Source: Bacteroidota bacterium
GTDB lineage: Bacteria > Bacteroidota > Ignavibacteria > Ignavibacteriales > Ignavibacteriaceae
Reading direction: 5' to 3'
NCBI GenBank assembly: GCA_021815405.1
Contig: JAKAGV010000001.1
Span: forward strand, 372,001-436,000
DNA: 64,000 nucleotides
The stretch's first letter is position 1. Each line of letters opens with the position of its first letter. The notes beneath the pieces are model-generated. The model saw nothing but the letters and a program-made list of their open reading frames with translations. It was not told where the DNA came from and did not search any database. Below are positions 1 to 64,000 of the stretch, piece after piece. Both the position numbers and the translations under genes were made by a program.

Positions 1-175
1 CGTTGAGATTCCTGCAATAATTTAACAACTCGGGTCCGGCGGCACGATGTATTGCACCATCAACACCACCGCCGCCAAGTAAAGATGAATTAGCAGCATT
101 AACAATTACATCAATATTAAGTTTGGTAATGTCTCCCTTAATAATTTCCATTCTGTCTTTTAATGAAGTAGTCAT
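1..175 (-). CDS. Macro-domain protein, ADP-ribose binding/hydrolase type (partial)
   Basis: The gene starts at an ATG at position 175 and runs off the left edge, so only about 58 residues are visible. They contain the hallmark first half of a macrodomain: a leading strand ([11 protein letters not shown]), then [21 protein letters not shown] and AAGPEL, in which the Asn of NAAN and the Gly-rich loop line the ADP-ribose pocket. Stand-alone bacterial macrodomains of the YmdB type remove the acetyl group from O-acetyl-ADP-ribose or reverse protein ADP-ribosylation; the exact substrate cannot be told from this fragment. It is separated from the next gene by a palindromic repeat element, so it is probably not part of the redox locus to the right. 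Confident in the fold, not in the reaction. Confidence 0.85.
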
Positions 176-286
176 GGTTAACCTAATTTAAGAATTATCT
201 TCAGATATAATGACGGTGCATCAAAGCGGATTTTTGTAAGGAAGGTAAGCTCAGGCATCTGAGCTTACCGAAAATTAATTAATTCA

Positions 287-409
287 CTGAAGTTACGCAA
301 AATGGAAGAAAAGGTTAATTTGTCATTCCGAACTAGTTTCGGAATCTTTATTTTTAAGCTGTTTTTTAGATGCTGAAACAAGTTCAGCATGACAATTGCG
401 TAACTTCAG
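287..409. repeat. Miniature inverted-repeat element, family A copy 1
   Basis: A 123-bp element bounded by the inverted repeat CTGAAGTTACGCAA / TTGCGTAACTTCAG. Inside are two further palindromes, one GTCATTCCGAAC..GTTTCGGAATC and one GATGCTGAAAC..GTTCAGCATGAC. It is flanked by an exact 8-bp direct repeat TTAATTCA (279-286 and 410-417), which looks like a target-site duplication. Two more copies lie at 33284-33405 and 47855-47976, in the opposite orientation. No protein is encoded, so it would need a transposase in trans. Confidence 0.85.
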
Positions 410-426
410 TTAATTCAAATATAAAA

Positions 427-1584
427 TTATTTCTTGAAGAATTCAGCAACCATTTTATCCCAGTCGGCATTTTCGAACTTTTCAAATTCGCCGATATATA
501 ATTCACTTTCGTCCTTTGCCGCTGATGAGTCAACTGTGCGGATATTTTTTCTCAAGTGAATAAAACGGTCGATTTCATCCTGGAAGAAATTGACGGCGCT
601 TTTCCCGATAGTTAGGTTTTTAATTTCTGTATCAAGGTCATCCGTATCAATTGCACAAATCCAATTTGCATTATAGGAAGTAGCATCGAGTGCTTCAAGA
701 TTATTTTGAAGCAGCGTGTTTATCCTAATTACCTTGCCGCTGAACGGTGAATTAAAAGTTGCTAAGCGATTATCCTGCTTTATAGTAAATAGCGGCTGAC
801 CTGCTTTTACAACCATTCCTAAGTTTGGAAGTTCGACCGCTGTTATTTTTCCGATCAGCTTTTTTGCAAAATCATCAAGACCGATTTTTGTTGTACCGTC
901 CTGATCCATGCTTGCCCAACAGTGTCCGGATGAAATAAACACTCCGCCAGGAATTGCAAATTCATAAGTTAAGAAACGCTTTGATTCGGCAAGCTGGGTA
1001 ATATGAACTTTCGGTTTCAACTGTTTTTGGATTCTATCTTGCCTCTTAATAAGAATTTTCTTTACGAAGTCCAGCAGTTCATCTTCAGTAAATGGTTTTT
1101 GAACATAATCCATTGCACCGAACTTCATACATTCAACCGCGGTTTCAACGGTTGCGTAACCTGTTATAATTACAACGTCTATATCAGGGCGAACATGTTT
1201 TACGGATTTAGTTACTTCAACACCATCCATAATAGGCATCTTCAAGTCGGTAAAGACAAAATCATAATGATGTGTCTGAACAAGTCCCAAAGCTTCTTTT
1301 CCGTTTTCAACAGTATCAACACAATACCCATCTAGCACTAAAATTTTTCTAAAGCTGTCAAGGATAACGGGTTCGTCATCGACACACAGGATTTTTGCTT
1401 TTGGATTATCAACTTCAACCCGCTTCAATGTCTTAGCCTCTCTAGTAAAATCGAGGTTTAAACTTACGTTCAAAGCTGCTTCGCGGTCCTTACGAAGTTT
1501 CTTCTCCTGTATTCTCTTGCCCGAGTATCTGATTAAGATATCGGCAATAATGAACAATATAACTGCAATAATTAAAAGTGGCAT
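427..1584 (-). CDS. Membrane-anchored response regulator with a degenerate GcvH-like output domain
   Basis: 385 residues. One N-terminal membrane segment (about 3-20) is followed by a receiver domain (about 63-180; acidic pair DD69-70, phospho-acceptor D113 in TDLKMP, T141, K163) and then a C-terminal domain (about 208-325) with the shape of glycine cleavage H-protein: SSGHCWASMDQDGTTKIGLD, ELPNLGMVVKAG, and the hairpin before SPFSG. In true H-protein a lysine eight residues before this Pro carries lipoate; here that position is Asn272, so the domain should not be lipoylated. It is the last gene of the minus-strand arm, 55 bp after a second receiver-GcvH protein, and downstream of a heme-type kinase that is its likely phosphodonor. 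What the GcvH fold binds is unknown; it replaces the usual DNA-binding or enzymatic output. Confidence 0.85.
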   Translation of the reverse strand: MPLLIIAVILFIIADILIRYSGKRIQEKKLRKDREAALNVSLNLDFTREAKTLKRVEVDNPKAKILCVDDEPVILDSFRKILVLDGYCVDTVENGKEALGLVQTHHYDFVFTDLKMPIMDGVEVTKSVKHVRPDIDVVIITGYATVETAVECMKFGAMDYVQKPFTEDELLDFVKKILIKRQDRIQKQLKPKVHITQLAESKRFLTYEFAIPGGVFISSGHCWASMDQDGTTKIGLDDFAKKLIGKITAVELPNLGMVVKAGQPLFTIKQDNRLATFNSPFSGKVIRINTLLQNNLEALDATSYNANWICAIDTDDLDTEIKNLTIGKSAVNFFQDEIDRFIHLRKNIRTVDSSAAKDESELYIGEFEKFENADWDKMVAEFFKK

Positions 1585-1639
1585 ATTCTATTCTCCTTAA
1601 AAATTATTCTTTCTCTCTTTAATTGTAATTATTGTGCAC

Positions 1640-2446
1640 TCATAATCTATCCGAGCTGCACGGTGTTAAATTTTTTATTTCGTATTCCCAATCAGACGGA
1701 ATAACTCTGTAGAGCCACCCAGTGAAGTAAGGATCTTTTTCAATTATTTTATGATCTTCTAATAATTGATTATTGCGTTCAATAATTCTTCCGCTTACAG
1801 GGCTTAAGACGGTATGAACCATTTCGTCTTTCATCTTAATTTGTGCACATGAATTTCCCTGAACAATTTCTTCGTCGACTTTTTGCAATTCAATTTCATT
1901 TATTGCATCTATCGTTTTTAGAAATAAATCTGTAACGCCAATGATTGCCGAACCGGAGTTATCGAAATAAATCCAGCTTGAATATCCAAGCCGGAAATAA
2001 ATTGCAGGACAAGGTACATAAATTATAGTTTCGTCATTAGTATGATTTTTGGATTCCACTAATTTTTTCTGGATCTCCATATATTTCAAACCGCGGTAAA
2101 CCGAAGAAAGCAATTCGTCGGAAGTAAACGGTTTCGGAATAAAATCAATTGCACCATTGTATAATGATTTAACTGCATTCTCAACGGTTGAATAGCCTGT
2201 CGTCATTATGATCGGCGTTAACAATTTTCTCTTGCTTGCTTCATCAAGAAATTGGAAGCCGTCCATATCAGGAAGCATGATGTCACAGATTATCAGCTTG
2301 TAGCTGTTCTTGTCGAGTTTTGAAATAGCTTCAACGGCATCGAGTGAGGTATCGACCTTATATCCTTCGGCAGAACATATTTTATTTACTGCTTGAGTAA
2401 TAATTTGTTCGTCGTCTATTATCAATATGTCAAATTGCTTTTTCAT
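1640..2446 (-). CDS. Response regulator with a degenerate GcvH-like output domain
   Basis: 268 residues, soluble. Receiver domain at about 5-120 (DD11-12, phospho-acceptor D55 in CDIMLPDMDG, T83, K105) followed by a GcvH-like domain at about 145-262 (SSWIYFDNSGSAIIGVTD, the SPVSG turn, DPYFTGWLYRV). The lipoyl-lysine position, eight residues before the Pro of SPVSG, is Glu208. It lies 6 bp after the stop of the histidine kinase, so the two are surely translated together and form a two-component pair. The domain order is the same as in the next gene downstream, but without the membrane anchor. The output is expected to be protein-protein contact rather than DNA binding; this is inference. Confidence 0.88.
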   Translation of the reverse strand: MKKQFDILIIDDEQIITQAVNKICSAEGYKVDTSLDAVEAISKLDKNSYKLIICDIMLPDMDGFQFLDEASKRKLLTPIIMTTGYSTVENAVKSLYNGAIDFIPKPFTSDELLSSVYRGLKYMEIQKKLVESKNHTNDETIIYVPCPAIYFRLGYSSWIYFDNSGSAIIGVTDLFLKTIDAINEIELQKVDEEIVQGNSCAQIKMKDEMVHTVLSPVSGRIIERNNQLLEDHKIIEKDPYFTGWLYRVIPSDWEYEIKNLTPCSSDRL

Positions 2447-2452
2447 AATTTA

Positions 2453-4318
2453 TCATGTTTGCATCAAAGGCAAGCGGATTGTAAATACTGTTCCTTTGTC
2501 CGGTTCACTTTCAACATTGATCGTACCGTTGTGATTATCGATTATTCCCCAGATTACCGCAAGTCCCAGCCCCGTTCCCTTCTGTCCTTTTGTACTGAAG
2601 AATGGTTCAAAAATTTTTGATAAATCTTCTTTTGCAATTCCGCATCCGGTATCGGATATTTTTATTTCAATATACTCTCTCTGTCCGCCAACATCCACCG
2701 CATCCCATTTCTGCCAATCGCAGTATTTCCTGGTGCAGCCTTCAAAAATTCCTTGTGAAGGGACTTCAAAGTTATAAATCGGCGCTCCACACTTAGGGCA
2801 TTTCTTTCCTTCAGCTATTAAGGATTGACTGCATTGAGGACACATTATTTCAATATCTCTTTTTACATCCAGTTCAATTCCATATTGGTGTCTGCATTTC
2901 CCGTACACCGGATCTAAGTTAATAAATCCTTCGTTACCATTCGAGATTGCTTTTACTTTTATTGAAGGCATGCCATCAATTTTAATTTCATTATCCATTA
3001 AGTCGTGCCGCTTTGAGCAGACCGCTTTTTTAATATGAGTAATCCCGTAGGGCGAAAGATTTAGTTTTTGAGATGAAACAGTAATTGTGCCGCCTCTTTC
3101 GCCAATAGCATCATGAGCATTTACCAACAAATTGATAAATACCTGCTGTATCTGGTTAGAATCAACTGTTATGTTGGGCAGTTGTGCATCCAGTTTTTTA
3201 ATTAGTTTTATGTGGTTAAGAGCTAACTGATTTTCAACAACGCTTGATGCATGATTTATAATATCATTGATGTTTGCTTCGTTTTTCTTCGGAATAGATT
3301 GACGAGCAAAATCTAATAGGCTTTTTACAATTTCACGGCTGCGTTTTGTTTCTCGAACAATTACTTTTAAATCTTCCTGGAGCTCCGGATTATTCTGAGT
3401 TCTCTTTAACAGGAAACTGCTGTATGTAAGAACTCCAGTTAACGGATTATTTATTTCGTGAGCAACGCCGGCGGCAAGTCTTCCAAGCGAAGCCATTTTA
3501 TCGGATTGAAAAAGCTGCATGCGTGCTTCAGAAAGTTTTTTTGTCATATTGTTAAACGAACGTGCCAGCATTCCCATTTCATCGTTACGGCGATCTTTAA
3601 TTGTGTAATTAAGATTTCCAAGGCTAACCTGATCAGTTGCCTTTAATAATTCTTTTACAGGTTTATCAACCCATCTTCTAACAAAGAAACCAATAATAAA
3701 ACTTAATGCGAGTACTGCCGAAATCGCAAATATTACTATTTCAATTTCTCCTTTTTTTATCTGGTTGTCAACGTCATTAAGAGAAATTGTTACATCTAAA
3801 ACTCCGAGAACCGTTTGATTTTTTGAATGAGCATGGCAATCTGCTTCCCAGCATGAAGGCTCGTTGTAAATTGGACTGATAATGCCCATAACTCTAGAAG
3901 AGTCAGGATTTATTCGAAAAATTCTAGTTCTGTCTTTAATTGGAAGCCTTTCCAAAGGCTTATCGGCTGCGTGACATTTGTAGCAGCTTTCTGCCATTTT
4001 ATCGACCATCTTTCCTACATCTTCTTGATGAGAAGAATAAATAATTTCACCAACTTTATTAAGAACTCGAACATCTCTAATGCCCGGCTGCTCGCCGATT
4101 GTATTTATTATTTTATGAATCCTGTCGCGCTGATTGAGCAGCATATCGTAACGGGTGCTGTGTTTTACCGTTTCGCTTAGCTGGTTGGCACTTCTTTCAA
4201 CTTCAGCAAGTAAGCTGCTTGTGTGAGACTGAATATTAAAATAAGAAAAGATTCCTATCGTAATAAGTGCTGTTATTCCAACAGCTAATATTAACTTGAA
4301 ACCTATTTTCTTAAACAT
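2453..4318 (-). CDS. Heme-type periplasmic sensor histidine kinase with zinc-ribbon insertion
   Basis: 621 residues. Membrane segments at about 8-27 and 193-213 enclose a periplasmic domain carrying CYKCH (112-116) and CWEADCH (156-162), the first a standard c-type heme site and the second a Cx4CH variant, so a redox or gas-sensing heme is likely. A HAMP region (about 214-268) leads to HisKA (H287 in AHEINNP) and a HATPase domain (N400, G1 box DTGCG at 556, GTGLGL at 581). Between the N box and the G1 box sits an insertion of about 130 residues with CPQC (493-496), CPKC (507-510) and further Cys at 434, 475, 528 and 533, which looks like a zinc ribbon or Fe-S knuckle; this is unusual in the ATP-binding domain. 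Paralogue: the kinase at 12084. Partner: the receiver 6 bp downstream. Confidence 0.9.
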   Translation of the reverse strand: MFKKIGFKLILAVGITALITIGIFSYFNIQSHTSSLLAEVERSANQLSETVKHSTRYDMLLNQRDRIHKIINTIGEQPGIRDVRVLNKVGEIIYSSHQEDVGKMVDKMAESCYKCHAADKPLERLPIKDRTRIFRINPDSSRVMGIISPIYNEPSCWEADCHAHSKNQTVLGVLDVTISLNDVDNQIKKGEIEIVIFAISAVLALSFIIGFFVRRWVDKPVKELLKATDQVSLGNLNYTIKDRRNDEMGMLARSFNNMTKKLSEARMQLFQSDKMASLGRLAAGVAHEINNPLTGVLTYSSFLLKRTQNNPELQEDLKVIVRETKRSREIVKSLLDFARQSIPKKNEANINDIINHASSVVENQLALNHIKLIKKLDAQLPNITVDSNQIQQVFINLLVNAHDAIGERGGTITVSSQKLNLSPYGITHIKKAVCSKRHDLMDNEIKIDGMPSIKVKAISNGNEGFINLDPVYGKCRHQYGIELDVKRDIEIMCPQCSQSLIAEGKKCPKCGAPIYNFEVPSQGIFEGCTRKYCDWQKWDAVDVGGQREYIEIKISDTGCGIAKEDLSKIFEPFFSTKGQKGTGLGLAVIWGIIDNHNGTINVESEPDKGTVFTIRLPLMQT

Positions 4319-4398
4319 GCAATCGACTTTCTGAAAACAAAACCTTTATCTTTAATTTTCAACTGAAATCTATATTATTTATATAATTTATGTAACAG

Positions 4399-5562
4399 TT
4401 ATTTTTTCTTTTTTAATGAAATAGTAATTTCCTTCCCAGGCTTATTTTTAGGAAAACTTTTATCTTCATGGCAATTATCGCAAGCCGGTGAATTTGAAAA
4501 ATTCTTTTCTTTATGGCACTCAATGCAATCCAAATCTTTGTGGTTTTCATCGAGCTTTAATCCTGTTAAGCTGTGGTCAAATTTACCAGCAGCAAAATTT
4601 TTATGGCAGCTTTCACATTTGTTGTCAAGCTTGGCAAATTTGTCTGAATTGCCATGACACTTTGAACATGATAATTTTTCATGAAATCTATTCAAAGCCC
4701 AGCCAGTTCTTTCAGCATGATTAAATGGACCTTCCGGTTTATTTGAATGGCATACCCCACATCTATCTTCACTATGACAGGAGAAACAAGGCTTATGATG
4801 CTGATCGGCAGATTTATGAATTTTAACCGGCAAATTGTAAAGCTGCTGAGTTAAGGTAGGCTTTCCTTTATCATGACATTTTGAACAATTCTCCTGTTGA
4901 TGGCAGTTAATACATTTTATTCCAAAAAGATTTATATGCTCGTCATGATAGAATGTTACAAATTTTCCCTTTCGACTCAGAGTTTCATAAACAACTTTTT
5001 CAGGCGCTTTTAATTTGGGATGATCCTTTGATTTGATTTTTTTTACATCAATTTTTTGAGAGACTTTGCCGGCTTTTTTTAATTCATGGCATGAGATGCA
5101 GCTGTTTTCATGGCTCCATTCACGATGACAATTAATACATTGACGATGGTATGCAGCTTCCAAATCAGGCTTGCTGATATCTTCTCTTTTCCTTTCTTCT
5201 TGATGACAATTTTTGCACGGCTGAATTGGTCCGCTTGTATTATAATGATGACAGGTTACGCAGCCGCCGGACATCTCCGACATTTGTGCATGAGCTCTGT
5301 GAAAAAAAACTACCGGATCATATTTTTTCGATAATTCACCAAGCGTTACAATATTAACTGTCTTATCTGCAGACTGATAAACCGTAACCATTTGATTGCG
5401 GGGGCAAGCGACCAGGCATGGATCCTTCTTAGTCGGTACTTCACAAACGTGGCATGTTTTACAGTTTAACTTATTCGATAAGGAATGATTTTTAGGAAGT
5501 TTACTTTGACTAAAAATTACGATTGAATATATAACAACATTTAATAAAATAAAATTTTTCAT
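4399..5562 (-). CDS. Multiheme cytochrome c, 13 CxxCH motifs
   Basis: 387 residues with an N-terminal signal peptide (hydrophobic stretch about 4-18), so it is exported to the periplasm. I count 13 CxxCH motifs (CKTCH, CVTCH, CKNCH, CINCH, CISCH, CINCH, CSKCH, CFSCH, CGVCH, CSKCH, CESCH, CIECH, CDNCH) and many free His for bis-His ligation, plus an extra Cys-rich stretch (CEVPTKKDPCLVAC) just after the first site. There is no recognisable nitrite- or tetrathionate-reductase active site, so an electron-wire role is most likely. Its start overlaps the NrfD stop by 4 bp (ATGA), tying it to the HybA/HybB-like pair upstream; quinol electrons could pass through that membrane protein and the ferredoxin to this cytochrome, or the reverse. 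Confidence 0.9.
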   Translation of the reverse strand: MKNFILLNVVIYSIVIFSQSKLPKNHSLSNKLNCKTCHVCEVPTKKDPCLVACPRNQMVTVYQSADKTVNIVTLGELSKKYDPVVFFHRAHAQMSEMSGGCVTCHHYNTSGPIQPCKNCHQEERKREDISKPDLEAAYHRQCINCHREWSHENSCISCHELKKAGKVSQKIDVKKIKSKDHPKLKAPEKVVYETLSRKGKFVTFYHDEHINLFGIKCINCHQQENCSKCHDKGKPTLTQQLYNLPVKIHKSADQHHKPCFSCHSEDRCGVCHSNKPEGPFNHAERTGWALNRFHEKLSCSKCHGNSDKFAKLDNKCESCHKNFAAGKFDHSLTGLKLDENHKDLDCIECHKEKNFSNSPACDNCHEDKSFPKNKPGKEITISLKKKK

Positions 5563-6803
5563 TGTTCACTTCCTCTGATTGCATATTTTGTCCTTGGAGT
5601 ATAATGTCTATCGATAACACTTATGACAGGGAAGTTGAAAACAATAAGTCTGTATAATAAAACCAGTAATGCAATAAATCCGACAGTGACTGATATTTCT
5701 CCAAATGAAGGGAAGTATGAACTGAATGAATATGGCGGAGTATAAGCTGTAACAAAATTATTTATTCTATTTAATAAAACTCCAAAAATTACAAGGCATG
5801 ATGCGATGAACAGCCAAAGCGGCGATTTCAAAACAGCTTTAGATAAAAACATTCTTAGCGGGATAATTACTCCGAACAAAACTTCAATTGTAAACATTAC
5901 GCTTTGAGTATTAAAGCTTGTTAAATAAACGAAGGTCTCTCTTATAAACATGTCGCCTAACTTGAAAGCAAGATAAATTCCTAGGATAGGCGGAACAATT
6001 GAGCCCAGGCGAGAAAGTATTTCCATCTCAGGTTTCAATCCGAAGGAACGTGCAGCTATCATTGATTCGAAAATCACCATTGGAAAACCAACCGAAATTG
6101 CTGATAGTAAAAACAGTAATGGCAAAATAGGTGTTTGCCATAGCGGATGCATTTTAGGTCCGGCTATAACCATCAAAGTTCCGAGAGAAGATTGATGCAA
6201 TGTTGAAAGAACTACTCCGGCAATTATAAAAACGAACATTACTTTAGATAATCCTTTATCTAAAAGCATCAACAGTCTTTCTATAGGTTTATTCAAAAAA
6301 GAAAAGATTCCTTTTAGATTAACATGATTTATAAATCTTTCAGTAACAATGGGAAGAAATTCTATGTAGAGGACAGTCAGATAAATCATCACACAAATAC
6401 CGACCTCAAAAAGAGCTGATGATCCATTCCACATAATCATCGGGTGCCATATGTAATACCATCTTCCAATATCGATGGAAACGCTTAGTGCAACGAAAGT
6501 ATAACCGAGTAGTGCAGTTAATAGCGCTGGTCTTACAATATCATGATAATGAGACCTATGCATAACATGACCGAGAGCTGCAGTTGTAAATCCGCCAGCA
6601 GCAAGAGCTACTCCAGCAGCAACATCAACTCCAATCCAAATTCCCCAAGGATATTGATTATTCAAGTGTGTAACAGCACCAATGCCAAAAAATAATCGAC
6701 CTAACAAAAATGCAATTCCATTTAGTGCAATAAGCATTAAAACAAAAACTCCAGGAGTAAAATATTTTTTAGTGATTGGTGCGGGTTTCATATAAGATAC
6801 CAT
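5559..6803 (-). CDS. HybB/NrfD/PsrC-family quinone-binding membrane protein
   Basis: 414 residues, about ten hydrophobic membrane segments. Family signatures are PWGIWIGVDVAAGVALAAGGF near the N terminus, RPALLTALLGY, then GRWYYIWHPMIMWNGSSALFE, and STLHQSSLGTLMV, all typical of the HybB branch of the NrfD family, which exchanges electrons with the quinone pool and may translocate protons. The gene begins 3 bp after the upstream HybA-like ferredoxin and overlaps the downstream cytochrome, so the three form one complex. A Met four codons in (MKPAP) is an alternative start. A second NrfD (10073-11251) is encoded in the divergent arm. Confidence 0.92.
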   Translation of the reverse strand: MVSYMKPAPITKKYFTPGVFVLMLIALNGIAFLLGRLFFGIGAVTHLNNQYPWGIWIGVDVAAGVALAAGGFTTAALGHVMHRSHYHDIVRPALLTALLGYTFVALSVSIDIGRWYYIWHPMIMWNGSSALFEVGICVMIYLTVLYIEFLPIVTERFINHVNLKGIFSFLNKPIERLLMLLDKGLSKVMFVFIIAGVVLSTLHQSSLGTLMVIAGPKMHPLWQTPILPLLFLLSAISVGFPMVIFESMIAARSFGLKPEMEILSRLGSIVPPILGIYLAFKLGDMFIRETFVYLTSFNTQSVMFTIEVLFGVIIPLRMFLSKAVLKSPLWLFIASCLVIFGVLLNRINNFVTAYTPPYSFSSYFPSFGEISVTVGFIALLVLLYRLIVFNFPVISVIDRHYTPRTKYAIRGSEQ

Positions 6804-6806
6804 GAT

Positions 6807-7706
6807 TTACTCCTCTTCCGAATTTTTTCTGTTCTTAGTAATCCACATTATTCCTCCCAGCAAAGCATAGAGTGAAACCGGCGGTACAAAGTAAGCAAAT
6901 ATTCCGTGTTGGATTGCTTCTGATACACCAGGTGCAGGCTTGTCACCAAGTTTTGGAAATGCAACATTTCTTAGATCTTGATTGCCGATATACATCCATG
7001 AAGTCCCTCCAACTTCGTATTCGCCGTAGATATAGTCGAAATATTTATCTGGATTTCTTTTTATTCTTTCTCGTGCAATTTTGATTAAATCGTTTCTAGG
7101 TCCATAAGTCAATGCTTCTACCGGACATATTTCTACGCATGCGGGAAGCTTCCCAACTTTTGTGCGCTCAAAACAGAAATCGCATTTTTTAATTTCCGGA
7201 TTTATTGCTTTGTTGTATTCAAACGATGGAACCTGAAACGGACAGGCGACCATACAATATCTGCAGCCTATACATTTCTTAGTATCCCAAATTACTGATC
7301 CATTCTCCTGCTTTGAGAAGGCTCCTACGATACATGCTGATACACAAGCGGGATGATCGCAATGCATGCATTGTATTTTAACATCCGTAGGAAGTTGAGC
7401 ATTCTGATGATTCGCATATTCGTTCACCACTGTCAATGCATTTACATCAGGGCGGCGCATATTTTTAAAAACAGTTCTATCGCTATATTTTTCTAAAGAT
7501 TGGGTTTCTATTCCATGTGCAGTCTTGCAAGCCCATTCACAGCTTCTACAGCCGATACATGCTGTAGTATCAACTAGAACTCCCATTCTGTCTTCCGACA
7601 GAATATTTTTTGGTGCTGCCTTGGTTGAGTTAGAAGATAAACCTGCAATTGCAGAACCGACAATCGCTGTTGTCTTAAAGAATTCTCTTCGGCTTTGTTT
7701 TTCCAC
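6807..7706 (-). CDS. Tat-exported HybA-like ferredoxin subunit (four [4Fe-4S])
   Basis: 299 residues. A twin-arginine signal is visible (SRREFFK at 5-11 followed by a hydrophobic segment), so the folded protein is exported. Cys groups CIGCRSCEWAC, CMHCDHPACVSAC, CIGCRYCMVACP and CDFC...CVEICP supply ligands for four [4Fe-4S] clusters, as in HybA/NrfC/PsrB. A C-terminal hydrophobic segment (about 270-290, ending ITKNRKNSEEE) anchors it, as in HybA. First gene of the minus arm; NrfD follows 3 bp later. It would link the quinone site to the periplasmic 13-heme cytochrome. No hydrogenase or molybdopterin subunit is adjacent. Confidence 0.92.
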   Translation of the reverse strand: MEKQSRREFFKTTAIVGSAIAGLSSNSTKAAPKNILSEDRMGVLVDTTACIGCRSCEWACKTAHGIETQSLEKYSDRTVFKNMRRPDVNALTVVNEYANHQNAQLPTDVKIQCMHCDHPACVSACIVGAFSKQENGSVIWDTKKCIGCRYCMVACPFQVPSFEYNKAINPEIKKCDFCFERTKVGKLPACVEICPVEALTYGPRNDLIKIARERIKRNPDKYFDYIYGEYEVGGTSWMYIGNQDLRNVAFPKLGDKPAPGVSEAIQHGIFAYFVPPVSLYALLGGIMWITKNRKNSEEE

Positions 7707-8306
7707 CTTACCCTCTTTCTAAGTTAAAATATTTTTTATATGTCCTTTAATAAATCTAATCTGACAATTGCTAGTTATATAAAACTATGCCAAGCTATTT
7801 TCTCTCTTTTAATTATATTTCTGAAATTTGACAAACATTAAATTTTAGATGTATAACAACTTTTAAATACTTTCTAAATGTTGAATACTTAAATTTGCTT
7901 CTCGTATCTGGCAACTCCTTTCAAACTTGTTTGCTGTTAGTGAGAAATAGAAAATGTATTTTGTAAAAAATATTTTTCTATTTTAATTAATAGAAGTTTA
8001 CTCCCCTATTGATAATCAATAATAGTTGCCGAAATGCAACTAATATTAATCTAAAGCCATCGTAGATAAATATACACGATGATTGCGAAGCAAGACCAAC
8101 ACGATAAAAATTTCTGCCGGATAAATCAACACATGTATGATGAAGATACTTACAATTTTTTAGCTGCTCAGCATTTAATAATTCTCCATATATAATTTAA
8201 TTCTTTATTCTATAACTATTTAGGATGATCGCTTTAAAATAAAATTCAATGGTATGTTAATTGAATTTTGAGGTAAAAGTTTCGGAAATTATCTAAGGAG
8301 AAAGTC
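7707..8306. promoter_or_regulatory. Divergent intergenic control region
   Basis: 600 bp without a gene, between the two divergent arms of the redox locus, so promoters for both should lie here. Two adjacent palindromes stand out: TATTGATAATCAATA (8007-8021, perfect) and GTTGC-6-GCAAC (8025-8040). The plus gene at 8307 has a strong ribosome site (AAGGAG). I found no convincing sigma54 site: TGGTATGTTAATTGAA near 8250 has the GG and TTG but lacks the GC of the -12 box. No clear sigma70 match was identified either. Confidence 0.45.
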
Positions 8307-8558
8307 ATGCTTACATTTTTGTTAGTATTAATTCTTGTGTTTGCAGTTGTCGATCTTTTTGTTCAGCTTGTGATTAATCCATTAGCTTCGAAAAAAAGAA
8401 GTGAACATGTGAAAAAAATTTCAACAAGTAATATTGAACCTATAATAAGTATGGTAGGTGCCACTATGTATGATGGCGGGAAATCAAAAAAAAGTGATGA
8501 ACCGGATAAATCTGAACAAAAAAATTTAACTGACGAAACATCAAGTACTGTTAAGTAA
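8307..8558 (+). CDS. Small single-span membrane protein with VGATMYDGG motif
   Basis: 83 residues: a hydrophobic segment at about 2-24, a basic stretch (KKRSEHVKK), then VGATMYDGG at 50-58 and a charged, low-complexity tail. I do not recognise a named family. The same motif recurs near the C terminus of the next protein (8606-9274) and, as VGPTMQDGG, in the protein at 11253-11972, so it is probably a functional peptide of this system rather than chance. Strong SD (AAGGAG) before the ATG. First gene of the plus arm, 47 bp before the next gene. Confidence 0.75.
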   Translation: MLTFLLVLILVFAVVDLFVQLVINPLASKKRSEHVKKISTSNIEPIISMVGATMYDGGKSKKSDEPDKSEQKNLTDETSSTVK

Positions 8559-8605
8559 AAGATTACAAAACAGTAAACTTACAATATCCCAACTAAGAGG
8601 AAATT

Positions 8606-9274
8606 ATGGTTGCATTATCGGTAGTACTTACTTTTTTATTTGTTATTTTGATTGATATGCTGGTTCTTAAATTTCAAGGAAAAACTCATCCTGCATTTGA
8701 AAATTCATTTGTTGAAGATACAGTTTCCATTTTTGATGATGCTAAAATTGTAATACCAAAAAATATGTTTTTATCAAAAAGTCATATCTGGTTAAAAAAG
8801 TTATCCAAAGGTTTATATCAAATAGGTATTGATAATTTTTTATGCAAGTCATTCACAAACATGTCGTTCAATAAATTTCCTGAACCAGGAAATAAATTAA
8901 AATTTGGTGATGCATTGTTTGAATATCGAGTAGGAAATAAAACATTAAAAATACTTTCTCCAGTTGATGGGATAGTATCTTCTATTAATAAAACCGAAAG
9001 CAGGGATAAAATAATAGATCCTTATTCACAGTGGCAGGTAATAATTCAAGCGGAAAGAATTGATGCTCAAAATAATTTTCTATCCGGCAAGAAAGCTGCC
9101 GTCTGGATTAAAGAAGAGTTTAAAAGATTGGAAGATTTTGTGTATGCTCATTCAGGAAACACAGAGTTAGTTGGGGCTACAATGTATGATGGCGGAAAAC
9201 CTGTAGAAAGTGTAGCCGAAAAAATAATAGAAAATTATTTAGAGGATTTTGAAAAAGAATTTCTCAAACTATAG
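8606..9274 (+). CDS. Membrane-anchored GcvH-like protein with VGATMYDGG motif
   Basis: 222 residues. An N-terminal membrane segment (about 3-21), then a domain at about 50-148 resembling H-protein (SHIWLKKLSKGLYQIGID, PGNKLKFGDALFEY, ILSPVDG, DPYSQWQVII). The residue eight before the Pro of SPVDG is Asn111, so the lipoylation site is lost, although a Lys is next to it. VGATMYDGG occurs at 189-197 in the C-terminal tail. SD AGAGGA lies just before the ATG. Its neighbours are the small motif protein upstream and a ferredoxin/NrfD pair downstream, so it is probably an accessory or docking subunit on the cytoplasmic face. Function inferred, not known. Confidence 0.8.
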   Translation: MVALSVVLTFLFVILIDMLVLKFQGKTHPAFENSFVEDTVSIFDDAKIVIPKNMFLSKSHIWLKKLSKGLYQIGIDNFLCKSFTNMSFNKFPEPGNKLKFGDALFEYRVGNKTLKILSPVDGIVSSINKTESRDKIIDPYSQWQVIIQAERIDAQNNFLSGKKAAVWIKEEFKRLEDFVYAHSGNTELVGATMYDGGKPVESVAEKIIENYLEDFEKEFLKL

Positions 9275-9285
9275 CTGGAGTAAAA

Positions 9286-10086
9286 ATGTTGAACGGAAAA
9301 GGGATTTTGTTCGATGTAACGCTTTGTATAGGCTGCGGAGCTTGTTACCAGGCGTGTAAAGAAGAAAATGATTTACCGAATACAAATAAAGAGTACTTAA
9401 AAGATCATTTATCGGAAAATACCTTAACAATAGTTGAGCAATATGGAGATAAATATGCACGTAAGCTTTGTATGCATTGTAATGAGCCATCTTGCGTTTC
9501 AGTGTGTCCGGTTGGTTCTTTTAAGAAAAATGAATTTGGTGCAGTAATTTATGATAAAAATAAATGCATCGGCTGCCGGTATTGTATGCAGGCATGTCCG
9601 CATAAAGTTCCTAGGTATGAGTGGGGAAAGACTCAGCCACGTGTTCGAAAATGTAATTTGTGCAGTAAAAGATTAAAGGAAGGAAAGCTTACTGCTTGTG
9701 CAGAAGCTTGCCCGACTGAAGCTACTTTATTTGGTGATATGGAAAAGTTGATTGAGGTTGCAAATAGCAGATTGAAAAATAATCCGACAAAATATTATCA
9801 GCATATTTATGGTCTTGAAGAAGCTGGCGGCGGTCATGTGCTAGTAATATCACCAATGCCGTTTGAGCAATTAGGATACACTGCAATGCTGCCGGATAAG
9901 CCGATGCCTGAACTTACGATGCGAGCTATGGAAAAGATTCCATCGGTAGTTGCGGCTGGAGGAATTTTTCTAACTACAATGTACTGGTTGACAAAAAGAA
10001 AAAATCAAATTGCACGAGAAGAAAAAAAACAATTATTTAAATCTGAAAATCGAAATAATGGAAATAAGTATCATGAAGAGTTATGA
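9286..10086 (+). CDS. Cytoplasmic HybA/NrfC-like four-cluster ferredoxin
   Basis: 266 residues, no Tat signal, so in contrast to the minus-arm homologue it should stay in the cytoplasm. Cys sets CIGCGACYQAC, CMHCNEPSCVSVC, CIGCRYCMQAC and CNLC...CAEAC give four [4Fe-4S] clusters. A C-terminal hydrophobic segment (about 225-240) precedes a basic tail, as in membrane-anchored HybA. Its 3' end overlaps the following NrfD by 14 bp. The pair would carry electrons between quinone and a cytoplasmic donor or acceptor; the partner enzyme is not encoded next to it. Confidence 0.9.
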   Translation: MLNGKGILFDVTLCIGCGACYQACKEENDLPNTNKEYLKDHLSENTLTIVEQYGDKYARKLCMHCNEPSCVSVCPVGSFKKNEFGAVIYDKNKCIGCRYCMQACPHKVPRYEWGKTQPRVRKCNLCSKRLKEGKLTACAEACPTEATLFGDMEKLIEVANSRLKNNPTKYYQHIYGLEEAGGGHVLVISPMPFEQLGYTAMLPDKPMPELTMRAMEKIPSVVAAGGIFLTTMYWLTKRKNQIAREEKKQLFKSENRNNGNKYHEEL

Positions 10087-11251
10087 CTTCTTAAAGCCAT
10101 CATTTTGGAAAATAATTTCTGCAATTATAATTATTGGAGGCTTATATTCAACTTATAATAGATTTGCCCATGGTCTTGGGGCGTCAACAAATCTTTATGA
10201 TACAGGTCCTTGGGGCTTATGGATTGGATTTGATTTTTTAGGTGTTGGGTTAGCCGCTGCAGGATTTACAATCGCAGCTACGGTTCACATTTTTAATATT
10301 CATAAATTTGAACCAATTGTTAGACCGGCAATTTTAACAGCATTTATTGGTTACTCACTAGTAGTGTGCCTTTTAATTGTTGATTTAGGACGTCCGGAAA
10401 ACTTTTGGCATCCGCTAATAATGTGGAATGTTCATTCTGTTATGTTTGAAATTACTTGGTGCATTATCTGTTACTCTACTGTACTCACTCTTGAATTTGC
10501 ACCAGTAGTGCTGGAAAAATATAACTTGAAAAAACCAATCAGAATTTTAAAGAAGTTTTCTATCGGAGTGGTTATAGCCGGAGTTATATTTTCAACTCTG
10601 CATCAATCTTCTTTTGGGTCACTTTATTTAATAGTGCCTGGGCGACTTCATCCATTGTGGTATTCTTCGCTGCTGCCGGTTCACTTTTTTATTTCTTGTA
10701 TCGGCGCCGGACTTTCGATGATAATTTTTGAATCTTTTCTAAATGCGCGAGCCTTCAATACAAGTATTAGAATGAATATACTTTCAGGTTTAGCTTTTGC
10801 AATCTTAATCGATTTAATTTTGGAATTTATTCTTAAGTTAACTGAATTTATTGCAGCAGGAAAATTGATTTATTTGACTATCCCTTCTACTGAAGCTTAT
10901 CTTTTTTATCTTGAGGTATTTATCGGAACATTACTTCCAGTTTATATATTGAGCAATAAAAAACTAAGAGAGGATAGAAAATGGCTTTTTATCTCTTCGG
11001 TCTTGGTAATATCAGGATTTATTTTAGACAGAATGAACGTAAGCATAACGGGTGTTGCTGCATCATCCGGTAAAAATTATTTCCCATCATTTGATGAAAT
11101 CTCTATTACTCTGATGCTGGTAGTGCTTGCAATACTTGCATTCAGGTTTGTGGTTAAAAATTTCCCGGTATTTACCGGCGAAAAAAGTCTTCAAATTATT
11201 GGCAGAGAAAGAAGTGCGAAGAATTCAAAACAATTAATAGTGAGTGAATAA
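10073..11251 (+). CDS. HybB/NrfD/PsrC-family quinone-binding membrane protein (second copy)
   Basis: About 392 residues from the ATG at 10073 (MKSYDF), chosen because upstream in-frame codons overlap the ferredoxin gene and give a charged extension not seen in the family. About ten membrane segments; signatures GPWGLWIGFDFLGVGLAAAGF, RPAILTAFIGYS, GRPENFWHPLIMWN, STLHQSSFGSLYL closely parallel the minus-arm copy at 5559-6803. It pairs with the ferredoxin it overlaps. Two NrfD proteins of the same subfamily, one with an exported and one with a cytoplasmic ferredoxin, suggest electron transfer across the membrane through the quinone pool. Confidence 0.9.
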   Translation: MKSYDFLKPSFWKIISAIIIIGGLYSTYNRFAHGLGASTNLYDTGPWGLWIGFDFLGVGLAAAGFTIAATVHIFNIHKFEPIVRPAILTAFIGYSLVVCLLIVDLGRPENFWHPLIMWNVHSVMFEITWCIICYSTVLTLEFAPVVLEKYNLKKPIRILKKFSIGVVIAGVIFSTLHQSSFGSLYLIVPGRLHPLWYSSLLPVHFFISCIGAGLSMIIFESFLNARAFNTSIRMNILSGLAFAILIDLILEFILKLTEFIAAGKLIYLTIPSTEAYLFYLEVFIGTLLPVYILSNKKLREDRKWLFISSVLVISGFILDRMNVSITGVAASSGKNYFPSFDEISITLMLVVLAILAFRFVVKNFPVFTGEKSLQIIGRERSAKNSKQLIVSE

Positions 11252-11252
11252 A

Positions 11253-11972
11253 ATGAGTAATGATAACTTCTATTCTGAAAATTCCTATGATATGCTTAAG
11301 TGCATATGGATGGCTTCGAATGTAGTTGAATATAAGCTTTGCGATAAGAAGTTTGATTGCGAAAACTGCCAGTTCGACAAAGTTATGAGAAACTATACCG
11401 GCGATGTTGAATCTCAAATAGCGATTGGACAGGATGTAGCAAGTATTATAAGAAGAAAGCTGGAATCAATTAAGTACGATGAGAAATTTATTTACCTGAA
11501 AAACAGCTTTGTCGTAAAAGAAGTTTTACCCAATACATATTATCTCGGCGTAAATCCGATATTCATAAGCTTCTTAGATAACGTAGCGATAATTATGGAA
11601 TTCAGTCAGGGTAGAAATATATTAAAGGGACAAACGGTAGTTCAATTCTTTGGCGAATGGGGAACTTTCAGCTTAACTGCGCCGATGAACTTTTTAATTT
11701 ATGATAAGGTAAACAACCCAGCAGATGATCTTGCAAAATCAAAATGGATTGCGATAATTGGAGCCATCCCGCAGGAGGTATCAAACTCCAGCATAAATAA
11801 AAGCGGCTGGCAGAAACTTTATAAAGAATCCATTAAATCAATTGAAGATGTGAAATCTGCTCACCCAAAGGTTGGACCAACAATGCAGGACGGAGGTAAT
11901 CAAATAAAATATCTACATCAATTAATCGGTAAGGAGAAATTTATTAGTATACTTAACTCATTAAGCATCTAA
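11253..11972 (+). CDS. Cys-motif GcvH-like protein with VGPTMQDGG motif
   Basis: 239 residues from the ATG at 11253 (an in-frame GTG lies 9 bp upstream), overlapping nothing and 1 bp after the NrfD stop. N-terminal Cys set C17, C30, C36, C39 in a CIW...KLCDKKFDCENCQFD arrangement could bind a metal or cluster. A divergent GcvH-like domain follows (about 78-175; FVVKEVLPNTYYLGV, GRNILKGQTVVQF, LTAP turn, KSKWIAII); the lipoyl position is Trp136, so it is not a lipoyl carrier. VGPTMQDGG lies at 207-215. I know of no assigned function. It closes the membrane-module part of the plus arm and precedes the kinase by about 110 bp. Confidence 0.75.
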   Translation: MSNDNFYSENSYDMLKCIWMASNVVEYKLCDKKFDCENCQFDKVMRNYTGDVESQIAIGQDVASIIRRKLESIKYDEKFIYLKNSFVVKEVLPNTYYLGVNPIFISFLDNVAIIMEFSQGRNILKGQTVVQFFGEWGTFSLTAPMNFLIYDKVNNPADDLAKSKWIAIIGAIPQEVSNSSINKSGWQKLYKESIKSIEDVKSAHPKVGPTMQDGGNQIKYLHQLIGKEKFISILNSLSI

Positions 11973-12083
11973 TGTATTTCATACTTTTACCTTAAGCAAA
12001 TTATCCCTCATCCACTTCACCCCAACTAAAAATTGGAAGTCGAAAAAGTTATTCCTAATTTTACGGCAAAGGAACAGGGTTTT

Positions 12084-13676
12084 ATGAATACTAAATTAAT
12101 AAATAAATTAAGCGTAAGGCTTATAATTTCCATCTCACTAATACTTTTTAGTATCCTTGCAGCTTATACATATTTCCTGGTTAGGAACCTTGACGGATAT
12201 TTAACCGAATCACGTATGGAGAGCGCTTATAACATAAGTGATCTGATAAAGAAATCGACGCGGTACAGCATGCTTCTTAACCGTCGTGAAGACGTTCATG
12301 AGATTATTAAAACCCTTGGTACAGAAATAGGCGTATACAACATTAGAATTTACAATAAACAGGGAACAATAATTTTTTCAACTGACTCTACAGAAATAAT
12401 GAAGAAAGTTGATATGTCTGCCGAAGCATGCATTGTTTGCCATAATAGTACCGTCCCACTGAGCAAATTGACTAACCCAAATAAAATTCGCATTTATAAA
12501 AATACTGAAAACAAGAGAGTTCTTGGATTAATTAATCCTATCCAAAATGAACCGGACTGTTATAATGCCGCTTGCCATGCACATTCACCTAATGTTCAAG
12601 TATTAGGTGTCCTTGATGTTGTGGTTGGTCTGGATAAGCTTGATGCCATTATAGCAAAGAACACTAAGGAAATCATTCTTAATGCTCTGCTGATTACAGT
12701 GGTTATCTCGTTCTTCTGTGGTTTGTTTATTACTGTGCTTGTAAATCGTCCGATCAAAAAATTTACTAAAGGTATAGAAGAGATTGGCAAAGGGAATTTG
12801 AATTATAAAATTAATTTGGATACCAAAAATGAACTCGGTCAGCTTGCTCACCAGTTTAACGATATGTCCACAAAACTTGATGACGCTTATAAAGAAATAA
12901 AGAATTGGTCAGAGACTCTTAATGATAAGGTTAACGAGAAGACTGAAGAGCTTAAAAACATTTACAATCAAGTAAATCAAATTGAGAAGCTAGCATCGCT
13001 CGGAAAATTATCGGCTACGGTTGCTCACGAACTTAATAACCCGCTTGAAGGTATTTTAACATACAGCAAATTGATAACAAGAAAGCTGCAGGCAATGCAG
13101 AAGGATTCTGAGTACTCAAAAATGATTGAATACCTCGAATTAATATCCAGTGAATCTTCTCGATGCGGGAAAATTGTTAAGGATCTTCTATTATTTTCTC
13201 ATGAGGAAAAAGATGAATTCTCAAAAGAAAATCTTATAAAGATTATTGACAAAAGCATTACAGTCATTCAGCATCATTTAGAAATTTATCGGGTAACAAT
13301 TGAGAAAGAATATCCGAATGAAGTGAAGGAAATAAATTGCAGCGGACAAAAAATTCAGCAAGCTTTAATGTCACTCTTAATTAATGCGATAGAAGCGATG
13401 CCTCAGGGCGGAAAGATAATAGTAAAGCTTACCTGGGAAAATCAGAATGCAGTAATTAGAGTAATTGATGAAGGTACCGGAATTTCCAGAAAGGATTTAC
13501 CTCATATATTCGAGCCTTTTTATTCAACCAAAGAAGCTTCGAAGGGAACAGGTCTTGGTCTTGCAGTTGTTTATGGCATTGTAACTAACCACAACGGTTC
13601 AATTGAAGTCGAAAAAACTTCGGTTAAAGGAACTACTTTTAAATTGACTTTACCACAAAATGAAAACATTTCTTAA
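12084..13676 (+). CDS. Heme-type periplasmic sensor histidine kinase
   Basis: About 530 residues from the ATG at 12084, preceded by a GGAACAGGG ribosome site; an upstream TTG adds only polar residues before the membrane segment. Membrane segments at about 10-33 and 197-220 flank a periplasmic domain with CIVCH (116-120) and CYNAACH (159-165), the same CxxCH plus Cx4CH pair as the kinase at 2453. HAMP, a coiled coil (about 265-300), HisKA (H315 in AHELNNP) and HATPase (DEGTG, GTGLGL) follow. It lacks the zinc-ribbon insertion of its paralogue. The NtrC-type regulator begins 9 bp downstream and is the natural partner. Likely senses a periplasmic redox ligand, NO, CO or O2; which one is not determinable. 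Confidence 0.9.
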   Translation: MNTKLINKLSVRLIISISLILFSILAAYTYFLVRNLDGYLTESRMESAYNISDLIKKSTRYSMLLNRREDVHEIIKTLGTEIGVYNIRIYNKQGTIIFSTDSTEIMKKVDMSAEACIVCHNSTVPLSKLTNPNKIRIYKNTENKRVLGLINPIQNEPDCYNAACHAHSPNVQVLGVLDVVVGLDKLDAIIAKNTKEIILNALLITVVISFFCGLFITVLVNRPIKKFTKGIEEIGKGNLNYKINLDTKNELGQLAHQFNDMSTKLDDAYKEIKNWSETLNDKVNEKTEELKNIYNQVNQIEKLASLGKLSATVAHELNNPLEGILTYSKLITRKLQAMQKDSEYSKMIEYLELISSESSRCGKIVKDLLLFSHEEKDEFSKENLIKIIDKSITVIQHHLEIYRVTIEKEYPNEVKEINCSGQKIQQALMSLLINAIEAMPQGGKIIVKLTWENQNAVIRVIDEGTGISRKDLPHIFEPFYSTKEASKGTGLGLAVVYGIVTNHNGSIEVEKTSVKGTTFKLTLPQNENIS

Positions 13677-13685
13677 AAGATTAAA

Positions 13686-15035
13686 ATGGATAAACAAGAA
13701 AAAATATTAATAGTTGACGATGAAAAAATCGTCAGAGAGTCTCTATTACATTGGTTTGAAGAAGAAGGCTATGAAGTAGATACGGCGGAGGATGGTGAAA
13801 CTGCTCTCAAAAAATATGAATCAGTAAAATTCGATCTTCTGCTTGTTGACATGAAAATGCCTGGTATGAGTGGCATCGAACTGTTAAACAAAATTAAAGC
13901 GATTGATAAGGAAGCGGTAATTATTCTTATTACTGCATTCGCATCGGTTCCAACAGCTATTGCAGCACTTAAAAACGGTGCCTACGATTATGTTACCAAG
14001 CCGGTCGATCCTGATGAGCTTGCTCATCTTGTAAAAAAAGCTCTTGAACAGAGAGCCTTGAAAATTGAAAATATCCATTTGAAAGAAAACATTGATGAGA
14101 TAATCCGACCGAATAACCTAATCGGTGAAAGCTATCAGATGAAAAAAATCTACGATCTAATTCAGACTGTTGCATCGACAGATACTACTGTTATGATTCG
14201 CGGCGAAAGCGGAACCGGCAAGGAGCTTGTAGCAAAAGCTATTCACATAAACAGCAAAAGAAAATACTTCCCGATTATTCCAGTTAACTGTGGTGCTTTA
14301 GCGGAGACTATTTTAGAGAGTGAACTTTTCGGTCATGAAAAAGGCGCATTTACAGGTGCCCAATTTCGCCGTAAAGGAAAGTTTGAATTAGCTGATGGCG
14401 GAACTATCTTTTTAGATGAGATCGGCTCAATCTCAATCAAAATGCAGATTGAACTTTTGAGAGTTATAGAAACTAAACAATTCAGTCGCGTTGGAGGAAA
14501 TGAATTAATTAAAAGCGATTTTAGAGTCATCATTGCTACAAACGAACCGCTGGAAGAGCTTGTTAAAGCCGGAAAGTTCAGGGAAGATTTATATTACAGG
14601 CTTAACGTGTTTACAATTGTAATACCGCCGTTGAGGGAAAGAAAAGAAGACATCCCGCTGCTTGTAAATTTCTTTATCAACAAATTTTCAACTGTTATGA
14701 ATAAACCTGTAAAAGGCGTCTCGAAGGAAGCGATGGACTTTTTGATAAATTACGACTGGCATGGAAACGTTCGTGAATTGGAGAACGCAATTGAACGAGC
14801 GATGGTGGTTGGCAAAACCGATTCTATTCTACCGGAAGATCTGCCATTCCATGTTTCTTCAAATAATTTATATTTCGATGACGGATGCAAGAGCCTTGCG
14901 GCAATGGAGAAGAAGCATATCAATAAAATTTTAAACGAAAATAATTGGAACATTTCCCGCAGCGCTCAGGTTTTGGAAATTGACAGGGTAACGCTTTATA
15001 ATAAAATCAATAAATATAATCTTAAAAAAGATTAA
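13686..15035 (+). CDS. NtrC-family sigma54-dependent response regulator
   Basis: 449 residues: receiver (DD11-12, D55, K105), AAA+ domain (Walker A GESGTGKE 173-180, GAFTGA 220-225, Walker B GTIFLDE), and a Fis-type HTH at the C terminus (WNISRSAQVLEIDRVTLYNK). All elements needed to open sigma54 promoters are present. Encoded 9 bp after its kinase. A consensus sigma54 promoter lies downstream at 15875-15890, before the GcvH-like/NtrC-like pair, and is the obvious target. A close paralogue at 16364-17713 has the same layout but no GAFTGA. Confidence 0.95.
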   Translation: MDKQEKILIVDDEKIVRESLLHWFEEEGYEVDTAEDGETALKKYESVKFDLLLVDMKMPGMSGIELLNKIKAIDKEAVIILITAFASVPTAIAALKNGAYDYVTKPVDPDELAHLVKKALEQRALKIENIHLKENIDEIIRPNNLIGESYQMKKIYDLIQTVASTDTTVMIRGESGTGKELVAKAIHINSKRKYFPIIPVNCGALAETILESELFGHEKGAFTGAQFRRKGKFELADGGTIFLDEIGSISIKMQIELLRVIETKQFSRVGGNELIKSDFRVIIATNEPLEELVKAGKFREDLYYRLNVFTIVIPPLRERKEDIPLLVNFFINKFSTVMNKPVKGVSKEAMDFLINYDWHGNVRELENAIERAMVVGKTDSILPEDLPFHVSSNNLYFDDGCKSLAAMEKKHINKILNENNWNISRSAQVLEIDRVTLYNKINKYNLKKD

Positions 15036-15038
15036 TTG

Positions 15039-15578
15039 ATGGATATTTATATTGCGCCGATTAAATTTTCCAACACGCTGCTTCTAAAAAATCTGATAAA
15101 TGAGCTATCAAAAAGATTTAGTTCTCAACTCAAAATTCTTGAGCTAAAATTTGAGCTTGATAATTTTTTTTCCAAGGAAAGGGGACAATATTTTTCCACC
15201 CAGATTATTGCCGAAGCCATGAATCAAACAAGCAGCATCAACGGGAAAATAATTATGCTGACAGAGGTAGATATTTTTGTTCCAGTACTGACTTTCATTT
15301 TTGGCGAGGCACAGCTTAACGGAAAACATTCCATAGTTTCCATTTGCAGGCTCCATGAAGAATTTTATTCAGGCGAATCGAATGATGATTTGCTTTTACA
15401 AAGGACGATAAAAGAAATCCTTCATGAGCTTGGGCATAATTTTGGACTTCGTCATTGCACTGACTGGAACTGCGTTATGCATTCATCTCCCGGTATTGAA
15501 GAAGTTGATATTAAGGGTGAACTCTATTGCAACAGTTGCGCTGTTCATGTTGAAGATTATAAATATTTCAGAGCATAA
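15039..15578 (+). CDS. Archaemetzincin-type zinc metalloprotease
   Basis: 179 residues from the ATG at 15039, three bases after the NtrC stop (a TTG at 15036 is also in frame), so translationally coupled. The active-site signature HELGHNFGLRHC (H129, E130, H133, H139) followed by CTDWNC, V-M and a CNSC pair (C164, C167) matches the archaemetzincin pattern HExxHxxGx3Cx4CxM...CxxC, with 16 rather than 17 residues before the last CxxC. The second Zn site made of the Cys is thus intact. No signal peptide, so it acts in the cytoplasm. Its substrate is unknown; its place in a two-component operon suggests proteolysis of a component of this system, which is inference. Confidence 0.85.
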   Translation: MDIYIAPIKFSNTLLLKNLINELSKRFSSQLKILELKFELDNFFSKERGQYFSTQIIAEAMNQTSSINGKIIMLTEVDIFVPVLTFIFGEAQLNGKHSIVSICRLHEEFYSGESNDDLLLQRTIKEILHELGHNFGLRHCTDWNCVMHSSPGIEEVDIKGELYCNSCAVHVEDYKYFRA

Positions 15579-15933
15579 CCTTCATTTCTTCTCACTCATG
15601 GCAATCACTGTAAAAAATATTTTCTGCAAGTGAGAAAGAAAACTAAACGCCAGGGTTCATTTCATAGGCTTGATTTTTTAGAATTAAATTAAATAAGAGA
15701 AAAATCAAACTTCTGCCAATAATTGCCTTTTGCAAACAATCCTTTTACTGATGAAAAAAATAACAGGCTTGTAAGCCGAAAAAAAGCCAAACTCATTTTT
15801 TTTACTTTCATAGATTGTGAAGAAAAGTCAGTTTGATTATTCAAGATAAAAACTTGTGTGTAAAAAATGTATTTTGGCTCGTTGTTTGCTTTGTAAAAAT
15901 TAAATAATTAGGAAGGTTAGAAAGGGGCGTGTA
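15579..15933. promoter_or_regulatory. Intergenic region upstream of the sigma54-controlled pair
   Basis: 355 bp without a gene. Contains the sigma54 promoter listed separately. Upstream of it, where NtrC-type enhancer sites would be expected, I see a short inverted repeat GGCTTGTAAGCC at about 15765-15776 but no clear repeated enhancer motif. Confidence 0.4.
15875..15890 (+). promoter_or_regulatory. Consensus sigma54 promoter
   Basis: TGGCTCGTTGTTTGCT fits the -24/-12 consensus TGGCACG-N4-TTGCW with one mismatch (A to T) and exact spacing. It lies 44 bp before the ATG at 15934, and a GAAAGGGG ribosome site sits between. It fits the two NtrC-type genes on either side. Confidence 0.8.
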
Positions 15934-16362
15934 ATGTCTGGGAGTTCATTAAATATCGAGAAGAATTTTTCATCCGAAATCTACTATTCAAAAGAGTATA
16001 CCTCAGTTCAGAAAAATGATTATGGTTTGATTAAGATTGTGATTACGGATTATTTTAATAAAAGATACGGAGAAGTTTTTGCTTCCAATTTTGCAAGCAC
16101 TGGTTCTGGGTTAAAAGCTGGCGATAAAATCTTTCAATTAAAAGTTAATAAAAATATAATTGATATTTTATCACCGGTAAACGGCGTTATTAAGTTTGTG
16201 AATCCAAAAATCACGAAGGAAAAAAAATCAAATAACCTTGGTGATAACTGGATTATTCATCTAGCCGATTACGATTTACTTAAAGATAAAACTAGTCTTC
16301 TCAATTACACAGATTATTTAGTAACAATTAATAATTCTTTTAATAAATATCAAAAGTATTAA
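15934..16362 (+). CDS. Small GcvH-like protein that retains the lipoyl-lysine position
   Basis: 142 residues, soluble. Resembles H-protein through GLIKIVITDYFNKRYGEVF, GSGLKAGDKIFQLKV, ILSPVNGVI and NWIIHL. Unlike the other four GcvH-like domains in the locus, the residue eight before the Pro of SPVNG is Lys73, the place where H-protein carries lipoate. The rest of the H-protein lysine environment (ESVKAAS) is not kept, so lipoylation is possible but not certain. It is the first gene behind the sigma54 promoter and ends one base before the GAFTGA-less regulator. It could be the only modified member and a partner of the apo-domains; inference. Confidence 0.78.
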   Translation: MSGSSLNIEKNFSSEIYYSKEYTSVQKNDYGLIKIVITDYFNKRYGEVFASNFASTGSGLKAGDKIFQLKVNKNIIDILSPVNGVIKFVNPKITKEKKSNNLGDNWIIHLADYDLLKDKTSLLNYTDYLVTINNSFNKYQKY

Positions 16363-16363
16363 T

Positions 16364-17713
16364 ATGGAACGAAGAGAGAGAATTTTAGTCGTCGATGACG
16401 AAAAAATTATCCGGGAGTCTCTATTTAGCTGGTTCGAGAACGAAGGATACAAAGTAGAAACTGCACCAGATGGTGAAACCGGATTAGAGAAGTTTCAAAA
16501 TAAAAAGTTTGATATTCTCTTAGTCGATTTAAAACTGCCTGGCATTAACGGTCTGCAGGTATTGAAGGAAGTAAAAGAAATTTCAAAGGATACAATTGTT
16601 ATTATGATTACTGCATTTGCATCCGTATCGACGGCTATCGCTGCATTGAAGGAAGGCGCATATGATTATGTAACCAAACCGGTTGATCCCGACGAACTCA
16701 CCCTTCTTGTCGAGAAGGCAATAGGTCAGAGAAGGCTTCAAATTGAAAACAAAAATTTAAAGGAGAATATTGCAAACATTTCCAAACCTGAGTTGATAGT
16801 TGGAAATAATATCCTTATGAAAAAAGTTTATGAAATGATAAATACCATTTCAGAGACGGAAGCATCGACCTTGATAATTGGTGAAAGCGGGACAGGCAAA
16901 GAGCTGATTGCAAAGGTAATTCATAATAACAGTATCAGAAAATATTTCCCTTTTATATCGGTTAAATGCGGTTCATTAACTGAATCAATGCTTGAACAGG
17001 AGCTATTTGGAGAAGAACCCGATGCTGAGCGTGGAATTCATTTAAAGAAGAAAGGGAAAATTGAACTTGCTGAGGGCGGAACATTATACCTCGATGAGGT
17101 AAATTCGATTTCTACAAAAATGCAGGTTGAAATATTAAAAGTGCTCGAGACAAATCAATTCACAAGAATTGGAGGAAGAGAAAATATTAAAACAAATTTC
17201 AGGCTGATTACTGCTGCAAATACAAATCTTGAAAAGCTGATTATCGAGGGTAAATTTAGAGAAGACTTATATTATAAATTTAATGTCTTTTCAATTGCTG
17301 TTCCTCCTCTTCGTGAAAGGAGAGAGGATATTCTTCCACTTTCAAATGCTTTCATTAAAAAGTTTTCAAACCGGCTGAACAAACCAGCGAAAGTGATTTC
17401 AGTTGAAGCGGCGGAATTTTTAGTTAATTATGAATGGCCTGGTAATGTGCGAGAACTGGAAAACGCAATCGAACGTGCAGTAGTAGTAGGGAAATTTGAT
17501 GCAATAAAAGTTGAAGATTTACCAATGTGTATTGCTTCAACTCATTTTGAAGTTGATGACGGGAAGATGAGTCTATCAGCAATCGAAAAAAAACATATAT
17601 TTAAAGTTCTTAACGATAATAAATGGAATATTTCAAAGAGTGCTCAGATACTTGAAATAGATAGAGTAACATTGTACAATAAAATTAAAAGATACAATCT
17701 CCGTCAGATATGA
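16364..17713 (+). CDS. NtrC-like response regulator lacking the GAFTGA loop
   Basis: 449 residues, collinear with the regulator at 13686: receiver (D55, K105), AAA+ (Walker A GESGTGKE 173-180, Walker B GTLYLDE) and Fis-type HTH. Where the paralogue has EKGAFTGAQF, this protein reads EPDAERGIHL (about 218-227), so the loop that contacts sigma54 is gone while the ATP site is kept. Family members without GAFTGA, such as TyrR- and HupR-type proteins, do not activate sigma54 in the usual way. It has the same DNA-reading helix (EIDRVTLYNK) as its paralogue, so it may compete for the same sites as a repressor or form mixed hexamers. Induced from the sigma54 promoter upstream it would give negative feedback; inference. 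Confidence 0.92.
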   Translation: MERRERILVVDDEKIIRESLFSWFENEGYKVETAPDGETGLEKFQNKKFDILLVDLKLPGINGLQVLKEVKEISKDTIVIMITAFASVSTAIAALKEGAYDYVTKPVDPDELTLLVEKAIGQRRLQIENKNLKENIANISKPELIVGNNILMKKVYEMINTISETEASTLIIGESGTGKELIAKVIHNNSIRKYFPFISVKCGSLTESMLEQELFGEEPDAERGIHLKKKGKIELAEGGTLYLDEVNSISTKMQVEILKVLETNQFTRIGGRENIKTNFRLITAANTNLEKLIIEGKFREDLYYKFNVFSIAVPPLRERREDILPLSNAFIKKFSNRLNKPAKVISVEAAEFLVNYEWPGNVRELENAIERAVVVGKFDAIKVEDLPMCIASTHFEVDDGKMSLSAIEKKHIFKVLNDNKWNISKSAQILEIDRVTLYNKIKRYNLRQI

Positions 17714-17734
17714 TAATTTATAAGTCCGGAAAAT

Positions 17735-17763
17735 CGACTGACCAATCTAATTTTGGTCAGTCG
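17735..17763. terminator. Bidirectional terminator-like hairpin
   Basis: CGACTGACCA and TGGTCAGTCG form a perfect 10-bp stem with a 9-nt loop, between the convergent genes ending at 17713 and 17827. The T-tracts are weak, but position and symmetry suit a terminator for both. Confidence 0.7.
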
Positions 17764-17826
17764 TTGAATCGAATTAAATGAACATCCAAATCCTGATTTT
17801 TGAAATTCAAATTCGAACATTAAATT

Positions 17827-19011
17827 TTAAATTTCGAACTCTTCTTTTACTTCTTTAAATTTTGAAATTGCAAAATCCAAATCTTCTTTGGAATGAGCTG
17901 CTGATATTTGTACTCTAATTCTTGCTGTTCCTTTTGGAACCACAGGATAAAAGAAACCGATGACATAAACTCCCTTTTCAAGAAGGCGTGCAGCCATTTT
18001 TTGAGAGAGTGAAGCATCGCCAATCATTATTGGAACAATTGGATGAACTCCCGGCTTTATATTCAATCCGGCTTTGGTTATTCCTTCACGGAAGTATTTT
18101 GTATTTTCTTCAAGTTTGTCTCTTAGATGAGTGGAAGTTTCCAAAATCTCCAACACTTTTAATGATGCTGCGATAATACTCGGTGCAACCGTATTGGAAA
18201 ATAAATACGGACGCGAACGCTGTCTTAGCAAATCAATAATTTCTTTTCTGCCGCTTGTGTAGCCACCGCTTGCGCCGCCAAGAGCCTTGCCAAGTGTTCC
18301 GGTGATTATATCAACTCTTCCAATTACATCGTTATATTCATGAGTACCTTTTCCGCGTTTGCCCATAAAGCCTACCGCATGAGAGTCATCTACCATTACA
18401 AGCGCATTGTATTTGTCAGCAAGATTGCAGATGTCTTTAAGCTTCGCAATAAATCCATCCATGGAGAATACACCATCCGTAGCGATCAATTTTATTTTTG
18501 CCGATGCCGCTTCTTTAAGTTTTTCTTCAAGATCATTCATGTCGCTGTTCTTGTATCGGAATCGTTGAGCTTTGCAAAGGCGGATGCCATCGATTATGCT
18601 TGCGTGGTTTAACTCATCACTTATTATAGCGTCTTCTTCAGAAAGGATTGTTTCGAATAATCCGCCGTTAGCATCAAAGCAAGATGTATAAAGAATCGTA
18701 TCTTCAGTTTCGAGGAACTCTGAAATTTTTTGTTCAAGCTCTTTGTGAATTTCTTGAGTGCCGCAAATAAACCGGACAGATGAAAGTCCGTAGCCCCATT
18801 TATCATAGCTTTCTTTAGCGGCTTTAATTATTTCTGGATGATTTGCTAAGCCAAGATAATTATTTGCGCACATGTTTAGTACTTGCTGCCCGCCTTTGAC
18901 TTCAATCCTGGCTTTCTGCGGGCTAGTAATTATTCTTTCTCTTTTATATAAACCTTCATTTTCTATTTGTTGAAGCTGATTTGAGTAAATATTTTTTATT
19001 GTTTCTTTCAT
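17827..19011 (-). CDS. kbl: Glycine C-acetyltransferase (2-amino-3-ketobutyrate CoA ligase)
   Basis: 394 residues, the usual length. A PLP alpha-oxoamine synthase: [13 protein letters not shown] near the N terminus, [13 protein letters not shown] with the PLP-contacting Asp and His, and [15 protein letters not shown] with the PLP lysine. It splits 2-amino-3-oxobutyrate with CoA to glycine and acetyl-CoA. It lies about 95 bp downstream of threonine dehydrogenase on the same strand, so the two convert threonine to glycine and acetyl-CoA. Other family members (BioF, Spt) are less likely given that neighbour. Confidence 0.95.
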
Positions 19012-19105
19012 AAGACTTTCCTTTCTAAGAAATTGTATTTCTTATTGGTGTAATATCCTACAGTATTTTTATACTGAAGAAATTTAAACCACAAAATAAT
19101 TTAGT

Positions 19106-20140
19106 TTAAATCCAGTCGAGAATAATTTTACCTGAATTACCGGATTTCATTAATTCAAAACCATCTTTGAAGTTTTCATACGAAAACCGGTTTGTAATTA
19201 TTGGCGAAATATCCAGTCCAGTTTGAATCATAACAGTCATCTTATACCAAGTTTCAAACATTTCTCTTCCGTAAATTCCTTTCAGAGTCAATCCGTTAAA
19301 TACAACAGTTTCCCAATTTATAGCTGCATTGTTCGGTAATATTCCAAGAAGAGCAATCTTACCGCCATGACACATTGCCGAAAGCATACTTTTCAAAGCT
19401 TCAGCACTTCCTGACATTTCGAGTCCAACATCAAAGCCTTCCTTCATTCCAAGTTCGTTCATTACATCCGTTAACTTTTCTTTCGTTACATCAACCGTCC
19501 TTGTTACACCCATTTTTTTTGCAAGTTCCAATCTTTTCGGATTTATATCAGTAATTACAACATATCTTGCACCGGCATGCTTAACTATTGCAGCAGCCAT
19601 TATTCCAATCGGACCGGCACCAGTTATTAAAACATCTTCACCAAGGACATCGTATGAAAGCGCTGTATGAGTTGCGTTTCCAAAAGGATCAAAAATAGAG
19701 AAAAGATCTTCCGGTATCGACGGATCGCAATGCCAAACATTTGAAACTGGAATACTTAAATATTCTGCAAAACAGCCGGGTCGATTAACTCCAACGCCTT
19801 TTGTGTTAGGACAAAGATGTCTTCTGCCTGCGCGGCAGTTACGGCAGTAACCACATACAATATGACCTTCACCGCTGACGAGCTCGCCGATTTTTACATC
19901 CTGAACGTTGCTGCCGATTGCTTCAACTGTTCCAACATACTCATGTCCAACTACCATTGGAACAGGAATGGTTTTTTTTGCCCAGTCATCCCAGTTGTAT
20001 ATATGGATGTCTGTTCCGCAGATTGAAGTTTTCTTTATTTTTATTAGAACATCGTTTACTCCAACTTCTGGCACTGGTACTTCATCGAGCCATAAGCCCG
20101 GTTCGGCATATTTCTTTACGAGCGCTTTCATTTTTTTCAT
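19106..20140 (-). CDS. tdh: L-threonine 3-dehydrogenase
   Basis: 344 residues, zinc-type medium-chain dehydrogenase. Catalytic zinc Cys in [16 protein letters not shown], a structural-zinc lobe [15 protein letters not shown], and the NAD fold [13 protein letters not shown] with an acidic ITDINPKRL. The YNWDDWA segment is characteristic of Tdh. The product 2-amino-3-ketobutyrate passes to the downstream Kbl. A Met three codons in is an alternative start. Confidence 0.95.
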
Positions 20141-20292
20141 TTATAATCCTTGATGAAATTTATATGGTTATTTTGAACCACATTATAAAATTAAAATTGT
20201 TTAAAGAATGTGATGTCAAAATTAGAGATAAGGTTGTTAAACAACAACTAAAATTTGAAGCGGCGGAGAATCAGAGATTGAAACTATCAAAT

Positions 20293-20706
20293 TTAAATAA
20301 TTGAAAGCAAAGCAAAATTATTACTTGGATTAGTTTTCAATGTCTCTTTAATATTTTTAATTTTTTGGTTGAACCATTCGTCATTTAGATCATTTACTGA
20401 GGCAGTTGAGCGCAGCCAATCAATTTCTTTCTCTGCCGGTAATTGATCCGAAAAAGCAAGATTAAGTCCGTCGCTTACAAAAGATTCGGCTATTTTCTTA
20501 TTCGAAAACTTAATCGGTTTTTCTGAAATATATTTATTCGTAAGCAGACTGCGTATAGTGTCTTCATAGAAATCGGTTGCAAAGCCCAATCTCTTGGCTA
20601 TTCCTTTAAGGATAATTTTTTCGGGGTCAGTAAGTTGGTTATCTTTTTTTGCTACTACTAATAGTCCTTTTAAGTAGTTACTTCTGTCAAGCAGTGTTAA
20701 TTCCAT
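20293..20706 (-). CDS. TerB-like small helical protein
   Basis: 137 residues from the ATG at 20706 (MELTLLDRSNYLKG). A Met 13 codons further upstream is rejected because that extension is encoded inside an inserted palindromic element. The sequence is all-helical with an acidic pattern near the start (DNQLTDPEKIILKGIAKRLGF) typical of TerB/DjlA-like domains found in stress and tellurite-resistance proteins; metal binding is possible. Function unassigned. It sits alone between tdh and the cytidylate-kinase-like genes. Confidence 0.7.
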   Translation of the reverse strand: MELTLLDRSNYLKGLLVVAKKDNQLTDPEKIILKGIAKRLGFATDFYEDTIRSLLTNKYISEKPIKFSNKKIAESFVSDGLNLAFSDQLPAEKEIDWLRSTASVNDLNDEWFNQKIKNIKETLKTNPSNNFALLSII

Positions 20707-20723
20707 TTCAAATTTTCTTCTAT

Positions 20724-20844
20724 GAGTCTGCTCTAAAAAGGTCATTCCCGTGAAAATGAGAATCTAAAAAATTTATATTATCGAATAGATTCCCACTTTC
20801 ATGGGAATGACATTTCGTCTTTTTTAGCTTTTTAGAGTGGACTC
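20724..20844. repeat. Palindromic insertion element, family B
   Basis: 121 bp with ends GAGTCTGCTCTAAAAAG and CTTTTTAGAGTGGACTC (15 of 17 paired), an inner palindrome GTCATTCCCG...CGGGAATGAC-like around 741-812, and a 6-bp direct repeat TTCTAT on both sides (718-723 and 845-850). Same architecture as family A (long inverted ends around GTCAT..ATGAC) but different end sequence. It landed just upstream of the TerB-like gene start. Confidence 0.7.
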
Positions 20845-21160
20845 TTCTATTAAATTTAGAAAGTATATATTCTCGTAATTAATTATCGAATACTCGTTTA
20901 ACATTTAAAGAGCTAATTATTTTTTTACTTAATCTAATTAAGCTATTATAAGTTATAAAATTTTTTGTTTAAGCCAGGCTTTTGACGAAAAGAATTTTTA
21001 TAAGTTCCCAAACCGAACGTGTATTAGATTAAGTTTAAGTAATCCTGAATACAGGATAAAAAACATAAATATAGATTTTATTATTAAGATTACACTGTTT
21101 CAAATACTGCAAAGAAAGTCTAAAACATCGCTTTGTTGCAATGGATAAAATTATAAATTC
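20845..21160. other. Intergenic, no feature recognised
   Basis: About 315 bp of AT-rich sequence after the repeat. Nothing beyond weak A/T tracts was seen; it may hold the 3' end of the transcript coming from the kinase-like genes. Confidence 0.4.
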
Positions 21161-21907
21161 TTAAATTGATTTTAAAATCTTTTCTTCAATAAATAGAAAC
21201 ATTTCCGGAAATTTTTCAATCACAGCTTGTCCTATTATTCTTGCCGTTTTCTCATAACTTATGTTATCTGTATTTATTATCATATGGTAAAGTAAAGGAT
21301 CTTCTATGTTTTTATTATAATATTTCTTGAAGTAATTTATCTTCGCATGATCTTCATTCTTTGTAAATTCTATTGCATCGCTTCGGTTCAGATTATGGAT
21401 CTCCTGTACGTGTCTGACTCTATTTTCAAATGAGCCAATCAATCTTACATGAAAAGTATTTTTCAAGTTTGCAGTTACAATGTTCGATGCTCTGCCAATT
21501 ATGACTACATTTCCCTTCATTGCTAATTGAACTATAGTGCTGGCTGTTTTACTTACAAGCATCCAGGCATGAGGATGAATTCCTAACAGCTCATCAATTG
21601 TCGCCTTCAATTCGGAAAGCTTATCTTCGACAAAATATTGTCTTAGCTTTTGAGGAAGATGATAGTCTTCCATTACTTTTTCAATCAGATTCTTATCAAA
21701 AACCGTCCAAGGAATATCTCCTTCCTTAGAGATTGGCTGAAAGAATTTTACTAATTCATCTCCGACACAACTTGCCCCGGCACCTGTTTCTCTTGAAATA
21801 GTTATACACGGACCCTGCTTTTTTCTTTTTTGCTGCTCGGTAGTATCTTTGGAATGAGATTCTATGTATATCTTTGCCTTTTCGAAAGCACCTTTAACTG
21901 AACTCAT
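21161..21907 (-). CDS. Cytidylate kinase-like family protein
   Basis: 248 residues. A P-loop-like start GPCITISRETGAGASCVGDEL followed by FDKNLIEKVMED, GRASNIVTA and a C-terminal helical region match the cytidylate-kinase-like family (Cytidylate_kin2), whose members share the CMP kinase fold but mostly have no proven substrate. The canonical GxxGxGK is altered (RETGAGAS, no Lys), so ordinary NMP kinase activity is doubtful. A close paralogue follows upstream at 22087-22818 on the same strand, about 180 bp away. SD GGAGGT precedes the ATG. Confidence 0.82.
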   Translation of the reverse strand: MSSVKGAFEKAKIYIESHSKDTTEQQKRKKQGPCITISRETGAGASCVGDELVKFFQPISKEGDIPWTVFDKNLIEKVMEDYHLPQKLRQYFVEDKLSELKATIDELLGIHPHAWMLVSKTASTIVQLAMKGNVVIIGRASNIVTANLKNTFHVRLIGSFENRVRHVQEIHNLNRSDAIEFTKNEDHAKINYFKKYYNKNIEDPLLYHMIINTDNISYEKTARIIGQAVIEKFPEMFLFIEEKILKSI

Positions 21908-22086
21908 TGCTCACCTCCAAATCAAATTTAGAACTATAAAATTAACCGGAGATTGCTGAATTATTTCAATAGAAATATAACAAAAATTTTCAAAAAGAGG
22001 AATATGAAATTCAGGAACCTTTTTTTTCTGAGTAGTTTTAATGAAAGTAGGATAGAAAATTATTTCCGAATAATTTCACTTGATTA

Positions 22087-22818
22087 TTAATCACCTACAC
22101 TAAACATTTCCGGAAATTTCTTTACAATAGAGTTGCCGATAAGATCAACGGCTTCGTCATCGGAAATTGTTTGAGTATTAATTGTAAGATGATATAACAG
22201 CGGGTCGCTAATGTCTTTATGAAAATAAGTCTGAACGAAATCTTTCCTGTCGTGGTCTTCGTGCTTAATAAAATCTATAGCTTCCATCCTGTTATAATTG
22301 AAAAGCTCTCTTACATGTTCTATTCTATATTCAAGCGGCGCTACTAGTCTTACATGATAAGTGTTATGTAATTTTGAAGTAATTATGTTAGCCGCTCTAT
22401 CAAGAATAATTACGTTACCTAATTGAGCAAGTTGCAGTATTGTTTCAGTAGTTTTGTGAATAAGTGTAAAGATTGGTGGTTGACCACCAAGCAATTCAAT
22501 CATCAAAGATTTAACGGCAGAATATTTTTCTTCCTCCATGAGCTTACTTAAGCTTTGAGGTAGATGGTGATCTTGAATTACTTTCTCAATTAGGTTTTTA
22601 TCAAATATAGTCCAGGGGGCTTGATTATCTGTATAATATTTTTGCAAAAAAGCTACAAGTTTTTCACTGATTACATCAGCACGGGCACCGGCTTCTCGAG
22701 AAATAGTAATGCAGGGACCAGGGTTGTTTATTTTATTTTTAACTACGAGTTCTTCCGATATTTTTGGGTGAGATTCAATATATAATTTAGCCTTCTCAAA
22801 TGGACCTTTAACCGGCAT
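22087..22818 (-). CDS. Cytidylate kinase-like family protein (paralogue)
   Basis: 243 residues, collinear with the protein at 21161 from the shared start (GPFEKAKLYIESHPK) to the end. Motif GPCITISREAGARADVISEKL, FDKNLIEKVIQDHHLPQ, DRAANIITS. It also lacks the P-loop lysine. The pair arose by tandem duplication; both keep the same Arg-rich region (RIEHVRELFNYNRMEAIDF). Role unknown. Confidence 0.82.
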   Translation of the reverse strand: MPVKGPFEKAKLYIESHPKISEELVVKNKINNPGPCITISREAGARADVISEKLVAFLQKYYTDNQAPWTIFDKNLIEKVIQDHHLPQSLSKLMEEEKYSAVKSLMIELLGGQPPIFTLIHKTTETILQLAQLGNVIILDRAANIITSKLHNTYHVRLVAPLEYRIEHVRELFNYNRMEAIDFIKHEDHDRKDFVQTYFHKDISDPLLYHLTINTQTISDDEAVDLIGNSIVKKFPEMFSVGD

Positions 22819-23150
22819 TTTGCTTTCCTTCCAACGTCTTATCGGCGTTCTGAATTAAATTTAATTTTTAGAGAAAGTCCTATAGATATATCCGCATCAT
22901 ATCTATCTGTGAACAAATATTTTATTCAACGATTTATATTTTAGACTCCAAAAGAAAAAAATCGTTTCAAAGACGATATTATAAATATATCAGAGAGAAA
23001 TTTTCTGATGTGACTAGCAACATTCTAATTTACCAGATACAATCTCTTGAATTTTTTTGTAAATTTATCTAAACATTTTTTAATCGTTGGTATATCGAAT
23101 AAAAGTTCCGATTATCAATTAGAATCAATAAACTTTAAAGGTGAAAAATT
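22819..23150. promoter_or_regulatory. Divergent intergenic region between the kinase-like genes and fumC
   Basis: 332 bp. Two short hairpins are visible, ATCGT..ACGAT at about 22959-22977 and ATCAGA..TCTGAT at about 22987-23009. A good ribosome site (AAAGGTGA) precedes fumC. No convincing promoter was picked. Confidence 0.35.
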
Positions 23151-24542
23151 ATGGAATATAGGATTGAAACGGACAGCATGGGCGAGATTAAAGTCCCTAC
23201 TGACAAATACTACGGCGCACAAACTGCACGTTCTCTAATGAACTTTAAAATCGGCGGAGAAAGATTTCCCCGTGAAATTATAAGAGCACTTGGAATCTTA
23301 AAGAAAGCTGCAGCACTTACGAACAAAGAACTAGGAATATTGCCGGCAGAAAAAGCCGACTTGATCATTAAAGCTGCGGATGAGGTAATTGAAGGTAAAC
23401 TCGACGAGCATTTTCCACTTGTGGTTTGGCAGACTGGCAGCGGCACTCAAACGAATATGAATGCCAATGAAGTAATTTCCAATCGTGCAATCGAGCTTTC
23501 GGGCGGACAAATGGGTAGCAAAAAACCGATTCATCCTAATGATGATGTTAACAAAGCTCAATCTTCTAATGATACTTTTCCAACGGCAATGCACATTGCA
23601 GCAGTTGAAGAAATTCATCGTCATTTAATTCCAATGGTAGCCAAGCTTCGTGATGCGCTGGCAAAAAAATCGGAAGAATTTAAAGATATTATAAAGATTG
23701 GCAGAACTCATTTAATGGACGCAACGCCGCTTACACTCGGTCAGGAATTTTCCGGATATGTCCAGCAATTGACGAACGGACTTGAAAGAATTAACGGATG
23801 CCTTCCGCATCTTTATGAATTGGCACTCGGTGGAACAGCTGTAGGAACTGGATTAAATACTCATCCGGAATTTGCCGTTAAAGCAGCAAAGAAGATTGCA
23901 GAACTTACTGGCAAGCCATTTGTGTCTGCAAGAAACAAGTTTGAAGCTCTTGCTACTCATGATACTTTAGTTGAAACAAGCGGCGTACTAAAAACTCTTG
24001 CAGCTTCTTTAATGAAAATTGCAAATGACATTCGCTGGCTTGGTTCCGGTCCGCGTTCTGGAATAGGCGAGTTGCTTCTTCCGGAAAATGAACCCGGAAG
24101 TTCAATCATGCCGGGAAAAGTCAATCCAACACAATCTGAAGCGATGACAATGGTATGCGCTCAGGTTTTTGGAAATGATACAACGGTAACATTTGCAGGT
24201 GCAAGCGGAAACTTTGAGTTGAATGTTTTCAAACCTGTGATAATTTTTAATGTGCTTCAATCAATTAGGCTTCTGGCAGATGCATGCGATAGCTTCACTG
24301 ATAATTGTGTCGTTGGAATCAAAGCGAATGAAGCTAATATCAAAAAGAATCTTGAAAATTCATTGATGCTTGTAACTGCTCTTAATCCACATATCGGTTA
24401 TGATAATGCAGCCAAGGTTGCTAAGAAAGCACACAAAGAAAACAAAACTTTAAAACAGGCTGCAATCGAACTTAATCTCTTAACTGCGGAAAAGTTTGAT
24501 GAAGTCGTTCGTCCGGAAAAAATGATTGGACCGAAAGCTTAA
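23151..24542 (+). CDS. fumC: Class II fumarate hydratase
   Basis: 463 residues. Signatures of Fum[48 protein letters not shown] (catalytic His) and the signature loop [13 protein letters not shown] with the catalytic Ser. [14 protein letters not shown] and the [10 protein letters not shown] form distinguish it from the aspartase paralogue at 36277. It hydrates fumarate to malate in the TCA cycle or its reductive branch. A hairpin follows the stop. Confidence 0.96.
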
Positions 24543-24552
24543 ATAGATTATG

Positions 24553-24582
24553 AGTGAGACTCTTCTCAAGAAGAGCCTCACT
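24553..24582 (+). terminator. Hairpin after fumC
   Basis: AGTGAG/CTCACT continuing into CTCTT/AAGAG makes a long stem just after fumC. There is no T-run, so it may stabilise the mRNA end or weakly terminate rather than act as a strong intrinsic terminator. Confidence 0.5.
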
Positions 24583-24590
24583 TCAGAATT

Positions 24591-24734
24591 ATGATTAATC
24601 CTGAAGTCTGTAAAAAGTTAGCCATCGAAATGTTGATGCAGCCCGGTTCTAACTGCTGGTGTGCCTGCGAACTTTCATACACTCAACCATTCTGCGATGG
24701 AATCATTCATAAAGAATCCAAAGGTGAGCATTGA
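24591..24734 (+). CDS. Minimal CDGSH-like iron-sulfur protein
   Basis: 47 residues starting ATG ATT AAT CCT. Contains CWCACELSYTQPFCDGIIHK, which follows the CDGSH pattern CxCx2Sx3PxCDG; the His comes one residue later than in CDGSH (G-I-I-H instead of G-S-H). If that His still binds, the protein carries one [2Fe-2S] with three Cys and one His. Two such chains would normally dimerise. Its stop overlaps the TTG start of the following membrane protein, so they are co-translated. Confidence 0.7.
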   Translation: MINPEVCKKLAIEMLMQPGSNCWCACELSYTQPFCDGIIHKESKGEH

Positions 24735-25441
24735 TTAATTGGAACGGGGTAGTCTCGCTTTTCATTGCTTGCCTGGAATTTATTCTATTTATTAACCTAC
24801 TCATCTTTGCTCAAAAGAATAGAATAAATGCGATGGTATTTATACTTATTGCATTGCTGATGATTTATCAGGTTTTTGAATTCTTAATGTGCATGCTAAA
24901 CTTGCAGTATCCTTTTATGGCATACCTTGCTTTTGTAGACATTTCATTTCTTCCGCCATTGAATTTTTATTTTATCTTTAGTTATGCCGGTTACCGTCAT
25001 AAATTATTTAAGTTGATTTTTCTTCCGGCACTTGTTTTTGTTGTTTATTACTTCTTAGTAATTGATAAATTCGCCGTTACAGCTTGTACAGTTTTGTATG
25101 CTTCTTACAGCTATCCGCTAGGCGGTTGGTATGCGTTCTTTTATTATTCACCGATTGCCGCAGTGATTATTCTGCTATCAATCAAAATCGGAAAACAAAG
25201 AGAAGCAGTCCGAAAGAAGCTGTTAAAAGTTTTGCTTTTCGGTTTGATATTTATTTTTATTCCGGTTATTGCTGCTTTTGTTTTGTATGCCGCAGGCGAT
25301 AAACTTTTGCTGGAAATTATCGAAAGTATAATGTGTAAATTCGCATTTGTATATGCCGTCTGCCTGGCATATTTTTCTTTATTAAATAAAAACGCTGATA
25401 ATGAACGAAGTAATTCTAAATATTTATTTAATTATAAATGA
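24731..25441 (+). CDS. Seven-span membrane protein of unknown function
   Basis: 236 residues from a TTG start at 24731, supported by the ribosome site AAGGTGAG five bases upstream and the 4-bp overlap with the CDGSH-like gene. About seven hydrophobic segments, no kinase or other soluble domain after them. The layout resembles the N-terminal 7TM sensor module of some histidine kinases (HisKA_7TM), standing alone. No catalytic motif seen. Confidence 0.65.
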   Translation: MINWNGVVSLFIACLEFILFINLLIFAQKNRINAMVFILIALLMIYQVFEFLMCMLNLQYPFMAYLAFVDISFLPPLNFYFIFSYAGYRHKLFKLIFLPALVFVVYYFLVIDKFAVTACTVLYASYSYPLGGWYAFFYYSPIAAVIILLSIKIGKQREAVRKKLLKVLLFGLIFIFIPVIAAFVLYAAGDKLLLEIIESIMCKFAFVYAVCLAYFSLLNKNADNERSNSKYLFNYK

Positions 25442-25730
25442 GGGCTATGTGGTCGAGTTCCGTGCAATAGCTTACGAGATGGAAGGCGGAGACGATAATA
25501 AAATAAAATTTCTGAAGAGTAAAGCGATTGAAGATTTCCAAAAATCTTACCGTTTTAATGCTCCTACTAATAAGCTCGGTAAATTTATGAAGTATAGAAA
25601 ATTTTCAAAGCTTGAAAGGCAAGGTATGCAATATCAGTTGTTTGAAGAAATTTTTGAGAACTTCAAGGTTCCCCAGAATCCACTTATTTGTGTTACGCCC
25701 GTTGTTGATGGTAAAATCCTAGCCGAGTGA
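25401..25730 (+). CDS. Small hypothetical protein
   Basis: 109 residues from 25401, overlapping the end of the 7TM gene by 41 bp. A later start would trim the first 25 hydrophobic residues; MEGGDDNKIKF is a candidate. Basic middle (KLGKFMKYRKFSKLERQ) and a strand-like end (PLICVTPVVDGKILAE). Not recognised. Supported mainly by its position and its open frame with normal codon use. Confidence 0.5.
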   Translation: MNEVILNIYLIINEGYVVEFRAIAYEMEGGDDNKIKFLKSKAIEDFQKSYRFNAPTNKLGKFMKYRKFSKLERQGMQYQLFEEIFENFKVPQNPLICVTPVVDGKILAE

Positions 25731-25889
25731 TGAAGGTTCAAATTTCTGATGAATAAAAATGAAAAAGATTATCTTAATAGAATTAACGCGTAATTGCTTG
25801 GTATTGAATGCAGACATGAAAACATCATTTATACTTTAGGCAGGTCATAACAATATAATCTAATCTCTAATTTGTTGAAGGTATTGAGA

Positions 25890-28325
25890 ATGAAGAAAAC
25901 ATTACTAATTTTTTTAACTATATACTCTATGGCGATGGCAAGTTCTAATTTACATTTTGTTGGCAATATTAAATCTTTTAAGCAACAAAAAAATCTAATT
26001 GAGTTTGTTCTGGATGATGCTCTTTTCAATGTTTATGTAATTGACAATAATATTATCAGGTTCCGTTACACGGATAAGCAAACATTTTCTCCGGCTCCAT
26101 CTTATGCAGTTATTTACGACTGTAAAAAAGATATTAATTTTAATTTTGAAGATAAAGGAAAATATTACCTTCTGTCTACTTCAGAATTAAATGTTGAAAT
26201 TTCAAAATCGCCTTGCCGGGTTACCATCTTCGATAAGGATATGAATCTTCTTAACGAAGATGCGAAAAGTTTTGGTGTAAGCTTTCAGGATGGGAATGTT
26301 AAATGTTATAAAAAACTTTTTGATGATGAAAGATTTTTCGGGCTCGGTGAAAAAACCGGCGACTTAAATAAAAGAGGAAACCAATACACAATGTGGAACA
26401 CCGACCATCCGGCATACGACAATACCTGGGATCCGCTTTATGTTTCAATTCCTTTTTTCATTGGAGAAAGGGATAAAAAAGCTTACGGAATATTTTTCGA
26501 CAACACATACAAATCCTATTTCAATATGGGAGCGAGCAACAACCGCTTCTATTGGTTTGGAGCCGATGCCGGAGAGATGAATTATTATTTTATCTACGGA
26601 CCTCAAATTAAAAAAGTAATTTCGTCTTATACAGAACTAACTGGAAGAATGCAGATGCCGCCGATGTGGTCACTCGGTTATCAACAAAGCAAATGGAGCT
26701 ATTATCCGGAATCGACAGTAAGAAGAATTGCTGATACTTTCCGCGATAAGAAAATTCCCTGCGATGTAATATATCTTGACATTGATTATATGAACGGTTA
26801 CCGTGTTTTTACCTGGAATAAAAACCGGTTCCCTAATCCTGAAAAGATGATAAGTGATTTGAAGGATGAAGGATTTAAAATAATTCCAATCATCGATCCG
26901 GGTGTAAAAGCTGATTCGACTTACTTTGCAGCGAAAGAAGGATTGGCGAAAAATTTATTCGTTAAATATCCTGATGGGGTTGTTTACGAAGGTCAGGTTT
27001 GGCCTTCTTGGTCTTATTTTACAGACTTTACTAAAAAAGAAGGAAGAGAATGGTGGGGCGAAAAGCTTTCTGCAATGCTTAAGCAAGGAGTTGAAGGTTT
27101 CTGGAATGATATGAACGAACCATCGGTTTGGGGACAAGCTTTCCCAGACATGGTTCAGTTTTCGGATAACGGCTTCGGCGCTTCACATAGAAAAATCCAC
27201 AACGTATACGCTCTGGAAGAAGCAAGAGCAACTTATGATGCATTTCAAAAGTATTCTCCTAACGAAAGACATTTTATGTTAACTCGTGCTGGCTTTGCCG
27301 GCATACAAAGATATTCTGCTGTCTGGACTGGAGACAATGTTTCAAACGAAGAATCTCTTCGTCTTGCCTGCACAATGCCGCAGGGAATGGGATTAAGTGG
27401 AATTCCTTTTGTCGGCTCCGATGTCGGAGGATTTATTGGCGTTCCTTCTCGATGGCTTTACACTCGTTGGATGGAACTCGGTGCATTTACTCCTTTCTTC
27501 CGCGGACATTCTGCGATCAATCAGAAAGATAAAGAGCCATGGGCTTTCGGCGGTGAAGTTGAAGGCTGGGTTAGAAATATAATTTCTCTTCGCTATGAAC
27601 TGCTTCCTTTCTTTTATAACGAATTTTATAATTCAACCGAAACCGGTCTGCCGATCATGCGACCGATGTTCTTAAATTATCAAAACGATGATGAATGTTA
27701 TTCGGGAGGTGCAGAGCATCAATTTATGATAGGAGACAATCTGCTTGTTGCACCGGTGTTGAATGAAACAAGTATTTTTAAAAAATTATATCTCCCCGAA
27801 GGAAAATGGTTTGATTGGTGGACCGGAAAAATTTACAAAGGGAAACAATGGATAATTGTAGATGCGCCAATCGATCAAATTCCATTCTTCATTAAAGAAG
27901 GTGCATTTATTCCAATGCAGGACAGCGAGCAATATGTTGGCGAAAAGAAAATGACCGAATTAAAGGTTATTGTATTTCCATCTTCGGAAAGCAAATACTC
28001 TTTTTATGAAGATGATGGTACCAGTTACAAATACAAACAAGGTAAATATTCTTTGACGGAATTCGAATCGAAGCTTGGAAAAAATTCCGGTACAATTTCA
28101 ATCAAACAATCTCATGACGGTTATGATACCGGAAGGAAAGATTATCTTTTAAGAATACTAAATACCGGTCAAGTAAACAGCGTATCAGTCAATAATTCGA
28201 CTTTAAAAAAGTATTCCGAAAAATCTGAATTGGAAAATGCAGAAGAAGGATTTTATTCCGACAAAAATGAAAACACACTTTATGTTAAGGTGAAGAATGG
28301 AAAAAATATTGAAATCAATTACTAA
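25890..28325 (+). CDS. Secreted GH31 alpha-glucosidase
   Basis: About 811 residues from the ATG at 25890, which places a signal peptide (MKKTLLIFLTIYSMAMASS) at the N terminus; an earlier TTG would bury it. GH31 signatures: GLGEKTGDLNKRG, the loop before the barrel (MWSLGYQQSKWSYYPE), nucleophile D407 in WNDMNEPSVW and acid/base D482 in WTGDN, then a C-terminal beta domain. Most such enzymes release glucose from maltose- or isomaltose-type oligosaccharides; alpha-xylosidase is the main alternative. It is followed by a secreted GH13 enzyme, so together they degrade alpha-glucans outside the cytoplasm. Confidence 0.92.
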   Translation: MKKTLLIFLTIYSMAMASSNLHFVGNIKSFKQQKNLIEFVLDDALFNVYVIDNNIIRFRYTDKQTFSPAPSYAVIYDCKKDINFNFEDKGKYYLLSTSELNVEISKSPCRVTIFDKDMNLLNEDAKSFGVSFQDGNVKCYKKLFDDERFFGLGEKTGDLNKRGNQYTMWNTDHPAYDNTWDPLYVSIPFFIGERDKKAYGIFFDNTYKSYFNMGASNNRFYWFGADAGEMNYYFIYGPQIKKVISSYTELTGRMQMPPMWSLGYQQSKWSYYPESTVRRIADTFRDKKIPCDVIYLDIDYMNGYRVFTWNKNRFPNPEKMISDLKDEGFKIIPIIDPGVKADSTYFAAKEGLAKNLFVKYPDGVVYEGQVWPSWSYFTDFTKKEGREWWGEKLSAMLKQGVEGFWNDMNEPSVWGQAFPDMVQFSDNGFGASHRKIHNVYALEEARATYDAFQKYSPNERHFMLTRAGFAGIQRYSAVWTGDNVSNEESLRLACTMPQGMGLSGIPFVGSDVGGFIGVPSRWLYTRWMELGAFTPFFRGHSAINQKDKEPWAFGGEVEGWVRNIISLRYELLPFFYNEFYNSTETGLPIMRPMFLNYQNDDECYSGGAEHQFMIGDNLLVAPVLNETSIFKKLYLPEGKWFDWWTGKIYKGKQWIIVDAPIDQIPFFIKEGAFIPMQDSEQYVGEKKMTELKVIVFPSSESKYSFYEDDGTSYKYKQGKYSLTEFESKLGKNSGTISIKQSHDGYDTGRKDYLLRILNTGQVNSVSVNNSTLKKYSEKSELENAEEGFYSDKNENTLYVKVKNGKNIEINY

Positions 28326-28444
28326 CTATTAATTAATCTTAACATCTTTAATTAAATAGAAATAAATTTACATGGATATCAATATTTTACAAAGAACAAT
28401 TAACATGGTCACAGAAAATGAAATATATAACAGGGTCACAGACA

Positions 28445-30550
28445 ATGAATTTAATAAAAGCAATTTTTGTATTGCTGATTTTATTCTTATCCCCAATAAA
28501 CACGGAAGGCAAGAATTTGTTCGTTAGTGATAAATCCAAATCGCGGATAGTATTAACTAAACCCGCAGCAGTTACCGGTAGAATAGATCTCAACAAATAT
28601 TATTCGAATAAAAGACTCGGATCGTTTGTTGAGGACGGTAAAACTTATTTCCGATTATTCACTCCCGATGCTGATAGTGTTACTCTTGTAACTTTTAAAA
28701 GACCTGAAGATAAAACCGGAACCGAATATCCAATGCATCGCGATATTAATGGAGTGTGGGAAGCATCTATTGAAGGCGAGCATTACGGTTTATTTTATGG
28801 ATTCAAAGTCTTCAATCCTAAATATCCTTCTACAAAAAATGTTATTTGCATTGATCCTTACGCAAAAGCAGTAGCATCTTACAATACTTATTTTACTCCC
28901 CGTCGTTCGATAGTTGTAAATGAAAATGATTACAACTGGGATGGCGATCACTGGATTCAGAGAGACTGGCGCGATTTAATTATTTATGAAATGCACATCC
29001 GCGATATGACAGCTGATCCGTCTTCCGGTTCAGATAAGCCGGGAACTTATGAAGGATTGATTGAGCATGGAATAAAAGGCGGAATTGATTACATTAAATC
29101 TCTTGGAGTTAATACTGTTGAGCTTCTTCCAGCGCAGGAATTTGCTAACATTGAGCTTCCGTTTGAAGATTCACTGAAAGGAAGATACAACACATGGAAT
29201 CCTTACGAAAGAAATCACTGGGGATATATGACTGCCGCTTTCTTTGCGCCAGAGTCTTATTACTGTGACAGCAAAATGGAATGGGATAAGTGGGAAGGAA
29301 CCTCAGGAAAACAGGTAAATGAATTTAAAGACATGGTTAAAGCTTTCCACAAAGAAGGAATTGCTGTAATTATGGATGTCGTTTACAATCATCTTTCGGA
29401 ATATGAATTTGGAAATTTAAAAGAGATTGATAAGGATTATTATTTCAGATTAGATAAGAGAGGAAATTATCTTTCGGAAAGCGGATGCGGCAACGATTTG
29501 AAGACAGAGCGTCCAATGGTACGCAGAATGATCGTAGAAAGCATTTTATACTGGATGAAAGAATATCATGTTGACGGCTTCCGATTCGATTTAGCAAAAC
29601 TTATTGACTGGCAGACAATCGAAGAGATTACTCATGAGGCGAAGAAGATAAATCCTAAAGTTATATTGATTGCAGAACCATGGGGCGGAGGATATGACCC
29701 GGCAGGATTTTCTCTGCGCGGCTGGGCAAGCTGGAATGACCAGATAAGGAACGGCATTAAGGGTGAAAATCCTTTTAACGGACCTGGATGGATTTTCGGA
29801 AAGTGGTACGGCAATAATAATCCGGGAAGAATTAAAAGTTATGTAGAAGGAACTTTAGTTAGAGATTCGCTTGGATTATTCCAGAAGAAAGAACATTCGG
29901 TAAACTATCTTGCTTCGCATGATGGTTACACTCTTGGAGATTTTATCCGGCTTGGAATTGGCGCAGTAAATCAAGATGAAGAAATTAAAGATGTTGACTC
30001 ATTCGTTAAACTTACTCCGCTTGAGATGAAGCTTAATAAACTTGCCGCATTGTTCCTTTTTACTTCGCAGGGAATTACAATGTTTCAAGAAGGCGAAGAA
30101 TTCGCGCGGACGAAAGTAATTCCTTACGATGAAGAAGTTCCTGATACCAATAAAGGAAGGATTGACAATAACAGCTACGACAAAGACAACTCAACAAATT
30201 ATATCAATTACAAACATGCCGAAATAAATTCCGGGCTTGTCGATTACTATAAAGGATTAATTTCATTGCGGGAAAAGTATGCAGCATTCCGGCGTGCAAA
30301 GTATGAAGACATCAAGTTCATGGATATTAAGGATAATCCGTTTGCACTCGGCTATCGGCTAGATTATGAAGATGAGCATTTCGTCGTACTATTTAATGCC
30401 AACTTGGACAAAGCTGAAAATTTCAATCTGCCTGAAGGTGAATGGATTGTTTTAGCAAATCAAAATAAAGCCGGAATAAAACAGTTGGGAGAAGTTTCCG
30501 GAAATGTTGAATTGCTGCCATCTACCGGGATTGTGCTGAAGTTGAAATAG
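28445..30550 (+). CDS. Secreted GH13 pullulanase/debranching-type alpha-glucan hydrolase
   Basis: About 701 residues from the ATG at 28445, giving a signal peptide (MNLIKAIFVLLILFLSP); a Met nine codons earlier is less good. A CBM48-type N domain (FRLFTPDADSVTLVTFKRPED) precedes a GH13 barrel with nucleophile D382 (GFRFD), acid E411 (IAEPWGGG) and transition-state D493 (SHDGYT). YNWDGD before the barrel resembles the type I pullulanase motif YNWGYDP without matching it, so isoamylase-like debranching is also possible. About 120 bp after GH31, same strand. A direct repeat (GGTCACAGA.AATGAA) lies across the start region. Confidence 0.88.
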   Translation: MNLIKAIFVLLILFLSPINTEGKNLFVSDKSKSRIVLTKPAAVTGRIDLNKYYSNKRLGSFVEDGKTYFRLFTPDADSVTLVTFKRPEDKTGTEYPMHRDINGVWEASIEGEHYGLFYGFKVFNPKYPSTKNVICIDPYAKAVASYNTYFTPRRSIVVNENDYNWDGDHWIQRDWRDLIIYEMHIRDMTADPSSGSDKPGTYEGLIEHGIKGGIDYIKSLGVNTVELLPAQEFANIELPFEDSLKGRYNTWNPYERNHWGYMTAAFFAPESYYCDSKMEWDKWEGTSGKQVNEFKDMVKAFHKEGIAVIMDVVYNHLSEYEFGNLKEIDKDYYFRLDKRGNYLSESGCGNDLKTERPMVRRMIVESILYWMKEYHVDGFRFDLAKLIDWQTIEEITHEAKKINPKVILIAEPWGGGYDPAGFSLRGWASWNDQIRNGIKGENPFNGPGWIFGKWYGNNNPGRIKSYVEGTLVRDSLGLFQKKEHSVNYLASHDGYTLGDFIRLGIGAVNQDEEIKDVDSFVKLTPLEMKLNKLAALFLFTSQGITMFQEGEEFARTKVIPYDEEVPDTNKGRIDNNSYDKDNSTNYINYKHAEINSGLVDYYKGLISLREKYAAFRRAKYEDIKFMDIKDNPFALGYRLDYEDEHFVVLFNANLDKAENFNLPEGEWIVLANQNKAGIKQLGEVSGNVELLPSTGIVLKLK

Positions 30551-30603
30551 TTAAAAGAAATGAGTTAATAGTGAACAGTTAAAAGTGAAAAGTAATTTAA
30601 TTT

Positions 30604-31236
30604 TTATTTCTCGAAAGTTACTTTATCATAAACTTCAGCAAGCTTAAGAGAACATTGGATTGAAACAAGCTCAATTGAGTTTTCCTGCTTGATTTCTTCC
30701 GTTAAAAACCAGCCTGAAAAAAGATTAGAATATGACTCCTTCAAATCATTACTCTGAATTGACTGCAATTGAATATCTTTTTGCTTAATATATTTTTCAA
30801 TATGATAATGATCTTGTGAAATTAAAACATATTCCTGCAATGAAGATAGAGACCTGTATTGTGCAAATTTTTCTCCGCGGTCGTAAGCCTCTGTTGACTC
30901 TGACAGAACTTCTATTATCAATATCGGATTAAGAAGCGTATCAACTTCCTTATCTTCAAATTTGGGAGAGCCGCAAACTACAACTAAATCCGGATATGTA
31001 TAAAGCCCAGTTGTAGAAACCTTAACTCTCATATCTCCCATATACACTTCACAAGATTTCTTTTTAAGTTGATTTCTCAATTCTCCGGCAATATTTGTAC
31101 AAATAAGATTATGTTTTCTTGATGCGCCGGACATCGCAAACATCTCGCCGTTGTAATATTCGCTTTTATATTCTGCCTTGCGCTCAATCTCTAGATATTC
31201 TTCAGGTGTCAGAAAAGATTTTTCTTTAGGTTCCAT
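30604..31236 (-). CDS. Uma2-family (DUF820) PD-(D/E)xK-like nuclease
   Basis: 210 residues. FLTPEEYLEIERKAEYKSEYYNGEM at the N terminus, SGASRKHNLI, YPDLVVVC and NPILIIEVLSESTEAYDRGEKF in the core match the Uma2 family, which has the restriction-endonuclease fold (Asp of YPDL, Glu of IIEVLS). No biological role is established for the family. It is convergent with the GH13 gene and starts the repeat-rich interval. Confidence 0.88.
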   Translation of the reverse strand: MEPKEKSFLTPEEYLEIERKAEYKSEYYNGEMFAMSGASRKHNLICTNIAGELRNQLKKKSCEVYMGDMRVKVSTTGLYTYPDLVVVCGSPKFEDKEVDTLLNPILIIEVLSESTEAYDRGEKFAQYRSLSSLQEYVLISQDHYHIEKYIKQKDIQLQSIQSNDLKESYSNLFSGWFLTEEIKQENSIELVSIQCSLKLAEVYDKVTFEK

Positions 31237-31351
31237 CTTATTAGTTCTGATGTTTCTATGAGTAAATTAAACATAACAATCATAATACACAAGTTGCCAT
31301 ACAAGGCTGGACGGGAGAATAGTTGACGTATTTTACTCTATTTCTTTTTGC

Positions 31352-31411
31352 GGAGTGATGGAATATTGGAGTCATAGAATAAACTATTCTAATCCAACAC
31401 TCCATTACTCC
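31352..31411. repeat. Palindromic repeat, family C copy 1
   Basis: GGAGTGATGGAATATTGG pairs with CCAACACTCCATTACTCC (three mismatches) around a small inner palindrome (GAATA..TATTC). A second, more divergent copy is at 35963-36030. No clear target duplication. Confidence 0.6.
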
Positions 31412-31514
31412 ACCACCCCAAATGTTTTTGCATTATATCTATTAAAAAATTTTTACAATGCTTGCAACTTAAAAAATCTTTTACAACATTTGATTTGTAA
31501 ATGTTGAGGAAAAG

Positions 31515-31718
31515 GTGAAATCAAAGTTTATGTTTCATATTTCTGAAGTTACACCGGTTGATGATTATAATTTGATATTTTATTCGGTCGACTATTTTCT
31601 ATTTACACAGCTTAATGAAATGAATACCGGCGGGGAGCTATCAAAAAAAATTTTCTTTTTCCCTTTTAATAAAATCCCAGATAAAAGAATTGGCGTTCAG
31701 CTTTTATTTGTCCAATAA
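31515..31718 (+). CDS. Possible small hypothetical protein
   Basis: 67 residues from a GTG at 31515 with GAGGAAAAG as ribosome site; an ATG five codons in is an alternative. Aromatic-rich, no recognised motif. Upstream lies an inverted repeat CAACATTT..AAATGTTG (about 31484-31506) that could be an operator. The only support is the ribosome site and open frame, so it may be spurious. Confidence 0.3.
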   Translation: MKSKFMFHISEVTPVDDYNLIFYSVDYFLFTQLNEMNTGGELSKKIFFFPFNKIPDKRIGVQLLFVQ

Positions 31719-32167
31719 ATTCTGGAAAGTCTGCTCGATCTTAAAGCAAAAGGCATTATATATTTTAAGGTTGTTAAGAATTCTTTGCAACCTTGAATAG
31801 AATTAAACTAATATACATTCGATTTGAAGTGAGTTGAACTCCAACCAAACTTAGATTGAATGAAGTTTTATTTAATGATATTCCAGTCCAACTAATTTGG
31901 ACTCCTAACAAGCTAGGCTGGATTGCAATCCAACTAAGTTTGATTCCAGTTGAAATTAGTTTGACTTCAATCCAACTTAGTTGAGATGGAGTTGAAGTAA
32001 GATAAGTTTCTTTCCAACTAATATAGACTGAAGCCAAAGTGAATAAAAAATGAATTAAGTAAGCTAGAACTATTTGAAAAAGCCCTAAAAATTGATAAGA
32101 ATTAGAGTTTATTAAGAAGCTACGTGCATTAAGCACATTTTTAATAACAATAAATAGGAGATCAGTT
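31719..32167. other. Intergenic stretch holding the 21-bp repeat array
   Basis: About 450 bp. The middle is the degenerate 21-bp array listed separately; the flanks are AT-rich with the ribosome site AGGAG for the gene at 32168. A minus-strand open frame across the array is a by-product of the 21-bp period. Confidence 0.6.
31807..32037. repeat. Eleven degenerate 21-bp tandem units
   Basis: Eleven consecutive 21-bp units fit without gaps, starting at 31807, 31828, 31849, 31870, 31891, 31912, 31933, 31954, 31975, 31996 and 32017. Rough consensus ACTAAGTTTGAcTCCAaTcCA; units tend to end in TCCA or TTGA. The period is two turns of B-DNA. Units differ at many positions, so the array is old or kept only for its period and inner symmetry. 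Confidence 0.75.
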
Positions 32168-32548
32168 ATGGCTCGAAGGCTCAAAGAAAAGTCGCCAATT
32201 GTAGAAAAGGCGGAAGGAAGAGCTGCCGGAATGAAAACGGTAGACGAAAAAACGGGGAAGAAACAAAATTACGGCACGGCAGAAAATCCGTTAACAATTG
32301 ATGAGATGAATGCTCAAATAGCCGTAGTTGAAAACAAGAGAAAGGAGGGGAATGAGCTTCTAAAGAAAGTTGATGATATCGACAATGAATATGAAGCTGA
32401 GGAAGCCAAGTTGAATAACATGGTAACACAAGTTCTGTCAAATGCAGTCGGAGTAGTCGGTAATGATTCCGACGAGTACGAGCTGTTGGGCGGGACTAAA
32501 CGTTCGGATCGGAAGCATCCGGTAAGAAAATCAAAGACAGTAAGCTAA
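32168..32548 (+). CDS. Small charged hypothetical protein
   Basis: 126 residues with a good ribosome site (TAGGAGATCAGTT before ATG). Highly charged, with a coiled-coil-like middle (MNAQIAVVENKRKEGNELLKKVDDIDNEYEAEE) and a C-terminal segment GNDSDEYELLGGTKRSDRK that looks conserved in character. No enzyme motif. Function not known. A GC-rich hairpin follows the stop. Confidence 0.7.
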   Translation: MARRLKEKSPIVEKAEGRAAGMKTVDEKTGKKQNYGTAENPLTIDEMNAQIAVVENKRKEGNELLKKVDDIDNEYEAEEAKLNNMVTQVLSNAVGVVGNDSDEYELLGGTKRSDRKHPVRKSKTVS

Positions 32549-32577
32549 AAGTTTGTTGTCTATGCTTTGTAGTATGT

Positions 32578-32606
32578 AGCGGCGGAGGTGCCCTTTCTTC
32601 GCCGCT
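32578..32606 (+). terminator. GC-rich hairpin after the small gene
   Basis: AGCGGCG and CGCCGCT form a 7-bp GC-rich stem around a 15-nt loop, 30 bp after the stop at 32548. No strong T-run follows (TGATTTACC), so termination is likely but not certain. Confidence 0.45.
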
Positions 32607-32640
32607 GATTTACCTAATTAAAAAATAAGAGGAATAAATT

Positions 32641-32760
32641 GTGCTCCGGAAGAGCACCATGTATAGGAGGGAAAAATATGGCAGACACATATACGCAGCT
32701 ATATATTCATTTGATTTAGGCTGTCGAGCATAGAGATAGAGTAATTCCTTCTTCAAGATA
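32641..32760 (+). pseudogene. IS200/IS605-type (Y1) transposase remnant
   Basis: An ATG at 32678 with ribosome site AGGAGG begins MADTYTQLYIH, then LI, an in-frame TAG (717-719), and continues A-V-E-H-R-D-R-V-I-P before another stop. This matches the usual start of Y1 transposases of the IS200/REP-associated type (MANTYTQLYIHIVFAVK). The catalytic HxH and Tyr are absent, so only about 30 codons survive. A small hairpin GTGCT..AGCAC just upstream (32641-32657) resembles the subterminal hairpin of such elements. Confidence 0.7.
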
Positions 32761-32829
32761 AATAGATATAGATGCTTTTGTTAGTCCTTATTATTAAATT
32801 AGTCCTAGCTTTTGATCCAAATAATATTT

Positions 32830-32982
32830 ATGGCAGATTCTGAAAAAATAAAATATTGGACTGATCTTTCAGATTATGATTTGAAAACTGCAAAGGCTAT
32901 GCTGAAAACGAAACGATATTTGTATGTCGGATTTATGTACCATCAATCTTTATGGATAAAGAAGAAATTATATCAAGAGTAA
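32830..32982 (+). pseudogene. Truncated HEPN-domain protein
   Basis: 50 codons: MADSEKIKYWTDLSDYDL, then KTAKAMLKTKRYLYVGFMYHQ, the well-known start of HEPN proteins that pair with MNT nucleotidyltransferases. After MYHQ the reading frame enters the start of the MNT gene, which overlaps it by 31 bp. The rest of the usual roughly 120-residue domain, including the RxxxxH nuclease motif, is deleted. Confidence 0.75.
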
Positions 32983-33263
32983 AAAAGTTTGCAGAATTAG
33001 CAGCGAAGGAATTTAAGGTAAAGAAAGTAATTCTATATGGTTCTTTTGTAAAAGGGAATTTTACGGAGTACAGTGATATTGATGTTGCAGTTATTTTAGA
33101 AAGTATGCCGGAGGATGTTCTGTCTTCTGAATTTAAATTATATAAATTGCGCAGAAATATAGATCATCGTATAGAGCCGTTAATCTTTGAAACAGGAAAA
33201 GATAAAAGCGGTTTCCTTGAAGAGATAATGAGAACAGGTTTGGAGATTTACCCAATAGCTTAA
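32952..33263 (+). CDS. MNT-family nucleotidyltransferase (orphan of a HEPN/MNT pair)
   Basis: 103 residues. GSFVKGNFTEYSDIDVAV carries the GSxxxG...DxD signature (G30, S31, D42, D44) of minimal nucleotidyltransferases. In HEPN/MNT toxin-antitoxin pairs the MNT protein neutralises the HEPN RNase, in studied cases by AMPylating it. Here the HEPN gene is cut down to a stub, so this antitoxin has no local target. The start overlaps the HEPN stub. Confidence 0.88.
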   Translation: MDKEEIISRVKKFAELAAKEFKVKKVILYGSFVKGNFTEYSDIDVAVILESMPEDVLSSEFKLYKLRRNIDHRIEPLIFETGKDKSGFLEEIMRTGLEIYPIA

Positions 33264-33283
33264 TGGTAAATATTATGTACTAA

Positions 33284-33405
33284 CTGAAGTTACGCAATTG
33301 TCATGCTGAACTTGTTTCAGCATCTAAAAACAACTTAAAAATAAAGATTCCGAAACAAGTTCGGAATGACAAATGGATCATTTTATTCATTTTGCGTAAC
33401 TTCAG
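33284..33405. repeat. Miniature inverted-repeat element, family A copy 2
   Basis: Ends CTGAAGTTACGCAA and TGCGTAACTTCAG, with inner palindromes GTCATGCTGAAC..GTTTCAGCATC and GATTCCGAAAC..GTTCGGAATGAC. Flanked by TACTAA on both sides (278-283 and 406-411 of this kilobase). It lies across the 3' end of hydE and supplies that gene's last codons and stop. Confidence 0.85.
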
Positions 33406-34420
33406 TACTAAGTTTTAAAGACTGTCCCTTCGTTTCAGAAATAATTCTTCCTTCAGAGGCTGCTGCTTCAATAACATAATGCATTATATTATCATCAGTC
33501 TTTTTGTTTGCATAAATAGAATACTTTTCTTTATAAGGCGCCGGTGTAAAGTTCGGCATTATTACATTAGCTCCGGCTCTCAACCCTTTTTCTCTTCCTT
33601 CCGGATCTAATGTTGCAAGTGCTGTTGTTGCAGGTATGTGGACATTCTTTAATACTATTCTTGCAATTGCCATAACCAGTAAAATAAAATTTACATCGCA
33701 GCGTTTCTGCTTTCTATATGGTGAATCCGGAGACGGAATGAAAGGGCTGAAAGATGCCATGTCAACATCAAGCTGTTTGCATAGTAAGATGTCTCCGGCA
33801 ATATCTTCTAGAGTTTGATTTGGCAAGCCTACAATATTGCCGCTTCCAATTTGGTAGCCTAATGATTTTAAATAAAGAAGATGCTGGATTCTGTCCTGAA
33901 GCATTTGTCCAAGATGATAAATAGAATAAAGTTTTGGATTAGCGGTTTCGTGTTTAAGCAAATACCTGTCGGCTCCGGCTTTTTTCCATAGTTTATAATC
34001 TTCATAATCTCTTTCACCAAGACTTAGAGTAATTGCAACATCAAATTCATTTTTAATTAGGCGAATTATTTCTGCGATCTCATTTCCAGTACAGGTAATG
34101 TCTTCTCCTGATTGAAGTACAATAGTTTTTATTCCAGCTTCATAAATTTTTTCTGCTGTTTGAAGTATTTCATCAATTGTCATTCGGTAACGCTCAAGAG
34201 AGGAATTATCCTTTCTTAAGCCGCAGTAAAGACAATTTTGCTCGCAGTAATTTGAAAATTCAATTATTCCTCTAAGATGAACTTCATTTCCGCAATATTT
34301 TTTTCTTACCTCATCAGCTTTTTGAAAGATGAGATTGATCTCGTTTTCATCTTTTGCTTGAAGAAGAGTAATTATATCTCCTTTATTTAATTCAAATTTA
34401 TTTAATATGTTTTTTAACAT
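33383..34420 (-). CDS. hydE: [FeFe]-hydrogenase H-cluster maturase HydE
   Basis: About 345 residues from the ATG at 34420; an in-frame TTG 18 bp upstream is rejected. Radical SAM protein with CEQNCLYCGLRKDN (Cx3Cx2C) followed by the HydE features ERYRMTIDEIL, GIKTIVLQSGED, RYLLKHETANP, and IGSGNIVGLP. HydE processes the complex-B/cysteine-derived intermediate on the way to the diiron subsite. The last six residues (EVTQNE) and stop come from the inserted repeat; without it the frame would end ...KLST-stop. HydG is the next gene upstream, about 85 bp away. Confidence 0.95.
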   Translation of the reverse strand: MLKNILNKFELNKGDIITLLQAKDENEINLIFQKADEVRKKYCGNEVHLRGIIEFSNYCEQNCLYCGLRKDNSSLERYRMTIDEILQTAEKIYEAGIKTIVLQSGEDITCTGNEIAEIIRLIKNEFDVAITLSLGERDYEDYKLWKKAGADRYLLKHETANPKLYSIYHLGQMLQDRIQHLLYLKSLGYQIGSGNIVGLPNQTLEDIAGDILLCKQLDVDMASFSPFIPSPDSPYRKQKRCDVNFILLVMAIARIVLKNVHIPATTALATLDPEGREKGLRAGANVIMPNFTPAPYKEKYSIYANKKTDDNIMHYVIEAAASEGRIISETKGQSLKLSTEVTQNE

Positions 34421-34505
34421 AGCAACTGTGTTTCGCAATCGTGATCGTACTAATTTAAGCTTTAAATTCGAGTGAGATAAAGAGTAAGATAACGATTAAG
34501 ATTAA

Positions 34506-35909
34506 TTACATATAAACATCTCTTTCGCCGGCATCAACCTGTGCAATCATTTTTTCAACTTTCTTTCTCGTCGTGCCGTTAATTCCTTCGATTTCTTTTT
34601 TAAGAAATTCGCCGGCAATCTTTTTTGTTTCGGAAGATGCGAAATCATTTAAATATTCTTTAAATGTTGCAAGTGCGTTAGGTGTGCAAAGCTTTCCAAT
34701 GTTTCCTGATTTTGCAAGCTCCATAAATCTGTCTCCAGTCCGTTGAGAGCGGTAACATGCTGTACAAAAGCTAGGCAGATAGCCAAGTCGTGTGCAGTCT
34801 CTTACTACTTCATCAAGATTTCGATGGTCTCCCAATTGGAATTGCTCAAGCTCATGCTGGTCTAAGCTTTCCTGAGATTCCCTGTAGCTTCCAGGTGCAG
34901 TTCTGCTGCCTGCGCTTATCTGAGAAACACCTACTTCAAATAATTCTCTTCTTAACTCAGGTTTTTCTCTTGTCGTCAAGATTATACCGGTATATGGTAT
35001 TGCGAGACGAATTACCGCAACTAGTTTCTTAAATGATAAATCATCAACTGCGTGAGGCGGATTTATTGCTGCCGGTGCATTAAGCGCTGGTTCCAGCCGA
35101 GGGATTGAAATTGTATGAGGTCCAACACCATATTTAGAATCCAGATCTTGTGCATGCATTAAAAGTGCGAGCGTTTCAAACTTATAATCGGTTAGTCCAA
35201 ATAAAGCTCCAATGCCGACATCATCTATTCCAGCTTGAAGCGCTCTATCCATTGCATAAAGCCTCCATGCAAAATCTTTCTTTGGTCCCTCAGGATGCAT
35301 TTCGGTATAAGTACGGAAATGATAAGTTTCCTGAAAGCATTGGTAGGTGCCTATACCGAAGCTTTTAAGTGCCTTGAAACTTTCAAATGATAGTGGTGCA
35401 ACATTTATATTAACTCTCCGGATGTTGTTTCCCTTATAATTGATTTTGTAAATGGTATTAATTGTTTCGCCGATAAAATCAATAGCAGCTTTTTTAGGAT
35501 GCTCGCCAAAAACCACAAGAATTCGCTTTTGTCCTTGCATAACAAGGAATCTCGTTTCAGCTTCTATTTCTTCAAGTGAAAGAGCTTTTCTTTTAAGCCC
35601 GCGGTTGTCCCTTCTAAAGGCGCAATAAAGACAATTATTCACACAAAGGTTGGAAACATAAAGCGGTGCGAATAATACCAATCTGTTACCGTAAATTTTT
35701 TCTTTTACTTCTTTAGCCCGATGAAAAAGTTCATCGTATAAATCTGGTGAATTTATTTTTAATAATGCCGCACTCTCTTGCAGAGTTAATCCCTTTGCTT
35801 CGGATGCTTTTATTAAGATATCCTTTTGAAGATGAGCATTATTAAGCGAATCATCTTCGACGAGGCTATTTATATAATTTTCATTTATAAAATACATTTC
35901 AATTCTCAT
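34506..35909 (-). CDS. hydG: [FeFe]-hydrogenase H-cluster maturase HydG
   Basis: 467 residues. N-terminal radical SAM site CVNNCLYC, and the second, C-terminal cluster motif CTACYRSQRTGDRFMELAK...GKLC (Cx2Cx22C) found only in HydG. It cleaves tyrosine to p-cresol and dehydroglycine, giving CO and cyanide bound to iron. Features TYQCFQETYHFRTYTEMHP and GIGALFGLTDYKFE are typical. A Met four codons in is a possible alternative start. Divergent from aspA-hydF. Confidence 0.96.
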   Translation of the reverse strand: MRIEMYFINENYINSLVEDDSLNNAHLQKDILIKASEAKGLTLQESAALLKINSPDLYDELFHRAKEVKEKIYGNRLVLFAPLYVSNLCVNNCLYCAFRRDNRGLKRKALSLEEIEAETRFLVMQGQKRILVVFGEHPKKAAIDFIGETINTIYKINYKGNNIRRVNINVAPLSFESFKALKSFGIGTYQCFQETYHFRTYTEMHPEGPKKDFAWRLYAMDRALQAGIDDVGIGALFGLTDYKFETLALLMHAQDLDSKYGVGPHTISIPRLEPALNAPAAINPPHAVDDLSFKKLVAVIRLAIPYTGIILTTREKPELRRELFEVGVSQISAGSRTAPGSYRESQESLDQHELEQFQLGDHRNLDEVVRDCTRLGYLPSFCTACYRSQRTGDRFMELAKSGNIGKLCTPNALATFKEYLNDFASSETKKIAGEFLKKEIEGINGTTRKKVEKMIAQVDAGERDVYM

Positions 35910-35962
35910 CTTTTTATGTATGAAAGCGAATTGTTCTCATCTTATGCAGAACAATAGTCTGA

Positions 35963-36030
35963 GAATAATGGAATATTGGAATAAAAACAATTGACCTACA
36001 AACTCCACTACTCCATCTTTCCATTACTCC
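35963..36030. repeat. Palindromic repeat, family C copy 2
   Basis: AATAATGGAATATTGGA pairs imperfectly with TCCATCTTTCCATTACTCC. It resembles the repeat at 31352-31411. It sits in the divergent region between hydG and aspA (35910-36276), which otherwise contains only the weak sigma54-like site listed next. Confidence 0.5.
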
Positions 36031-36232
36031 AATACACCTTAATGGTGCAATTATATTTATACTTTTTAATCCAATTTATATACCAGAAGTACAGTTCTTT
36101 TTTAATTCAAATTAGCCATAACTGCAAAAAAATTTTCTAAAAATAGAGAAGCCGGAGAAGGAAATCTTACTCGGATGAAGTTACAATAAATCAAATTATA
36201 ATAATAGATAGGAACAAGGGCAAGAATTTTGG

Positions 36233-36248
36233 TGGAACGTTTTTTGTC
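36233..36248 (+). promoter_or_regulatory. Possible weak sigma54 promoter before aspA-hydF
   Basis: TGGAACGTTTTTTGTC resembles TGGCACG-N4-TTGCW with correct spacing, but the -12 GC is GT. It lies 28 bp before the aspA ATG. Offered as a candidate only. Confidence 0.3.
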
Positions 36249-36276
36249 CTTTCTATAAAAACAAAATTAGTTAACA

Positions 36277-37695
36277 ATGCGCAACGAATGTGATTCTTTA
36301 GGAAAAATTGAAGTCCCGGATGAAGCGGTATATGGTATCCATACTTTACGTGCGCTGGATAATTTTCCGATAACCGGCGAGCGGATAAATCTTCATTTGA
36401 TTAAAGCGTACCTTCTGGTTAAGATTGCAGCAGCTGAAACTAATTTCAAGACCGGGCTTATGCCGAAAGCAAAGTATGAGCCAATCAGCAAAGCGATTGA
36501 TATACTTTTGAAGGAAACCGAGGCAGCAATCAAAAAAGAATCCTTCAATATTTATGATAAAATAATCGTGGACCCATACCAGGGAGGTGCCGGAACTTCT
36601 TTGAATATGAATATCAATGAAGTTATTGCAAATACTGCTCTGCAGATTGCAGGGAAAAAATTCGGACAGTATGATTTCATTCATCCAATCAATGATGTAA
36701 ACTTATCTCAATCGACTAACGATACATATCCGACGGCATTGAAAGTCGCATCAATTTATCTCCTAAGAGAATTGACCGAAGCATTTGCTGCATTGCAGTC
36801 AGCACTTCAAAAGAAGGAGAATGAATTTAGTGGAGTAATCAAGCTTGGAAGAACGCAGCTTCAGGATGCAGTTGCAATTACACTAGGACAGGAGTTTGGC
36901 GCTTATGCTCAGGCAATTGCTCGAGACAGATGGCGTTTGTACAATGGCGAGGAAAGATTACGCTCAGTGAATCTTGGCGGAACTGCGGTTGGTAATTTTG
37001 TTTCCGCACCGAAGGAATATGTTCTTGCAGTAAATAATGAACTGAAAAAAATAACCGGGCTTCCAATTGCTAAAGCAGAGGATTTAATCGATGCGACTCA
37101 GAATCTAGATGTATTCGTAGAAGTTCATGGATTGATTAAAGCAGGCGCTTGTTCAATAATAAAAATATGTAATGATCTTCGCATTATGTCCAGTGGTCCG
37201 CAAGGCGGAATTGGAGAAATAACTTTGCCTGCCATGCAGGCTGGTTCAAGCATAATGCCGGGTAAAGTAAACCCAGTTATTCTGGAAAATGCTATCCAGG
37301 TTGCAGAGATTGTTAAGGGACATGATGTGGTAATTTCTAACATCGCTTCCTCCGGCAATCTGGAATTAAATGCATTCGTTCCTCTATTAGCTCATTTGTT
37401 TTTGAAGTCAATTGAAATGCTTCGTGATACTGTTTTTAATCTTTCGGAAAAATCTATTTTAGGCATTGAAGCGAACGAGGAAAAATGTTTCCAAAATCTC
37501 ATAAAGTCTTCTGCCTCAGCAGCATCGCTAATCAATATCTTCGGATATGACTCGATTGCAAAGATTGTGAATGAAGCAGAATCTAAAAAGATAACATTTA
37601 TTGAACTTCTTAAACAGAAGAAACTTTTAACCGAAAAAGAACTTTATAATTTATTGGCTAAGGAAATGGGGTTAAAGAATGAAAAGTATACCTAA
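36277..37695 (+). CDS. aspA: Aspartate ammonia-lyase
   Basis: 472 residues. Fumarase/aspartase superfamily; YGIHTLRALDNF and DPYQGGAGTSLNMN are the aspartase versions of these motifs (fumarase has YGAQT and WQTGSGTQ). Signature loop [11 protein letters not shown] with the catalytic Ser. It splits aspartate to fumarate and ammonia. It overlaps hydF by 17 bp, so it is co-translated with a hydrogenase maturase; aspartase genes near hyd genes have been seen in other anaerobes. Supplying ammonia for the bridging dithiomethylamine is an attractive but unproven reason. Confidence 0.93.
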   Translation: MRNECDSLGKIEVPDEAVYGIHTLRALDNFPITGERINLHLIKAYLLVKIAAAETNFKTGLMPKAKYEPISKAIDILLKETEAAIKKESFNIYDKIIVDPYQGGAGTSLNMNINEVIANTALQIAGKKFGQYDFIHPINDVNLSQSTNDTYPTALKVASIYLLRELTEAFAALQSALQKKENEFSGVIKLGRTQLQDAVAITLGQEFGAYAQAIARDRWRLYNGEERLRSVNLGGTAVGNFVSAPKEYVLAVNNELKKITGLPIAKAEDLIDATQNLDVFVEVHGLIKAGACSIIKICNDLRIMSSGPQGGIGEITLPAMQAGSSIMPGKVNPVILENAIQVAEIVKGHDVVISNIASSGNLELNAFVPLLAHLFLKSIEMLRDTVFNLSEKSILGIEANEEKCFQNLIKSSASAASLINIFGYDSIAKIVNEAESKKITFIELLKQKKLLTEKELYNLLAKEMGLKNEKYT

Positions 37696-38941
37696 TAATA
37701 TTACTGAAGTTAAGACTGGTTTCATAGAAGTCAAGTCAGAACGAAAACACGTTGCGATAATAGGCAGAAGAAACGTTGGCAAATCATCTCTTGTAAATGC
37801 TTTTCTTGGGCAGGAATTGTGCATTGTAAGTGATGTAGCAGGAACGACAACAGATCCGGTGCATAAGTCGATGGAACTTCTTCCTTACGGTCCGATTGTC
37901 CTTGTTGATACTGCCGGCATTGACGATGAAGGCGAGCTAGGTGAAAAGAGAGTAAGTAAGACTATCAAGGTAATTGCTTCTGCTGATTTTGCAATTGTTG
38001 TATTAGATGCTCAAGAAAGAATTTCTCCAAAAGAATGGGAGCTTTTCAATTATCTTGCAAAAATTAATTTGCCGTTCATCATTGCTGTAAATAAAATAGA
38101 ATTCGGAGTCAATCCAGTCCTTCTGACAGAAATGAAGTTCTTAAAAGCAACACATTTTGAAGTTTCTTGCGCAGAAAATGTTGGTATTGATGCATTAAAA
38201 TCGAAGGTTATACGCATGCTGCCGCAGGAAAGCGGACCGCCTTTAATTGGCGATTTAGTAAATCAAGGGGATGTTGTTGTGCTTGTAGTTCCAATAGATT
38301 TAGGTGCCCCGAAAAGCAGGTTGATCCTTCCTCAGGTTCAGACAATTCGTGAAGCGTTGGATGAAGATACGATTGTTGTGGTAGTTAAAGATAAAGAATT
38401 GAGGTCTGTTCTTTATGCACTTAAAAATCCGCCAGATCTTGTTGTAACCGATAGCCAGGCTATTATGCGCGTTGCTGCGGATGTTCCCGATAATGTTAAG
38501 CTTACAACTTTTTCAATTTTGATGGCGCGGCATAAAGGCGATTTGCCCTTCTTTGTTAAAGGATTAAAGGCTGTTGAATCACTGCAGGACGGAGATAAAG
38601 TTTTAATTGCAGAGGCATGTACTCACCATGAGCAGGCTGATGATATCGGCAGAGTAAAAATTCCGAGATGGCTAAGACTTCATACAAAAAAGAATCTGGA
38701 ATTTGTAGTAACAAGCGGAGGAGATTTTCCCGATAACCTTTCCGAGTTTAAATTGATTGTTCATTGCGGCGGATGCATGTTAACGAGAAAAGCAATGCAG
38801 TCCAGAGTAAAACAGGCAGCTTTAATTGAGGTGCCGGTTGTTAATTACGGTGTGTTGATTTCATATATGCACGGTGCAATTCCTAGAGTGCTGCTTCCAT
38901 TTGAAGATGCTGCAGCAGAGTGGAATCATCAAAAAGCCTAA
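37679..38941 (+). CDS. hydF: [FeFe]-hydrogenase maturation GTPase HydF
   Basis: 420 residues. G1 GRRNVGKSS (29-37), switch DVAGTTTDP, G3 DTAG, G4 NKIE; C-terminal cluster ligands C314-T-H316 and H362-C363-GG-C366 match the HydF pattern CxH..HCxxC. HydF is the scaffold on which the diiron subcluster is finished and handed to HydA. Overlaps aspA by 17 bp. All three maturases (E, F, G) are therefore present. Confidence 0.97.
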   Translation: MKSIPNNITEVKTGFIEVKSERKHVAIIGRRNVGKSSLVNAFLGQELCIVSDVAGTTTDPVHKSMELLPYGPIVLVDTAGIDDEGELGEKRVSKTIKVIASADFAIVVLDAQERISPKEWELFNYLAKINLPFIIAVNKIEFGVNPVLLTEMKFLKATHFEVSCAENVGIDALKSKVIRMLPQESGPPLIGDLVNQGDVVVLVVPIDLGAPKSRLILPQVQTIREALDEDTIVVVVKDKELRSVLYALKNPPDLVVTDSQAIMRVAADVPDNVKLTTFSILMARHKGDLPFFVKGLKAVESLQDGDKVLIAEACTHHEQADDIGRVKIPRWLRLHTKKNLEFVVTSGGDFPDNLSEFKLIVHCGGCMLTRKAMQSRVKQAALIEVPVVNYGVLISYMHGAIPRVLLPFEDAAAEWNHQKA

Positions 38942-39446
38942 TTGAAGAGTTGCTTGTTAATTTTTTCTATTTAAAATCTTGCAATGTACCATTTGAAAAT
39001 CATTCAATTACCATTTGCTTTGCGTTATTCATTTGTTAAACTATTTGAATGACCTCAGATACGCCTGGCAGGCAGCCGGATGGCTAATGAAATTGACCTA
39101 TAATTATCACACTCTGATATAAAAATTAGAACTTACGATTTACCATCTACTACCTTTCCTTTTAAAATTCCGTTGATTTATTAAGCGGTGAATCTTCCAA
39201 CTGAGAAAATATTTACTAATAAAAGTGAATAAATCATCTGACAAATTTTGACGGTGAAAATTTAATTTTAAAGAAATGCTTTCCATTTAGCAAGTATGTT
39301 TCTTTTTTGAAAACAGAATTTTCCATTCTTGGTAAATTACCGTAAACACTTGTTAATCAATCAAAGAATTTTTCTTAAACACATTTTTTTGAAATTGATT
39401 TGTGGCATTCAATATGAAAGAAAAGTTATGACAAATTGAGGAGATT
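38942..39446. promoter_or_regulatory. Intergenic region upstream of the first hydrogenase operon
   Basis: 505 bp without a gene. Contains a perfect palindrome GGTAAATTACC (about 39340-39350) that could be an operator, and an isolated GC-rich scrap (CGCCTGGCAGGC, about 39062) that looks like repeat debris. TGGCATTCAATATGAA near 39402 has only the -24 half of a sigma54 site. Ribosome site GAGGAG before 39447. Confidence 0.4.
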
Positions 39447-39941
39447 ATGCATTCGCATATATTTGAAAATTATGAGGCTAATGATAAGGGTTGTTTAATT
39501 CCTTTACTTCAAGATGTACAGAATATTTATGATTATCTTCCTGAAAGTGCACTTACAGAAATTGCAGAGTTTGTTGACTTGCCTTTAAGCCGTGTTTACG
39601 GGGTAGCCACCTTCTATAATCAATTTAGGCTGGAACCGCTAGGCGAAAACATAATAAGGGTCTGCCGCGGAACTGCTTGCCATGTTAAAAGCTCTGCAAA
39701 TATTCTTTCAGCAATTGAAAACACTTTGAAAATAAAAGCCGGAGAGACTACAAGAGATAAAAAATTTACACTGGAAGTTGTCAATTGTATCGGGGCATGC
39801 AGCATTGCCCCGGTTATGACAATTAATGATGAATACTTTGGTCGTTTGACCGTGAAAGAAATTCCATCTATTCTTAAAAAATATTCGAAAGCCTCTAAGA
39901 CAAAAGAAGCGGCGGTACAACCGGAGGTAAATCTTGCATGA
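39447..39941 (+). CDS. hydC: NuoE-like [2Fe-2S] subunit of trimeric [FeFe]-hydrogenase 1 (HydC)
   Basis: 164 residues with the thioredoxin-like fold of NuoE: VYGVATFYNQFRLEPLG, and cluster Cys in CRGTACHV and CIGACSIAPV. Overlaps the NuoF-like gene by 4 bp (ATGA). In electron-bifurcating hydrogenases HydC works with the flavin subunit to couple NAD(P)H and ferredoxin to H2. C-terminal tail of about 15 residues is low complexity. Confidence 0.93.
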   Translation: MHSHIFENYEANDKGCLIPLLQDVQNIYDYLPESALTEIAEFVDLPLSRVYGVATFYNQFRLEPLGENIIRVCRGTACHVKSSANILSAIENTLKIKAGETTRDKKFTLEVVNCIGACSIAPVMTINDEYFGRLTVKEIPSILKKYSKASKTKEAAVQPEVNLA

Positions 39942-41923
39942 ATTCTTTTATAGAAAGGTGCTGCGAAGAATGCTGGCACAGTCCTGAAAATCCATGCGAC
40001 ATGTTCGTGCAATGTTGTACCGAAGGTCCGCTTTGCCACCACGAAAAATCTTGTGAAGAAAAAATTCAGTCATTAAATAGAAGATTGAAATTTATAGATC
40101 ACAAAGAGCCGGTAATTTTTATTGGTATGGGAACCTGCGGATTAGCTTCAGGCGCTGCCAAAGTTGAAGAAGCAATTAAAACCGAGTTGAATAAGTTGAA
40201 CATCAAAGCACTTATTCAGCCAACCGGTTGTATTGGTTATTGTGCTAAAGAAGTAATTGTTGATGTGAAGTTCCCCGAGAAAGATAGAATTTCATATTGT
40301 GAGATTACCACCAAGATTGTTCCTAAGTTTATTCAGAAAGTTTTTGTTGAAAAGACAATCTTCAAAGAAAAACTATTGGGAACATTCGGGGAATCAACAC
40401 CAGAAATTCATTCGATAAATGAAATCCCGTTTTTCAAAAATCAAGTAAAGATTGTCCTGGAAAACTGCGGAGTTATAAACCCGACTTCGATTGATGCATA
40501 CATTGCTTACGGCGGTTTCAAAGCATTGGACAAAATTTTACGGTTGATGAAGCCGGAAGAAGTAATCAAAGAAATTTTGAACAGCGGTTTACGAGGCAGA
40601 GGAGGCGCAGGATTTCCTACTGGGAAAAAATGGGAGCTGGCATTCAAGCAAAAATCAGAACAGAAATATTTAATCTGCAATGCTGATGAAGGCGATCCCG
40701 GCGCATTCATGGACAGATCGGTTCTTGAGAGCGATCCGTTTAGAGTTGTTGAAGGAATGCTGATTGGAGCTTATGCAATCGGCGCATCAAAAGGATTTAT
40801 TTACTGCCGTGCGGAATATCCTCTGGCAATCTCACGTCTTCAAAATACAATCGAGCAGTGCAAAATGTATGGGCTTCTGGGAAAAAATATTTTGAACAGC
40901 GGATTCGACTTCGAAATAAAGATTAAAAAAGGAGCCGGTGCATTTGTCTGCGGCGAAGAGACAGCACTGATTGCATCAATTGAAGGCAAACGTGGAATGC
41001 CAAAGCCGAGACCGCCATTTCCGGCTTCCTCCGGACTTTGGGGAAAACCGACTGTAATCAACAATGTCGAAACGTTTGCGAATGTTTCTTCAATAATAAA
41101 CAGAGGTGCAGAAAAATATTCTTCAATTGGAACAGCAACAAGCAAAGGGACAAAAGTGTTTGCGCTCAGCGGTAATATTAACAATACCGGTTTGGTTGAA
41201 GTTCCTATGGGAATAAAATTGAAAGATGTTGTCTTCAACATTGGCGGAGGAATTCCCAACGGTAAAAAATTGAAGGCAGTCCAAATCGGCGGTCCTTCCG
41301 GTGGATGCTTGCCGAACAGTGTTTTGAATACAGAAGTTGATTACGAATCGCTGAAGAAAGTTGGCGCAATGATGGGCTCCGGCGGCTTCGTGGTAATGGA
41401 CGAAAGTTCCTGCATGGTAGATGTTGCAAAATTTTTTTTGACTTTCATTCAAAACGAATCTTGCGGTAAGTGCGTTCCCTGCAGAGAAGGCACCAAGCGG
41501 ATGCTTGAAATAATCGAAAGGATACCGACAAGTTATCGCAATACAAAAGACAAAATGGATGAGCTCAAACGTTTCAAGGGAATAATTCATCTGCAGAGAT
41601 TGGCAGACGTAATCAGAGATACATCATTATGCGGGCTCGGTCAATCAGCACCAAACCCGGTGCTGTCTGGGCTTAGATATTTCAGAGAAGAATACGAAGA
41701 GCATCTTTACGAAAGAAAATGTCCGGCGCACGTTTGCAAAGAATTACTTACTTATACTATTGATAACACTATCTGTACAGGCTGCAGAGTGTGCGTAAAA
41801 AATTGTTCTTTCGGGGCAATCATCGGCGAGAAGTCTCAGGCGCATTATATAATTGAAGATAAATGTACACGGTGCGGAACATGCGTTGATTCTTGCCGCT
41901 TTGATGCGATAGTTGCAAATTAA
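39938..41923 (+). CDS. hydB: NuoF-like flavin subunit of trimeric [FeFe]-hydrogenase 1 (HydB)
   Basis: 661 residues in four parts: an unusual Cys-rich start (8 Cys in residues 8-39: CC, CW, CDMF, CC, CH), a [2Fe-2S] thioredoxin-like domain (CGLASGA...PTGCIGYC), the FMN/NADH core (GRGGAGFPTGKKWE, NADEGDPGAFMDR, GAGAFVCGEETAL) with its [4Fe-4S] ligands (ESCGKCVPCREG), and a C-terminal 2[4Fe-4S] ferredoxin (CTGCRVCVKNC, CTRCGTCVDSC). This is the HydB layout of bifurcating or NAD(P)-linked enzymes, the flavin being the likely bifurcation site. Next gene: HydA. Confidence 0.95.
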   Translation: MNSFIERCCEECWHSPENPCDMFVQCCTEGPLCHHEKSCEEKIQSLNRRLKFIDHKEPVIFIGMGTCGLASGAAKVEEAIKTELNKLNIKALIQPTGCIGYCAKEVIVDVKFPEKDRISYCEITTKIVPKFIQKVFVEKTIFKEKLLGTFGESTPEIHSINEIPFFKNQVKIVLENCGVINPTSIDAYIAYGGFKALDKILRLMKPEEVIKEILNSGLRGRGGAGFPTGKKWELAFKQKSEQKYLICNADEGDPGAFMDRSVLESDPFRVVEGMLIGAYAIGASKGFIYCRAEYPLAISRLQNTIEQCKMYGLLGKNILNSGFDFEIKIKKGAGAFVCGEETALIASIEGKRGMPKPRPPFPASSGLWGKPTVINNVETFANVSSIINRGAEKYSSIGTATSKGTKVFALSGNINNTGLVEVPMGIKLKDVVFNIGGGIPNGKKLKAVQIGGPSGGCLPNSVLNTEVDYESLKKVGAMMGSGGFVVMDESSCMVDVAKFFLTFIQNESCGKCVPCREGTKRMLEIIERIPTSYRNTKDKMDELKRFKGIIHLQRLADVIRDTSLCGLGQSAPNPVLSGLRYFREEYEEHLYERKCPAHVCKELLTYTIDNTICTGCRVCVKNCSFGAIIGEKSQAHYIIEDKCTRCGTCVDSCRFDAIVAN

Positions 41924-41939
41924 AAATGGATACGAGAAA

Positions 41940-43670
41940 ATGGTTCAGCTTACGATAAATAATATAAAAGTAAATGCAGAAGAAGGAATGACAATTCTTG
42001 AAGCAGTAAAATCGGTTGGCATTCATATTCCAACACTTTGCCATTTAAAAGATTTAACGCCAACCGGTGCTTGCCGGATATGCGTTGTTGAAGTTGAAGG
42101 TCAGCGGGGTTTAACGCCGTCGTGCGCTTTCCCGGTTTATGAGGGTATGGTAGTGCAAACCAATTCGCCGAGAGTAAGGCGGGCAAGAAAAACCATTGTT
42201 GAATTGCTGATTGAAAATCATCCGCAAGATTGTCTAGTTTGTGTAAGAAATAAAAACTGTGAGCTTCAGGATTTATCCGAGAAGTATAGCGTACGCGAAC
42301 ACCGCTATGTCGGTGAAAGTAAAAAGCATGCAATAGATATTTCGTCACCATCGATGGAAAGAGACCCTGCAAAATGTATTTTATGCGGAAGGTGCGTAAG
42401 AGTCTGCCATGAGGTTCAGAAAATTGGTGCTATCGATTTTTCTCGCAGAGGATTTTCAAGCATTGTTACAACTCCTTACAACAAAGGATTGAACATCAGT
42501 GATTGTATTCTTTGCGGTCAATGTATACTTGCATGTCCGACTGCAGCCTTAAGAGAAAAGGGCTCTCTTAAGGAAGTTGCTAATGCACTTAACGATAAAA
42601 ATAAATTTACTGTTGTTCAGATTGCCCCTGCAGTGCGCGTAACACTTGGCGAAGAATATAATCTGCCTCTTGGTACAGATGTAACCGGACAGTTGGTAAC
42701 GGGATTGCATCGACTTGGTTTCAAAAAAGTTTTTGATACAAACTTTTCTGCCGATTTGACAATAATGGAGGAAGCTACAGAGCTTGTAAATAGAATTAAT
42801 AATGGCGGTAGTCTTCCGATGTTTACAAGCTGCTGCCCAGGCTGGGTAAAGTATGTTGAACAAAACAGACCGGAAATTCTCGAACATGTTTCGACATGTA
42901 AGTCTCCACATGAAATGGAAGGTGCAGTACTGAAAACTTATTATTCCAAGAAGATGGGAATAGACCCGAAAGATATATTTGTCGTTTCAATTATGCCTTG
43001 TACCGTTAAGAAGTTTGAATCCGAGAGAATTGAGCTAAATGAAAACAACTTCCCAGATGTTGATGCTGTGCTAACAACAAGAGAGCTGGTACGATTTTTC
43101 AAATTATCCGGAATCGAATTCAACGATTTACCGGAAGGACAATTTGATAATCCACTCGGAGAATCGTCAGGTGCCGCAGCAATATTCGGTACAAGCGGCG
43201 GAGTAATGGAAGCGGCACTCCGAACTGCGTACTATAAAATATCAGGAAGAGAACTGGACAATCTTGAATTCGAAGAAGTACGAGGAGTAAAAGGAATCAA
43301 AGAAGCTTCTGTTAATATCAACGGATTAGCTTTAAACATTTGCGTTGTTAATGGAATTGGAAATGTTAAAAAAGTTTTGGATGAGGTTCAGAAAGGAACA
43401 TCTAAATATCATTTTATCGAAGTGATGGCTTGTCCCGGCGGCTGTATAAACGGAGGCGGACAGCCGATTCATCAGCAGCCGGAAAAGCTTCAGAAAAGAA
43501 TGAAAGCGCTTTACCAAATTGACAACATGAAAGCGGCAAGGCGTTCACATAAAAACGAATCTGTAAAAATTTTATATAAAGAATTTTTTATCGAACCGAA
43601 CTCGCACAAGGCGCATGAGATTCTGCATACGGAGTATTTCAATAGAAAAGAAGCATTAAAAAGAGCTTGA
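41940..43670 (+). CDS. hydA: [FeFe]-hydrogenase catalytic subunit 1 (HydA)
   Basis: 576 residues from the ATG at 41940 (MVQLTINNIKV), the point where family members begin; a Met nine codons upstream overlaps hydB. Domains: [2Fe-2S] (CHLKDLTPTGACRIC..C), His-Cys cluster (HPQDCLVCVRNKNC), two [4Fe-4S] (CILCGRCVRVC, CILCGQCILAC), H-domain with TSCCPGW (C298, C299), IMPCTVKKFE, and MACPGGCINGGGQP, then a small-subunit-like tail. All H-cluster ligands and the proton-transfer Cys are present. One oddity: the usual SPQQM after L1 reads SPHEM. Reversible H2 activation with HydB and HydC. Confidence 0.96.
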   Translation: MVQLTINNIKVNAEEGMTILEAVKSVGIHIPTLCHLKDLTPTGACRICVVEVEGQRGLTPSCAFPVYEGMVVQTNSPRVRRARKTIVELLIENHPQDCLVCVRNKNCELQDLSEKYSVREHRYVGESKKHAIDISSPSMERDPAKCILCGRCVRVCHEVQKIGAIDFSRRGFSSIVTTPYNKGLNISDCILCGQCILACPTAALREKGSLKEVANALNDKNKFTVVQIAPAVRVTLGEEYNLPLGTDVTGQLVTGLHRLGFKKVFDTNFSADLTIMEEATELVNRINNGGSLPMFTSCCPGWVKYVEQNRPEILEHVSTCKSPHEMEGAVLKTYYSKKMGIDPKDIFVVSIMPCTVKKFESERIELNENNFPDVDAVLTTRELVRFFKLSGIEFNDLPEGQFDNPLGESSGAAAIFGTSGGVMEAALRTAYYKISGRELDNLEFEEVRGVKGIKEASVNINGLALNICVVNGIGNVKKVLDEVQKGTSKYHFIEVMACPGGCINGGGQPIHQQPEKLQKRMKALYQIDNMKAARRSHKNESVKILYKEFFIEPNSHKAHEILHTEYFNRKEALKRA

Positions 43671-43710
43671 ATTAAAAAATTAACGGAGAACATAAACATT
43701 TCCCATAAAA

Positions 43711-45795
43711 ATGGATTCAGTTCAAACAAATATTTATGAAGCTGAGAATGTAGGAATAGTCAGCACGATATTAGCTAGATGCAAGCGATGTTATTCGTGC
43801 ATCCGTGAATGTCCGGCGAAAGCGATTAAAGTGATCAATGGGCAAGCGGTTGTGCTAAGTGAGCGGTGCATTGTATGCGGTCATTGCGTTAAGGTCTGTT
43901 CGCAGCATGCAAAAAGAATTTCGAGCGAAATAGATAAAATAAAGAATATACTGCTGGCAAAAGGAAAAACGATTGCAATTATAGCACCTTCGTTTGCCGC
44001 ATCATTTCCGGAAAACTACTTAAAGCTTCCAACCGCATTACGCAAACTTGGTTTTACAAAAGTTATTGAGACAGCATTTGGTGCGGATTTAATCAGCAAT
44101 CAATATTTAAAAATATTTGAATCGGAAAATGATAGAACTGTTATCAGCTCTGCTTGCCCCGCGGTTGTAAATTATGTTGAGAAGTACCAGCCGGAGCTTG
44201 TTCCGAACCTGGCAAAAGTCGTTTCTCCGATGATTGCTATTGCAAGGTATTTGAAAGCAAACAACGGAAGCAAGGATAAAATAGTTTTTATTGGTCCGTG
44301 CATCGCTAAGAAAGAGGAATATCAAGAGGAAGAAGTCAGGAATTCAATTGATGCTGTGTTGACTTTCAACGAAATAAAATCGCTTCTAAAGGAAAATGAA
44401 ATCAATATTGATGAATTGGAAGATGGAGATTTTGACCCGCCGCATGCTTACCTAGGTAAGGCTTATCCATTAGCCGGCGGACTTGTTAAGACAGCAAAAA
44501 TTCCGAGCGATATTCTTGATAAAGAAATTATTGTTGTTGAAGGTAAGCAGAAGGTGACTGAGATAATCGACGAGATAGCAGGTAACAAGATTAAAGCCAA
44601 ATTTGTCGATGCTCTTTTCTGTGAAGGCTGCATCAGTGGTCCCGCGATAGATTCTGATTTGAATTACTATGCTCGCCGGGAAAAAGTTATCAATTATATT
44701 GAGAAGAAAATTTATTCTACTGATAAACAGATCTGGAAGAGTAATCTTTACAACAGCAGGAAGCTGAATTTTTCTCGAAGCTTTTCTTCTAAGAATCAGC
44801 GGCGACCATATCCGACAGAAGAACGGATACGAGAAATCCTGGCACAAACAAACAAGCATGAATCCCAAGATGAACTCAACTGCGGCGCATGCGGTTATAA
44901 TACATGCCGCGAGTATGCTGTAGCGATTGCCAAAAATTTAGCTGAGAACGAAATGTGTCTTCCATATTTGATAGACGAGCTGGGAAAAGCTTACGATGAT
45001 CTAAATAACGCTCAAGAGCAGTTGAGGACTGCAGAGAAACTCGCATCTATCGGGCAGCTTGCAGCCGGAGTTGCACATGAAATCAACAATCCACTTGGAA
45101 CAATAATTATTTATGCATCTCTGCTGAAGAAACAGCTTTTAAAAATTCAGTCGGATGTTCAAAGCGCTGAAGATATCGAGTTAATAATGACTGAAGCCAA
45201 TAGATGCAAGAATATTGTTGCGAATCTTCTTAACTTTGCTAGGCAGGGAAAACTCAACGTAACACAGTTCGATTTGTCAATACTTATTAAAGACATAATT
45301 AAAACTGTGAAGGTCATTCCAATATTCGGCAACATCACTATTAGAATTAATGAGCAAGTTCAAACGCCGGAAATATCGGGAGATGAAGATCAACTTAAAC
45401 AAGTATTTCTAAATATCATCAACAATGCCTGCGAAGCACTCGAAGAACTTGAAGACGGAAGAGAAAAGAGAATTGATATTTGTCTTAGAAATGAAGAAGG
45501 ATTTCATGTAACTGAGATAAGCGATAATGGAACTGGTATTTCTAAAGAAAATTTCGGAAAAATTTTTACGCCATTCTTCACAACAAAAAAAATCGGTATG
45601 GGAACCGGGCTCGGGCTTGCAATTTCTTACGGCATAGTAAAAATGCACCAGGGCTTTGTTTCATTCCGCAGTGAAGAAGGAAAAGGGACAACGTTTGTTG
45701 TCAAGCTTCCGGCACTAATTAACCGGGAGAAAATAAAGTTGTCTGCAGGCATTGAACCGCTTGAAAGTACAAGCGTGCAGACAATCATAAATTAA
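43711..45795 (+). CDS. Sensory [FeFe]-hydrogenase-like histidine kinase
   Basis: 694 residues. Two [4Fe-4S] sites (CKRCYSCIREC, CIVCGHCVKVC), an H-domain of the sensory type (SSACP with C149; GPCIAKKE with C197; FCEGCISGP with C304 and C307), an extra Fe-S domain (CGACGYNTC 391-399, C416), a coiled coil, HisKA (H456 in AHEINNP) and HATPase (DNGTG, GTGLGL). The four Cys that hold the H-cluster are kept, but the proton-transfer Cys is Ala148, as reported for HydS-type sensors of low turnover. It probably senses H2 or redox state and phosphorylates the receivers just downstream. It lies directly after hydrogenase 1. Confidence 0.93.
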   Translation: MDSVQTNIYEAENVGIVSTILARCKRCYSCIRECPAKAIKVINGQAVVLSERCIVCGHCVKVCSQHAKRISSEIDKIKNILLAKGKTIAIIAPSFAASFPENYLKLPTALRKLGFTKVIETAFGADLISNQYLKIFESENDRTVISSACPAVVNYVEKYQPELVPNLAKVVSPMIAIARYLKANNGSKDKIVFIGPCIAKKEEYQEEEVRNSIDAVLTFNEIKSLLKENEINIDELEDGDFDPPHAYLGKAYPLAGGLVKTAKIPSDILDKEIIVVEGKQKVTEIIDEIAGNKIKAKFVDALFCEGCISGPAIDSDLNYYARREKVINYIEKKIYSTDKQIWKSNLYNSRKLNFSRSFSSKNQRRPYPTEERIREILAQTNKHESQDELNCGACGYNTCREYAVAIAKNLAENEMCLPYLIDELGKAYDDLNNAQEQLRTAEKLASIGQLAAGVAHEINNPLGTIIIYASLLKKQLLKIQSDVQSAEDIELIMTEANRCKNIVANLLNFARQGKLNVTQFDLSILIKDIIKTVKVIPIFGNITIRINEQVQTPEISGDEDQLKQVFLNIINNACEALEELEDGREKRIDICLRNEEGFHVTEISDNGTGISKENFGKIFTPFFTTKKIGMGTGLGLAISYGIVKMHQGFVSFRSEEGKGTTFVVKLPALINREKIKLSAGIEPLESTSVQTIIN

Positions 45796-45809
45796 AGGAA
45801 TAAAATATA

Positions 45810-46220
45810 ATGGATACAGAAAAGAAGAAAATATTATTAGTTGATGACGATGTAGACTTGCTTGAACAGAGCAAGGTTCAAATAGAAGCTAAAGGTTATT
45901 CGGTTGTCACCGCAGAAAACAGCAATGAAGGCTGGGAAAAGTTTAAGACCGAAAAGCCGGATGCAGCAGTAATAGATTTGATGATGGAAGAACACGACTC
46001 CGGTTTTGTGCTAAGCTACAAAATTAAAAAAGAAAGCTATGGGAAAAACATTCCGGTTATTGTTGTAACTTCAGCAGCCTACATTACCGGGTACAAGTTT
46101 GATGTTTCGACCGGCGAAGAAAGAGAATGGATTAAGTGCGATGAAATTTTAAATAAGCCGGTAGTGATTGAAGAATTGGTTCAAAAATTAGAATCATATT
46201 TTGCTGAAAAAGTTATCTGA
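45810..46220 (+). CDS. Stand-alone response regulator receiver
   Basis: 136 residues: LLVDDDVDLLEQ with the acidic triad, phospho-Asp in VIDLMMEEHDSGFVL, Thr/Ser in VVTSAA, Lys in LNKPV. No output domain. The phospho-site loop is longer than normal (MMEEHDSGF in place of MMP..DG) and is shared with the receiver at 48018, so the two form a subfamily. 15 bp after the sensory hydrogenase kinase, its likely donor. It would act by protein contact or as a phosphate relay. Confidence 0.9.
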   Translation: MDTEKKKILLVDDDVDLLEQSKVQIEAKGYSVVTAENSNEGWEKFKTEKPDAAVIDLMMEEHDSGFVLSYKIKKESYGKNIPVIVVTSAAYITGYKFDVSTGEEREWIKCDEILNKPVVIEELVQKLESYFAEKVI

Positions 46221-46274
46221 TATAAATTCTGCTTGACTTCCTTATATCATAGTAACCGTTCTATATAAAAAATT

Positions 46275-47768
46275 ATGGATGACAGCCGCAATATAAAAAT
46301 ATTAATTGTCGATGATGAAAAAGGTCTTCGCACCGGCACTAAACGTCTTCTTGAAAGCGAAGGCTATCAAGTTGAATGTGCCGAGAATGGAACCGATGGA
46401 ATTAAAGCCGGCTCTTCAAAAGAATTCGACCTTGCGTTAATCGATTTAAAGATGCCGGATGTCGATGGTATAAAGGTGATGAAAGAAATATTAAAAGTTC
46501 ATCCTGATACTATTTGTATTATAGCAACTGCGTTTGCAAGTTATGAAACTGCAATCGAGTCAACAAAGTATGGTGCATTTAGCTACATTCCGAAACCTTT
46601 TACGCCGGATGAACTTCTTCATCAATTAGAGCAGGCATACAGCAGACGTGAACTTCTTCTTGAAAAAGAAAAATGGACTAAGGAAAGAGAAGAACGGCTT
46701 CTCGAAGTTGCATTTGAGAAAACAAGACTAAACACGATTATAAATTCAACCAGCGACGGACTGCTTGTTGTGAACAAAAACGGAGAAGCTGTTTTATTCA
46801 ATCCAAGTGCGTTGAAATTTCTTAAACTTGAAAACTTGGTAGTTGAAGAGCAAATAATGGACAAGCTTCATCCGGAGATTGCAGAGCTTATAAATAAATT
46901 TTTAAAAAACAGAACCTTCGAGAAAAAGTCTTATTCTACTCAAATTGAAATGGAACCCGACCAAAAATTGTTTGTCGAAGCGACTTCATCTCCCGTGCCG
47001 CATCCGGATGGAACACTTGCAGGCGTTGTTGTGGTTCTAAAAGATATTACGGAGCTAAAAAAGATTGAACTACTAAAATCCCAATTCGTATCAATGGTTT
47101 CTCATGAACTTAAAGCTCCAATAGCTGCGGTTTACGGATATTTAAAACTTTTTTCTGATTCAACAATTCAGCTTACTGAAAATCAAAAACAGAACTACAT
47201 CACCCGCTCGCAGATACGGCTAGAGGGACTTCTGAAAATGGTGAATGATCTGCTTGACATTTCAAGAATGGAAATGAAAACAGTTAACCGCGAAATTAAG
47301 GAAATCGATTTATGTGAAATCATAAAATCGATAAGCGAACTTTATCAGCTTGAAATAAAGAAGAAGTGCCTCCAACTTGAAATAAAAGTGCAGGAAGGGA
47401 CTCATTTTCTTCATGCTGATAAAGATGAAATAACCAGGCTCATTACAAATTTGCTAACTAATGCAATTAAGTATAATCGAATCGGCGGTAAAATTGAAAT
47501 TAACGTATTATCATCCAATCGGTATATTGTTGTTGAAGTAAAAGATTCGGGTATCGGCATGAAACCAGAAGAGAAAGCTAAACTGTTCACGGAATTTTTT
47601 AGAGCGAAAAACGAGAGTACAAAAAATATCGGCGGAACAGGATTGGGATTATCAATTGTAAGTAGAATAGTCGATTCATACTCTGGAAAAATTGAAGTAG
47701 AAAGCGAGTACGGTAATGGTTCGTCGTTCAAAGTATTTCTACCTATAGAAATTGGACACAGCGCATAG
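46275..47768 (+). CDS. Receiver-PAS-histidine kinase hybrid
   Basis: 497 residues, soluble. Receiver (VDDEKGLRTG, D in ALIDLKMPDVDG, K in IPKPF), a linker coiled coil, one PAS domain (about 150-260), HisKA (SHELKAP) and HATPase (DSGIGM, GTGLGLSI). The receiver at the N terminus implies it is controlled by a upstream kinase, probably the sensory hydrogenase, and passes the signal on. No DNA-binding domain. A repeat element follows. Confidence 0.9.
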   Translation: MDDSRNIKILIVDDEKGLRTGTKRLLESEGYQVECAENGTDGIKAGSSKEFDLALIDLKMPDVDGIKVMKEILKVHPDTICIIATAFASYETAIESTKYGAFSYIPKPFTPDELLHQLEQAYSRRELLLEKEKWTKEREERLLEVAFEKTRLNTIINSTSDGLLVVNKNGEAVLFNPSALKFLKLENLVVEEQIMDKLHPEIAELINKFLKNRTFEKKSYSTQIEMEPDQKLFVEATSSPVPHPDGTLAGVVVVLKDITELKKIELLKSQFVSMVSHELKAPIAAVYGYLKLFSDSTIQLTENQKQNYITRSQIRLEGLLKMVNDLLDISRMEMKTVNREIKEIDLCEIIKSISELYQLEIKKKCLQLEIKVQEGTHFLHADKDEITRLITNLLTNAIKYNRIGGKIEINVLSSNRYIVVEVKDSGIGMKPEEKAKLFTEFFRAKNESTKNIGGTGLGLSIVSRIVDSYSGKIEVESEYGNGSSFKVFLPIEIGHSA

Positions 47769-47854
47769 AGAAAGGCGAAGAGTTATTCTTTTCTCCTTGC
47801 GAAAGTTCTTTATTCAATGTTCAAAAATTTATCAACTAAGATTTTATTAATTAA

Positions 47855-47976
47855 CTGAAGTTACACAAGAGCTTATAAATGTCATGCTGAAATTGTTTCA
47901 GCATCTAAAAACTGAGCAAAAAAGAGATTCCGAAACTAGTTCGGAATGACAAATTCATTTCTTTGCATAACTTCAG
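47855..47976. repeat. Miniature inverted-repeat element, family A copy 3
   Basis: Ends CTGAAGTTACACAA and TTGCATAACTTCAG (one change in each arm relative to the other copies), inner palindromes GTCATGCTGAAA..TTTCAGCATC and GATTCCGAAAC..GTTCGGAATGAC, 7-bp flanking direct repeat TAATTAA (47848-47854 and 47977-47983). Splits the signalling genes of hydrogenase 1 from those of hydrogenase 2. Confidence 0.85.
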
Positions 47977-48017
47977 TAATTAAGACATAAATTCCTTAAA
48001 CAAATACGAGGCTAAGC

Positions 48018-48398
48018 ATGACAAAAATAGCAATAATCGATGATGATCCTGATATACTAGACGCCAGCGGTCTAGTATTGATGTCTAAAGGTTACGATGT
48101 TGTTACCGCTGCTAATCCGGAAGACGGTTACAAAATCGTGAAAGAACATTCTCCGGACTTAATCATTCTTGACGTAATGATGAATGAGCCGGATGACGGA
48201 TTTTTTCTCGCGCAGAAATTCCGGCGGGAGAAAATTACCACACCAATAATTATGTACACGTCGGTTTCAAAATCATTCGGGATGGACTATGGTGTTAATG
48301 AACTGGTTCCGGTTGATGAATTTGTTGAGAAGCCAATCTCACCAGAACAATTGATTAAAAAAGTTGAGAGGCTTTTAAAAAAGAAGGAGACGAAGTGA
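48018..48398 (+). CDS. Stand-alone response regulator receiver
   Basis: 126 residues: AIIDDDPDILD, phospho-Asp in ILDVMMNEPDDGFFL, Thr in MYTSVS, Lys in VEKPI. Same extended phospho-site loop as the receiver at 45810. It overlaps the NuoE-like gene by one base (TGATG), so it is made together with hydrogenase 2, an odd place for a receiver and a hint that it acts on that enzyme or its level. Confidence 0.9.
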   Translation: MTKIAIIDDDPDILDASGLVLMSKGYDVVTAANPEDGYKIVKEHSPDLIILDVMMNEPDDGFFLAQKFRREKITTPIIMYTSVSKSFGMDYGVNELVPVDEFVEKPISPEQLIKKVERLLKKKETK

Positions 48399-48871
48399 TG
48401 TTTGAGTATGAAAAAAATTCTCTTACTGAAGAGATAGAAAATTTGGTAAAGCATTACGGCAGCGATAGACCAGCATTACTTCAAATTCTTCAAGCTGTTC
48501 AGAGGAAGCACAAATATATTTCAGATTTTGCGCAGCAAGAAATTGCCAGGCTGCTCAATATTCATCCTGTTGAAGTTTATAGCATCATTTCGTTTTATTC
48601 GTTCCTCTGCTCAGAGCCGAAGGGAAGGAATATTGTTCGTCTTTGCCGAACGATTTCATGCGACATGGCTGGCAAAGATAAAGTTGAATCTGCAGTGAAA
48701 CGTGAACTTGGGATTACATTTGGAGAAACTACGAATGATGGAAGAATTACTCTGGAGTTCACAAATTGTCTCGGCATGTGCGATCAAGGCCCGGCGATGC
48801 TTGTGAATGATAAAGTTTACACTCATCTTAATCCGGAAACTGCTGTTAACATTCTAAACGAAGTAAAGTGA
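48398..48871 (+). CDS. NuoE-like [2Fe-2S] subunit of trimeric [FeFe]-hydrogenase 2
   Basis: 157 residues from the ATG at 48398, chosen over a GTG one codon earlier because AAGGAG sits at the right distance. NuoE fold: VEVYSIISFYSFLCSEPKG, CRTISCDM and CLGMCDQGPAM supply the [2Fe-2S] ligands. Seven bases before the NuoF-like gene. Paralogue of the subunit at 39447. Confidence 0.93.
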   Translation: MFEYEKNSLTEEIENLVKHYGSDRPALLQILQAVQRKHKYISDFAQQEIARLLNIHPVEVYSIISFYSFLCSEPKGRNIVRLCRTISCDMAGKDKVESAVKRELGITFGETTNDGRITLEFTNCLGMCDQGPAMLVNDKVYTHLNPETAVNILNEVK

Positions 48872-48878
48872 GGACGCT

Positions 48879-50099
48879 ATGAAATCAAATGTTGAAACTA
48901 AAAAACGAAGCGGGCCGGTTGTCTTTTCGGAATATCAAAGAAGCGAAGGAATTAAGAAAGCTTTACAACTCGGTAGAGAAAATATTCTTTTTGAATTAAA
49001 AATTTCCGGATTGAAAGGAAGAGGTGGTGCTGGATTTCCAACTGCAACAAAATGGATGCTGACAGCGGCAGCTAATGCAAATAAAAAGTTCATCGTATGC
49101 AATGCAGATGAAGGAGAACCTGGAACATTTAAAGACAGGGTCCTTCTCTTAGAATATCCAGAACTTGTTTTTGATGGGATCGTGATTGCCGGATTTACTA
49201 TCGGTGCAGCATCCGGTATTATTTATTTACGCGGCGAGTATGAATATATGCTACAGCCGCTTGAAGATTATCTTGCCGAAATGCGTAAAGATAATCTACT
49301 CGGAAAAAATATTTTAGGAAAAGAAAATTTCAATTTTGATATCAGCATTCGTCTTGGTTCCGGGGCTTACGTTTGCGGCGAAGAGACAGCATTGATTGAA
49401 TCGCTCGAAGGATTCAGAGGCGAACCTAGAAATCGTCCGCCATATCCGGTAGACACTGGATACTTGGGCTATCCAACTGTTGTGAATAATGTAGAGACTT
49501 TAGCTTCGGTATCGCATATCGTTCTTAAAGGAGGAGAATGGTTTAAGAAACATGGAACAAGTAAATCAACAGGATCAAAATTGTTTTCTGTTTCCGGTGA
49601 CTGCGAGAAACCCGGTGTATACGAACTTCCTTGGGGAATTAAAATAAAAGAGCTTTTGGAAATTGTCGAAGCGAAAAATACAAAAGCTGTACAAGTTGGC
49701 GGTGCTTCAGGTACCTGCATTGCAAAGAGCCAGTTCGACCGTATTCTTGGCTACGAAGATGCTGCTACCGGCGGTTCAATCATCATCTTTAATGAAAACC
49801 GGGACATGCTGAAAGTTCTTAAAAATTTTATGGAGTTCTTTATTGAAGAATCTTGCGGTCAATGCACTCCATGTAGAATCGGGAACATAAAACTGATGGA
49901 AGGAATAATAAAAATTGAAAATGGAGATTTCACTTTTTCTTACATAAATAATTTGAAAGAGCTTGGCAAAACAATGCAGGTTGCATCCAAATGCGGTCTT
50001 GGTCAATCGAGTCCGAATTCATTCATTTCAATTCTAGAAAACTTTAGCGAAGAAATTCTACACACTAACGGGAAAGGAAAAGAAAATGTCAAAGCGTGA
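48879..50099 (+). CDS. NuoF-like flavin subunit of trimeric [FeFe]-hydrogenase 2
   Basis: 406 residues, only the FMN/NADH core: LKGRGGAGFPTATKWM, CNADEGEPGTFKDR, GSGAYVCGEETAL, and the [4Fe-4S] ligands ESCGQCTPCRIG. The N-terminal thioredoxin-like and Cys-rich parts and the C-terminal ferredoxin of hydrogenase 1 are both missing, so this enzyme has fewer clusters and may be simple NAD(P)-linked rather than bifurcating; inference. Overlaps the HydA-like gene by 14 bp. Confidence 0.93.
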   Translation: MKSNVETKKRSGPVVFSEYQRSEGIKKALQLGRENILFELKISGLKGRGGAGFPTATKWMLTAAANANKKFIVCNADEGEPGTFKDRVLLLEYPELVFDGIVIAGFTIGAASGIIYLRGEYEYMLQPLEDYLAEMRKDNLLGKNILGKENFNFDISIRLGSGAYVCGEETALIESLEGFRGEPRNRPPYPVDTGYLGYPTVVNNVETLASVSHIVLKGGEWFKKHGTSKSTGSKLFSVSGDCEKPGVYELPWGIKIKELLEIVEAKNTKAVQVGGASGTCIAKSQFDRILGYEDAATGGSIIIFNENRDMLKVLKNFMEFFIEESCGQCTPCRIGNIKLMEGIIKIENGDFTFSYINNLKELGKTMQVASKCGLGQSSPNSFISILENFSEEILHTNGKGKENVKA

Positions 50100-51963
50100 A
50101 AATATAAGAATACCTGTAAGCCAGCAGCCGTTTACTGTAATTCAGCCAGAAGATACAACAACAATAGGCGGTACAGTTTCCGTTCAAATAAATGAAAAGA
50201 AAATTTCCGTTCCGCTTGGAATGACAATACTTGAAGCGTGCAGGCAGAATCAAATTCATATTCCAACACTCTGCCATCATCCTGATTTATGTATTGCAGG
50301 CGTCTGCAGGATATGTGTTGTTGATGTTGAAGGAATGAGAACACTGCAAACGGCATGTTCGTTTCCGATTACCACTCCCATAAAAATTCATACTTCAACA
50401 CCAATGGTGAGAAAAGCAAGAAGGCATATAATTGATTTGCTATTGAGTGAGCATTACGGCGAGTGCTATTCATGCTTCCGTAATGGAAACTGTGAGCTTC
50501 AATCACTTGCCAAAGAATATGGAGTTGACGGATATACTTTTGGACATATAGACAAACCTCGTTATAAAGTCGATCACTCTTCTGCCGCGGTAGTTCGCGA
50601 TATGAGCAAATGTATCCTTTGCAAAAGATGTGTTCGTACTTGTATTGATTTGCAGGAAGTTGGTGTGCTTGAAGCAATCAACCGCGGACATGATACTCAC
50701 ATCGGTACTTTTTTAGATAAACCTCTTGCTGATGTTATTTGTATTAACTGCGGGCAGTGCATCAATAGATGTCCAACTGCTGCGCTTAGAGCAAACGATC
50801 CTTCGGATGAAATTTGGGAAGCAATTGACAATCCGAAGAAACATGTTATCATTCAAACAGCACCTTCGCCGCGTGCTGCAATCGGCGAGGAGTTTGGAAT
50901 TGAAGCGGGACATTCTTTCACCGGAGAACTCAATACCGCACTGAGAAGAATCGGTTTCGATAAAGTTTTCGATACTAATTTTACAGCCGACTTAACAATA
51001 ATGGAAGAAGGAACCGAACTTCTAAATAGATTAAGGAAAGTTATTATAGATAATGATTCATCTGTGAAACTGCCGCAGTTTACTTCTTGTTCACCGGGAT
51101 GGATTAAGTTCATTGAGCATTTTTATCCTGAATATTTGGATTATTTATCCACAGCAAAATCTCCACAGCAAATGTTCGGTGCGCTAATGAAGACATTCTA
51201 TGCAAAGCAGGCTGGGATCGATCCGGCTGATATTGTTACCGTAGCATTGATGCCGTGCTCAGCAAAAAAATTCGAATGCAACAGACCGGAAATGAAAGCT
51301 TCAGGATTTAAAGATATTGATTATGGACTAACAACACGTGAGATGGCAAAGATGATTCGCGAAGCCGGTATCTATTTGCCTGAGATGCCGAAGTCAAATT
51401 TTGATGAGCCTTTCGGGGATGCATCAGGCGCAGGGTTAATTTTCGGTGCAACCGGTGGTGTAATGGAAGCTGCCCTTAGAACTGTTTACGAAATTGTAAC
51501 AGGAAGAGAAGTTCCATTTAAAAATCTTGCCATTGAACCTTGCCGTGGGTTTGCTGGAGTGAAGCAGGCATCTGTCAAACTAGACGGATGCGTAGAGCAA
51601 TATAATTTTCTTGAAGGAGTTGAATTAAAATTTGTTGTTGCTCATGGAACTGCGAATGCAAAAAAAGTGATGGAGATGTTAAGGAAAGGAGAATTAAGCG
51701 ATGTTCACTTTGTTGAGATAATGGCTTGCCCCGGCGGATGCCTTGGCGGCGGCGGTCAGCCAATACCGACAAATGCGGAGATAAGAAGAAAGCGTGCACA
51801 GGCAATTTACGCCGAAGATGAATCGCTTCCTGTTCGTAAGTCGCACGAGAATCCGCACATAAAATATATTTACGAAAACTTTTTAACCGAAGGTCCGTGT
51901 GGAAAGCTTTCGCATAAACTTCTTCATACTCATTACACAAAGAGAGGAAAGTTTATTTCGTAA
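50086..51963 (+). CDS. [FeFe]-hydrogenase catalytic subunit 2 (HydA-type)
   Basis: 625 residues with about 30 extra N-terminal residues before the [2Fe-2S] domain (CHHPDLCIAGVCRIC..C). Then HYGECYSCFRNGNC, CILCKRCVRTC, CINCGQCINRC, and the H-domain: TSCSPGW (C335, S336), LMPCSAKKFE, MACPGGCLGGGGQP. The second Cys of TSCCP is Ser here, a position that in the clostridial enzyme holds the [4Fe-4S] of the H-cluster; I believe such variants occur in other NAD(P)-linked enzymes but cannot verify it. SPQQM is normal. Partner of the two preceding subunits. Confidence 0.94.
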   Translation: MSKRENIRIPVSQQPFTVIQPEDTTTIGGTVSVQINEKKISVPLGMTILEACRQNQIHIPTLCHHPDLCIAGVCRICVVDVEGMRTLQTACSFPITTPIKIHTSTPMVRKARRHIIDLLLSEHYGECYSCFRNGNCELQSLAKEYGVDGYTFGHIDKPRYKVDHSSAAVVRDMSKCILCKRCVRTCIDLQEVGVLEAINRGHDTHIGTFLDKPLADVICINCGQCINRCPTAALRANDPSDEIWEAIDNPKKHVIIQTAPSPRAAIGEEFGIEAGHSFTGELNTALRRIGFDKVFDTNFTADLTIMEEGTELLNRLRKVIIDNDSSVKLPQFTSCSPGWIKFIEHFYPEYLDYLSTAKSPQQMFGALMKTFYAKQAGIDPADIVTVALMPCSAKKFECNRPEMKASGFKDIDYGLTTREMAKMIREAGIYLPEMPKSNFDEPFGDASGAGLIFGATGGVMEAALRTVYEIVTGREVPFKNLAIEPCRGFAGVKQASVKLDGCVEQYNFLEGVELKFVVAHGTANAKKVMEMLRKGELSDVHFVEIMACPGGCLGGGGQPIPTNAEIRRKRAQAIYAEDESLPVRKSHENPHIKYIYENFLTEGPCGKLSHKLLHTHYTKRGKFIS

Positions 51964-52120
51964 TGTCTATATTGTACTATAAGATTTGAATTTCTTCCTT
52001 CTTCCAAAAGGAGAAGGAAGCTATAAATTCTTGCTATTTATCTTATACGAAAGAAATCCGATTAAGATTAAGTGGACGGTAAAAATTTTTCTTGATAAAA
52101 TAATAATGTAACGGGGGCAG

Positions 52121-53497
52121 ATGATTACACTGGTTCCTTCTTGGGCAAATCGTTACGCTGATTTTTGGGATTCAATACATAAGCGTAACATGTGGCTTAT
52201 AAAGCTCCGCTACGGCGCTGTAGTAATGCTATGTGGTTTCTTAGTCTCTTCCGGATACATTCTTAGGCTAACGTTTAGTCGAACACAAATCTTTGCTCTT
52301 GTTTTTATAAACATTATAATTCTACTTTATAATTTAGGCTTTCATTGGTCATGGAAATTTGTAAAAACGGAAACCGGGAAATTCAATCCGATGCATTTTT
52401 CTCTTCTTCAAATGATTTTTGATTTAGCAGCACTATTCTTCATAGTATATTTTACAGGAAGCATTGAAACTCCGTTGTTTATGTTGTTTGTGTTCCATAT
52501 GATTATCGGAAGCTTAATCCTTCCAGGTTTTGTAATTTTTTCTTTGGCAGGATTAGTAATATTGATTTTTAATTTTCTAGTCTTGTCTGAATATGCCAAT
52601 ATAATTCCGCATCAAACCGTTACTGGATTAATTTCAATTCCGCTCTATATGAATATTGATTTCATTATTGCCTATGACGTCGTATTCATATTTGTTATAA
52701 TGATCAGTGTCTTTCTCGCAAACCACATTGCAAGTCAACTCTACAGAATTGAACAACAGCTGCTTGAATCTTTTGAAAAGCTTAAAGCTGCCGAAACTGA
52801 AAAGCAAAAATATGTAATCGGTATAGTTCATGAGATAAAAACTCCGCTTACCGCGGTTCATTCTTATCTCGATGTAGTTCTTGGTAAAATTCTCGGACCG
52901 GTGGATAAAAAAATTGAAGAGCGATTAAGCCGAGCAAAAGTCCGTTCAAGCGAAGCAATTGCAATGATAGATGATGTCCTTCGCGTTTCCAAGCTGCGTC
53001 TATTAGATGAAATTTCTTATGATGAAATTAATTTGAGTGAATTAATTGTCCCGTTGATTAAAAAACAGAGTGTAAATCTTCGTACTAAACAGATAATGCT
53101 AAACTTATTTGACGGAAGAACAGTTAAAAAAAATATAAAGGGCGATAAATTTTTATTGGAGATTGCTTTTTCTAACTTAATTGGAAACGCTGTTAAATAT
53201 GTTGGTGCTAAAGGTCAGATTGAAGTTGATATAATGGATAACGATGCTGAGGTCTCGATTGAAATCACTGACAATGGTGTCGGCATTCCTTCAGGAGAAT
53301 TTGAAAAAATATTTGCAGACTTTTTCAGGGCATCAAACATAAAAGATAAAAGTTATGAAGGCACCGGTTTGGGATTATCAATAGTTAAACAAATAATTGA
53401 ACGGCACGGAGGAAGTATTTCAGTTGCTAGTCCTTCAAAACTTGGATGCGAAGATAGACCAGGTGCGTCATTCTTTATTAAGATTCCCTATTTATAG
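52121..53497 (+). CDS. Membrane histidine kinase
   Basis: 458 residues with about six membrane segments in the first 205 residues, no large extracytoplasmic loop, then a coiled coil, HisKA (VHEIKTPLTAVHSYL), and HATPase (DNGVGIP, GTGLGLSIV). The membrane part is the likely sensor. No receiver follows it. About 160 bp after hydrogenase 2 and on the same strand, so it may act on the orphan receivers of the locus. Confidence 0.9.
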   Translation: MITLVPSWANRYADFWDSIHKRNMWLIKLRYGAVVMLCGFLVSSGYILRLTFSRTQIFALVFINIIILLYNLGFHWSWKFVKTETGKFNPMHFSLLQMIFDLAALFFIVYFTGSIETPLFMLFVFHMIIGSLILPGFVIFSLAGLVILIFNFLVLSEYANIIPHQTVTGLISIPLYMNIDFIIAYDVVFIFVIMISVFLANHIASQLYRIEQQLLESFEKLKAAETEKQKYVIGIVHEIKTPLTAVHSYLDVVLGKILGPVDKKIEERLSRAKVRSSEAIAMIDDVLRVSKLRLLDEISYDEINLSELIVPLIKKQSVNLRTKQIMLNLFDGRTVKKNIKGDKFLLEIAFSNLIGNAVKYVGAKGQIEVDIMDNDAEVSIEITDNGVGIPSGEFEKIFADFFRASNIKDKSYEGTGLGLSIVKQIIERHGGSISVASPSKLGCEDRPGASFFIKIPYL

Positions 53498-53603
53498 TAA
53501 CCTGGATTAAAGATTAAAATGTTATCAAAATAATTAAATACAGAAAATCATTCACACATTTGCAGCATAAAATTAACTGCCTCCAAAATGTAAATCCTTC
53601 GAA

Positions 53604-56600
53604 TTAAATACCAGTCAAACCTTTTCGTAAAGATTTTTCAACTGCATTCTTAAAGCTTGTTAAATCAACCGGCTTATGGAAGACATATTCTATTCCTAAG
53701 TCTTGATAATCCGAGATAGCATTTCTATCAATATCACCACTGAGAATAATTACCGGCGGCTTGGCTTTTATTTCAGCTTTCTTCAGTTCAATTATAAGTT
53801 GATAACCATTCATGTTCGGCATAAGATGGTCTGTAATAACAAGCGCAGGCGGCGAGGCAAGGATTTTATTCAATGCTTCTTTGCCGTCGTTGGCAATTTC
53901 TATTTCATAATCAGTTGTAATATTCTTTAGTATTTTTGAATATAGGAGCCTGTCCGTTTTGCTGTCATCAACAAGCAGAATATTTGCAGATGCTATCGGC
54001 AAAGTGAATCGGAAATCAGAACCTTTACCATATTCGCTTTCGACCCAAATCGAGCCGCCGTGCTTTTCAATAATTTCTTTTACGAGCGAGAGACCGAGAC
54101 CGGTTCCTTTTTCTCCTTCAGTCCCCTCTGAAGAAAATTTTGAATCAACTCTGAAAAGTTTGGAAATATTTTCTGGTTTAATTCCGATGCCGCTATCCTT
54201 GATGGAAAATTCCATAAATCTCATTCTTGAAGAAGGTGCCGCAGAAATAACTATCGAGCCGAGTTTAGGTGTAAATTTAATAGCGTTGGAAAGAATATTA
54301 TTGAAGACCTGCAGCATTAAATCTTTATCGACAAATACGAAAACATCATCTTTTACTTTTGATACTATCTCGACATTCTTTTGGAAAGCAACACCTGATA
54401 ATGCATTTAAAGAATTCTCAATTATCTTGTAGACTTCAATTCTAGTAGGTTCAAATCTTATTCTGCCGGTTTGAAGTCGTGTCCAATCCAGCAGTGAATT
54501 AACAAGCGACAACATTGATTTGGATGACTCGCGGATGAACTCAAAATATTGCCGTCTCTCTGTCTCAGTCAAATCACTATCGCTTAAAAGAAGATCTGTA
54601 AAACCGAGTATTGAACTAAACGGAGTGCGCAGGTCATGAGATATGATTGAGATAAATCTGTCTTTTGTTTCATTTAGCTTAACCAGATTTTCTGTTGAAC
54701 GGTTTAATTCTTCTTCTGCTTTTTTGCGTAAAGAAATATCGCTTACCAGCCCATATATTCTATGAATTTTACCTTCATGATCGCGAACAAGGTTTATTTT
54801 ATTTCTTACCCAAACAACATTCCCATGCTTATTTATTATTCTGAACTCAAACTCGCCTGATAATTGGATTCTGCTTTTCAACAGACTGCTTAATTTTTTC
54901 TTGACTGATGGGAAATCATCCGGGTAGATGATTTTGAGAATTAATCTTGAATCGCCTAAAAAATCAGCTTGATTATAGCCTGTAATTTTTTCTACCGAAG
55001 TTGTATAGAAAACCGGTCTAATCGTATTATCTATCCTTTCAAAAGTATATAAGAAATCATCTATGTTTTCAGTTAGGTTTCTGTACTTCTCTTCGGATTC
55101 TTTTACAGCCTGTTGAGCTCGTTTTTTCTCGGTGACATCTCGAGCAACAACAACCAAATAATTTTTGTTATCACTATTGAAAGTAGATAAAGAAACTTCT
55201 GCGAAAAAGTTTGCGTTATCTTTTCTTCTTCCCAAAAAGTCGAGTCTTGTTGGAATATCTCTACCGTCTTTTGATAATTGTAAATAGCCTTCTATCTTCG
55301 GAACATCATTCTCAGAGACAAGATCAAGCAGGTCTTTATCAATTAATTCCTTTTCGTTATTGTAACCGAAAGTCTTTACGAAAGCCTCGTTCATCAAAAT
55401 AATTTTTCTATCGTACTCAACAGCAACTCCATCTTGAAAGGCGCTGAACATTGACTGCAAAACTGTTAAGTCTCTTTGAAAGCTTTTCTTCTTTGTAATA
55501 TCTGTAAGAACCGCATTAAAATAATTTATCCTATTGTTGACAAGAACAGGAGAGACGCTCGCTTTAAGATATTTTTTACTGCCCATACCGGTCAGAACAG
55601 TCAATTCAATATCTTCAACCCCGCTTGTTTGAGCAAGTGTTTTAAGATTGAGTTTCCCTTCTTCGAATGTCTCTTCCGAAAAAAGATTTTTTATATTCTT
55701 ATTTAGGATATCTGACTCTGTGTACTTTAATGTTTTGAAGATGGCGGCATTAGCGAAGATGATATTTCCGGAGAGATCAAAGCTGAGGATTAGTTCGGGT
55801 GAATTCTGAACAATGTTTCTATATCTTTCTTCGGAAGTTTTTAAACGCTGTTCAATGGTAGCTCTTTCTGTAATGTTTGTGCATAGGACTATAATCGTTC
55901 CTTTAGATTCGTCAGAAATAGAGAATTTCGCATCAATAATTTCTTTCTGTCCGTCTTTCTTGTAAACGGTTAAGGTGATTTTCCAAATTTTGTATTTTTT
56001 TAATTCTTCTTTTATCCCTTTGAAGTACTCAGTATCGAAAACATCCAAAGCTTTGCCGAAGAATTTACCAAACACTTCACTCCGAGAATAACCGAATAAT
56101 GCTTCGCTGGCTTTATTCCAGAAAAGTATATCACCATTATCATTGACTGCAAAGACAGCATCGGTGACAGCTTCAGTAATTAATTGATATTGCTTGAGCT
56201 CTTCAACTTCGCCTTCTAGTATTTTTTTATCTTTTAGTATTTCACTTATATCGTATAGAAAAATAAATACAAGTTGTACTTGCTTCCGCCAATTTACAAG
56301 CGGTTCAATTCTACATTCGTATGTAATTATTTCATTATTAATATTTAATTGAGTATTAAACTTTACCGGATTTCTTACGGCAACTACCTCATGAAAATGT
56401 TTGTCAAAAACTTTCGAGCCTGTTTCATTCAATATCTTATTTATTTGGATGTCGCCTAATCCATAGTAAGGTAAATTTAAATTCTCTAGGTTTTTCCCTG
56501 ATGAATATTTTACTTTCCCTTCGACGTCGGTAATAAAGATATAATCACTAACTCTTGAAAGAATATTTTCAAGATGCTCAGTATGTAATTCTTGGGGCTG

Positions 56601-57002
56601 TGAAATAACCGGTGCTACTTTTACATCTTCAACAACTAAAATTCCACCATTGAATTCATTATTAACATAGACGGGTGAGCCTTTAACAATTACTTTCAAC
56701 ATACCACGATCAATCGTCTTAATGTTTTTTACTTCTCTTTCAAAGCTTAAGCCGTCTTTTAAAGCGGATAAATCTTCATGCAGGTTTACTCCGGGAAAAA
56801 TATTCATCTCCAAAATATTTATTCCTTCTATATCGGTCTGCATGAATTGATAAAGTGCAGCATATTTAAGGAATACATCATTTACATAAGAGACTTTCCA
56901 GTCCGCCGAAAAGGTGAGTAAACCTATTGGCGCTTGAGCAATTATTTTCGGGACAAAGGTCTCTTGATTCATGGTCTGGAATTTTTCTGTTGCTTTACCC
57001 AT
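53604..57002 (-). CDS. Multi-PAS hybrid histidine kinase with C-terminal receiver
   Basis: 1132 residues, soluble. Roughly six PAS-type repeats fill residues 10-750 (for instance GDILFWNKASEALFGYSRSE and PVFYTTSVEKITGYNQADF), then HisKA (ISHDLRTPFSSILGF), HATPase (DSGIGIKPE, GTGLGLSLV) and a receiver (LLVDDSKTDR, D in ITDHLMPNMNG, K in FHKPV). No membrane segment or heme motif. Convergent with the kinase at 52121. Cytoplasmic sensor of unknown signal. Confidence 0.9.
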   Translation of the reverse strand: MGKATEKFQTMNQETFVPKIIAQAPIGLLTFSADWKVSYVNDVFLKYAALYQFMQTDIEGINILEMNIFPGVNLHEDLSALKDGLSFEREVKNIKTIDRGMLKVIVKGSPVYVNNEFNGGILVVEDVKVAPVISQPQELHTEHLENILSRVSDYIFITDVEGKVKYSSGKNLENLNLPYYGLGDIQINKILNETGSKVFDKHFHEVVAVRNPVKFNTQLNINNEIITYECRIEPLVNWRKQVQLVFIFLYDISEILKDKKILEGEVEELKQYQLITEAVTDAVFAVNDNGDILFWNKASEALFGYSRSEVFGKFFGKALDVFDTEYFKGIKEELKKYKIWKITLTVYKKDGQKEIIDAKFSISDESKGTIIVLCTNITERATIEQRLKTSEERYRNIVQNSPELILSFDLSGNIIFANAAIFKTLKYTESDILNKNIKNLFSEETFEEGKLNLKTLAQTSGVEDIELTVLTGMGSKKYLKASVSPVLVNNRINYFNAVLTDITKKKSFQRDLTVLQSMFSAFQDGVAVEYDRKIILMNEAFVKTFGYNNEKELIDKDLLDLVSENDVPKIEGYLQLSKDGRDIPTRLDFLGRRKDNANFFAEVSLSTFNSDNKNYLVVVARDVTEKKRAQQAVKESEEKYRNLTENIDDFLYTFERIDNTIRPVFYTTSVEKITGYNQADFLGDSRLILKIIYPDDFPSVKKKLSSLLKSRIQLSGEFEFRIINKHGNVVWVRNKINLVRDHEGKIHRIYGLVSDISLRKKAEEELNRSTENLVKLNETKDRFISIISHDLRTPFSSILGFTDLLLSDSDLTETERRQYFEFIRESSKSMLSLVNSLLDWTRLQTGRIRFEPTRIEVYKIIENSLNALSGVAFQKNVEIVSKVKDDVFVFVDKDLMLQVFNNILSNAIKFTPKLGSIVISAAPSSRMRFMEFSIKDSGIGIKPENISKLFRVDSKFSSEGTEGEKGTGLGLSLVKEIIEKHGGSIWVESEYGKGSDFRFTLPIASANILLVDDSKTDRLLYSKILKNITTDYEIEIANDGKEALNKILASPPALVITDHLMPNMNGYQLIIELKKAEIKAKPPVIILSGDIDRNAISDYQDLGIEYVFHKPVDLTSFKNAVEKSLRKGLTGI

Positions 57003-57313
57003 AACTTACTATTTTTTATCAATTGTATTTTTTAACACAATTATTATGCTAAACATTTTTGGTAAATTATTCCCTAAACAATCCAGCCTTTACAATAATA
57101 CTTATTAAAGATAAATAATCTTACAACCATTTGAAATTAAAAGGATTAAAAGGATTTGCATACCTTAAAAAATCAACAATAAATGCAGCGGAAAATCTTA
57201 TTTAGGAAATCAAAATAGACGTTAATTATGTATCATTTTGGAGTCGCTGCACAATAGTAGTCAATTTTGGAGGCTTATTTTTCCCAAGCCTGCATCAAAA
57301 TTCCTGCTCGAAG
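57003..57313. other. Intergenic, no feature recognised
   Basis: About 310 bp, AT-rich, upstream of the hybrid kinase and downstream of pckG on the same strand. GGTAAATTATTCC near 57060 resembles the GGTAAATTACC palindrome before the first hydrogenase operon, but only half is kept. No terminator seen for pckG. Confidence 0.4.
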
Positions 57314-59113
57314 TTAATAATTTTTTCCCAATTTTTCTTCAAGTGAATTCAACTCCACAATAAATTCTTTAGGCAATCTATTCCCGAAAATTTTGAAATA
57401 ATCTCTTATTTCTTTTACTTCTCTCAGCCATTCCCGATTGTTGATTGATAAGACCTGTTTTAATTTTTCTTTTTGAATTTCAAGTCCGGATACATCGATA
57501 GAACTTTCATCAGGTAGAAATCCAATTGGAGTTTCTACAACAGAATTTTCATTATCTGTTCTTTGATGAATCCATTTAAGCACCCTAATATTTTCACCGT
57601 AACCCGGCCAAATAAATTTTCCGTGTGAATCTTTTCTAAACCAATTTACGTAAAAAATTTTCGGTAGTTTTTTCTCGTCAGCAGATTTTCCAATATTTAT
57701 CCAGTGAGAAAAATAATCGCCCATGTTGTATCCGCAAAAAGGCAACATTGCGAAAGGATCGTGCCTCAATTTTCCAACTTTTCCTTCCGCTGCAGCGGTT
57801 GTCTCAGATGAGACAATAGCACCAAGGAATACTCCATGTTGCCAGTTAAATGCTTGATATACTAAAGGAACAACTTCGCTTCTTCTTCCTCCGAATAAGA
57901 TTGCTGAGATTGGTACAGCTTTAGGATCTTCCCAAGCAGGATCAATAACCGGACACTGACTCGCTGGTGAAGTAAACCTTGAATTTGGATGTGCCGCTTT
58001 AGTATGACTTTCAGCAGTCCATTCTTTCCCCAGCCAATCAACTAATTTTTCAGGTTTTTTCAGAGTAAAACCTTCCCACCAAACATCTTTATCTGGAGTT
58101 AATGCTACATTGGTAAATATTGTATTCTTCTGCATCGACATAATTGCGTTAGGATTTGTGTCCATTGATGTCCCGGGAACTACACCAAAAAATCCAGCTT
58201 CCGGATTTATTGCATACAATCTTCCGTCATCACCAATCTTTAACCAGGCTATATCATCTCCCACCGTTTCAACTTTCCATCCGGGGATTGTTGGAGTAAG
58301 CATTGCCAGATTTGTTTTTCCGCAAGCACTTGGGAACGCTGCTGCAATATATTTCTTTATCCCTTCCGGAGAAGTTATACCTACAATCAACATATGCTCT
58401 GCAAGCCATCCTTCATCCTTTGCCATGCAAGAGGCTATTCTTAATGCAAAACATTTTTTCCCCAGCAAAGCATTTCCACCATATCCACTTCCGAATGACC
58501 AGATGCTTCTCTCTTCCGGAAAATGAACAATATATTTTTCTTCGCAGCAAGGCCAAGGAACATCTTTTAGATTATCTACTAAAGGCATACCTACAGAGTG
58601 AAGGCAGTGAACAAATTCTCCATTGCCTAATACATCCAGAACTTCTTTTCCAATTCTAGTCATAATCTTCATATTGCATACAACATAAGGAGAGTCAGTT
58701 ATTTCAACTCCGATCTGAGAAATGTTTGATCCCAATGGTCCCATGCTGAAAGGAATAACATACATGGTTCTTCCTCTCATGGAGCCATTAAATTTATTCA
58801 ACAGAATTTCCTTCATGATTTTCTGATCTTCCCAGTTGTTGGTTGGTCCAGCATCTTCTTTCTTTTTGCTGCATATAAAAGTCCTGTCTTCAACTCTGGC
58901 AACGTCGGACGGATCTGAGCGTGAGTAAAAACTATTAGGTCTTTTCTTTTCGTTTAATTTGATGAAAGTTCCTTTTTCAATTAATAATGAAGTCAAGTCA
59001 TCAAACTCTTCTTCAGAACCAGTACACCAGTGAACAGATTCAGGTTGACATAGTTTTGCTATGGATTCAACCCAATTTAATAACTCAATATTTTTTGTCA
59101 TTGATTTATCCAA
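57314..59113 (-). CDS. pckG: Phosphoenolpyruvate carboxykinase, GTP type
   Basis: 599 residues, typical for the GTP class (the ATP class is shorter and unrelated in motif). [12 protein letters not shown] is the P-loop with the reactive Cys; [10 protein letters not shown] carries metal ligands; RNSRF-like [12 protein letters not shown] and FGGRRSE are nucleotide and substrate sites. It converts oxaloacetate and GTP to PEP and CO2, or the reverse in anaerobes. Single gene, divergent from the MlaE-type gene. Confidence 0.96.
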
Positions 59114-59363
59114 ATTCTAAGTAATTGGTTTTACAGAAGATCGAGATATCGATTTCGAATTTAAAATATAAAGAGGCAGATAATATATTTGGAAACTCAC
59201 AATGATGAGATTATGGAAACTACTCCAGATATATAGTTGAATAAAATCGATTTATCCGCAATAGCGCTAAAATAAAAAAAAGAAGACAGCTATACAATTT
59301 TAATCATTACTTCTGCAAGGAATTTTTAGTAAATTAAATCATCTAATTTTAATGGATTATTGA

Positions 59364-60137
59364 TTGATAAAAAATTTTGTACAGAAATTAGGGAATAAGA
59401 CTTTAAAGTTTATTCAAGAAATTGGTCAAATTGCCGAATTGTTCTGGGGTATTGCAAAAAACTTTTACACAATTCCTCGAAGCCGGGCAATAATTCTTTA
59501 CCAAATGGAACACATTGGAGTAAATTCATTACCTCTTGTAATGATAATCGCAATATTTACCGGAGCTGTTTCTGCCTGGCAGGCTGCATATCAATTAAAG
59601 GGAATAGCACCGCTTTCATTTCTCGGCGGCTCAACTAGCAGAGCAATTATTACTGAGCTTGGTCCTGTATTAACCGGAATTGTAATTGCAGGAAGGGTAG
59701 GCGCTTCTATTGCTGCAGAACTTGGTACTATGAAGGTTACAGAACAGATTGATGCGCTCGAAACTATGGCGATCAGCCCCGTAAGATATTTGGCTATGCC
59801 GCGGTTTATAGCATCGGTTGTTATGCTTCCGCTGCTTGTTATCTTTGCCAATACAATTGCAGTCTTCGGTGCCTTTATAGTTTCCAACTATTTTTTGGGA
59901 GTTTCTTTCTCCGTGTTTTTTCTTTCAGTTAAGAGATTTTTCGTCTTTGGAGATTTAATTGCAGGATTGGTAAAAACAATTTTCTTCGGAGGAGTAACAG
60001 CTTTACTCGGATGTCACATAGGATTTAAAACTGAAGGCGGAGCTGAAGGTGTTGGACTTTCTACAATTAGATCGTTCGTACTTTCATCAGCTATGATTTT
60101 AATTCTTGATTACTTCCTATGGATGCTGATATTCTAA
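59364..60137 (+). CDS. MlaE-family ABC transporter permease
   Basis: 257 residues from a TTG at 59364; no better start is seen. Five or so membrane segments; signatures YQMEHIGVNSLPLVMIIAIFTGAV, FLGGSTSRAIITELGPVLTGI, and GRVGASIAAELGTMKVTEQIDALE are diagnostic of MlaE permeases, which move phospholipids between inner and outer membrane with an ATPase (MlaF) and an MCE protein (MlaD). Those partners are not in the window next to it, so the permease stands alone here. Confidence 0.93.
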   Translation: MIKNFVQKLGNKTLKFIQEIGQIAELFWGIAKNFYTIPRSRAIILYQMEHIGVNSLPLVMIIAIFTGAVSAWQAAYQLKGIAPLSFLGGSTSRAIITELGPVLTGIVIAGRVGASIAAELGTMKVTEQIDALETMAISPVRYLAMPRFIASVVMLPLLVIFANTIAVFGAFIVSNYFLGVSFSVFFLSVKRFFVFGDLIAGLVKTIFFGGVTALLGCHIGFKTEGGAEGVGLSTIRSFVLSSAMILILDYFLWMLIF

Positions 60138-60213
60138 TTTAAACTTTGCTGTGTAGGAATTTTACGATGTGATACCGCTCGTGCAATTATTAATCATCTA
60201 ACAAAAAAATTGA

Positions 60214-60242
60214 TTGACAATTTTATTTATAAATATTATGTT
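60214..60242 (+). promoter_or_regulatory. Near-consensus sigma70 promoter
   Basis: TTGACA, 17-bp spacer, TATGTT. Transcription would start near 60249. It is followed within 80 bp by two hairpins and a T-tract, and by ilvE at 60411. Confidence 0.7.
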
Positions 60243-60248
60243 GCATGA

Positions 60249-60327
60249 GTTACGATTCATTAAGTTTTTCTCACCACTTAATGAGTCTTCCCCATGCCCG
60301 GTAGCCCTCCACCGGGCATTTTATTTT
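60249..60327 (+). ncRNA. Candidate small RNA ending in an intrinsic terminator
   Basis: Between the promoter and a T-tract lies about 79 nt that fold into two stems: GATTCATTAAG (254-264) with CTTAATGAGTC (277-287), 11 bp counting one G-T pair, and ATGCCCGGT (294-302) with ACCGGGCAT (311-319), 9 bp, followed by TTTTATTTT. The loop of the second stem is AGCCCTCC, whose CCTCC is complementary to a Shine-Dalgarno sequence. It could be a free small RNA, or an attenuator leader of ilvE; no alternative antiterminator pairing was found, which favours the former. Confidence 0.5.
60294..60327 (+). terminator. Intrinsic terminator
   Basis: 9-bp GC-rich stem with an 8-nt loop and a downstream TTTTATTTT. 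Could end both the MlaE-type transcript and the candidate small RNA. Confidence 0.85.
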
Positions 60328-60410
60328 CATCATTTCTTAGTTTAAACTTTCCGATATTTTTTGTAAAATGAATTTAAAATTTATCAATTTAAGTTGAAAC
60401 GGTGACGAAA

Positions 60411-61496
60411 ATGGAAAAAATTAAATATGATTTAGTTGAAAGAAAAAATCCAGTTAAACTACCGGATAGTCTACCATTTGGAAAATATTTTACAGATCAT
60501 GTTTTCGAAATGGACTATTCTACAAGCAAAGGATGGTATAATCCTACAATTAAAAAGCTGGAAAACATGTCTCTTCATCCTGGAACAATGTTCCTTCATT
60601 ATGGTCAGGGAGTTTTTGATGGGCTGAAAGCCTTTAAAAATGAAAACGATGAAGTTGTAATTTTCAGGCTTGAAAAACATATAGAACGACTTAACAATTC
60701 ATCAAGAAAAGTTTGTATACCTGAAGTTGATCCTGAATTTTTGTATAAGGCAATCGTTGAGCTTATATCAATTGAAAGAGATTGGATCCCGGCAAAATTT
60801 GGTGAGTCATTATATATCCGTCCGTTTATTTTTGGTACTGAACCATTTTTGGGAGTACATCCTTCTGCTACCTATAAACTCATAGTCCTGCTTTCTCCGG
60901 TAGGTCCATATTATCCTGAAGGTTTTAAGCCTGTCAAAATTTTAGTGCAAGATGATTACGTTCGTGCAGTAAGAAAAGGTTTGGGAGATTGCAAAACGCC
61001 AGCTAATTACGCTGCAAGTTTATTAGCTGCTGAAGAAGCAAAGAAAAAAGGATTCACACAAGTACTATGGCTTGATGGAGTTGAACAAAAATATATTGAA
61101 GAAGTCGGTACGATGAATATTTTTATTCAATTTAAAAATGAAATAGCTACCCCAAGGTTGGGAGGTAGCATACTTCCTGGAGTAACAAGAGATTCTGTTA
61201 TTCATATTTTAAAAGACTGGGGAATGAATATTAACGAAAGATTGATAAGCATTGAAGAAGTTATCGACGAATACAAAAAGGGAAATGTAATTGGTGTATT
61301 TGGAACCGGTACCGCAGCAGTTATTTCTTCAGTTGGTTTGCTTAACTTCAAAGGTTTCGAAATGACTTTTAATGGCGGCAATCCAGGCGAACTCGATCTA
61401 AAACTTTTTAATGAGTTGACTTCAATTCATTATGGAAAGGTTGAAGATAAGTATGGCTGGTTGACACATGTTGAAAAGAAAGAGATAGAAGTTTAA
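60411..61496 (+). CDS. ilvE: Branched-chain amino acid aminotransferase
   Basis: 361 residues from the ATG at 60411, with GGTGA as ribosome site; a GTG three codons earlier overlaps that site. PLP fold-type IV: FHYGQGVFDGLKAF-type region (HYGQGVFDGLKAFK), RLNNSSRKVCIP, DCKTPANYAASL with the PLP Lys region, EEVGTMNIF, and VFGTGTAAVIS. The 360-residue length and YDLVERK start match the type II BCAT group. It interconverts leucine, isoleucine and valine with their 2-oxo acids. Ends in a strong terminator. Confidence 0.95.
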   Translation: MEKIKYDLVERKNPVKLPDSLPFGKYFTDHVFEMDYSTSKGWYNPTIKKLENMSLHPGTMFLHYGQGVFDGLKAFKNENDEVVIFRLEKHIERLNNSSRKVCIPEVDPEFLYKAIVELISIERDWIPAKFGESLYIRPFIFGTEPFLGVHPSATYKLIVLLSPVGPYYPEGFKPVKILVQDDYVRAVRKGLGDCKTPANYAASLLAAEEAKKKGFTQVLWLDGVEQKYIEEVGTMNIFIQFKNEIATPRLGGSILPGVTRDSVIHILKDWGMNINERLISIEEVIDEYKKGNVIGVFGTGTAAVISSVGLLNFKGFEMTFNGGNPGELDLKLFNELTSIHYGKVEDKYGWLTHVEKKEIEV

Positions 61497-61552
61497 AATA
61501 ATCAAATGACTTTTCTAAATAGAAAAGTTAATTTTCATCCATTCTAAATAAG

Positions 61553-61595
61553 AGCTCAGCATTGAAAAGAATTTTTTGATTGCTGAGCTTTTTTA
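61553..61595 (+). terminator. Intrinsic terminator of ilvE
   Basis: AGCTCAGCA and TGCTGAGCT pair perfectly (9 bp) around a 19-nt loop and run into TTTTTTA. A second, AT-only hairpin (ACTTTTCT..AGAAAAGT) lies at about 61510-61527. Confidence 0.88.
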
Positions 61596-61667
61596 TATCC
61601 TTGCAAGTGTCAAATTTTACTCCCCGTTAGTTTCAAATCAATTTTTACAAAATTCTTAAATTAGCAC

Positions 61668-61696
61668 TTGACAAGTGAACATTTGCTCACTATATT
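61668..61696 (+). promoter_or_regulatory. lexA promoter
   Basis: TTGACA (61668-61673), 17-bp spacer, TATATT (61691-61696). Start of transcription would be near 61703, only a few bases before the first possible start codon. Confidence 0.8.
61675..61690. promoter_or_regulatory. Probable LexA operator
   Basis: GTGAACATTTGCTCAC is a 16-bp palindrome with one mismatched pair, filling the -35/-10 spacer, so bound LexA would block polymerase. A second half-site GTGAACAAATG lies at 61701-61711, over the start codon region. This differs from the E. coli (CTG-N10-CAG) and resembles the B. subtilis (GAAC..GTTC) type only in the GAAC half. Confidence 0.65.
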
Positions 61697-61720
61697 TGTA
61701 GTGAACAAATGATTACTGTT

Positions 61721-62371
61721 ATGAAAACGCAATTAACTGGACGGCAAGAAGAGATTTTAATCTTTATAAAACAATTTAGAGAAGAGAACGGTTATCCGCC
61801 GACTTTAAGAGAAATTGGTAAGAAATTCGGCATATCATCTACTTTTGGTGTTAAGCGCCATCTAGATGCTCTTGTTAAAAAGGGATACTTAAACATTGAA
61901 AGCAATGCAAGCCGAGGAATTTCTTTTTCTAAAGATGAAAATATAACAAGTACAAATATTTTCAATCTGGAAAAGGAACTTGGATTTCAAAAAATACCTG
62001 TTGTTGGTCGAGTAGCTGCCGGTACACCAATTTTAGCGGAAGAAAATATCGAAGGCAGTGTCATTCTGGATTCATCTTTTATAAAAAGATCAGAAGATAG
62101 CTTTGCACTTAAAGTGAAAGGCGACAGTATGATTAACGTTGGAATATATGAAGGCGATCTAGTTATTGTTTCCTCAAAGCGTGATATTCATAATAGTGAT
62201 ACTGTTGTAGCAATGTTGAACGATGAAGCAACGGTTAAGACATATGAAAATAAAAATGGCAAAATTAAGCTTATACCGCAAAATGAAAAATATAAGCCGA
62301 TTGAAATTGCCGGTACGGACGATTTCAAGCTGATTGGCAAAGTAATCGGCGTTGTAAGATGGTTAAACTAA
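61721..62371 (+). CDS. lexA: LexA repressor
   Basis: 216 residues from the ATG at 61721 (MKTQLTGRQEEIL), which aligns with the usual LexA start; an ATG four codons earlier (61709) is possible and no ribosome site separates them. N-terminal winged helix (PPTLREIGKKFGISSTFGVKRHLDAL), cleavage site A100-G101 in RVAAGTPI, catalytic Ser136 in KGDSM and Lys173 in ATVKTY. Represses DNA-damage genes and itself through the operator at 61675, and self-cleaves when RecA filaments form. First gene of a three-gene operon. Confidence 0.95.
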   Translation: MKTQLTGRQEEILIFIKQFREENGYPPTLREIGKKFGISSTFGVKRHLDALVKKGYLNIESNASRGISFSKDENITSTNIFNLEKELGFQKIPVVGRVAAGTPILAEENIEGSVILDSSFIKRSEDSFALKVKGDSMINVGIYEGDLVIVSSKRDIHNSDTVVAMLNDEATVKTYENKNGKIKLIPQNEKYKPIEIAGTDDFKLIGKVIGVVRWLN

Positions 62372-62390
62372 AATACCGGAGATTAAAGAA

Positions 62391-62639
62391 ATGAAAACAG
62401 ATATTTTTACTTCAGCAATCTATAATCGAAATAAGGTTAGATTCTTATACGGATTAAATGAAATACTAATAGATCCTTATTATCTTTCTAGAGAAAAGGA
62501 TGGCAGGAAAGTAATCTATGGCAGAGCATTTAATTCTAATGAAATTAAAAAATTTGAATACCAGAAAATAGCAAACATAAAAGTCATTAGAGAAAAGAAA
62601 TTTTCTCCGATTATTCCAATATTGTCAAAAGCAGTTTGA
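62391..62639 (+). CDS. Small WYL-like domain protein
   Basis: 82 residues, 19 bp after lexA. AIYNRNKVRFLYGLNEILIDPYYL, DGRKVIYGRAF and KKFEYQKIANIKV follow the pattern of a WYL domain (strand-rich, with conserved aromatic and Arg positions), here without the usual N-terminal helix-turn-helix. WYL domains bind nucleic acid or nucleotide ligands and often control DNA-damage or defence genes. A stand-alone copy under LexA control fits a damage-response accessory role; inference. Confidence 0.65.
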   Translation: MKTDIFTSAIYNRNKVRFLYGLNEILIDPYYLSREKDGRKVIYGRAFNSNEIKKFEYQKIANIKVIREKKFSPIIPILSKAV

Positions 62640-62654
62640 AATAAGGAGTTAGCG

Positions 62655-63086
62655 ATGTTAGAGTTAGTTAAGCGAAGGACAGTTGACCTGCTAGTTGAGC
62701 AGTTCTGGAAGCAAGGATATCTAACAATAAGAAGAAAGTACGGTACATATCTTCCAGAACCTTCCAAGATTGGTGAGTTTGAAGTTGATATAATAGCAAA
62801 ATATAAAAAAAATTATGCGATTGGTATAACTTTGACAAATGAAGATTTTGATGATAAGAATTTGTTGGAAAAAATAAATTTTTTAGCAACACGACAAACA
62901 AAGTTTTCAAATAAAAGGGTTCTTCTGTTTATCGGCACAACTTCAGATTTATTTAAGGGAGCTAAAGATGTTGTTGACAAGATATCCCCGGAAGGCAGAA
63001 AAAATATCCGGTTATTCCAGATTATGGAAAGACCGGTTTTAACAATGCGCAAGGACGCCGACAATAAAAAAGTACTTTTCTCGTAA
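62655..63086 (+). CDS. Putative PD-(D/E)xK-fold protein in the lexA operon
   Basis: 143 residues, 15 bp after the WYL-like gene with ribosome site AAGGAG. VDLLVEQFWKQGYLTIRRKYG, IGEFEVDIIAKYKKNYAIGITLT and KRVLLFIGTTSD resemble the strand order of restriction-endonuclease-fold proteins (EVDII as the Asp strand), but the catalytic E/QxK on the next strand reads GIT, so it may be inactive or a different fold. LexA control suggests a DNA-damage link. Ends in a terminator. Confidence 0.6.
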   Translation: MLELVKRRTVDLLVEQFWKQGYLTIRRKYGTYLPEPSKIGEFEVDIIAKYKKNYAIGITLTNEDFDDKNLLEKINFLATRQTKFSNKRVLLFIGTTSDLFKGAKDVVDKISPEGRKNIRLFQIMERPVLTMRKDADNKKVLFS

Positions 63087-63114
63087 CCTTCATTAACATC
63101 CAATTTCCTTTCTT

Positions 63115-63137
63115 AAAGCCGGGGATCCCGGCTTTTT
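63115..63137 (+). terminator. Intrinsic terminator of the lexA operon
   Basis: AAAGCCGGG and CCCGGCTTT form a perfect 9-bp stem with a 3-nt loop and run into TTTTT. Confidence 0.92.
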
Positions 63138-63291
63138 GTCTTTCTTTTTTACCTTTTAAAATTTCATAGAAGTAAATATTTTCGCAATCATTAAAATTGA
63201 TAGTTAAGTAAATTGATATATTAAAAGGCTCTTACCTTGACATTAAACAGCCATAATCATAATTTTACACGCTTTATCATAGAGGACTGAT

Positions 63292-64000
63292 TTGGGTAAA
63301 TCGCAATCGGTTTCCGATGCAAAACTTCAAGACGAGCTAAAAAATTCCGGTGCAATTCCTGCTCATATTGCAATTATTATGGACGGGAACGGCAGATGGG
63401 CGAGAAAGAGAGGGCTTCCTAGGGTTGCTGGTCATAAGCGAGGTGTTGATACAGTAAGAGAAATTACCGAAGCTTGTGCTGAAATAGGTGTAAATTATCT
63501 TACCTTATTTACTTTTTCAACCGAAAACTGGAGCAGACCTAAAGATGAAGTATCTACTTTAATGCGCCTTTTACTTAAAAGCATAAAGGAGCGCTGCAAT
63601 GAACTTATGGAGAATGATATCCGTCTAACCACAATTGGTAACGTCGGCTCTCTTCCAAAAGAAGTACAAAAAGAACTATTTGATGCTATGGAGCGGACGA
63701 AACAAAATAAGAAAATGGTTTTGAATTTAGCCCTAAGCTATAGCGGAAGATGGGAAATATTGGAAGCTATTAAAAGCATTGCGAACCAGGCTGTCGAAGG
63801 CAAATTAAATTTGAATGATATCAACGAAAAATTTATTTCTGAACATTTAACAACAAAGAATTTTCCAGACCCGGACCTTTTAATAAGAACAAGCGGTGAA
63901 TTTAGAGTGAGTAATTTTCTATTATGGCAGATTGCGTATACAGAATTCTACATTACCGATGTTTACTGGCCCGAGTTCAAACGAAAGCATTTGTATGAGG
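63292..64000 (+). CDS. uppS: Isoprenyl transferase / undecaprenyl diphosphate synthase (partial)
   Basis: Starts with TTG at 63292, with AGAGGA as ribosome site six bases before, and runs off the right edge with 236 of about 250 residues visible. HIAIIMDGNGRWARKRG (catalytic Asp31), GHKRGVDTVRE, FTFSTENWSRP and DLLIRTSGEFRVSNFLLWQ are diagnostic. It condenses isopentenyl diphosphate onto farnesyl diphosphate to make the lipid carrier for peptidoglycan. The absence of a nearby ATG makes the TTG start likely. Confidence 0.95.
   Translation, partial: MGKSQSVSDAKLQDELKNSGAIPAHIAIIMDGNGRWARKRGLPRVAGHKRGVDTVREITEACAEIGVNYLTLFTFSTENWSRPKDEVSTLMRLLLKSIKERCNELMENDIRLTTIGNVGSLPKEVQKELFDAMERTKQNKKMVLNLALSYSGRWEILEAIKSIANQAVEGKLNLNDINEKFISEHLTTKNFPDPDLLIRTSGEFRVSNFLLWQIAYTEFYITDVYWPEFKRKHLYE

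Follow-up and report, generated by a model that had tools for sequence, protein, structure and literature searches.

A short DGG motif shared by GcvH-like proteins and mini-proteins of NrfD-type respiratory clusters, a possible archaemetzincin target

The motif operon and its products

The window analyzed here (the whole stretch of 64,000 nucleotides) carries an operon in which three proteins share the peptide VG(A/P)TM(Y/Q)DGG, as the initial annotation had reported and as our reading of the genes confirmed. The same operon encodes a histidine kinase, a response regulator and an archaemetzincin (Amz), and a divergent Hmc-like cluster provides a contrast. The features considered are as follows.

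427-1584, minus strand: RRH2, receiver-GcvH fusion lacking a DGG tail (divergent Hmc-like cluster)
1640-2446, minus strand: RRH1, receiver-GcvH fusion lacking a DGG tail (divergent Hmc-like cluster)
8307..8558, plus strand: SMP, 83-aa mini-protein with a single transmembrane (TM) helix
8454..8480, plus strand: motif copy 1, VGATMYDGG, residues 50-58 of SMP
8606..9274, plus strand: GcvHm, 222 aa, GcvH-like with a membrane anchor and a DGG tail (Pfam GCV_H, GcvH fold)
9170..9196, plus strand: motif copy 2, VGATMYDGG, residues 189-197 of GcvHm
9286..10086, plus strand: HmcB-like 4Fe-4S subunit, no recognizable Tat motif (NCBIfam match)
10058..11251, plus strand: HmcC/NrfD-like membrane subunit (PF03916, 85.5 bits), start chosen within an ORF opening at TTG 10010
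11244..11972, plus strand: GcvHc, 242 aa, GcvH-like with a Cys motif and a DGG tail (GcvH fold by Foldseek)
11871..11897, plus strand: motif copy 3, VGPTMQDGG, residues 210-218 of GcvHc counted from GTG 11244
12033..13676, plus strand: histidine kinase whose sensor part contains CxxCH (from sequence)
13686..15035, plus strand: response regulator, which we take from its sequence to be of the sigma-54-activator (NtrC) type, a conserved neighbor of kinase and protease
15036..15578, plus strand: archaemetzincin (peptidase M54, PF07998), catalytic motif intact

The residue numbers of copy 3 depend on the start codon, and the earlier numbering, 207-215, is valid only for a start three codons downstream (ATG 11253). 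The 4Fe-4S and NrfD-type subunits are paired as in Hmc/HybAB-type modules. Unlike in those modules, both fall under the equivalog cut-offs of their best NCBIfam models (HmcB, 262.2 bits for a cut-off of 420; HmcC, 297.7 bits for 550), the operon HmcB has no Tat motif, and the accessory GcvH-like proteins share one operon with the kinase, the regulator, and the archaemetzincin. No multiheme HmcA was found among the motif operon genes, and the multiheme protein of the divergent cluster reaches 59 of the 400 bits required by the HmcA model. By a simple pattern, HmcB is Tat-less in DGG and receiver-GcvH clusters alike, and on this ground we rejected a difference in the topology of the FeS subunit as the cause of DGG absence in some clusters. 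A Tat motif was confined to L142 and to the divergent b-type HmcB found in the window, L025, and L033; a match in L153 looks spurious.

GcvHm matches Pfam GCV_H with 37.9 bits (cut-off, 22.2) and fails the NCBIfam gcvH equivalog cut-off (36.9 bits versus 115.85); GcvHc matches no Pfam family at E<=1 and no gcvH model of NCBIfam. For the AF2 models of both proteins, the best Foldseek matches are GcvH structures (best E, 3.3e-08 for GcvHm and 3.1e-06 for GcvHc). Thus, the former description of the carriers as three otherwise different proteins holds for their sequences and not for the fold of the 222- and 242-aa proteins. SMP has no Pfam or NCBIfam family above cut-off. Both GcvH-like proteins share the barrel-sandwich fold with GcvH (PF01597), from which they differ by an additional helix, the DGG linker, a C-terminal helix, the membrane anchor of GcvHm, the location of their genes with NrfD-type complexes, and the replacement of the lipoyl lysine in most cases. 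At the lipoyl-lysine position, which we set by a presumed spacing to SPxxG in an alignment made without true GcvH, most proteins have G, N, or D, and K occurs in 4 of the 69 GcvHm scored from a set of 74; the residue read from the sequence of the window's GcvHm is N. Judged by sequence, these accessory proteins are apparently non-lipoylated.

Rarity, conservation and placement of the motif

The degenerate pattern VGxTMxDGG has exactly three matches on both strands of the 4.97-Mb genome, all in the operon, and the reversed pattern, searched over the same strands as a control, has none. A looser pattern, GxT(M/L/V)xDGG, returned no more than the same three matches in the source genome. In 146 genomes of the phylum it had 41 matches; 19 belong to GcvH-like or mini-membrane proteins encoded in such clusters, and the other 22 (about 0.15 per genome) do not. 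The motif is therefore not frequent in unrelated proteins, and three copies within one 3.5-kb stretch are far beyond chance. The shortness of the peptide and the 22 outside matches speak for a fortuitous resemblance, but we rejected this reading, whose probability we regard as negligible, on the uniqueness of the three copies in the genome and on their retention in orthologues. A caveat for any estimate of chance is that the carriers of the GcvH-like type do not count as independent of each other.

Conservation in the orthologues of the carriers was borne out across several phyla. Among 74 GcvHm assembled without selection on the motif, D, G, and G are conserved at 99, 97, and 99%, ranking 8, 17, and 15 among 213 columns, and of the 27 non-fragment GcvHc ORFs in that set, one being a duplicate contig, 26 retain DGG. 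The consensus reads [VLA]Gx[T][ML]xDGG, and its DGG core hardly varies; the T-M/L positions are only loosely kept in many phyla (e.g., AVAADGG and LLQDGG). Variants are found in carriers adjoining Amz, namely, DAG at L105 and L144 and DGA at L107. Our set A3 leaves out L126 (no DGG), L108 (fragment), L097 (duplicate), and loci L024-L032, and, as the pattern D[GA][GA] caught a false earlier site in L107, L106, L094, L028, and L037, the true motifs were read from the sequences.

The motif sits at the same place in GcvHm and GcvHc, following a long helix, with roughly 28 residues left to the end, and 28 residues is also the typical distance of DGG from the C terminus among the GcvH-like orthologues (26 genuine GcvHc in this tally, L108 being a fragment). 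In the AlphaFold models, DGG lies in a low-confidence stretch flanked by well-predicted helices. In GcvHm, the motif begins in the last part of a short helix (186-193) and extends into the loop 194-202, with a mean pLDDT of 63 over block 191-200; in GcvHc, residues 212-216 have a pLDDT of <50. The low predicted order in both models agrees with the original placement of the motif in tails, outside recognizable domains.

A second type of carrier consists of single-TM mini-proteins with LGxTMADGG or, more generally, LG[ILV]TMxDGG, heading Qrc-type clusters. A motif-based search, limited to mini-proteins keeping T[ML]xD, recovered 26 of them in both cluster types, 25 with DGG, and a profile of the part preceding the motif added one further DGG mini-protein (L264), so that 26 of the 27 recognizable mini-proteins keep DGG. 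The same profile also matched L149 (=L204), a 64-aa ORF without motif and with Amz in its locus, which is probably not a mini-protein. K and R are more abundant after the helix than before it in 26/26 scored mini-proteins, so that their motif is probably cytoplasmic; the same excess is found in 66 of the 74 GcvHm. The DGG motif is thus predicted to face the same side as the cytosolic protease. In L034, the one cluster scanned, the cut-offs are passed for QrcA (231.8 of 180 bits) and QrcD (589.5 of 570 bits), and QrcB (325.7 of 440 bits) and QrcC (368.5 of 400 bits) are best matches below theirs, in line with the Qrc menaquinone reductase (QrcABCD); beyond QrcABCD, there are a DGG mini-protein, a pair of GcvH-like proteins, and a kinase-Amz-regulator module.

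Association with archaemetzincin

We know of no natural targets of archaemetzincins. The protease of the window matches PF07998 with 90.0 bits (cut-off, 24.4), and its motif HEXXHXXGXXHC X4 C X M ... CXXC is complete (HELGHNFGLRHC...CVM...CNSC), with a last spacer of 16 instead of 17 residues. It shares PF07998 and HExxHxxGxxHC....C.M plus C..C with the archaemetzincins AmzA, AMZ-tk, human AMZ1/2, and CarG and differs from known ones in being encoded in a kinase/regulator operon. Myxococcus CarG is described as a proteolytically inactive component of a transcription regulator (PMC3427221); the window protein, unlike CarG, retains the catalytic Glu, and in view of the intact catalytic motif we rejected a dead, CarG-like protease. 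Of 60 Amz, 59 show HExxHxxxxxH, and the last is truncated by a contig end.

Out of 80 HmcC-anchored loci fetched, 59 were kept and 21 were left out for short flanks. DGG and Amz occur together in 37 of the 59, DGG without Amz in 3, Amz without DGG in 3, and neither in 16; hence the kinase-sigma-54 regulator-archaemetzincin module accompanies 37/40 DGG loci. For two of the three DGG loci without Amz, the protease is encoded elsewhere in the genome. No Amz was found in the genome of L168, where a 60-aa mini-protein-like ORF stops before any motif. Twelve HmcC-anchored receiver-GcvH loci have neither DGG nor Amz within the locus, and two receiver-GcvH clusters (L164 and L167) have Amz elsewhere in the genome. 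Among 30 genomes of the class with a GcvH-like match and no Amz, 24 have only receiver-GcvH-sized matches (E<=1e-30), another 3 also belong to the receiver-GcvH type, and DGG tails occur in the other 3. As for the Qrc-type clusters, 29 were tallied (L034, L036, L037, and L241-L266, with L101, L199-L201, and L203 outside the tally); 22 have kinase and regulator in the stretch, and 21 of these 22 also have Amz. The sole exception, L037, has a mini-protein reading LGVTMSDGR, i.e., with DGG changed to DGR.

The association is nevertheless not one-to-one. The near-complete genomes G297 (6 contigs) and G366 (20 contigs) carry the module without DGG proteins, and G415 carries it with a 217-aa GcvH-like protein without DGG, implying some other role of Amz at least in these three genomes. 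Conversely, no Amz was found in four DGG genomes, G160, G386 (410 contigs), G199 (completeness, 81%), and G237 (540 contigs). The tree-corrected test (71 of 89 rows; L117, L147, and L165 kept despite short flanks, L030 left out as lying on the same contig as L097, and L169 without DGG label because its gene is cut) gave four independent pairs on supported branches, one to three concordant and none discordant, with a nonsignificant median p of 0.5. In view of G297, G366, and this nonsignificant result, we rejected a strict one-to-one link; the protease tracks its kinase/regulator genes more closely than the motif.

Candidate partner and competing readings

The earlier proposal of a common binding partner or processing site, perhaps for the archaemetzincin, stands insofar as the motif is rare, conserved, located in tails of low order, and accompanied by the protease gene in most motif clusters; it is weakened by the partly inherited GcvH-like tail and by the modules without DGG proteins in G297 and G366. 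Kept across phyla and usually found alongside archaemetzincin, the DGG tag may for these reasons be a recognition site of this protease. A conserved motif with a common partner is in our opinion likely, and archaemetzincin as that partner is a tentative assignment, somewhat less likely true than false. Taken as a whole, the reading that we favor, at slightly under even chances, is a cytoplasmic DGG linear motif with one partner for all carriers, most likely the archaemetzincin.

In the model that we propose, each peptide would represent a short linear motif that is conserved and probably cytoplasmic, situated in a poorly ordered linker of the GcvH-like C-terminal tails or directly behind the helix of the mini-proteins. 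The carriers would be accessory parts of NrfD-type respiratory clusters, Hmc-like here and Qrc-type in relatives, and recognition of all of them by one partner would account for several proteins per cluster bearing the motif. The most likely partner, archaemetzincin, encoded with the histidine kinase and sigma-54 regulator of the cluster, would bind to the DGG linker and probably cut it, taking off the last 25 to 30 residues and altering the seating of the GcvH-like proteins on the complex. A more speculative proposition, which we consider rather unlikely as a whole, is that bacterial archaemetzincins have their natural substrate site in the DGG linker and that the module controls NrfD-type complexes through clipping of GcvH-like and mini-protein tails; in that case, the receiver-GcvH fusions would represent a phosphorylation-based alternative of the same control.

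Docking without proteolysis, in which the DGG linker and the next helix would fix the carriers to the cytoplasmic face of an NrfD-type or 4Fe-4S subunit, is a serious if rather improbable competitor. It would fit with the fact that in most of the clusters read, the motif proteins are encoded next to HmcB-HmcC or to genes of the Qrc type, with the C-terminal helix behind DGG, which is conserved as well (W and F), and with the mini-proteins heading both Hmc-like and Qrc-type clusters; however, the 12 loci with receiver-GcvH fusions have the same HmcB-HmcC pair, with a likewise Tat-less HmcB, and no DGG, and docking leaves the presence of Amz beside DGG clusters unexplained. GcvHm and GcvHc, alike in fold and motif position, may instead owe the motif to descent. 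The extension of this idea, in which DGG serves as a structural turn in the tail of the GcvH-like family, the mini-protein is a shortened GcvHm (TM plus tail), and no common partner exists, strikes us as improbable. Against a background of 1,000 shuffled 40-residue N termini, with real proteins scored whole, the mini-proteins of L024 and of the window did top the ranking with a profile of the GcvHm N-terminal TM, albeit with weak E values of 0.026 and 0.13, which lends a trimmed GcvHm weak support. Qrc-type mini-proteins did not stand out in that test, yet their motif is nearly exact, and the motif is of low predicted order yet ranks with the best-conserved sites. As with ubiquitin-like precursors, the tail might be processed to end in Gly-Gly, in preparation for conjugation or for formation of a thiocarboxylate. 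This would suit a DGG so regularly spaced from the C terminus with a metalloprotease gene alongside, but DAG and DGA variants occur and the fold is a GcvH barrel instead of a beta-grasp, making this very improbable.

Our literature search found no paper joining NrfD-type complexes to GcvH/lipoyl proteins, or archaemetzincin to two-component systems, and none on archaemetzincin/M54 (bacteria, substrates, cytochromes, and operons) in this context, as judged by title and beginning of the abstract. A GcvH-like role in such complexes is likewise without mention in main-text term searches of an NrfD review (PMC8076601; "glycine" and "GcvH," 0 occurrences) and a Qrc paper (PMC6303296; "glycine," 0 occurrences). 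Our results suggest that respiratory complexes of the Hmc-like and Qrc types have accessory or regulatory parts in the form of GcvH-like proteins that apparently carry no lipoyl group, and they offer the DGG motif as a concrete, testable candidate target of archaemetzincin, for which the DGR, DAG, and DGA variants, the protease-less clusters, and the motif-less modules constitute natural controls.

Motif copies and their carrier proteins

As the initial annotation claimed, three copies of a short motif with the core DGG lie in frame in three different proteins: VGATMYDGG at 8454-8480 in an 83-residue single-TM mini-protein (SMP) and at 9170-9196 in a 222-residue membrane-anchored GcvH-like protein (GcvHm), and VGPTMQDGG at 11871-11897 in a 242-residue Cys-motif GcvH-like protein (GcvHc). 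The cluster that encodes them and a second type, with response-regulator receivers fused to GcvH-like domains (receiver-GcvH), are adjacent in the window:

8307-15578, + strand: motif operon, with SMP, GcvHm, HmcB-like, HmcC/NrfD-like, GcvHc, histidine kinase, sigma-54-type regulator and archaemetzincin genes
427-7706, divergent: Hmc-like set, with Tat-type HmcB, multihaem cytochrome, kinase and two receiver-GcvH fusions that lack DGG

These two fusions (427-2446, minus strand), one with an N-terminal hydrophobic helix, are response regulators in which a GcvH-like output domain replaces the DNA-binding one. In the kinase of the divergent cluster (2453-4318, minus strand), the ATPase domain appears to be interrupted by a zinc-ribbon-like stretch rich in Cys (CPQC...CPKCG...C). 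Directly downstream of the archaemetzincin, 15934-17713 (plus strand) encodes a 142-residue GcvH-like protein without a DGG tail, then a second sigma-54-type regulator.

A degenerate DNA pattern of the motif matched the whole genome exactly three times, at the window's three copies, and the reversed-pattern control gave zero matches genome-wide. The looser pattern GxT(M/L/V)xDGG again found only these copies in the source genome; across 146 genomes of the phylum it gave 41 matches, 19 in proteins of window-like clusters and 22 elsewhere. The motif is scarce outside such clusters, so the pattern check put forward earlier came out in favour of the claim. Part of the 22 are a recurring mid-protein GRTVYDGG, which we take to be typical of S41 peptidases.

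GcvHm matches Pfam GCV_H at 37.9 bits (cut-off, 22.2) and stays under the NCBIfam gcvH cut-off (36.9 versus 115.85 bits); GcvHc matched no Pfam family. The predicted models of both match GcvH structures and share one layout of barrel, long helix, motif and C-terminal helix. Unlike in the glycine cleavage GcvH, the lipoyl lysine appears absent in GcvHm, with K in 4 of 69 scored. In the GcvHm model, the first half of the motif ends a short helix (186-193) and the remainder is loop, with a mean pLDDT of 79 for residues 181-190 and 63 for 191-200, versus 94 for 211-220; in GcvHc, residues 212-216 fall under 50. SMP is a third, separate carrier type, with a weak likeness to the GcvHm membrane helix.

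Conservation of the motif in relatives

With HmcC as a motif-independent anchor, the best 80 loci were taken from named genomes of Ignavibacteria/Bacteroidota, Acidobacteriota, KSB1, Planctomycetota, NC10/Methylomirabilota and others. The motif is kept in orthologues, the opposite of what had been named as refuting its significance: in 74 GcvHm, D195, G196 and G197 are conserved at 99, 97 and 99% (ranks 8, 17 and 15 among 213 columns), and 70 of the 74 have DGG inside the last 80 residues, followed after D by a median of 28 residues (range, 25 to 48) that retain a W/F-containing helix. Among non-fragment GcvHc ORFs of these best 80 loci, 26 of 27 keep DGG, the exception being L126; L281 and L304, from further loci, lack it too. 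A 17-row GcvHc alignment without L126 has five invariant columns, and D, G and G account for three of them. In G434, a relative from the same genus, the corresponding three genes encode VGATMYDGG, AGATMFDGG and VGITMHDGG. A Candidatus Abyssobacteria cluster (L107:6798-9130) has three tandem GcvH-like genes, the third with DGA replacing DGG.

Most QrcABCD-like (Qrc-type) NrfD clusters of relatives begin with a mini-protein bearing LG[ILV]TMADGG and also encode GcvH-like proteins with DGG tails; the one cluster scanned, L034, passes the NCBIfam cut-offs for QrcA and QrcD, but its QrcB and QrcC are best matches below theirs. A motif-based search found 26 mini-proteins across both cluster types, 25 with DGG; a 27th match, in L156, was a chance match. 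Because this search requires T[ML]xD, it was repeated with profiles of the pre-motif part, which added the mini-protein of L264 (LGITMADGG), a 60-residue ORF (L168:4794-4976) that resembles Qrc-type mini-proteins in its membrane part and stops before any DGG motif, in a genome where no archaemetzincin was found, and a doubtful 64-residue mini-protein without the motif in L149/L204, whose locus has an archaemetzincin. In 26 of 26 mini-proteins the helix is followed by a more basic stretch than the one preceding it, so the motif is predicted to lie in the cytoplasm. In L266 (G268:C23:91283-92110), a Qrc-type GcvH-like gene is broken by two in-frame TGA codons and adjoins a fragmented HmcC-like gene; mini-protein and protease look intact.

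The archaemetzincin as candidate partner

That a site with little predicted order is so well conserved argues strongly for a partner common to the DGG carriers. We propose a model in which the DGG linker would be the recognition site for one partner of several proteins at the cytoplasmic face of an NrfD-type complex. The archaemetzincin is the best candidate, as its gene company suggests, with real exceptions; by clipping at DGG under kinase control, it would detach the C-terminal helix of the GcvH-like proteins. The DGG-less receiver-GcvH proteins may represent a phosphorylation-controlled alternative. Each component is of a known kind; neither the combination nor the motif was found in the literature searched, which took in only a minority of subscription papers, and two papers on NrfD-type complexes did not contain them when searched by term. 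PMC3427221 states that no natural substrate of an archaemetzincin is known and describes CarG as inactive; in PMC4681839, an archaeal member is reported to be proteolytically active. The catalytic motif is kept in 59 of 60 archaemetzincins, the remaining one being truncated.

The archaemetzincin usually adjoins a kinase and a regulator; exceptions are L197 and L189, whose homologues are distant. Among 59 HmcC-anchored loci with enough flank (from the best 80), 37 have DGG and archaemetzincin together and 16 have neither, 12 of these with receiver-GcvH proteins. Three have DGG without a local archaemetzincin: it is elsewhere in the genomes of L120 and L128, and was not found in that of L129. 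Three have the reverse: L105 (DAG), L169 (gene cut) and L119 (no GcvH-like protein seen). The receiver-GcvH loci L164 and L167 have an archaemetzincin elsewhere in the genome. The association gives a Fisher p of 7e-9 over related loci that are not independent; the HmcC tree yields only 4 supported independent pairs, 1 to 3 concordant and 0 discordant, which is not significant. Of Qrc-type clusters with kinase and regulator within the fetched stretch, 21 of 22 have the archaemetzincin; the exception, L037, encodes it elsewhere in the genome and has LGVTMSDGR in its mini-protein and VGIIFADGG in its GcvH-like protein.

Across 294 genomes of the class, 126 have an archaemetzincin and 136 match the Qrc-type GcvH-like profile. 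Thirty have such a match and no archaemetzincin: in 24, the matches at E<=1e-30 are 381- to 402-residue frames, the size of receiver-GcvH; the other six divide evenly into genomes of that type (G229, G356, G375) and fragmented or incomplete assemblies with DGG tails (G199, G237, G386). In the reverse direction, 17 archaemetzincin loci from genomes without a profile match were examined. Complex or GcvH-like genes adjoin the kinase-regulator-archaemetzincin module in four (G331, G311, G269, G284), and a DGG cluster is on a different contig in two (G385, G234). In G297 (6 contigs), where the module adjoins 14- and 6-haem cytochromes, and G366 (20 contigs), no DGG protein and only ordinary-length GcvH was found, and in G415 the module accompanies a 217-residue GcvH-like protein without DGG; the module can therefore occur without the motif. 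Only ordinary-length GcvH was seen in G402 and several fragmented assemblies. Stand-alone modules apart from GcvH-like genes were seen at L193, L194, L198 and L280, the last adjoining 14- and 6-haem cytochromes.
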